Shown: piece after piece, positions 1 through 24,241 of the stretch
How the letters are laid out: each line of letters opens with the position of its first letter
Numbering within the stretch: position 1 is the stretch's first letter
Origin: a virus
Length of the DNA: 24,241 nucleotides
Strand: one strand, 5' to 3'
IMG/VR virus record: IMGVR_UViG_3300029259_000423
Span: 1-24,241 of that record
Notes under the pieces: model-generated
Told to the model about the DNA's origin: nothing
Databases searched by the model: none
The model's input: the letters and a program-made list of their open reading frames with translations, nothing else
Translations under genes and position numbers: made by a program

Positions 1-2
1 AA

Positions 3-422
3 GACGAAAATGCATATCCAACTCCAAGAACATGGGAGATGGCATCAAGGTATCATTCAATGCAGCCTCAATCTGCAGTCTATCGTCAGTTGATGGAAGG
101 TGCTGTTGGTAAAGGTGCAATAATAGAATTCTTTGCTTACATGAACATGAAAGACAAACTACCTACCATTGATGAACTACTAGCTAATCCAACTGGCTTT
201 GCTGAATACAACAGTAGTCCCTCAAAAATAGCTGCTTTGTGCTTAATGGTTGTCGCTAATATAGAACGCGCTACTGTTGATCCTTTAATGCAATTTCTTA
301 AAACAGTCACTGTAGACTTTCAAGTAATGGCAATCACTATTATTGATCAAAACAAAAACTATTTGATGGGTACAAAGCCTATTACTGAATGGTTGTCAAA
401 GAACGCAAATAGCATGGGCTAA
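3..422 (+). CDS. MoxR/CobS-like AAA+ ATPase, C-terminal part (cut by window edge)
   Basis: The frame is open from the first full codon (base 3), so the gene starts outside the window and the ATG at 39 is internal. The first visible residues, DENAYPTPRTWEM, match the 'PTPR(S/T)WE' element in the lid of MoxR/CobS-type AAA+ ATPases, followed by helical lid sequence and a TAA stop. The Walker motifs lie upstream and cannot be seen. In the family, these hexameric ATPases work with a VWA-domain partner that binds a metal through its MIDAS site; such a partner is encoded at 1818-2945. N4-like and many marine phages carry this pair, sometimes annotated cobS/cobT although no cobalamin role is shown. 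The subfamily is inferred from one motif and from context. Confidence 0.7.
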   Translation, partial: DENAYPTPRTWEMASRYHSMQPQSAVYRQLMEGAVGKGAIIEFFAYMNMKDKLPTIDELLANPTGFAEYNSSPSKIAALCLMVVANIERATVDPLMQFLKTVTVDFQVMAITIIDQNKNYLMGTKPITEWLSKNANSMG

Positions 423-439
423 CTGCATTAAAAAGGTGA

Positions 440-474
440 AGTATAGTAAATAAATCACTATACTCTTATTTTTT
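440..474 (+). terminator. Putative rho-independent terminator after the AAA+ ATPase gene
   Basis: Arms AGTATAGT (440-447) and ACTATACT (457-464) are perfect 8-bp inverted complements around a 9-nt loop, followed by CTTATTTTTT (465-474) on the + strand. The stem is AT-rich, so it is weak. It sits in the longest gap of the rightward block, 18 bases after the stop codon, and probably separates the ATPase transcript from the downstream genes. The rest of the gap (475-538) is AT-rich and may hold a promoter, but I see no convincing -35/-10 pair. Confidence 0.5.
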
Positions 475-538
475 GTCTATTTATGTCGTATATGTAGCTT
501 ATTTATTCTCGAAAGCCCCAAAATCAACCTAATTATTC

Positions 539-546
539 AAGGAGGT
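539..546 (+). promoter_or_regulatory. Strong Shine-Dalgarno for the 284-aa gene
   Basis: AAGGAGGT is a full match to the anti-Shine-Dalgarno core, five bases before the ATG at 552. Most genes here have weak or no such site because they are translationally coupled. This one marks the start of a new translation unit after the terminator. Confidence 0.8.
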
Positions 547-551
547 ATCAA

Positions 552-1406
552 ATGATCGACAACGAAAGTTGTATCTTAACAACATTACAAGTCAGCTTTT
601 GGGCTGGCTACAAGCACGACAAAATTGCAAGTTTACAAACCATTAATGATAACAACATGGAAGCAGGCGCAGGTAAGTTTAATAAAAAACTCTTACCTAA
701 AGATGCTTTAAAAGCCGTTAAACACGTTGTAACGCAATTTAAATATTACTTTAATGACAACACTCTTATCTATAAAGCTTTATTAGGAACTCGTATATTA
801 CCGAGTGCTGATTTTATCACGTTCCAAAAAGCCGTTAATAAAGCACAAGATGACTTAGAAAGTGCAGTACAAGACTTACGGTCATGTTATAACGGCCATA
901 AACAAGCAGCTCAAACCATGCTGGGTAGTTTGTACGATGACAAAGATTACCCTTGTATTGATGACCTCTGTAATAAATTTACTATTACAGTTACTTATTT
1001 TCCAGTGCCTGAACCACAACGATTTAATAGTAGTGTCTCTAGTACCCAAGTAGATAAGCTAACTAAACAGATTAGTGATATGTCATTTGAAGCTAAATAT
1101 GACTTAGTTAATCGAACAGAAAAAATTGCTCGTACTTTAATGGACACATTAGAGAATGATAACAAACGAATTTTTTACTCAACCGTTGTTCGTAATATTG
1201 ATAAGCTCAGCCAGCAATTAGAAATGCTGAACTACGATAACGACCCATTAATAATTGAGCTGAAAGATGTCGTAGACACAAACATATTGAATATCCGCAT
1301 GGATTATTTGCGAGATGCACCATCGTATCGCGGTAAAGTTAAAGCAGGTGCTCAAAAAGTGTTAGATATAGTGGACGAAATTAATGATGCAGCACCAGAC
1401 CGTTGA
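552..1406 (+). CDS. DUF3150-like phage protein of the MoxR-VWA module
   Basis: A soluble, mainly helical 284-aa protein with no signal or membrane segment. The N-terminal half has features I associate with DUF3150-type phage proteins: an early 'SFWAGY' segment, 'LLGTRILP', 'LGSLYDDKDYP' and then 'KFTITVTYFPVP'. Proteins of this layout are commonly encoded between the AAA+ ATPase and the VWA protein of phage cobS/cobT-like modules, which is its position here. The C-terminal third is helical and may be an oligomerisation arm. The start is fixed by the AAGGAGGT site; the 3' end overlaps the next gene by 23 bases. The biochemical function is unknown. The family assignment is from remembered sequence pattern, not a search. 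Confidence 0.6.
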   Translation: MIDNESCILTTLQVSFWAGYKHDKIASLQTINDNNMEAGAGKFNKKLLPKDALKAVKHVVTQFKYYFNDNTLIYKALLGTRILPSADFITFQKAVNKAQDDLESAVQDLRSCYNGHKQAAQTMLGSLYDDKDYPCIDDLCNKFTITVTYFPVPEPQRFNSSVSSTQVDKLTKQISDMSFEAKYDLVNRTEKIARTLMDTLENDNKRIFYSTVVRNIDKLSQQLEMLNYDNDPLIIELKDVVDTNILNIRMDYLRDAPSYRGKVKAGAQKVLDIVDEINDAAPDR

Positions 1407-1818
1407 TAGTAATTTAAGAAATTTTGTAACCTATTATAAAGCTTTCATATGGCTTGTTGCTAAAAAAGACAATCTAACTTATTTAGGTTATCCTTTCGTC
1501 GCAGGCAATATAAGCGTTCCCCCCTCTACTTACTCAAACTTCCAGCAATTTACAAAATTAATGGATGACCCAAATACAATCCGCGATAAAGAAACAATCG
1601 AATGGGTCTATGAAGTTGTTATTAATGCTATGAAAAATGAGCATCATCACGAATTAGCTAAATATATTTTGTATAGAACAAGGTATAAAAGTTTCTATAG
1701 AAACACAACTTCGTTAAGTTTATTAGAAAAACTACATAAAATTGTAAGATACAACAAAAAGGTCTTTGCTAAAAAGCTTAGAGATGACAACCCAACAGAT
1801 TGGATGCCAAACACATAA
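1384..1818 (+). CDS. Unknown 144-aa protein between the DUF3150-like and VWA proteins
   Basis: I do not recognise a family. The sequence is basic and helix-rich, with aromatic residues (FVTYYKAFIWLV near the N-terminus, YILYRTRYKSFYR around residues 95-107) and no membrane segment or metal-binding cluster. It starts inside the end of the upstream gene (ATGATG at 1384) and its TAA stop overlaps the next ATG in TAATG (1816-1820), so translation is coupled on both sides. That suggests it is made in proportion to the ATPase/VWA partners and may be an adaptor for that complex. This role is inference from context only. Confidence 0.5.
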   Translation: MMQHQTVDSNLRNFVTYYKAFIWLVAKKDNLTYLGYPFVAGNISVPPSTYSNFQQFTKLMDDPNTIRDKETIEWVYEVVINAMKNEHHHELAKYILYRTRYKSFYRNTTSLSLLEKLHKIVRYNKKVFAKKLRDDNPTDWMPNT

Positions 1819-2945
1819 TGTTAACAAAATTAAAAACCAAACTATTGATGACAGATCCTTTTTTTGGTTACTTATTACTTAAACTTAAATTTATTGAGGA
1901 TGAGTCTGTCAAAACAATGGCTGTAGATGGCGTTAATTTTTGGTATGCGCCTAGTTTTGTACGAGACAACCAACCAGTACATGTCTTAGGTGTAATCGTA
2001 CACGAGCTATTACATTGCGTTCTAATGCATGTAACTCGCGGTGCTTTACATGATCCACAAATAAGCAACATTGCTGCTGATTATGTAGTGAACTGGTACA
2101 TTCGTAGTAAGACAGAGTTTAAGCTACCTGATTGTGCGCTATATGATGAACGCTTTGCTAATATGTCCTATGACGCAGTTTATCAAATTCTAATGGATGA
2201 AAATAAAGGTCAAGCTGACCAAGGGTTAGTAGACCAATCAGAACAAATGGGTACTTTCCAAGCCAGTAAAGGTACTAATGTATCTGACGAAACCAATGGT
2301 TTAACACTAGAAGACTATTGGGTTAATAATATCCATGAAGCTGCTAAAGTGACTCAAAACGTCAATACGTCTACTTCACCTTTAGTGGAAGAGTTATTGC
2401 TCTCTACGAAACCCCCACAATTACCCTGGAATCGGATTTTAAAACGTTTTATTAAGAAAACAGTAAAGTCTACAGCGACTTGGAATACACCTAATCGACG
2501 CTATGTTTATAAAAACATCTACTTGCCAAGTAAAGCGAGTAAAAACTTAGACGTATTTATATTTATTTGGGACACTAGTTGTTCTGTTACCAATGTTCAA
2601 TTTCAGCATGGATTAGCTGAAGTGAACCGAGTAGCTAAAACAATGAAACCAAGTAAAATTATTATTATTCAATGTGATGATAAAGTAGCAAAAGTAGAAA
2701 CTTTTCTTCCAAAAGACTACCCTATAGAAACTACTATAGCAGGTAGACGTTATACTGAATTTAAACCTGCATTCGATTACATAGAAGAACATCAATTAAA
2801 GCCGAATTGTGTCGTGTACTTCACTGACTTAGAAGGCTCAACTGATTTTGAACCACCACCCTACCCAGTTTTATGGGTCAATACCGCATACCCGAATAAT
2901 ACTAATCCATCATTCGGAACAGTTATAGGATTAAACATACAATGA
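1818..2945 (+). CDS. DUF2201-type protein: zinc-peptidase-like domain plus VWA domain (CobT-like partner of the ATPase)
   Basis: I chose the ATG at 1818 (375 aa), which overlaps the upstream stop in TAATG, over an in-frame TTG at 1800. The N-terminal domain has VHELLHCVLMH (H62, E63, H66, with H71 nearby) followed by AADYVVNWY (D88), matching the metallopeptidase-like domain that precedes the VWA-like domain in DUF2201 proteins. The C-terminal VWA domain has the MIDAS signature DTSCS (D252, S254, S256), T313 and FTD (D337), then a PVLWV strand. Such proteins pair with MoxR-family ATPases, as encoded at 3-422, in chaperone-like or metal-insertion complexes. The substrate is unknown. Whether the HExxH site is catalytic cannot be told from sequence. 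Confidence 0.8.
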   Translation: MLTKLKTKLLMTDPFFGYLLLKLKFIEDESVKTMAVDGVNFWYAPSFVRDNQPVHVLGVIVHELLHCVLMHVTRGALHDPQISNIAADYVVNWYIRSKTEFKLPDCALYDERFANMSYDAVYQILMDENKGQADQGLVDQSEQMGTFQASKGTNVSDETNGLTLEDYWVNNIHEAAKVTQNVNTSTSPLVEELLLSTKPPQLPWNRILKRFIKKTVKSTATWNTPNRRYVYKNIYLPSKASKNLDVFIFIWDTSCSVTNVQFQHGLAEVNRVAKTMKPSKIIIIQCDDKVAKVETFLPKDYPIETTIAGRRYTEFKPAFDYIEEHQLKPNCVVYFTDLEGSTDFEPPPYPVLWVNTAYPNNTNPSFGTVIGLNIQ

Positions 2946-3091
2946 ATGAACCACTAACCACATCACAACGTAACGAAGAGTTACTTAAAGTTATCTTGCA
3001 AGCAAGCAGAAGCCCAAAAGATTTAGACGTTGAAGACGTTATGAAACTAATATTCAAAGAACCTACGACCATTCATTTACATAAAAAATAA
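2942..3091 (+). CDS. Small hypothetical protein (49 aa)
   Basis: The ATG at 2942 overlaps the VWA gene's stop (ATGA), and the frame runs to TAA at 3089-3091, filling the space to the DNA polymerase gene, whose ATG is nine bases further on. The product is helical and mixed-charge (MNEPLTTSQRNEELLKVI at the start). The ATGA coupling and lack of other use of this space support a real gene. No family is recognised. Confidence 0.6.
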   Translation: MNEPLTTSQRNEELLKVILQASRSPKDLDVEDVMKLIFKEPTTIHLHKK

Positions 3092-3100
3092 GGCCAATTA

Positions 3101-5698
3101 ATGGAAATAATTACGTTTACAGAAAGTAAAGAAAATTTAAAATATGCCATTATTGTTAAAAAAACAGCTGCACATTTACCTTCAATCCAAACTTATTATG
3201 TAAAACCATTATTAGATCTAGGGCTTAAATTAGAAGAAATTATGTTGGTTACAATTTCCTCTAGTACCCTTAAATTAAAAGCAGCCGAAGCTAAAATCAA
3301 ACTACTCAAAGCAGGTAAAGCTTTACGAATGGTTGATATCCAACATGTGTTAGTCCCTAATGGAGATTTGTACAAGTTTATTACTAATGCTAAGAAGCCT
3401 AGCGAATGCTTTGGTGAAACTGTTAAAGGCGCTATAGAAGGCTTTAAAGATATAAACATAGTGTTATCCATTGACTACAACGCCCTACTCCACAGCGAAA
3501 CGTTACGCTTTAAGTTAGATAATTCTTTGCAGCAATTCTACAAAGTCTGTACTAATACATTCAAAATTCAACGTAGTATTATCCGTCATCGTGAAACACC
3601 TATTACGGGTGTTGAAATTGCCAAGGCATTACACAGTCTGCACCAGTATGATGCTATTGGTTGTGACATCGAAACAGAGAGTTTACGATTTGAACGAGCA
3701 CGAATCATTACCATAGCATTTACGTGGTCACAGCATGCAGGCATTGTGTTTAGCTTAGACACAGACGAAGAAGATGACATTAAAACAGTGTTACTTAAAT
3801 TCTTTCTACACTACAAAGGTACGCTTAAATTTCATGGCGCTTTGTACGATCTAAAAGTCATTATCTATCAATTGTTTATGGAAGACAGTCTTGATATGGA
3901 TGGTTTACGCAAAGGTTTAAAGTGCTTTGATGGCAAAATTGAAGATTCAATGATTGTCACTTATCTGGCTACAAACTCTACTCAAGAAAACCCATTAGGG
4001 CTTAAAGATAATGCGTTTGAATTTGCAGGTAATTACGGCATTGAGTTTAAGAAAGACAAAGATGTTCACAAGTATGAACGAGAAGAAGTGTTGGTTTATA
4101 ACTTAAAAGACGCTTTATGCATATGGTATGTCGAAGCCAAACACTGGCCTACTCTTGTTGCTGACGATCAAGAACAAGTGTACCGAGAGATTATGCTGCC
4201 CTCTATTATGCCATTGTTGTACATGATGCTGATTGGCATGCCAATGAACATGGAAAAAGTAAACAAAGCCAATAGTCACTTCGATAAGCTGTTAACTGAC
4301 TTAAAGCATAGTTTAAGTACTTATTTTCATGTGTCGCATGCAAATAATATTATGAAAGCTAAACGGTTAAAGGCTGACAATACTGCACGATTAGGAAAAG
4401 CAGTAAACCCTGACAAGATTAAAATTAAAACGCTAGAAGATATAGCTGATGAACCGTTTAACCCTGGTTCACCTCAACAACTATCTGTTTTATTGTACGA
4501 TGTACTAGACATGCCTGTATTGAATACAACAGTAACAGGTACACCATCTACTGATAATAAGACGTTAGCCGCATTAGTTAACCACGCTGATGACCCAGAA
4601 AAGAAAGAAATTGTGCAGATACTACTTGAATACAAATCAGCTTCGACGATCTCAGGCACGTTTATTAAGAACTTTATTAACTATGCTTTTATACGTGAAG
4701 ATGGTTCAGCATGGCTAAATGGTAGTAAAAAGCTAGGTGGTACTCAATCAGGTCGTTTAAGTGGGTCAGATCCAAATTTAGAAAACATACCCAGTAAAAG
4801 TCAGTATGGTGGGTTAATCAAAGAATGCTTTGAAGCGCCAGAAGGTTTTCTGTTTGGTGGTGCAGACTTTGCTAGTTTAGAGGATCGTATTAACGCAATA
4901 CTGACGCAAGACCCACAAAAAATAAAAGTCTATTCTGATGGATTTGACGGACATTGTTTACGAGCTAAAGCGTATTTTGGTGATGAAATGCCAGATATAA
5001 CTGATACAGTTGAATCCATTAATAGTATTACATTACTGTACGATAAATTACGTCAAAAATCTAAAGTCCCTACTTTTGCATTAACGTACAAGGGTACATG
5101 GCGTACCTTAGTTAACAATTTAGGGTTAACTGAAGAATTAGCCAAACAGATTGATTATAGTTACCACGAATTATACAAAGTATCTGATCAATGGTCAGAA
5201 AAGAAAATAGCCTTTGCAAGTGAAAATGGCTTCCTAAATTGTGCTTTTGGTCTTAGAATACGTACCCCGTTATTAAAACAGGCGCTGCTAACTAAAAAAC
5301 ATAATTTATTTGCAGCGGAGGCTGAAGGACGATCTGCAGTAAACGCAGTGACTCAATCATGGGGAATGTTAATTAACCGTACTGCTATCGCTTTTGTACA
5401 CAAGCTTTTGCAGTCAGAATTTGTTAACGACATATACCCAATAAACACAGTTCATGACGCAATTTATTTTATATTTAGAGATGACCCTAACGTTATTAAA
5501 TGGTTAAACGATAACCTGATTGAAGCAATGGAGTGGAATAATCACCCTCTTATTCAATCCGATTTAGTACCGATGGCAGCAAATTTAGATATAGGAAAAA
5601 ACTGGTTAGACCAAATAACATTGCCTAATAGAGCTGATATAAAACATATTATAGGTGTACAAAAAATAATAAATGAAAACACTAAATCAAATATTTGA
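3101..5698 (+). CDS. Family A DNA polymerase with 3'-5' exonuclease domain (replicative)
   Basis: This 865-aa PolA is the phage replicase. The exonuclease domain spans about 180-345, with Exo I DIET (D189, E191), Exo II HGALYD (D250) and Exo III YNLKD (Y333, D337). In the polymerase domain, motif A is DFASLE (D589, E594), motif B RQKSKxxxFxxxY (R651, K655, F659, Y663) and motif C VHDA (H785, D786). F659 aligns with E. coli Pol I F762, the Phe state reported to be common in virulent phages. Departures include the usual Exo II Asn replaced by G246, motif C HDA instead of HDE, and A660 where Pol I has G763. There is no 5'-3' exonuclease domain; instead residues 1-160 form an extra domain, possibly a degenerate uracil-DNA-glycosylase-like fold. 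The length is close to N4 gp39. The end overlaps the next gene by 26 bases. Confidence 0.93.
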   Translation: MEIITFTESKENLKYAIIVKKTAAHLPSIQTYYVKPLLDLGLKLEEIMLVTISSSTLKLKAAEAKIKLLKAGKALRMVDIQHVLVPNGDLYKFITNAKKPSECFGETVKGAIEGFKDINIVLSIDYNALLHSETLRFKLDNSLQQFYKVCTNTFKIQRSIIRHRETPITGVEIAKALHSLHQYDAIGCDIETESLRFERARIITIAFTWSQHAGIVFSLDTDEEDDIKTVLLKFFLHYKGTLKFHGALYDLKVIIYQLFMEDSLDMDGLRKGLKCFDGKIEDSMIVTYLATNSTQENPLGLKDNAFEFAGNYGIEFKKDKDVHKYEREEVLVYNLKDALCIWYVEAKHWPTLVADDQEQVYREIMLPSIMPLLYMMLIGMPMNMEKVNKANSHFDKLLTDLKHSLSTYFHVSHANNIMKAKRLKADNTARLGKAVNPDKIKIKTLEDIADEPFNPGSPQQLSVLLYDVLDMPVLNTTVTGTPSTDNKTLAALVNHADDPEKKEIVQILLEYKSASTISGTFIKNFINYAFIREDGSAWLNGSKKLGGTQSGRLSGSDPNLENIPSKSQYGGLIKECFEAPEGFLFGGADFASLEDRINAILTQDPQKIKVYSDGFDGHCLRAKAYFGDEMPDITDTVESINSITLLYDKLRQKSKVPTFALTYKGTWRTLVNNLGLTEELAKQIDYSYHELYKVSDQWSEKKIAFASENGFLNCAFGLRIRTPLLKQALLTKKHNLFAAEAEGRSAVNAVTQSWGMLINRTAIAFVHKLLQSEFVNDIYPINTVHDAIYFIFRDDPNVIKWLNDNLIEAMEWNNHPLIQSDLVPMAANLDIGKNWLDQITLPNRADIKHIIGVQKIINENTKSNI

Positions 5699-5975
5699 AG
5701 CACTAACCTACGCAACTCACTTAAAGATTAGAGGAACAACGTACACAATTGTACATACGCTACTGGATCATTACCTGTGTGCTGATTGCGTTGATGAGAA
5801 TGATGTAACGTTAGTTAGTAATAGAGGAGTAGTTCGTAAACTAAATTTATCTGATCCAATAGAATTTGATTTAGTTGCTAAATCAACGTTTCAAATACTC
5901 GTTAATTTAGAAGATGAATTAAGTACTTATCAAGTTATCCGTGAATTGGGAGTAACAACTACGAATGCAGATTAA
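5673..5975 (+). CDS. Hypothetical 100-aa protein coupled to the polymerase gene
   Basis: It starts 26 bases inside the polymerase gene and overlaps the nuclease gene by 11 bases, so it belongs to the same translation chain. The protein has alternating hydrophobic residues suggesting a small beta barrel or alpha/beta fold, with a cysteine pair at CADC (residues 36-39) but no full zinc site. I recognise no family. Its place between polymerase and nuclease suggests a replication accessory role, which is inference only. Confidence 0.6.
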   Translation: MKTLNQIFEALTYATHLKIRGTTYTIVHTLLDHYLCADCVDENDVTLVSNRGVVRKLNLSDPIEFDLVAKSTFQILVNLEDELSTYQVIRELGVTTTNAD

Positions 5976-6972
5976 CTACAAAAATAAAACAGATATTAAT
6001 TTACCCATGGCGATCTGGTTATTGAATGATCGCTATGATCATGTCTATACACCTAATTACATTAGCGCTACAGGGCTGTTAAAGCCCACTCAAGAGATTG
6101 TTTTAACCAATCGTAACAAGTCCCCTGCTAGTGTAATGAACGTTGAAATAGCTAGCCTAGCTAAGTCTCAAATGGGTACAGCTATGCACGATGCTATTGA
6201 GAGCAGCTGGTTCAACGAAAAGATTAGAGCCAAGGCGTGTAAGCTACTAGGTATTAACGATCAGATTCGTGATTCAATTCGATTAAACCCAACAGCTGCA
6301 GACTTAGAACATGCGAAAGCTTTAGGTGAGTTAATTACACCTGTTTACATGGAACTCCGTTCAATTAAAGAAATTATGGGGTATTCAATTGGCGGTAAGT
6401 TTGACCTCGTAATGGCAGGTGAGCTGCACGATTACAAAAGCACTGGTACATACACCTACGTTAAACAAACTAACGCTGAGAAGTACGTACAGCAAGGCAG
6501 TATCTACAAATGGCTTAATCCAGAAATTATTACTAGTATGATTTTAACAATCAATTATTACTTTACAGATTGGGTTGCATATAAAACGAATGATATCAAA
6601 TATCCGCAAGCCCAAATTATGAGTCAACATTTTAAATTGTGGACATATGACGAAACTGAAAAGTTTATCATTAATAAACTAAAAGAATTAGATCGGCACA
6701 AAGTTAATACTTCTGTTGCTCTACCCTTTTGTACAGATAAACAACTTTGGAAAGATCCTTCTGAGTACAAGTATTATAAGAACCCAACAGCTGCTAGAAG
6801 TACTAAAAACTTTGGTACTGATATAGCTGGTGCAAACGCATTAATGGCTAAAAATGGAGTTGGTATAGTAAAAACAATACCAAGTCAGGCAAGAGCTTGT
6901 AAGTTTTGTGATGCCCTACCCCATTGTGATCAAGCTGCAAATTTATTAACCAACGGATTACTCGTATTATGA
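5965..6972 (+). CDS. PD-(D/E)XK nuclease (RecB/Cas4-like exonuclease) with C-terminal Cys cluster
   Basis: A 335-aa protein with the ordered RecB-type motifs: GTAMHDAIE (H75, E79), GGKFDLV (D147), HDYKST (D156, K158) and QGSIYKW (Q177, Y181). This is the metal-dependent PD-(D/E)XK core that cleaves DNA ends. Downstream, PFCTDKQLW (C256) and CKFCDALPHC (C312, C315, C321) give four cysteines of the kind that bind an iron-sulphur cluster or zinc in Cas4/AddB-like nucleases and related phage exonucleases. The gene lies between the polymerase and the primase-helicase, consistent with processing of replication or recombination ends. The start ATG at 5965 overlaps the upstream gene and the stop is coupled to the next gene by ATGA. 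The exact polarity is not predictable. Confidence 0.8.
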   Translation: MQINYKNKTDINLPMAIWLLNDRYDHVYTPNYISATGLLKPTQEIVLTNRNKSPASVMNVEIASLAKSQMGTAMHDAIESSWFNEKIRAKACKLLGINDQIRDSIRLNPTAADLEHAKALGELITPVYMELRSIKEIMGYSIGGKFDLVMAGELHDYKSTGTYTYVKQTNAEKYVQQGSIYKWLNPEIITSMILTINYYFTDWVAYKTNDIKYPQAQIMSQHFKLWTYDETEKFIINKLKELDRHKVNTSVALPFCTDKQLWKDPSEYKYYKNPTAARSTKNFGTDIAGANALMAKNGVGIVKTIPSQARACKFCDALPHCDQAANLLTNGLLVL

Positions 6973-7145
6973 CAACACAATTAGAAAGCAAACTAGTATT
7001 ACCTTTAAACAGCAGTGGCATGTACACCTATGTCAAAACTAAAAGTGGTTGTGAAGTGTGGTTTCCCATTAACCATAACAATTCAAAATACATAGAAGCA
7101 AAGAAAAACGAAGTAAAAGCTTTTATTGGTTTAGACATTAGTTAG
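6969..7145 (+). CDS. Small hypothetical protein (58 aa)
   Basis: The ATG at 6969 overlaps the nuclease stop (ATGA), and the frame ends with TAG at 7143-7145. The product is basic with probable beta strands (LVLPLNSSGMYTYVKT) and has no recognised domain. It is too short for most gene callers, but the coupling, and the otherwise unexplained 200-base gap between two large replication genes, support it. Confidence 0.6.
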   Translation: MTTQLESKLVLPLNSSGMYTYVKTKSGCEVWFPINHNNSKYIEAKKNEVKAFIGLDIS

Positions 7146-7178
7146 CCCAAAATGCTAATAAAATAACTTGAGTATATT

Positions 7179-9338
7179 ATGATAAAAAAAACAAATAGAA
7201 CTGATTTTAGTACCTATCAATACCACCCATTATCCGAACAACTTGTAAAAATTATTGAGAGTAAAACACAAACTGAAAACACTGCATTTTTCCGCATTAA
7301 CGTAGCTTATTTTATAGCCAAATTAGCATCAACAATGCGTACAAACATTCTTCATGCTAATAAAAAAACTGTCGTAAATGTGTACGCTATTAATCTAGCA
7401 CCATCAGGAGCAGGCAAAGGCCATTCTAAAGACATTTTAGAAGAAAACATTATTGAGCCATTCAAAAAACAGTTTATGGACACTACGTATAAAACCATTG
7501 GTGAGCTATCACTGAGAGCATTAGCGAAAGAAGCAGTTAAAAACGCTGATGATGATGAAGATGCTGAATACGACAAACTTAGAACAGAATTTTTTAATTG
7601 CGGCCCTTTCATGTTTTCGTATTCAGAAGCAAGTGTTGCCGCAGTAAAGCAAATGCGCGAGAAACTATTGATGGCTGGTTCAGGTGCTATGAGCCTTGAG
7701 ATTGACGAGATTAGCCATCACATCGAAAAGATTGATGACGTAATAGCGACTTATTTAGAGCTATACGATGTAGGTAAGCTGGGTAAACGAATGATTAAAC
7801 ATACCAGCGATCAAAAACGTAATACACCGTTAGACGGACGAACACCTGCTAACTTACTATTATTCGGAACGCCTAGTGTCTTATTAAATGACCCAAAGAA
7901 AGAGAAGAAATTTGAAGAGTATAATATAGACGGTTTAGGTCGTAGATCTCTCTATGGTTTCACTACTCAAACGTTCCATAAACCTAAACCTGACGCAGTA
8001 ACTGCATACGACCAACTTCATTGTAGTAAAACAGATGACAGCCTAAATACTATTACACAAGAATTAGTTGAATTGGCTAATGAAGAATACTTTGGCATGA
8101 ATTTAAAAATGTCGAGAGATACTGGCATATTCCATTACAAATACCGTACTGAATGTGAAAACAGAGCACAAGAAGATTACACCAGTTTCCAAGAAATGCT
8201 CTCCACTGAGATGGCTCATAGGCATTCAAAAGTACTTAAATTAGCAGGTGCGTATGCGTGGATTGACAAAGCCACTGAAGTTACTATTGACCATATCAAG
8301 TACGCAATTAGATTAGTAGAAGATAGCGGCGAGGCTTACGCAAGATTACTGACACGCGATCAACCTTACGTCAGACTTGCTCATTTTATTGCAGAAGCAG
8401 GTCGTGAGCTAACTATTGTAGACATGATGGAAAACTTACCGTTTTTTAAAGGTAATAAGCAAGTCAAAACAGAAATGCTTAGTTTAGCTATTACGTATGG
8501 TTTGAAAAACAACATTGTTATTAAACGATCTTACATAGATGACATTGCATTTTATACAGGTGAAACATTAGAACTCACTGATTTAAACCGATTAACATTA
8601 TCTTATAGCGAAGATTCAACTTTGAATTTTACGCCAATATTCTGCTCTTACGATGATCTTGACCAGCTAATTATAGAAGACCAATTGTACTGGACTGTAC
8701 ACCACTTTGCCGATAACTACCGTATAGGCGAAAAAGCTATTCCAGGCTTTAATATGCTCGTGTTAGATGTTGATGAGAACACTTCGTTATCTACAGCTCA
8801 ATTACTATTAAAAGAGTTTAAATACAAAATCTATACAACAAAACGTCACACAGATGACGCTCATAGATTCCGTATTATCTTACCTTTAACACATACATTG
8901 CGCTTGAATAGAAAAGAATACGTCCAATACATGAACAACGTATTTGAATGGCTACCCTTTTTTAGTGATGAAGCAACTAAAGACATTAGTAGAAAATGGG
9001 CAACCAACAAAGATGCAATTATCATTAATAACGATGGTGATTTATTAGATGCAACTTTGTTTATACCCAAAACTAAAACATCAGAAAACATTAAAAAACG
9101 AATTCATGAAAATACTAATATGAGCCATTTAGAAAATTGGTTTGTACGTGAAACAGAAGATGGCAACCGATCACACATGTATATTAAATATGCACTGTGT
9201 CTAGTGGATGCAGGGTTCGATATTGTAGCCATTAGAGAAAAGATTGATAATTTTAATACAAAAGTAAAACCACCATTAAGTGATGATGAAATCAATCAAA
9301 CTATTATGAGAACAGTAGCGAAAAAGCTGGCTGCATAA
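7179..9338 (+). CDS. ATPase (helicase-like) fused to an archaeo-eukaryotic-type primase and PriCT domain
   Basis: A 719-aa multidomain replication protein. Residues 40-270 form a DUF3987-like P-loop ATPase: Walker A APSGAGKG (74-81), Walker B SLEIDE (D176, E177), sensor-like NLLLFGTPS (225-233) and GLGRRSLYGF (252-261). Residues 400-460 look like a winged-helix linker. Residues 495-630 resemble an archaeo-eukaryotic (PrimPol/RepB-type) primase: LDVDE (D530, D532), HTDDAHRFRIILPL (557-570) and DISRKW (602-607). Residues 655-715 match PriCT, with the GNRSHMY and PPLSDDEI elements. It probably unwinds DNA and primes the PolA replicase. Most phage primase-helicases put the primase first; here it is last. 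The size and location resemble N4 gp43. The ATPase call is firm and the primase call is probable. Confidence 0.75.
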   Translation: MIKKTNRTDFSTYQYHPLSEQLVKIIESKTQTENTAFFRINVAYFIAKLASTMRTNILHANKKTVVNVYAINLAPSGAGKGHSKDILEENIIEPFKKQFMDTTYKTIGELSLRALAKEAVKNADDDEDAEYDKLRTEFFNCGPFMFSYSEASVAAVKQMREKLLMAGSGAMSLEIDEISHHIEKIDDVIATYLELYDVGKLGKRMIKHTSDQKRNTPLDGRTPANLLLFGTPSVLLNDPKKEKKFEEYNIDGLGRRSLYGFTTQTFHKPKPDAVTAYDQLHCSKTDDSLNTITQELVELANEEYFGMNLKMSRDTGIFHYKYRTECENRAQEDYTSFQEMLSTEMAHRHSKVLKLAGAYAWIDKATEVTIDHIKYAIRLVEDSGEAYARLLTRDQPYVRLAHFIAEAGRELTIVDMMENLPFFKGNKQVKTEMLSLAITYGLKNNIVIKRSYIDDIAFYTGETLELTDLNRLTLSYSEDSTLNFTPIFCSYDDLDQLIIEDQLYWTVHHFADNYRIGEKAIPGFNMLVLDVDENTSLSTAQLLLKEFKYKIYTTKRHTDDAHRFRIILPLTHTLRLNRKEYVQYMNNVFEWLPFFSDEATKDISRKWATNKDAIIINNDGDLLDATLFIPKTKTSENIKKRIHENTNMSHLENWFVRETEDGNRSHMYIKYALCLVDAGFDIVAIREKIDNFNTKVKPPLSDDEINQTIMRTVAKKLAA

Positions 9339-9372
9339 ATTAGAAGTAGAAAAATTAACCAAAGGAAATTAA

Positions 9373-10143
9373 ATGTCAAATACACAAATATCTTCAAAAC
9401 CTGATAACAAGCGTATCGTGCTTATTGCTGGTGGGCCATCAATGGGGAAAACCCATTCATTGCACCAGATGGCAAATGATCCAGGCGTAGCTTATCTGAA
9501 CACAGATCTAAAAGATTTACCGTTTAGAATACCTACTGATGGAACAGGTATGAAACATTGTAATGTTGATGATGCAATGATAGCGCCTGATGCAGTAGCA
9601 AAATTAGAAGCAGATATGCCAGAAATCCATACTGTAGTAGTAGACACTATCACGTTTTTGATGAATCAATACCGTAACCAGTATGTACTTAATGCTCCAG
9701 ACACACGCGCTGCATGGCAACAGTACGCTATGTACTACCACAACTTAATGCATCAAATTAAGTCAGGTACGAAAAATTACATTATCTTAGCGCACACCAC
9801 AACGGCCTATAACGAGACAGAATTAGTAAACGAAACCACTGTACCCATTCAAGGATCGGTTGGTAAGGTAGGCGTAGAAGCTGATTACAACATCATTATA
9901 ACGCCTCGTAAGATAACGTTAACCGCGTTGCAACCATACTTAGATGGTAACGATTTGTTGACAGTGACAGACCGTGAGCAAAAATTAGGATTTAAGTATG
10001 TATTTCAAACTGGCTTAACAGCAGAAACGTTAGGTGAAAAAATAAGATCACCAATGGATTTGTGGGCCGAAAACGAGCTTTATATTAATAATGATATTCA
10101 GCTAATTACTAACCGACTAAGTGAGTACTACAACGAGTCATAG
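9373..10143 (+). CDS. Sak4/RecA-like recombination ATPase
   Basis: A 256-aa P-loop ATPase of the phage Sak4 (RecA-core, AAA_24) type. Walker A is GGPSMGKTHS (20-29), Walker B VVVDT (D91) and the sensor strand YIILAHTT (136-143), followed by the loop QGSVGKVGVEADYN (160-173). Sak4 proteins consist of the RecA core alone and promote single-strand annealing or strand exchange with the phage SSB, whose probable gene follows directly. The start is supported by AAAGGA eight bases upstream. The 3' end lies in an 18-bp tandem duplication that spans the stop codon. Confidence 0.85.
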   Translation: MSNTQISSKPDNKRIVLIAGGPSMGKTHSLHQMANDPGVAYLNTDLKDLPFRIPTDGTGMKHCNVDDAMIAPDAVAKLEADMPEIHTVVVDTITFLMNQYRNQYVLNAPDTRAAWQQYAMYYHNLMHQIKSGTKNYIILAHTTTAYNETELVNETTVPIQGSVGKVGVEADYNIIITPRKITLTALQPYLDGNDLLTVTDREQKLGFKYVFQTGLTAETLGEKIRSPMDLWAENELYINNDIQLITNRLSEYYNES

Positions 10144-10159
10144 TACTACAACTAGTCAT
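10124..10159 (+). repeat. 18-bp tandem duplication across the Sak4 stop codon
   Basis: AGTACTACAACGAGTCAT (10124-10141) is followed directly by AGTACTACAACTAGTCAT (10142-10159), with 17 of 18 bases identical. The stop TAG spans the junction (10141-10143), so only the first copy encodes the protein end (EYYNES). The second copy sits in the leader of the SSB gene. It looks like a recent duplication. Confidence 0.9.
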
Positions 10160-10191
10160 ATAACACTTTTTATAACAACAGGATAAAAATT

Positions 10192-10911
10192 ATGAGTTAC
10201 AACGCATCACACTTAGGGCTTATCGACACCATTAAAGATGAAGGTGATCGTCCACATGTCAGTGGTTTATTTGAATCAGATGTTTATGGATTCACTATTG
10301 ACCAAGCATTTATCGGAACTTCAGCTGGTGGAGCTGACTTTATGGATCTTAAACTGGTTACAGCACAAGGTCGTGTATTTGCCAAAAAAATATACTTTAC
10401 TTCAGGTACTGCAAAAGGACGCAAAAATACTTATCCAGTAAAAGTACAGGGCGTACCTACAGGTGAACTTAAATACCAACCAGGCTTTGTAGTAATTAAT
10501 GACTTAGTTAACTTAGTAACAGGTCATGGTTTGGATAAAATTCAAACTGTAGACAAGCTTGTAAAGTGTTGGGATAACGATGCTAAGAAAGAAATTCCAA
10601 TGTCTCGACCCGTTTGTGTTGAGTTAAACGGACAACAAGTTGCTTTGGCACTGCAAGAAAACATTATCATGAAGCAAGTTAACAAAGATGGTGTATGGCA
10701 AGATAGTGAAGAGACTAAAAAAGAAAACGACATTGTTAAAGCGTTTAACGAAGCAGGTCAAACCTTAGTTGAGTTTAATGCTAACGCAGAACCTTCATGG
10801 ATTGACGGATGGCTTACAAAGAACAAAGGTAAAGTTACTGATAAAACAGGTAACAAAGCCAAAGTAAGCACTGATGGTACTGGCGTTAAAAAAGTTGCTG
10901 CTTGGACGTAA
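10192..10911 (+). CDS. ssb: Probable phage single-stranded DNA-binding protein
   Basis: A 239-aa protein with beta-rich N-terminal two thirds, including FMDLKLV and the FTSGTAKGRKNTYPVKVQG stretch (69-87), a pattern I know from phage SSBs encoded next to Sak4 ATPases. The C-terminal region is lysine-rich and low in hydrophobics (NKGKVTDKTGNKAKV, 211-225). An acidic tail of the E. coli SSB kind is not seen. It lies directly after sak4, with AGGA nine bases before the ATG, and before a resolvase, giving a compact recombination cassette. In N4, the SSB (gp45) also activates late transcription; whether that holds here is unknown. The call rests on pattern and position. Confidence 0.7.
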   Translation: MSYNASHLGLIDTIKDEGDRPHVSGLFESDVYGFTIDQAFIGTSAGGADFMDLKLVTAQGRVFAKKIYFTSGTAKGRKNTYPVKVQGVPTGELKYQPGFVVINDLVNLVTGHGLDKIQTVDKLVKCWDNDAKKEIPMSRPVCVELNGQQVALALQENIIMKQVNKDGVWQDSEETKKENDIVKAFNEAGQTLVEFNANAEPSWIDGWLTKNKGKVTDKTGNKAKVSTDGTGVKKVAAWT

Positions 10912-11418
10912 GTGCAAGTTTTTATTGGCATCGACCCAGGGGCAAGTGGTTACATTTGCATACTTGCCCCTGACTTAGATCGAGCAGAGTTCATTTCTAA
11001 TAAAGAGCAACCACATATAATTCATCAACAGCTCAAGGAAGTAAAAGAAGATTACTCCCTTTGTAAAGTGATGATAGAAGATGTTCATAGTTTACCAACC
11101 GTAAGCGCCAAATCAAATTTTAGTTTTGGGTTTAACCTTGGTTTATTACACGGCATTATTGGTTGTAGCAGTATTGGATTAGACCTTGTACAACCTAAAG
11201 TATGGCAAAAAGCCATTGGAATTAAACCACCTGTAAAGGTTAAAGATGCACCTAAAGTTAAAGCTGCAGTTAGAACACGGCAATTAAAACAAGAAGTTGC
11301 TAGTATATGCCAACGGCTTTATCCAAAAATTATAGTCCATGGCCCAAAAGGTGGACTGCAAGACGGTAAATCAGATGCACTAATGATTGCACATTATGCT
11401 TCTTTGAAATACCGCTAA
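10912..11418 (+). CDS. RuvC-like Holliday junction resolvase
   Basis: A 168-aa RNase H-fold nuclease with GIDPGASG (D8), MIEDVHS (E56) and the C-terminal GGLQDGKSDALMIAHYA (D151, D155), the four-acid layout of RuvC-family resolvases. It would resolve branched replication and recombination intermediates before packaging, fitting its place after Sak4 and SSB. The start is GTG, directly abutting the SSB stop (TAAGTG), with no separate Shine-Dalgarno, so it depends on coupling; the next in-frame ATG would delete the catalytic D8. Confidence 0.87.
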   Translation: MQVFIGIDPGASGYICILAPDLDRAEFISNKEQPHIIHQQLKEVKEDYSLCKVMIEDVHSLPTVSAKSNFSFGFNLGLLHGIIGCSSIGLDLVQPKVWQKAIGIKPPVKVKDAPKVKAAVRTRQLKQEVASICQRLYPKIIVHGPKGGLQDGKSDALMIAHYASLKYR

Positions 11419-11448
11419 CAATTTATTTATTATAGGAACTAAATTTAC

Positions 11449-11931
11449 ATGAAAATTATACTCGACAAGCAAGACTTACTTAAAGCAGTTAACGTTTACC
11501 TAAAAGATCAGGGTATCGACACATCTAATACCGCTATTGTTGGCGCAGATGATAGCTTTGAACTTCAAATTGAGATTCAAAAAGAAGTTAATAAAACTGC
11601 AGAAAAGAAAACTAAAGTTAATGATGGAGTAAAGCCTACAACTAAAAAGCGTAGCTTCAAAACATCAGAAAACGTGAAGACAGAAAGCGTGACTCCGATG
11701 GTATTCGGTAAACCAGAACAAAGTATAACGCCTGTACCTGACGAGCCTGTACCTGACGATCTTGATGACGTTGCTACGCATGCTGATTTAGATTCTTTAG
11801 GTTTACTAGAGGTTGCCGAAGCTGACGAAAGTGATGCCGAAGCTACAGCAAAAATTATGGCGCAAATGGAAGGTAAAGCTAGTGATCCACAAATTAATCG
11901 TTTGTTCGGTCAACGTAAATTTACGCAGTAA
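11449..11931 (+). CDS. Unknown acidic 160-aa protein with a PVPD repeat
   Basis: It has a folded-looking N-terminus (KIILDKQDLLKAVNVYL), a basic stretch (KKTKV and TTKKRSF) and then an acidic, probably disordered region rich in Asp/Glu (about 90-135), ending in a conserved-looking KASDPQINRLFGQRKF tail. Residues 95-104 are a duplicated PVPD(E/D). No enzyme motif is visible. TATAGGA upstream supports the ATG at 11449. Acidic disordered proteins beside SSB and recombination genes often mediate protein contacts, but that role is guesswork here. Confidence 0.55.
   Translation: MKIILDKQDLLKAVNVYLKDQGIDTSNTAIVGADDSFELQIEIQKEVNKTAEKKTKVNDGVKPTTKKRSFKTSENVKTESVTPMVFGKPEQSITPVPDEPVPDDLDDVATHADLDSLGLLEVAEADESDAEATAKIMAQMEGKASDPQINRLFGQRKFTQ
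11731..11760 (+). repeat. 15-bp in-frame tandem repeat
   Basis: CCTGTACCTGACGAG (11731-11745) is followed by CCTGTACCTGACGAT (11746-11760), with 14 of 15 bases identical. It is in frame and encodes PVPDE-PVPDD in the acidic linker of the host gene. Confidence 0.85.
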
Positions 11932-11937
11932 ACTAAA

Positions 11938-12129
11938 ATGATTGATACCTTAAAGACCATAGCAGTAACAAGTGCGATAGCTATAACGGTATTATTCATT
12001 ATGGGTGTTGCCTATATCCTGATCCCAATAACTATCGCTTGCGTAGTTATTGGGGTTATTTTTGCAATAGTAAAATATGAAGTTGACGTTAAAAGCCGCA
12101 GAAAGAAAAACCCCAAAAACCCAATTTAG
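11938..12129 (+). CDS. Small two-helix membrane protein (63 aa)
   Basis: Two adjoining hydrophobic stretches (about residues 7-27 and 29-46), rich in Ile/Val/Ala, are followed by a basic tail (KSRRKKNPKN). This suggests an inner-membrane protein with the C-terminus in the cytoplasm. It starts six bases after the upstream stop without a clear Shine-Dalgarno. Holin-like, superinfection-exclusion or membrane-anchor roles are all possible; no lysis genes are nearby to support the first. The function is unknown. Confidence 0.6.
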   Translation: MIDTLKTIAVTSAIAITVLFIMGVAYILIPITIACVVIGVIFAIVKYEVDVKSRRKKNPKNPI

Positions 12130-12138
12130 GTAATCATT

Positions 12139-13044
12139 ATGACACCCACAGTAAACAGCTATTTTAGTGGCGCTGGTTTAATGGATATTGGGTTACTTAA
12201 AGCTGGTATAGAGATTAAACAAGCGTTTGAGATTGATAAAGATGCTTGCAAGACATACCAACATAATTTAGGTAATCACATGACGCAGTGTGATATTTCT
12301 AACCAAATGGTTACAAAGCAAGCTGAAGCAGACGGAATGGTGTTTACCTACCCCTGCACTAAATATAGCACCATTGCTAATATCCATAACACACGCACAG
12401 GTGATGAGCTATTTCTTCATGCTTTACGGCATTTAGCGATAGCTCGGCCTGAATTTTATGTAGTAGAAAACGTCCCAGGTATGCGAGCGTTTCCAATAGT
12501 CATGGAAGCAATGACCCATATGCCTGATTATTACGTAACAGTCTATTGCCCTATCAAGTCAGAAACATGGCTTCCACAAAGACGTAATAGATTAATTATT
12601 ATAGCAACTAAAAGATACTTTCAAGTAAGGCCACCTACAGCCACAAAACGAGTTAAATTATCTGACATTGTTGAAGAATATCCAGAAGTCACTAGACCAT
12701 CCGCAATTACGGCGAGAATGAACGGTTTGTATCGTGACTTGCCGATTATTTCTGATCCATCAAAAGATGATATAGCTCCAACGTGCGTAGCGCATTATGC
12801 AAAAGATAAGTCTACTAGATTAGTTGTTGATAAACGTTTTCCACTAGGGGTACGACCTTATTCAGTTCGTGAATTTGCAAGACTGCAAGGTGTACCTGAC
12901 TCATTTGAGTTTCCAGTATCTGACACCGCTGCCTATAAACAAATAGGTAATGGTGTATCAGTACCTGTTGGTGAGTGGATCGGAAAAGAGATGACCCGAT
13001 ATATGAACGCTAAACAGATTATGGATAAAAATCTAATCAATTAA
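12139..13044 (+). CDS. C5 cytosine DNA methyltransferase (orphan)
   Basis: A 301-aa Dcm-type enzyme with the expected motif order: I FSGAGLMD (9-16), IV YPCTKYS with catalytic C73, VI ENV (110-112), VIII QRRNR (147-151), a short target-recognition region (about 155-235), RExxRLQ (244-250) and X NGVSVPV (271-277). It methylates carbon 5 of cytosine in a sequence that cannot be read from the protein. Motif IV has Y-P-C rather than the usual P-P-C. No restriction endonuclease gene is adjacent, so it most likely protects phage DNA from host restriction, or marks it. The ATG at 12139 follows the membrane-protein stop by nine bases. Confidence 0.92.
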   Translation: MTPTVNSYFSGAGLMDIGLLKAGIEIKQAFEIDKDACKTYQHNLGNHMTQCDISNQMVTKQAEADGMVFTYPCTKYSTIANIHNTRTGDELFLHALRHLAIARPEFYVVENVPGMRAFPIVMEAMTHMPDYYVTVYCPIKSETWLPQRRNRLIIIATKRYFQVRPPTATKRVKLSDIVEEYPEVTRPSAITARMNGLYRDLPIISDPSKDDIAPTCVAHYAKDKSTRLVVDKRFPLGVRPYSVREFARLQGVPDSFEFPVSDTAAYKQIGNGVSVPVGEWIGKEMTRYMNAKQIMDKNLIN

Positions 13045-13063
13045 AAATTAAGAGATAAACAAA

Positions 13064-13489
13064 ATGATTTTAAAATTTCCTTATATTCTAGGCGGTAATA
13101 TTACGCTTACTGTAGAAGCCGAATTCAAAAATGTTGTTTTCAATCCACTAGATCCTGAACAAGAAATTGGCGAAACTTCTGTTGAAATAACCCAAGTTTA
13201 CGATGCTAGTGGTCTGACTGTAGAAACACAAGATATTAGCATTGGTAATCAAACGCTAGATAATTTGCTAGAAATGGAAGCTTGGGTTTACAAAGATCAA
13301 GAGAAAAAAGTGATTTTAAATAGAGTGAAAATTATTGATCTTGCTGTAAATGAAAAATTAAGTTATTGGGATATATCAGAAATGCTTTTTAGTGAGATGG
13401 AAGAAATGACTGACACTGAATTGCTTAATAACTTAGAACAAAATCACCCAGATTTAATGTCAGAAGTAGAAATGGGAGTACAAACATAA
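13064..13489 (+). CDS. Unknown 141-aa protein
   Basis: The N-terminal half is beta-strand-like (ILKFPYILGGNITLTVEAEF) and the C-terminal half is helical and acidic (MLFSEMEEMTDTELLNNLEQ). No family, membrane segment or active-site motif is recognised. Its TAA stop overlaps the ATG of the next gene (TAATG at 13487-13491), so the two are co-translated. Confidence 0.55.
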   Translation: MILKFPYILGGNITLTVEAEFKNVVFNPLDPEQEIGETSVEITQVYDASGLTVETQDISIGNQTLDNLLEMEAWVYKDQEKKVILNRVKIIDLAVNEKLSYWDISEMLFSEMEEMTDTELLNNLEQNHPDLMSEVEMGVQT

Positions 13490-14088
13490 TGGGTTACACG
13501 CATTACTGGAAACAAACAAGAGACTTTACTGACAAAGAATGGGAAGAAATTAGAGAAATGTTTAGCGTACTTAAAGAATATTCTGATGTAAAAATTGATG
13601 TAATAAAAAATGATAATGACGGGATTCAGTTTAATGGTAGCTGGTACGATCAGCATGAAGACTTTTATATAGCTAGAAAAGTTTTAACACATGAATACCA
13701 TTCGTATAACCAATTTTGTAAAACCCAACAAAAACCTTATGATGAAATCGTAGTTGCATTACTGTGGTACTTGAATAAATTTAGCAACCTAGAAGTAACC
13801 TCAGACGGTTGTATTTTTGACCAAACTTCTCCCGATGCTCTTGATGCATTAAATCTAATGGCTAAAATCAGTAAATATAACAAATACCCTTCTAATAAAT
13901 ATTCTAATACAATTTTACCTCTAACAAACTTTAACACAGACCAAGCTATGGCTGTGGTATGGCAAGCCTTACACGGCTTTAGAGAAGACTCAATACCTGC
14001 AAATCAGTCTATCTATGACGAGCAATGGGATGAAATTTGTACTGCTATGGCGTGGATTGGTGACGAACTTGAGTATCAAATAGATTAA
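13489..14088 (+). CDS. MGYTHYW-family conserved protein of unknown function
   Basis: The N-terminus MGYTHYWKQ, followed by DKEWEEI, belongs to a conserved protein family I recall from many phages and bacteria. The DGIQFNGS and CKTQQKPYDEIVVALL segments also fit it. The C-terminal 60 residues (from about 139) are an extra helical part with WQALHGF and DEQWDEICTAMAWIG. No catalytic motif or membrane segment is visible. It is the last gene of the rightward block, 20 bases before the hairpin at the convergent junction. The function is unknown. Confidence 0.65.
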   Translation: MGYTHYWKQTRDFTDKEWEEIREMFSVLKEYSDVKIDVIKNDNDGIQFNGSWYDQHEDFYIARKVLTHEYHSYNQFCKTQQKPYDEIVVALLWYLNKFSNLEVTSDGCIFDQTSPDALDALNLMAKISKYNKYPSNKYSNTILPLTNFNTDQAMAVVWQALHGFREDSIPANQSIYDEQWDEICTAMAWIGDELEYQID

Positions 14089-14107
14089 CCAATAGCTAAC
14101 AAAATAA

Positions 14108-14133
14108 ATGTGTAGCTAAGATAAGCTACACAT
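14108..14133. terminator. Putative bidirectional terminator between converging gene blocks
   Basis: ATGTGTAGCT (14108-14117) and AGCTACACAT (14124-14133) are a perfect 10-bp inverted repeat with a 6-base loop, placed between the two converging stop codons (14088 and 14168). On the - strand the hairpin is followed by TTATTTTGTT, a reasonable U-rich tail. On the + strand the following bases are less T-rich until 14148-14152 (CTTTTT). It therefore fits best as the end of the leftward operon and as a weak terminator for the rightward one. Confidence 0.65.
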
Positions 14134-14167
14134 ATTAAAGCTAAACCTTTTTCCCAACGCAACATTA

Positions 14168-15346
14168 TTAAGCAACCTCTAGCTGTCCAAAGCTGAGTTT
14201 GTGACGTTGTACCTCGCCCCATTTAGGTGAATAAATTACGGCTGACATTGATCGTGCTGATCCATAACCCGATTGGGCATGCCATTCATCTGAGCATGCA
14301 AGCGTATTCCAACTTTCAAATAACATTGCTCCCCCTACTTCCGAAGCTTGCTTATGGTGTATGTGACCCATATGACAATATCTATGGACTGTCTCACCCC
14401 AAGCTTTTGGTTGTGTCCGAGTGTAATATTCGTATAACCTTTGAAGCTTAATTCCTTTATCACCGTGATGACTTGCTATAAAAACATTATAATAAATGTA
14501 TAGTTGAAACTTTGACGTATTATCTAACACAACCACCCGTGGTTCAGACTCATAAAAAGCTTTTAGCATAACGTTAATAACCATAGAAACATCACTGTCA
14601 TGGTTGCCTCTAGTATTCATTAAGATCACTTCATCGTTGTACTCAAGCATAATATCAACTGATTGACGATAGACTCTTACCGCAGCTTCTACGCTGTCTA
14701 CGTAATGCCCTGACGTATCAAGTGGCGTACCAGCAGCTGTTATTCCAGGCGTATTTGCGTGTAAGAAATCACCCACATTAAGCAGCATAATTTTAGTGCC
14801 TCGCCCACAAGATCTAACCAACTTTTCAATAGCGTCTAATGTCGCACTCTCAGCAATATTTAAATCCCACTCCCCTGCTCCATAATCTTTTTGGACTAGC
14901 ATACCAAGATGCCCATCTCCTATCATAATACACGCTAATCGTTCTTCTACGGCACTGTCAGCAATCACTCTAGGCTTTGGTACATAAGGGCTTAGATCAG
15001 CTGTTAAACCATCAGCAAACGTTTGTAACGCTAACTCTTGATCTACCTTCTTTAAGTCTGTTTTAACCCATTGGCGAATAGGTATACCGAGTTCATCATA
15101 AAACGTACTGACACCTTTAACTAAGTGCGTGTCAGGTGCTGCATGTGTCATATCATGGTCAGGCGACCAGCCTTGTCGTGAAGCACGATCTCGTAAACAT
15201 TTAAGTCCACGTTCTAAACTTCGTTTTGATACATTAAGTGCAATAGCAGCTTTGCTTTGACTACCGTATTGAATGACTGCATCAATATAAACTTCTTGGC
15301 GTTTAGTCGCAAACGGCTTTAATTTTAATAATTTATCGTGATCCAT
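14168..15346 (-). CDS. Calcineurin-like metallophosphoesterase with N-terminal helix-turn-helix
   Basis: A 392-aa protein. Residues 14-56 form a helix-turn-helix (QSKAAIALNVSKRSLERGL). The phosphoesterase domain (about 137-385) has all the metal motifs: GDGHLG (D144, H146), GDFLH (D193), RGNHD (N248, H249), SHHGDKG (H293/H294) and GHIHHK (H328, H330). These bind two metals and hydrolyse phosphoester bonds in nucleotides, nucleic acid or phosphoprotein. I recall the same fused architecture in other tailed phages, where its substrate is unknown. It is the last gene of the leftward block, 19 bases after the giant virion gene, so it is probably expressed late. The helix-turn-helix suggests it acts on DNA. 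Confidence 0.85.
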   Translation of the reverse strand: MDHDKLLKLKPFATKRQEVYIDAVIQYGSQSKAAIALNVSKRSLERGLKCLRDRASRQGWSPDHDMTHAAPDTHLVKGVSTFYDELGIPIRQWVKTDLKKVDQELALQTFADGLTADLSPYVPKPRVIADSAVEERLACIMIGDGHLGMLVQKDYGAGEWDLNIAESATLDAIEKLVRSCGRGTKIMLLNVGDFLHANTPGITAAGTPLDTSGHYVDSVEAAVRVYRQSVDIMLEYNDEVILMNTRGNHDSDVSMVINVMLKAFYESEPRVVVLDNTSKFQLYIYYNVFIASHHGDKGIKLQRLYEYYTRTQPKAWGETVHRYCHMGHIHHKQASEVGGAMLFESWNTLACSDEWHAQSGYGSARSMSAVIYSPKWGEVQRHKLSFGQLEVA

Positions 15347-15365
15347 TATTACTAATCTCTAATGC

Positions 15366-18300
15366 TTAAATAGTCGTAAGTGATGACGCAGCTGCAAGTA
15401 AAGGTACGTCTGTTATTGTGTCTACGTGATCCAAAGGCGTTTTAAGTCTGCCGAATGTTCCTGGTATAGTTAGTATTCCGTCATCAATAGAGACTTGTTC
15501 ACCTACAGCTTTTTCTAATACATGGAGGCTTAATTGTGATGCAGGTCGATTTTTAAACAGTGAAAATATAACTTTTTGAATTCTAAAATAGAATTTTGAA
15601 AACGGAAATAAACCAACGTCATTGATATATTGCATTTCAGCCGAAGTTGGTAAGTCGTAGTTAACAAATGTTTGAACGATTTCATTCATAACATCTTGTA
15701 CGTAAGATGCTGTTGCGTCTTTATTTAGTTTAGGCATGTTACCCATTCGATGGCGATACAAAGAATACCGAGCTATAAAGTCACTGACTTGCGTTACCTT
15801 GAGTAGCACTTTGTATGGTGTTGTATCTTTCGTAAGATAAAGATGTTTATAAATTGGTTTAACGTAATCAGGTAGGTATTTATCGGCTAACTCACCTGCT
15901 TTATTACTCAGCTTGGCTTTAGATGAATAAATATCTTCTTCAAAGTTAATGTCTTCTATTATGCTTCCAAACACACCTTCATCAATTAATGGCCCTACTG
16001 GGTTAACTTGTAGTTCAGTGTTTAGTCGCGCTACTTTTGCTTCTAATTTAGCGCGTTTGTTTTTACTTAAAGTAAGATTTATCTTTAACTCACTGACTGC
16101 TATATCACGTTCCAATAACTCTTTTTGATATGCATCTAATGCCTCTAAAGCTTCTTTTTGGTAAATTCCAATTTGTTTAATGGGTATACCTTTAACAAAC
16201 TGCACATAGTTATTACTCATAAAGTTAGGTATCAATATCACGCCTGTTCTAACCACAACTAAGTCTTTAACCATATCAATTACTTCAGTCCAAAGTTTAC
16301 CAATATCAGTATTAGGTGCGGCTGGAAAGAACGAGTTTCGTAGTACATAATCAATGCTGCTATTCACACCGCGAACTGCTGTGCCAACTACATTTTTCGC
16401 ATCTTTTGCTCGTAATTTTCTAAACCCAAACATCAGATTTAAATACTCTTTACGTATTTTTACAGGCTTACCTTTCCCCCAAATAGTTTCTAGTTCACCT
16501 TTAAGTTCATCAGGCATGAGCGCGTACATTTCAGCAATTTCTTTATCTGCGCTATTCTCCACTACATCAACAAATTTACTTGGGTCAGATAGGTAGTTGT
16601 CGTCGTAATCTTTTTTAGCCAATTGCATTGCTTCTAAGTTAATTTGAGTTGAGTTAACTTTGTCTTCAATGCTGGCGTACATACGGCCTATTGCTGCGTC
16701 ATAAGCATTGTTACGTTCTAAGGTGTCTTCTTTAAACTCAGAAGTCATCATGTAACGATAGCTTACAGTTTCACCTTTATCATTAACCAAAGGTATTAAC
16801 GTAGACGATTTGAATTTAGTTGATTTACCTTCAAACTGTTTAGCGATTTCTTTATCCATATCTTCATGAATTTGCTTAACGGACTGCTTCGCGTCCTTAT
16901 AAGCAATGTCTAAATTTGTTGCATTGTGCATATCTTCAATAGAGAAACCTTGGCTTTGTTTTGCTGTCAATGACATGATTGATTTAACCCAGCTAGCAGT
17001 ATGCTTGTTGGTGTTAACAAACATAAATCTTTGACCTGGAGTTGGGTCTAGTTTATCTTTAGCTAAAGGGTTTGACATCATCACGTAACCTTCACGTTCA
17101 AGCTCTAGTTTTAAATTAACAATTTCAGATTTACCTGTGTCTTCGTTAATACGAGTACTTTGTAATAAACTTACTTTGACATCTATATCAGAGTTAAATA
17201 CTTCAGCTACATACCCTTTCCTCGTTTGCATTTTGTTCCCATTAAATAGTCGCTCTAACGAGTCTTTTTTATGGTTAACTTGTAAATCTAATAAAGTAGT
17301 AATCCCATTGGTTTTAGGGTTAACCGAATGTTCATGTTCTACCACTTCTGCTGCTGCAAGCTTTGTTTCAGCGGTTAACAGAAATAATGATTGAAGCGTT
17401 GCTAATTCATCAATTAACTTTTCAGCGCGAGTAATATCACCTTGTTGTTTCTGATCTTTACGGTTAGCTAATGTTGCAATAATATGTGCATTTCGCATCT
17501 GCCCCAATGTAGCGTCTTCACCTGTCGTGTTTAAATTACCTAATCCCGTACCTTGTTTAATGTAGTAATCTGAATTGTTACCAAACTCTGCACTGTTTAA
17601 TTCTGCAATCACTTCGTCTTTTTTCTCTTTTAAAAAATCACTATCCTTTAAAAGTTGAATGAGAGATTCTACGGTGTATTTATCTTTTTGTGCTGTGTCT
17701 AACAACACAGACAGGTCTGATTCTAAAAATACTTTATACAAAGCTTCAGATTGTAATTTAGTCGGTTTACGATCCATAGCTCTGACTAGCTGCTCTTGTA
17801 TCGTTGCTGATACTTGTGTACGTAACTGATCTACAATCTTTTTTGATTTTCTAAGTAATACGTGAAAACGCCAATTTTCTTCAGTTAAACCAGCAACTTC
17901 ACGTACTAATTTAGTCAACATACTACGTTCAGTAATACCTAAGTTACGAGAGATCTGACCAACCATAGTGCTGACGTTAGCCCGTATATTGTCATCTGCC
18001 AATGCTGTTATATTGGATAACAGGTATAACGCTCGTCTGGGTACGTTAAACTTACTAGGAGGGTTAGCTTCGGTATATTTGCGATACTTTGTCAGTGGCT
18101 CTAACACAACTTTCTTTATTGCTGCTAATGCATAGGGGTTAGCCACATGAACTAAATCAAACGCTTTAAAAATGTTAATACGTTTCTTTTCATGGGTATT
18201 GGTTATGTCATTAACTACTTGCCTTAATGCTTTATCCAAAGATAATCCAGAAGTTTTATCCAGCCTATCTAAAAGCAGATTGACTACCCTATCAAACCAA

Positions 18301-21300
18301 GCTGAAATTCGCTCCCATAAACTACTATCTTCAATTGTTACATCATCACGCACCTTAATTGATTCTAACTTCTTAGAAAAAGTATTATGAGTTAACCCAG
18401 AAGCAACGAATTCGTGTAAATAATCATTTGTGGCTTTACCGTTTAACCCTTTGTTATTATTAAAAATATAATTGTAATTTTCTTTGGCAAGTCGTATTTC
18501 AGAATCTGTAGCTGATGCAACATCAGTAGCTAAAAAATCTTCCCAAGTAGTATTTTTTTGAGCTTGCTTATAAAGCTTTTTAAGTACTTTACGAGCCGCA
18601 AAGTCTGTATCAATAGCAAACTGTGTCACTGCATGAACAAGCTCATGTACGTACACGTTTTGAGCTGTCATGCCTGATCTGTTGCGAATCATGTTAGTAG
18701 ATGCTTGAATTGTGATATCAAGCTTGCCATCCGTAAATGTTCGTAACGCTCCAAAGGTTTCTGTATCTGTCTCCCCTACTTTTATATCAATAGCTTCTTG
18801 TACTTGAACTACGTTATCTAACACTTCTTTTAATTTAGCTTTATGACTAGGGGTATCTACTGCATCTGAACCCATGTGCTCTAAATGGTTAAAAATTGTT
18901 TGGACGGTACTGGCTGTAATAGTGCCTTCAAAAGTAGAATGGAAATTGTCAAAATCAATAGTACGGTCAGACGAACCTTTTTTATTGTTACGTGACTTTT
19001 GTTTGTTTTGTTTTTTAGACTTTTCAGTGTATGTAACGTTAACTTTTTCTTTTGGTTTTTTACGAGGTAATATTACGAAACCATCAGCATCTAATTTTGG
19101 ACTTTCATTCTCGTTGAACACCCGTTCATTTAAAGGTTTAGGTTGATCTGGGCCTTTATCTGTATTGCTAAAAGTAAGAGCATCTTCAAAAAGTAAATCA
19201 ATGGCATCAGCCTCACTCAACGTTGCGGCTGTAGCAGACTCATGTACGTGTACCGTAGGTTCAGCGCCAGCATAGTTGTTAACAGCAATGTCTGGGTTAT
19301 CTTCAAGAAAACTAATTCGATTTTGTTGAACTGTTTTTAGTAAAAGCTTGTAGTTGCCAATAAACAACGCAGCGTTTTCTTTCACCCGTTGTCCGTTACC
19401 ATTTTTTGCAAGTATTTCACGTTTAAAAATAGTCTCGTTCATAAGCGTAACTGCCTCTTTCCACAAAGTCTGATCAGGATCTTTGTTTAATTCAACAGCA
19501 ATTCGTTGAAAGCTATTTAATGTCTCTGCCATAATACTATGGCTCATAGAGACATCTAAAAAAGCTTTGTTAATGGTTTGTGCAACTGCATTAGCTTCGT
19601 CAAGTCGTGAAATAGTGGCATCAAAATAACCAATAGTGGTGTACGAAGCTTCAGTAATTTCTAATATAGCAGCGTCTATGTTGTGTATTATGTTGACCAT
19701 GCCGCCAACCCCTGGCCCTTCGTATACTTGTTCTTCACCAAATGACGTATTACTTTTACTATCAGTACCTGTTAGTGGCTCACTAAATTGAGTTTGTACT
19801 TTGTATCTATTATCTAACTTACCATTAACCACACCGTTATTACGTTTGATCTTACTTTTAAGTAAGGTAATACCTTCATCAAGACTTTTAGCCATTGGGC
19901 CTTTTATAATTGGCATGAACGCTCGTATTGATTCAAACACCTCGTTTGTTTCTTCAATAGATATTGTTCTGTCGCCAATTTCTTCTTGTTTAGCTTTCAG
20001 CATTTGTTTAAATTTAACACTAAACATTACAAACAGAGCTTGCATTGCTTTGTTAACATTGTAGTTAAACTCTGTTACACCACTTAACTGTTCATTTAAA
20101 GCTTTGGTTAATGCCTTGCCATGTGTTTGGTCAACAGTCGCCTCAAAAGCGAGTGTTTGCCCTTTAGATAATTTAAATGTTATTGGGTCTATATCTTCTT
20201 TGTTCTCAATAGTGGTGTTCGTTAATAACTCTAATAACTTTAATTGTTTTAAGGCTGGTTGCTTGCCTTTAGTTTTGGTAGCGAAATTGGTATACCATTC
20301 TTTTAATACTATTTTACGAAATTCAGCTTTAGCGGTTTCAAGCGCTGAGCCATAGCTTGTCTGCATTAAAGGGTCTTTACTGTAAGTTCGCATAACTTCG
20401 CTAATTTCTTTAGATACGAAATCTCCCAAAATAGATTGAACGCCTGCTACTTTTACTTTCAGCACTTTTAGTTCGGCTTTATCTCTTTCGTTTTCGACTT
20501 TCTTTTCTTCTGGGTCTAACAGGCTAAACGCTTTCTCTTCTTTTGCGCTTCGGCTTTGACGTTTAGGTTTAATGTATTCGGCCCACTTAATTGTGAGTTG
20601 TTCATACAAATCATAATTACCTAGTTGGCTGTGCCATTCACCGTATGACTTATTAACACCATCGGTAAAGACACCCACGGCAGGCAATTTATCTGGATCT
20701 GTTAATGCCTGTACAAGCCCAAGAGCAATGCCACTTGTTTTTGCATCATGTTCAATTGTGAGCGTAGTTTCAAAAGATTCAGCAGCTCGATAATCTGCTA
20801 AAGCTAACAACCCCTCAAACCCACCTAAACCATTCTTACCAATAGCTTTTAAAATAATGTCTTCTTCAGGGCGAGACAGGTTATCTTTTTGGATTAGTTT
20901 AACTGCGTCAGCTGTGTCTATTTTGATTTGAGCAATTTGAGCGAGACTTATCTTGGGGGCTTGTCCACTAATGTTTACTCCAAAAAGTTCGCCAATAGCC
21001 AGATCAAAATTCAGTCGAGTAGCTGGATCGTCAACCTTTACGGTCATAGTGTGATGCTTTAACCCTATAAAAGTCCGTATCATTTTTTGAGTTACAGGGT
21101 TAATAGAGTTGTTAGCAATAAACATACGCGCACTCTTAGAAAGAAAGTGCTTCATATAGAACTTATCATTAGGGGTCGAAAGCCCTTCTCTAAACTTTTT
21201 AAACACAGCGAGTGTGCGAAGCTTTGATTCGTTAATTGCTTTAAAGCTACGTTGTTGAGTAATGTGTTTTTTATCCACATCTACAATACCAATAACCGCA

Positions 21301-22739
21301 TTAATAAACTTTTCAGATGTACTAAAGAATTTTGCAGCAACTTTCTCTTTAACTCCCCATGCGTCATTTTGCTTGTTTTGCATAACGGTTCGCGTTGATT
21401 GAGGTATTGATTGAGAAGTACGTTTATATGTTTTAGGTGTTTTATTAGAGGGTTTACTTGAGGGGTACGTTTTTCCGCTTTCGATATCAAATAATTCATC
21501 GAGTGCGTTAGTATCTCGTCTGTCATCACGTAAAGCCATAACACCCTTTAGCATTTCGGTTTCAGAACTAACCGCTACAAATAACGTATCTTGACTTGTG
21601 GGTGTCTTCTCACTCGATAAAGTTTCTATCTCGTAGTTTTGTTGTTTTGGAAACTCTGAAGCTTTCACAGGCGTTTGGATCAATATCTTTTCATCAATCA
21701 TAAAGCCAACAGCTAATTGACCTAACCCGACTTGGAGCCGTGTCATAAACGCACCATCAACATTTTTTAGCTTTTCAAACCCAAGATTAGCCGTTATTGC
21801 TTTACCTATTTGTAGGTTAACGACAGCGCGAACTGTACCTACCTTTTGAAATGTAGCCTGATACTCTTGATCAATTAAGTTTTTATCTTGTTTACCAATA
21901 ATTTTATTAATAGTTGTATCATCATTAAACATTGAATCAATCCCATCAATACTAAGCCATTGATACATACTGACTGCCACTGCATCTAAAACAAGTTGAT
22001 TGATTGTTACCTTTGGATTACCTACATCAGAAGGGTTGCTGCCAAGCACATCTTGCGATAGATATTCCAACATTCCATAAAACTTAACTTGTTCACCGTT
22101 CTTTACGAACGGTTCGCCACGAAGTTTAATCCGTCTTGTTTTGTCTTTAGCCATGAAATCAAGAAGTGGTGGCTTACCTGGCGTACCATTGATTCTGGCA
22201 TCGAGCCTTAAACTCAGCTTTAAGATACTATTAAAGGCTGCTAAATCTGCTTCATTGGCAGTTGTGAGCCACGCTTCGTAAGCAGCAGACTCAACAAATT
22301 GTGATAACGTTTGACCCTTATCCATCAATGCATTCAGTTTGTTACTAGTCGCACTAACAAAGTCAGATAACCTTGAGCCACCTTCTCCCCCAAAAGTTGT
22401 GCCAACTGATACTGTATTACTTAGTATCGCTGCAGCCGCATTACGTTTTGAAATAATTGGTATTGGAGATATGCTTTCTGTTACTGTTTTGTCTGTGGCT
22501 TTAAGTTGGTATTTAGCAGGTACTGTAAGTTCTTCATCTTGCTTATTGGTATAGATGGTTTGCAATACGTTGTTACGGCTAAGTAGCGTTTCGGTTAACA
22601 TGGTATTCAACAGCACTGCTTTACCAGCACTGTTAACTGTTGGATCAGACGAATTAAACTCAATGGTTACTGCTTTAGCAAAACCAGAATTTGGATCAAT
22701 GTTGTTACTTTTTAAAATATCTTTTATTGAACAAGTCAT
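15366..22739 (-). CDS. Giant virion protein: N4-like single-subunit RNA polymerase fused to a zinc-peptidase-like domain
   Basis: A 2457-aa protein. Residues 200-1150 carry the single-subunit RNA polymerase motifs in order: SKSAR (534-538, the T/DxxGR element with A for G) followed by NP, motif A TDG (D693), motif B RxxxKxxxMxxxYGS (R784, K788, M792, Y796, G797) and motif C HNIDA (H1019, D1022). T7 equivalents are R425, D537, R627/K631/M635/Y639 and D812; the A-to-B spacing is 91 here and 90 in T7. A very basic linker (about 1223-1258) precedes a zincin-like segment with HELVH (1365-1369) and possible third ligand E1443 in HEFVAS. Residues 1550-2457 are helical and unassigned, probably for encapsidation or ejection. 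N4 gp50 is about 3500 aa, so this form is shorter. The start is ATG with AGGA eight bases upstream, overlapping the previous stop as ATGA. I infer a polymerase injected with the DNA for early transcription. Confidence 0.77.
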   Translation of the reverse strand: MTCSIKDILKSNNIDPNSGFAKAVTIEFNSSDPTVNSAGKAVLLNTMLTETLLSRNNVLQTIYTNKQDEELTVPAKYQLKATDKTVTESISPIPIISKRNAAAAILSNTVSVGTTFGGEGGSRLSDFVSATSNKLNALMDKGQTLSQFVESAAYEAWLTTANEADLAAFNSILKLSLRLDARINGTPGKPPLLDFMAKDKTRRIKLRGEPFVKNGEQVKFYGMLEYLSQDVLGSNPSDVGNPKVTINQLVLDAVAVSMYQWLSIDGIDSMFNDDTTINKIIGKQDKNLIDQEYQATFQKVGTVRAVVNLQIGKAITANLGFEKLKNVDGAFMTRLQVGLGQLAVGFMIDEKILIQTPVKASEFPKQQNYEIETLSSEKTPTSQDTLFVAVSSETEMLKGVMALRDDRRDTNALDELFDIESGKTYPSSKPSNKTPKTYKRTSQSIPQSTRTVMQNKQNDAWGVKEKVAAKFFSTSEKFINAVIGIVDVDKKHITQQRSFKAINESKLRTLAVFKKFREGLSTPNDKFYMKHFLSKSARMFIANNSINPVTQKMIRTFIGLKHHTMTVKVDDPATRLNFDLAIGELFGVNISGQAPKISLAQIAQIKIDTADAVKLIQKDNLSRPEEDIILKAIGKNGLGGFEGLLALADYRAAESFETTLTIEHDAKTSGIALGLVQALTDPDKLPAVGVFTDGVNKSYGEWHSQLGNYDLYEQLTIKWAEYIKPKRQSRSAKEEKAFSLLDPEEKKVENERDKAELKVLKVKVAGVQSILGDFVSKEISEVMRTYSKDPLMQTSYGSALETAKAEFRKIVLKEWYTNFATKTKGKQPALKQLKLLELLTNTTIENKEDIDPITFKLSKGQTLAFEATVDQTHGKALTKALNEQLSGVTEFNYNVNKAMQALFVMFSVKFKQMLKAKQEEIGDRTISIEETNEVFESIRAFMPIIKGPMAKSLDEGITLLKSKIKRNNGVVNGKLDNRYKVQTQFSEPLTGTDSKSNTSFGEEQVYEGPGVGGMVNIIHNIDAAILEITEASYTTIGYFDATISRLDEANAVAQTINKAFLDVSMSHSIMAETLNSFQRIAVELNKDPDQTLWKEAVTLMNETIFKREILAKNGNGQRVKENAALFIGNYKLLLKTVQQNRISFLEDNPDIAVNNYAGAEPTVHVHESATAATLSEADAIDLLFEDALTFSNTDKGPDQPKPLNERVFNENESPKLDADGFVILPRKKPKEKVNVTYTEKSKKQNKQKSRNNKKGSSDRTIDFDNFHSTFEGTITASTVQTIFNHLEHMGSDAVDTPSHKAKLKEVLDNVVQVQEAIDIKVGETDTETFGALRTFTDGKLDITIQASTNMIRNRSGMTAQNVYVHELVHAVTQFAIDTDFAARKVLKKLYKQAQKNTTWEDFLATDVASATDSEIRLAKENYNYIFNNNKGLNGKATNDYLHEFVASGLTHNTFSKKLESIKVRDDVTIEDSSLWERISAWFDRVVNLLLDRLDKTSGLSLDKALRQVVNDITNTHEKKRINIFKAFDLVHVANPYALAAIKKVVLEPLTKYRKYTEANPPSKFNVPRRALYLLSNITALADDNIRANVSTMVGQISRNLGITERSMLTKLVREVAGLTEENWRFHVLLRKSKKIVDQLRTQVSATIQEQLVRAMDRKPTKLQSEALYKVFLESDLSVLLDTAQKDKYTVESLIQLLKDSDFLKEKKDEVIAELNSAEFGNNSDYYIKQGTGLGNLNTTGEDATLGQMRNAHIIATLANRKDQKQQGDITRAEKLIDELATLQSLFLLTAETKLAAAEVVEHEHSVNPKTNGITTLLDLQVNHKKDSLERLFNGNKMQTRKGYVAEVFNSDIDVKVSLLQSTRINEDTGKSEIVNLKLELEREGYVMMSNPLAKDKLDPTPGQRFMFVNTNKHTASWVKSIMSLTAKQSQGFSIEDMHNATNLDIAYKDAKQSVKQIHEDMDKEIAKQFEGKSTKFKSSTLIPLVNDKGETVSYRYMMTSEFKEDTLERNNAYDAAIGRMYASIEDKVNSTQINLEAMQLAKKDYDDNYLSDPSKFVDVVENSADKEIAEMYALMPDELKGELETIWGKGKPVKIRKEYLNLMFGFRKLRAKDAKNVVGTAVRGVNSSIDYVLRNSFFPAAPNTDIGKLWTEVIDMVKDLVVVRTGVILIPNFMSNNYVQFVKGIPIKQIGIYQKEALEALDAYQKELLERDIAVSELKINLTLSKNKRAKLEAKVARLNTELQVNPVGPLIDEGVFGSIIEDINFEEDIYSSKAKLSNKAGELADKYLPDYVKPIYKHLYLTKDTTPYKVLLKVTQVSDFIARYSLYRHRMGNMPKLNKDATASYVQDVMNEIVQTFVNYDLPTSAEMQYINDVGLFPFSKFYFRIQKVIFSLFKNRPASQLSLHVLEKAVGEQVSIDDGILTIPGTFGRLKTPLDHVDTITDVPLLAAASSLTTI

Positions 22740-23017
22740 TCTATTAATCCTGTATTAATCATGGAGACTACTAACGCAATTACTTCTTCATCTTCTTGAT
22801 ACAGTTGTTTGTAGTTAATTGCTTCAAGAGTAGGTGACTTTAATTTAAAATGATCTTGTCGTTGTGCAGAAGGTATTGATGCGGTTACTGGTGTTACTGG
22901 TGTTACTGGTGCTTGTATCTGAGGCGTTACAACAGTACATATAACGCCGAGCGTAGCTAGCGCTACTGCTCGTGCTGAGCAATGCACACCAAGGCTTGCT
23001 AGGGATAAAGCACTCAT
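22736..23017 (-). CDS. Small 93-aa late protein with hydrophobic N-terminus
   Basis: It is joined by ATGA overlaps to the gene before (stop 23014-23016) and to the giant gene after it (start 22739), which fixes the frame over a competing ORF at 22845-23093. Residues 15-32 (ARAVALATLGVICTVVTP) are hydrophobic, then comes a threonine-proline repeat (PVTPVTPVT) and a conserved-looking acidic end (QLYQEDEEVIALVVSMINTGLI). It may be a small virion or membrane-associated protein. The lack of Lys/Arg at the extreme N-terminus makes a standard signal peptide uncertain. The function is unknown. Confidence 0.65.
   Translation of the reverse strand: MSALSLASLGVHCSARAVALATLGVICTVVTPQIQAPVTPVTPVTASIPSAQRQDHFKLKSPTLEAINYKQLYQEDEEVIALVVSMINTGLIE
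22884..22910 (-). repeat. 9-bp tandem repeat, three copies
   Basis: GTTACTGGT occurs three times head to tail on the + strand (22884-22892, 22893-22901, 22902-22910). On the coding (-) strand it is in frame and encodes the Thr-Pro-Val repeat of the 93-aa protein. Confidence 0.9.
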
Positions 23018-23583
23018 ACTTGACGAGTTTGTATAACATTGTTACCGACACTGGTAGCGGTAATATTAATACCTGTGGCTTCAATACCACCATCAGCTTT
23101 GTTGGTTAATGGTTTAGTGGTGTTTAACCCTAACCGTGTATGTACCTCATCAGTTCGTGTTTCTATGCCAGATAACAATGCTGTTTCTGCAATGGTCAAA
23201 GCTGGTACAGCGGTTGGTACTGAGATCACTACTGCGCGTGTAGATACCTCTAATCTTAAAAAAGCAAAATACCCTGTACGTTGCACAAACAAAGCTGAGT
23301 CTGGGTCTGTTGGAAATAGATTACCAGACAGAATAATCTCCCCATCTTGTTCAGGCATTCTAACTCGCCAACCTAAATCGTTACGAACAAAAAAGTAAGG
23401 CGCTATGGTTTGATTGCTACCAACAGGTTCACCACCTGACACCGAGAACGCTGGTAAGTATTTAGCATTGTCTGAAAACTTAACAAAACCTTTCCACTCT
23501 GAGTAAATATATCCTGCGGTTACTGCATTTACTTCATCCAAGTTTATAAATTTGTTAACACCGTCAAACGTTATTCTACCCAT
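23014..23583 (-). CDS. Conserved phage tail/baseplate-like structural protein
   Basis: A 189-aa protein of a type I recognise from many tailed phages. It opens with ITFDGVNKFINL, then YIYSEWKGFVKFSDNAKYLPAF (48-ish residues in, split by strands), YFFVRNDLGWRVR and a GNLF segment, and ends with the LGLNTTKPL and ATGI elements. It is beta-rich in the first 120 residues with a short helix (about 127-150). Such proteins are encoded among tail tip, baseplate or fibre-adaptor genes; the precise virion position is not known to me. A good Shine-Dalgarno (AGGAGTT, 23590-23596 on the - strand) precedes the ATG, while the upstream gene's stop overlaps by eight bases. Confidence 0.7.
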   Translation of the reverse strand: MGRITFDGVNKFINLDEVNAVTAGYIYSEWKGFVKFSDNAKYLPAFSVSGGEPVGSNQTIAPYFFVRNDLGWRVRMPEQDGEIILSGNLFPTDPDSALFVQRTGYFAFLRLEVSTRAVVISVPTAVPALTIAETALLSGIETRTDEVHTRLGLNTTKPLTNKADGGIEATGINITATSVGNNVIQTRQV

Positions 23584-24241
23584 TTTGATAACTCCTATCG
23601 AAGCGTTGTTGGATAGGCAGCTCTACATTATTAGTTGTGTTAACACCTGCTACTCGGAGATACTCATAAGCAATACTATGTACAACAACATCAACACTGT
23701 TTACATTTACTGCAAAAGCTGTAAATGTTTCTTCAGAATCTTCTATGCCATCAACAGGTATTGTTGTGCCAGCTTCAAATATTCTTACTTCACTGTTCTG
23801 TTGTAAGCCTGTGAGTGTCAGTGTGCGCGGTGCTGATACGACTGTTATTGATGGGTCTATTGATGCATATTGTATTGTTGTGTTACTTAGTTGGACTGTT
23901 ATGTTTCCACCTGACGTATTAGATATACTTGACATTGAGCTATCAGTGAAGCTATAGCTCCCTGCTGCTGCAAAATCTATATTGCCATTAACCGTTAGAC
24001 CAGAGTAATCGGTAACGCCTGCGGTTGAAATATTTAATCCACTATTAAAAGTAGCATTGTTTAAAGTAGCGCCTGAACTAATCACTAGATAACCATCAGC
24101 TACAGTAAATGTGCCAGAAGCATTAACAGAGCTACCCATAGTGAAGTCGCCCATGCCACTGAAAGATCCAGAAAGGTTAGCAACAACAGCTGGATAATTT
24201 TGTGAGAAATCCCAAGGCGCTGGTGTACCCCATACGTAAGA
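23576..24241 (-). CDS. Beta-rich fibre- or spike-like virion protein, C-terminal part (cut by window edge)
   Basis: The frame is open to the window edge, so the start lies beyond 24241 and the ATG at 24154 is internal. At least 221 residues are visible. About 130 residues are low-complexity, rich in Ser, Thr, Gly and Asn with short alternating hydrophobic strands (GATLNNATFNSGLNIS, LTVNGNIDFAAAG), typical of a beta-helix or stacked beta fold in tail fibres and spikes. This is followed by an Ig-like region (RTLTLTGLQQNSEVRIFEAG) and a helical end (QQRFDRSYQNG). Its neighbours are tail-type genes. A host-contact role is likely by analogy, but receptor and catalytic sites are not visible. Confidence 0.65.
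   Translation of the reverse strand, partial: SYVWGTPAPWDFSQNYPAVVANLSGSFSGMGDFTMGSSVNASGTFTVADGYLVISSGATLNNATFNSGLNISTAGVTDYSGLTVNGNIDFAAAGSYSFTDSSMSSISNTSGGNITVQLSNTTIQYASIDPSITVVSAPRTLTLTGLQQNSEVRIFEAGTTIPVDGIEDSEETFTAFAVNVNSVDVVVHSIAYEYLRVAGVNTTNNVELPIQQRFDRSYQNG
23590..23596 (-). promoter_or_regulatory. Shine-Dalgarno of the 189-aa structural gene
   Basis: AGGAGTT on the - strand, six bases before the ATG (23581-23583). It lies within the 3' end of the upstream fibre-like gene and supports the chosen start. Confidence 0.7.

What the first reader, a model, noticed from the sequence alone, without database searches (positions are those of the whole stretch)
18100..18960. Zinc-peptidase-like domain fused downstream of the polymerase in the same chain
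HELVH (H1365, E1366, H1369) is followed 74 residues later by HEFVAS (E1443), the layout of a gluzincin-type metallopeptidase. A very basic linker (about 1223-1258, Lys/Arg-rich) lies between polymerase and peptidase. I do not know of a zincin in N4 gp50. It might cleave the polyprotein to free the polymerase after injection, mature the virion, or attack a host protein. A comparable pairing of packaged polymerase subunits with zincin domains is discussed for crAss-like phages, but their polymerase type is different.
Basis: partly seen in the sequence, partly recalled or inferred. Interest (0 to 1): 0.75.

Follow-up and report, generated by a model that had tools for sequence, protein, structure and literature searches.

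The report
Swapped zinc-protease copy in phage polymerase
A giant RNA polymerase that a phage carries in its particle also holds a zinc-protease domain; such a domain was already known in this family, but here the working copy sits in a second slot whose counterpart in the model phage N4 has lost its active site, which suggests the protease matters but can move along the chain.

Summary
Residues 1365-1369 (HELVH) and E1443 lie in a predicted zincin fold C-terminal to an N4-type virion RNA polymerase. A zincin in N4 gp50 is in print (PMC5512222, PMC8472413, PMC12633501), so the finding as given is known.

Not found in print: the window's zincin is not the counterpart of N4's published one. Of 123 vRNAPs examined, HExxH sits in slot A (N4 type) in 83, slot B (window type) in 33, both in 3, neither in 4. 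Slot B of A-type phages is a recognisable zincin without its active site: a core-only model of active B finds it in 71 of 82 (reversed controls 0), and the window's model aligns to N4 residues 2377-2586, beyond N4's own zincin. The four 'neither' proteins carry HExxH before the polymerase.

The window's chain and four relatives also lack the N-terminal domain; in one relative it is a separate gene, so freeing the polymerase from that domain cannot be the zincin's general job.

Function is unproven. I favour a protease acting after ejection.

The parts
15366..22739 (-). virion RNA polymerase gene (2457 aa) without the N-terminal domain in the chain
   Evidence: ORF; PHROG 2206 E 4.3e-298; 468 phage records match by tblastn, best Vibrio phage phi 1 at 25.7% identity
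19140..22382 (-). T7-like RNA polymerase domain, about residues 120-1200, bounds approximate
   Evidence: alignment of 25 vRNAPs, near-invariant E663, D665, R784, K788, D1040; the assignment of these to polymerase motifs is recalled
18966..19073 (-). basic linker, residues 1223-1258
   Evidence: 13 K/R, 3 D/E; charge not conserved in relatives
18969..18977 (-). G1255-S1256-S1257, short motif at the linker/zincin border
   Evidence: xGS[SDEQTNAI] within -150..-85 of HExxH in 25 of 35 slot-B zincins, about 0.08 expected per 66-residue window
18240..18968 (-). zincin domain in slot B, about residues 1258-1500
   Evidence: AlphaFold2 model mbddbf3dff603; VIA-align to N4 gp50 2377-2586, Z 8.9; profile to N4 chain 11fw E 1.3e-14
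18633..18647 (-). HExxH motif, H1365-H1369
   Evidence: sequence
18411..18413 (-). E1443, presumed third zinc ligand
   Evidence: E in 35 of 35 active slot-B rows; lies in model helix 190-201
15369..17882 (-). C2-like helical C-terminal region, about residues 1620-2457
   Evidence: PHROG 2206 best stretch 1269-2426; C2 start taken from an anchor profile
22736..24241 (-). three small overlapping ORFs upstream (93, 189 and at least 221 aa) where relatives have genes between a separate N-terminal-domain gene and the polymerase gene
   Evidence: no family match; the window ends here

Best explanation
Shown by sequence and prediction: the region is a zincin-type metallopeptidase domain, intact in its four key residues, in the second (B) of two zincin slots that lie between polymerase and C-terminal region in Schitoviridae vRNAPs. 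The window keeps B and has no A. N4-type phages keep A active and carry B as an inactivated zincin. Inferred: the ancestor had both slots active, and lineages lost one or the other, some carrying a zincin in front of the polymerase instead, under selection to keep at least one active site on the ejected chain. Inferred, least certain: the domain binds zinc, uses E1366 as general base, is packaged intact, and cuts a substrate after ejection. I think a substrate in trans (a host protein or an ejection-channel protein) somewhat likelier than the chain itself, because the active copy's place in the chain is not conserved and because it persists where the N-terminal domain is not part of the chain.
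For: HExxH in slot A or B in 119 of 123 vRNAPs; the other 4 have HExxH before the polymerase (place estimated from anchors), 2 of them matching the slot-A profile at E 2e-17 and 3.1e-13. Inactive B matches active B by profile-profile, Prob 100, E 3.6e-44; whole-domain model hits 77 of 78; core-only model hits 71 of 82 with 0 in reversed controls. At the inactive sites H1365 becomes L, F, I and others, H1369 mostly E (58 of 78) and E1443 mostly R (59 of 78), while flanking residues stay. The window's model aligns best to N4 residues 2377-2586, Z 8.9, 173 residues, rmsd 4.7, then to lethal-factor zincin domains at Z 6.2 and below. The active-B profile, which holds no A-type rows, hits N4 chain 11fw at E 1.3e-14, chain 1433-1724, about N4 2440-2731. 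Packaging intact: Iyer 2017. Split N-terminal domain.
Against: No proteolytic activity or zinc content was tested here, and I saw none reported for any vRNAP in the passages read. The model of an inactive B domain (from L060) shows no beta-sheet and its fold matches are weak, best Z 4.8, with N4 not among the 50 rows shown. The inactive-B profile does not find N4 at E up to 1. The core-only model misses 11 of 82. Gain and loss cannot be told apart on an unrooted tree. A conserved short GS motif just before slot B would fit self-cleavage better than action in trans.
Confidence: 0.6

Rival explanations
1. Self-cleavage after ejection: the zincin cuts the linker between polymerase and zincin, near the GS motif, and so releases the polymerase from its inhibitory C-terminal part.
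For: Bellis 2025 reports that the N4 C-terminal domain represses transcription and that promoter binding does not release it. GS motif before HExxH in 25 of 35 slot-B zincins inside an otherwise variable linker; LGS in 11 of 33 against 0.95 expected.
Against: The GS motif is not seen at one place before slot A (17 of 78, scattered positions). Recombinant full-length gp50 showed no evidence of degradation. Zincins in front of the polymerase in L065 and L076 would need another cutting site. The motif may simply be the start of the folded domain.
Confidence: 0.28
2. Maturation protease acting before or during packaging, on the vRNAP chain or on other virion proteins.
For: Iyer 2017 infers prepackaging self-cleavage for phage P1 DdrB.
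Against: Iyer 2017 states that N4 vRNAP is packaged unprocessed. No candidate site was found here that is shared by A- and B-type chains.
Confidence: 0.06
3. Not a protease: the HExxH/Glu site holds a metal for structure or another chemistry; Bellis 2025 also mentions HExxH in radical SAM enzymes and cites an alpha-ketoglutarate HExxH paper.
For: Bellis 2025 names both readings for HExxH. No activity assay seen.
Against: Third-ligand Glu invariant in active copies. Fold matches are zincin peptidases. Weak Pfam matches of relatives include SprT-like and Peptidase_M85. I did not test the alpha-ketoglutarate family.
Confidence: 0.06
4. HExxH and E1443 are a chance pattern in a helical protein.
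For: HExxH alone is not very rare: 3.74 are expected by composition outside the C1 region in 108 proteins.
Confidence: 0.005

Closest known systems
Phage N4 gp50 vRNAP with its C1 zincin (Iyer 2017, PMC5512222; Bellis 2025, PMC12633501)
   Same: T7-like polymerase followed in one chain by an HExxH zincin and a large helical C-terminal region
   Different: The window's zincin corresponds to N4 residues about 2377-2586, outside C1; that N4 stretch has no HExxH, and Bellis 2025 counts it in C2, for which it reports no structural homology. The window has no slot-A zincin and no N-terminal domain in the chain.
Vibrio phage phi 1 vRNAP (Pacinivirus)
   Same: Slot-B zincin, the best named tblastn match to the window
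   Different: Also has an active-looking slot-A zincin at residue 1942, and a full-length chain of 3240 aa
Zincin-like MPTase domains of polyvalent phage and plasmid proteins (Iyer 2017)
   Same: Helix and strand layout, HExxH and Glu in the next conserved helix, fusion to unrelated enzyme domains in proteins that enter the host with DNA
   Different: Iyer 2017 does not, in the passages read, describe an inactivated second copy in N4-type vRNAPs
Anthrax lethal factor type zincins
   Same: Next-best solved folds for the window's model: the catalytic domain, and the N-terminal domain of the same chains. That the N-terminal domain is itself an inactive zincin copy is recalled
   Different: Only fold-level similarity, Z 6.2 and below; no sequence match at E up to 1; function not comparable
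crAss-like phage virion RNA polymerase with zincin
   Different: Polymerase of another type; not tested here; a paper search for it gave 0 papers

Membership tests
Schitoviridae virion RNA polymerase | Profile match to the vRNAP family | tested here: met
   PHROG 2206 E 4.3e-298
Schitoviridae virion RNA polymerase | Catalytic residues of the T7-like polymerase | tested here: met
   E663, D665, R784, K788, D1040 near-invariant in 25 vRNAPs; their catalytic roles are recalled
Schitoviridae virion RNA polymerase | Packaged in the virion and ejected | not testable with these tools
   needs virion proteomics
Zincin-like metallopeptidase of polyvalent proteins (gluzincin type) | HExxH in a helix | tested here: met
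   residues 1365-1369 in model helix 110-129
Zincin-like metallopeptidase of polyvalent proteins (gluzincin type) | Glu ligand in a following conserved helix | tested here: met
   E1443 in model helix 190-201, E in 35 of 35
Zincin-like metallopeptidase of polyvalent proteins (gluzincin type) | Three-stranded sheet before the HExxH helix | tested here: met
   strands 68-75, 80-85, 91-98; pLDDT block means 80-90 there
Zincin-like metallopeptidase of polyvalent proteins (gluzincin type) | Match to a curated peptidase profile | tested here: inconclusive
   SprT-like E 0.067, below cut-off, for the window; of 27 rows scanned 5 match SprT-like, best 0.0069, and 2 match Peptidase_M85, best 0.00042
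Zincin-like metallopeptidase of polyvalent proteins (gluzincin type) | Zinc binding and peptidase activity | not testable with these tools
   needs an assay
Lethal-factor-like zincins (M34 type; family name recalled) | Shared fold | tested here: inconclusive
   Z 6.2 to 4.2 with several chains, below the level the tool calls telling
N4 gp50 C1 zincin (slot A) orthologue | Same slot in the chain and closest match to N4 2124-2375 | tested here: not met
   HExxH 255 residues before C2 start against 483 in N4; best structural range N4 2377-2586

The most novel reading that the evidence does not exclude
Schitoviridae vRNAPs descend from a chain with two active zincins in tandem. Lineages inactivated or deleted one of them in different ways (B dead in N4-type, A gone in the window's type), or carry a zincin in front of the polymerase, but never lost the last one, so an ejected protease is a core activity of these polymerases. 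The dead copy is kept as part of N4's C2 domain. In the window's clade the vRNAP itself is split into two genes with other genes between them.
Probability: 0.7. Interest if true: 0.65.

Novelty: new variant of a known kind. Interest (0 to 1): 0.5.

Why it matters
The role of the zincin and of the very large C-terminal part of N4-type vRNAP is open; [quoted passage not shown] The swap of active copies gives a natural test: in N4 the catalytic site to remove is in slot A, in the window's relatives in slot B, and the same phenotype is predicted. It also gives an origin for the start of N4's C2, described as without homology, and the lineage without the N-terminal domain in the chain limits which cleavage models can be general.

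Tried and rejected
Salt-bridge idea: in inactive B copies E at 1369 and R at 1443 occur together in 56 of 82 (Fisher 6e-9), but on independent pairs of the tree the link is not supported (9 pairs, median p 0.625). Rejected as evidence.

Basic linker as a conserved cutting or DNA-binding feature: not conserved.

Tripeptide enrichment in linkers: slot-A sets are dominated by close relatives, so I used only LGS in slot-B linkers.

The first alignment was anchored on the last HExxH and mixed A and B copies; its 25-of-25 conservation shows zincin chemistry, not orthology. The unanchored alignment revealed the mismatch.

Fold search of the inactive copy is weak; the rows that span most of the domain include zincins (lethal factor N-terminal domain Z 4.2, Zmp1 and PPEP-1 Z 3.5 and 2.6, 4l7a Z 2.8), but also others such as 8vb2 (Z 4.8), all at noise level.

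A scan of viral contigs with the window's zincin alone confirmed no relative. No plasmid, E. coli or bacterial-genome collection was searched for relatives. Locus L013 (Alteromonas phage AD45-P1, annotated as a possible frameshift) was fetched and not used.

Rows dropped before counts: of 154 loci, 35 with identical C-terminal 400 residues; of the resulting 144 ORFs (25 named or window, 119 IMG/VR), 21 lacked one of the two anchors. Six copies of named phages or near copies were dropped for the nonredundant counts. The tree used all 33 B, 2 AB and 4 neither, and 47 of 78 A rows. AlphaFold inputs: the window plus 26 slot-B IMG/VR loci (A4), and 51 of the 63 slot-A IMG/VR loci listed (A5).
Full report
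What is there. The finding lies in a minus-strand ORF of 2457 codons, window 15366-22739. It matches the PHROG family 'virion RNA polymerase' at E 4.3e-298, and 468 phage records by tblastn, the best (Vibrio phage phi 1) at 25.7% identity. DNA polymerase, DNA primase, Sak4-like, SSB and Holliday junction resolvase genes lie on the plus strand, which fits a Schitoviridae genome.

What is known. Iyer et al. 2017 (PMC5512222; [quoted passage not shown] They state that N4 vRNAP is packaged unprocessed. A 2021 review, 'Tailed Lytic Bacteriophages of Soft Rot Pectobacteriaceae' (PMC8472413; passages), repeats the domain assignment. Bellis et al. 2025 (PMC12633501, preprint; abstract, results parts 1 and 2, discussion) solve N4 vRNAP by cryo-EM, name C1 (2124-2375) with HExxH and C2 (2376-3500) with no significant structural homology, report no evidence of degradation of recombinant gp50, and show that the full-length enzyme makes less RNA than the polymerase domain alone. 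So the finding as given is already explained as to kind.

Two slots. I read 24 other vRNAP genes from named phages and translated them. All 25 chains, the window's included, have HExxH after the polymerase. Aligned on it, only four columns are identical in 25 of 25: H, E, H and a Glu that is E1443 in the window. An unanchored alignment did not put the motifs together: the window's HExxH faces N4 residue about 2456, while N4's own HExxH is at 2228. The tblastn matches in PEV2 and Pollock likewise fall after those phages' own HExxH (positions compared).

To test this on more data I searched IMG/VR with alignments of about the last 460 residues only, so that zincins played no part in selection. 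That gave 154 loci and 119 distinct ORFs. With the 25 named or window chains, 123 of 144 have both a polymerase anchor and a C2 anchor. The distance from HExxH to C2 is bimodal: 242-279 residues (slot B) or 438-570 (slot A). Counts: A only 83, B only 33 (the window among them), both 3, neither 4; without six copies 78, 33, 2 and 4.

Slot B in A-type chains is an inactivated zincin. Profile-profile comparison of the slot-B stretch of 78 A-type chains with 35 active B domains gives Prob 100, E 3.6e-44 over 332 columns; active A against active B 98.7, E 2.3e-16; active A against inactive B 67.7, E 4.9e-5. A model of the active B domain finds 77 of 78 inactive ones at E below 1e-3. Because homology outside the core could drive this, I repeated it with a model of the 131-residue core from the 33 B-only chains against whole proteins: 71 of 82 have a match at the predicted inactive site, 16 of 78 at their active A site, 2 have one elsewhere, and reversed proteins none. 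The lines read, for example, SPQEAYVLEQVEATV in PEV2 and TAQEQSVFQMVTAAL in N4, against SAQEVxVHELVH in the active consensus. At the inactive sites H1365 is L 36, F 13, I 12 and others of 78, H1369 is E in 58, and E1443 is R in 59, while neighbouring F1444 and A1446 are kept in 76 and 73.

Structure. AlphaFold2 with 27 window and IMG/VR sequences gives a confident core (pLDDT block means 70-94 for model residues 11-180) with a three-stranded sheet, the HExxH helix and a helix with E1443; beyond model residue 260 confidence is low. In the PDB the best match is N4 gp50 by both methods: Foldseek E 0.068, probability 0.96, with no match at E below 0.001; VIA-align Z 8.9 over 173 residues to N4 2377-2586. 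That range begins where C1 ends. Next come chains of anthrax lethal factor and Certhrax, Z 6.2 to 4.2. A profile of the active B domains hits N4 chain 11fw at E 1.3e-14 at chain 1433-1724, which is about N4 2440-2731 since that chain starts at N4 1008. The model of an inactive B domain from L060 is helical without the sheet, and its fold matches are at noise level; its profile does not find N4. So the loss was probably separate in the N4 clade and in the other A-type clade, and the inactive fold is eroded.

Evolution. On a tree of the C-terminal region (86 rows) the four states need 8 changes, against 31.6 for shuffled labels; A-type chains fall in more than one place, with at least 5 changes forced by well-supported branches. 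The tree has no root, so gain and loss are not told apart; loss is inferred because re-creating all four residues in an unrelated scaffold is implausible.

The last zincin. The four chains with neither slot active (L065, L076, L176, L179) each have an HExxH in front of the polymerase, its place estimated from the anchors. In L076 and L065 it matches the slot-A profile (E 2e-17, 3.1e-13), so a zincin of the same kind sits in a new place. In L179 it has only a weak M48 match and in L176 none, so these two are suggestive only. By composition 3.74 HExxH are expected outside C1 in 108 proteins and 9 were seen.

Split polymerase. The window's chain (2457 aa) and those of L028 (2388), L036 (2409), L039 (2338) and L042 (at least 2285, cut at the contig end) lack the N-terminal domain. 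In L039 an 836-aa ORF upstream matches vRNAP profile positions 31-472 (E 3.8e-20) and the N-terminal part of L032 (E 1.9e-39); two other ORFs lie between it and the polymerase gene. L036 and L042 show the same order, with the N-terminal ORF cut by the locus end. In L028 and the window the N-terminal domain was not seen. All five keep an active-looking slot-B zincin. A 2023 survey, 'Identification of hidden N4-like viruses' (PMC10654107; passages), reports vRNAPs called as two or three adjacent ORFs in two phages and suspects gene calling or read-through; the case here has other genes in between.

Function. Not shown. A protease acting after ejection fits intact packaging, loss of positional constraint and retention without the N-terminal domain. 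Self-cleavage at the linker is the main rival, supported by the GS motif (25 of 35) and by the reported inhibition by the C-terminal domain. Paper searches that showed no description of an inactive second zincin in vRNAP: (listings), with the passages named above; the library lacks most subscription papers, so this is not proof of absence.

Noticed in passing
window 22736-24241 and loci L028, L036, L039, L042: vRNAP without its N-terminal domain; in L039 the domain is a separate 836-aa gene with two other ORFs between it and the polymerase gene.
   Followed up: partly
window 18969-18977: Short xGS motif at the start of slot-B zincins in 25 of 35 chains, within a variable linker; possible cutting site or domain cap.
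   Followed up: partly
vRNAP residues 663-670, window 20730-20753: The motif reads E-H-D-A-K-T-S-G, not the ExDGxxxG that a published survey (PMC10654107) used to screen vRNAPs, so such a screen would miss this phage.
   Followed up: no
L018 8554-9366, L165 2615-3427, L179 3914-4726: Further HExxH domains in front of the polymerase, with M90 (E 1.8e-5), M60 (0.010) and M48 (0.011) matches, all below cut-off; different zincins may have been recruited more than once.
   Followed up: partly
window 14168-15346: A minus-strand exonuclease-like gene (PHROG 704) lies directly after the vRNAP gene; in most of the named phage records read, genes at this place run on the opposite strand.
   Followed up: no
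L075 vRNAP residues 1906 and 2213; phi 1 (L003) vRNAP residues 1942 and 2177: The two distinct vRNAPs with HExxH in both slots.
   Followed up: partly
window 12139-13044: DNA methyltransferase-like gene (PHROG 116) among the replication genes.
   Followed up: no

Follow-up and report, generated by a model that had tools for sequence, protein, structure and literature searches.

The 24,241-base IMG/VR virus record IMGVR_UViG_3300029259_000423 (hereafter the window) carries a 2457-aa ORF that an initial annotation, made from the sequence alone, took to hide a single-subunit RNA polymerase (RNAP) of the kind that phage N4 packages and injects. This raises the questions of whether the protein is such a virion RNA polymerase (vRNAP), and of why it is ~1000 residues shorter than that of N4. 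The window held an N4-type replication block on the + strand with genes for a DUF2201 protein, DNA polymerase A, an exonuclease, a primase (phrog_2135, 1.5e-243), a Sak4-like ATPase, and SSB. Convergent to this block on the - strand were a phrog_704 gene (DNA-repair-exonuclease-like), the 2457-aa ORF, and three small or fibre-like ORFs that ran off the right end of the window (Table 1). The gene order around gp39-gp50 in N4 is the same, and the N4 vRNAP gene likewise occupies a late position convergent with the DNA polymerase, primase, Sak4-like, and SSB genes. The C-terminus of the 93-aa ORF was common to the small gene directly upstream of the vRNAP in relatives L171, L100, L114, and L031, with the form ED(E/Q)E(L/V/I)...G. 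The 189-aa and incomplete 221-aa ORFs occupied the place of the relatives' fibre-like genes and matched no PHROG family. The early region probably lies outside the 24-kb contig. A DNA methyltransferase gene (12139-13044, +; phrog_116, 1.3e-55) sat between the replication block and the vRNAP. An 8-kb contig, L008 (IMGVR_UViG_3300029264_000303), encoded a primase protein 100% identical to that of the window and ended before the vRNAP; its phage is near-identical to the window phage, or the same phage.

Table 1 Features of the vRNAP locus, in window coordinates
Feature	Position	Strand	Basis
vRNAP gene, filed as split-type, 2457 aa; RNAP domain and C-terminal domain (CTD) without N-terminal domain (NTD)	15366..22739	-	phrog_2206, E=4.3e-298
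Cys3, only Cys in 2457 residues, junction end	22731..22733	-	
RNA polymerase domain, residues 203-1149	19293..22133	-	phrog_2206, 5.3e-99; 2PO4, 8.4e-86; Foldseek 3C3L, 1.3e-30
R538, T/DxxGR motif (N4 R424)	21126..21128	-	invariant in 37 sequences
D665, catalytic Asp of motif A (N4 D559, T7 D537)	20745..20747	-	alignments
D693, motif A residue of the initial annotation, not conserved	20661..20663	-	alignments
Motif B, R784-S798	20346..20390	-	alignments
D1022, motif C residue of the initial annotation, in helix before motif C	19674..19676	-	alignments and model
D1040, catalytic Asp of motif C (N4 D951)	19620..19622	-	alignments
C-terminal domain, residues 1269-2426	15462..18935	-	phrog_2206 positions 2257-3378
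HELVH (HExxH, zincin-like), residues 1365-1369	18633..18647	-	
93-aa ORF overlapping the vRNAP start by 4 bases (ATGA)	22736..23017	-	
189-aa ORF and incomplete 221-aa beta-rich ORF, candidate fibre-like	23014..24241	-	position and sequence appearance

The 2457-aa protein is an N4-type (Schitoviridae) vRNAP made up of the RNAP domain and the C-terminal part. Searched whole against PHROG, it matched phrog_2206 'virion RNA polymerase' in two stretches, the best of which was the large CTD that is a feature of N4-type vRNAPs, and residues 1-1260 searched alone matched profile positions 995-1942, in both cases at E-values well past what chance would give. A 37-sequence profile of residues 1-1160 matched the N4 mini-vRNAP (2PO4) in the PDB, and AlphaFold2 on the same alignment returned a confident model (pLDDT 81, pTM 0.80) whose top PDB matches in Foldseek were the N4 mini-vRNAP/gp50 (3C3L, prob 1.00, TM 0.65-0.69), followed by mitochondrial and T7 RNA polymerases. 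The profile and structure comparison with N4 and T7 that the initial annotation had proposed thus gave the N4 mini-vRNAP as best match and confirmed a single-subunit T7/N4-type RNAP at residues ~203-1149. A tblastn search with the window protein hit 468 phage records, the best covered being Schitoviridae vRNAPs at 23-26% identity, and a scan of the genome collection found two vRNAPs, of which one, on an Alteromonas sp. contig, was fused and Cys-free and the other was partial. The expectation that the protein would fall below ordinary annotation thresholds held in part. PHROG found the vRNAP at once, but the Pfam search of the 2457-aa protein and the phmmer search of the single protein against the PDB gave no match, where the profile search did, and the filters of an N4-like survey, which removed vRNAPs <2500 aa or without ExDGxxxG (PMC10654107), would have dropped a 2457-aa protein with EHDAKTSG. 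The single-protein scan of IMG/VR likewise found no relatives; these were gathered with a 4-row C-terminal alignment. From an RNAP domain of N4/T7 type in an N4-like gene setting it is natural to infer that the protein is packaged and injected like that of N4. MPTase domains have been described in N4-like RNAPs (PMC5512222). The HExxH motif of the window protein sits further on than the place of the N4 C1 zincin, and the other HExxH motif of N4 (2228) and PG11 (2187), which is that C1 zincin in N4, has no counterpart in it.

We examined the active site in an alignment of N4 gp50 with six other vRNAPs and, separately, in one of 37 vRNAP domains, with N4 residues in mini-vRNAP numbering. Published N4 active-site residues (PMC4496689) include the catalytic R424, K670, Y678, D559, and D951 (PMC2784036), and all were matched in the window protein, by R538, K788, Y796, D665, and D1040, respectively. 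Residues R538, R555 (N4 R440), D665, R784 (N4 R666), K788, and D1040 were invariant in 37/37 domains, and K552 (N4 K437), E663 (N4 E557), and Y796 were kept in at least 90%. The intervals R538-D665-R784-D1040 were 127, 119, and 256 residues, compared with 135, 107, and 285 in N4, and motifs T/DxxGR, A, B, and C of the T7-like single-subunit superfamily were all present. HHalign to T7 RNAP, which at an overall probability of just 4% we treat as supporting only, placed R538 on R425, D665 on D537, R784 on R627, K788 on K631, M792 on M635, and Y796/G797/S798 on Y639/G640/S641. In motif A (residues 663-670; 20730-20753) the window clade had E-x-D-A-x-T-S-G, read EHDAKTSG in the window, where most vRNAPs have E-x-D-G-x-T-N-G.

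The initial annotation had named R538, D693, R784-S798, and D1022 as the four motifs, and these residues do exist within 19600-21200 at its intervals of 155, 91, and 238. Its T/DxxGR arginine (R538) and its motif B (R784/K788/Y796) agreed with the N4 alignment, and the full T7 signature it read in motif B was the set aligned by HHalign, at the 4% probability given above. Conservation among relatives, which it had offered as a check, bore out R784 and K788 (both invariant) and went against D693, whose place as the motif A aspartate is taken by D665. D1022 (IHNID) was nearly invariant but lay 18 residues before the catalytic D1040, in an alignment column where N4 has Gly. In the AlphaFold2 model, D665 was located on a strand and D1040 was flanked by two strands, which is the arrangement of polymerase palms; D1022 was in a helix. 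The T7 sequence has the same H-x-x-D pattern at 784-787, which probably explains why D1022 was taken for motif C. The earlier finding correctly recognised a known enzyme family but assigned two residues wrongly; beyond this, the locus presents what is probably a split variant with an unusual, testable cysteine signature.

The missing length is that of the NTD. N4 gp50 consists of the NTD, which binds membrane, a linker (907-1006), the RNAP (1007-2101), and the CTD (2124-3500) (PMC12633501). The window protein started ~115 residues ahead of the equivalent of mini-vRNAP residue 1 (R538 vs R424), and the open frame continued for just 5 more codons upstream of the ATG; therefore, no NTD is fused in it. 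The NTD had no match in the 2457-aa protein or the 24-kb window, and the expected place of its gene lies past the contig end. The initial annotation was right that the protein falls ~1000 residues short of the N4 vRNAP; the reason, and the lone Cys3, had escaped it.

Several IMG/VR relatives had the same compact RNAP+CTD form. In L009, L010, and L015, the NTD was its own complete ORF of 836-845 aa two genes upstream (NTD profile, E 4e-19 to 4e-29), and L031 had a separate NTD ORF of 1331 aa (4e-28). Those of L114/L168 (1311 aa) and L100/L166 (at least 1413 aa) lay 5.2-5.7 kb upstream of the vRNAP with a large fibre-like gene between. These last two are sister lineages of the window (clade support 1.0; 0.995 with L097 and L171); the sequence of the closest relative, L171 (2525 aa; best segment 45% identical), stops short of the NTD place. 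The order in L098 was gp52-like, gp51-like, NTD, fibre-like gene, small gene, and RNAP+CTD, which is the gp52-gp51-gp50 order of N4 with gp50 cut and fibre-like genes inserted (the gp52-like gene gave a 96% profile match to N4 gp52; the gp51-like gene, with a profile match of 2%, was named by position and size). The vRNAP of L080/L123, L083/L144, L085, L086, L087, L088/L135, and L148 was encoded by three neighbouring genes for the NTD, RNAP, and CTD. Some of these triple-split loci came from contigs 100-118 kb long. The sequences demonstrate a separate NTD gene in the sister lineages, and these relatives point to a split in the window genome also. Because the window protein is not a ~3000-3500-aa chain with a fused NTD and its sisters have a separate gene, it is filed as a split variant and not as a standard vRNAP. 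A group with the vRNAP made as separate Cys-ended proteins is apparently undescribed. At the other extreme of length, L126, L127, L131, L134, L136, L141, L147, and L155 had giant vRNAPs of ~4200-5000 aa, in which 1700-2600 residues preceded the RNAP domain; nearly all of these proteins were Cys-free.

N4-like vRNAPs are Cys-free, which has been read as a requirement for passage through the tail and periplasm (PMC3715699, PMC2784036, PMC3915230). Across 66 fused or long vRNAP ORFs there were 9 Cys in 238,208 residues, with none at all in 62/66; other ORFs of the same loci averaged 0.785% Cys. The window protein departs from this rule by its one Cys at residue 3, and agrees with the RNAP pieces of split vRNAPs, in which the sole N-terminal-side Cys lies <=9 residues from the N-end. 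Cysteine was found on both sides of 17/17 NTD/RNAP and 7/7 RNAP/CTD contig junctions (8/8 RNAP/CTD splits including a cultured phage, Alteromonas phage AD45-P1), 0-6 residues from the C-end and 3-9 from the N-end, with none elsewhere and none at the outer ends. Each cut end usually had one, and in one case two (the C-end of the L086 RNAP piece); start codons of L135 and L086 were picked at the nearest MxC or upstream start. NTD proteins ended in ...KECK, ...NKCK, ...EGCV, ...ECNV, ...GCALK, ...SKCSGV, ...MKDC, or ...PDGC, and RNAP pieces started with MTC, MAC, MSC, MKC, MGSKTC, or MALKDC. Where RNAP and CTD were also separate (L080, L083, L085-L088, L148), the RNAP piece had Cys at each end and the CTD piece had one at its start. 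In AD45-P1 (L165; NC_021532.1 85000-103910), the vRNAP locus (5624-17306, -) comprised a 2481-aa ORF with its sole Cys third from the end (...SKHCKQ) and a 1409-aa ORF with its sole Cys at residue 4 (MTIC). GenBank gives it as a single 'potential frameshift' feature without CDS, but two ORFs with terminal Cys suggest that the split is genuine.

The cysteine rule also had predictive value. In clades missed by the NTD profile, the RNAP piece was immediately preceded by an ORF whose single Cys was C-terminal, and ORFs picked in this way matched the NTD in profile-profile comparison at 94-98.6% probability over 99-208 columns (negative control 0.1%). Among 349 other ORF entries of at least 300 aa, 13 had a lone terminal Cys; 11/13 were NTD genes (contig duplicates included) and the other two both represented the same gene on one contig. 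The gp52-like gene of L098 is preceded by a ~745-aa virion gene (648-2885), with homologues in L157 and L158, that starts MPTC/MASC; this upstream gene is unrelated, and the lone Cys, Cys4, was found in one contig only. The vRNAP of cultured phage pSb-1, broken into three ORFs and used as a negative control, had no Cys. Breaks in L036, L056, L050, L018, L034, L113, L118, and pSb-1 were rejected as splits, being in-domain or in adjoining frames and having no junction Cys; they were set aside by position, as lack of Cys for the sole reason would be circular, except for the L056 break near a domain border, which we took for a frameshift after comparing it with fused L064. Separately, the CTD of the split L031 vRNAP was broken by a frameshift-like overlap without Cys (9599-9660), which sets it apart from the true split upstream of it. 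The idea that virion proteins in general start with 'MxC' was also rejected, as NTD starts, fused vRNAP starts, and CTD ends lack such a Cys. On the RNAP tree, about 7 changes between split and fused states were needed, against a mean of 15.6 and a minimum of 11 in shuffles, and given this shared ancestry the 25 junctions are not independent observations. AD45-P1 grouped with the L080 clade (0.949), so the RNAP/CTD cut may be one event, while NTD/RNAP cuts, or refusions, happened several times, e.g. L031 beside fused L040.

Cysteine is avoided chain-wide yet present on both sides of every true cut, and the simplest reading is that a disulfide replaces the lost peptide link. We consider it probable, and the best reading of the locus, that the vRNAP is split and that disulfides rejoin its pieces for ejection. 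Both pieces would be packaged in the capsid, and the C-terminal Cys of the NTD and the N-terminal Cys of the RNAP piece (here C3) would form an interchain disulfide to give one continuous thread, NTD-S-S-RNAP-CTD or, in the triple-split clade, NTD-S-S-RNAP-S-S-CTD. On ejection this thread would pass in order through the narrow tail and the periplasm, and the reducing cytoplasm could then free the polymerase for early gene transcription as in N4. We infer packaging of both pieces, bond formation, and bond timing from the sequence pattern. Since virions assemble in a reducing cytoplasm, the disulfide could arise only at a late stage, either after lysis or, during ejection, in the periplasm. N4 carries 4 +/- 1 vRNAP copies per virion (PMC12633501), and with several copies wrong Cys pairs could form unless the ends dock specifically; the NTD structure prediction (pLDDT 52) was too poor for docking. 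Joining through a split intein, recoding, or read-through was considered but found no support: in the window clade the pieces are separated by several genes, and the N-end Cys does not occupy position 1.

It is less likely, though a serious alternative, that the vRNAP is split and its terminal cysteines are not paired with each other, serving instead to bind metal or another virion protein, or to dock the individual pieces to the portal or ejectosome. Cys positions alone would be compatible with this, and the ends were predicted to be poorly ordered (pLDDT <50, residues 1-5). However, every cut has Cys on its two sides and outer ends never have one, a second Cys appears at the C-terminus of the RNAP piece in just those cases where the CTD is a separate protein too, and a general docking tag would not track the cuts in this way. 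We think it improbable that an ordinary N4 vRNAP has lost its NTD, or was truncated in assembly or sequencing, with a single Cys by chance. The 24-kb record has no NTD and frameshift pseudo-splits do exist (e.g. pSb-1, L036, L056), but the vRNAP start overlaps an upstream gene whose family is common to relatives, and the combination of compact form, Cys3, and separate NTD gene recurs in independent contigs. A standard N4-like vRNAP with nothing further, as the initial annotation had it, fits the strong RNAP domain and CTD matches and is the least credible of all, given an NTD absent from the chain and a junction-Cys pattern outside the published family description.

Returning to the disulfide-joined split vRNAP, we also judge it rather likely that the division of a Cys-free single-chain polymerase into two or three proteins has occurred repeatedly, the new ends gaining Cys each time, with the virion carrying a disulfide-stitched thread that would be ejected as one and released in the reducing cytoplasm. 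We found nothing on split vRNAPs with terminal Cys in the open-licence literature, where the Cys-free observation was found; mention elsewhere is possible. In the N4-like survey, the separated pSb-1 and AD45-P1 ORFs were treated as calling errors or read-through (PMC10654107), and its 2500-aa cut-off discards this split branch. The passage of a 3500-residue polymerase through a ~35 A tail channel has yet to be explained (PMC12633501). Natural splits with Cys only at the cut ends argue that continuity of the thread matters, which becomes testable in cultured phage AD45-P1, and they mark domain borders tolerant of cutting. The Cys rule additionally provides a sequence rule for locating missing NTD genes. 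If true, the covalent joining of a giant ejection protein from its pieces by end-to-end disulfides would give phages a new means of protein translocation.

Among known systems, T7 and mitochondrial RNA polymerases share the fold class and active-site motifs of the window RNAP, but with a TM-score on the query of ~0.35-0.4 against ~0.65 for N4. They are not virion proteins. The tail-tape-fused virion RNAP of Thermus phage P23-45 is an RNAP inside a giant virion protein, as here, and is set apart by its description as homologous to cellular RNAPs (PMC10770324). N4 gp50 has the RNAP domain with all catalytic residues, the CTD, and the almost Cys-free chain in common with the window protein. It differs in being a single 3500-aa chain with a fused NTD and no Cys, where the window has 2457 aa, no NTD in the chain, and Cys3; in its motif A (DGVTNG vs DAKTSG); and in having gp51/gp52 upstream of the vRNAP gene, where the window has fibre-like genes directly upstream. 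AD45-P1 has a split vRNAP with one Cys per cut end, like the window group, but is cut between RNAP and CTD with none before the RNAP domain. Closest are the vRNAPs of L171, L114/L168, and L100/L166, which, like the window protein, are compact RNAP+CTD chains that start M[TA]C, with Cys3 as the sole Cys and a similar small upstream gene; the separate NTD gene is visible in L114 and L100, whereas the window and L171 sequences end before its place.
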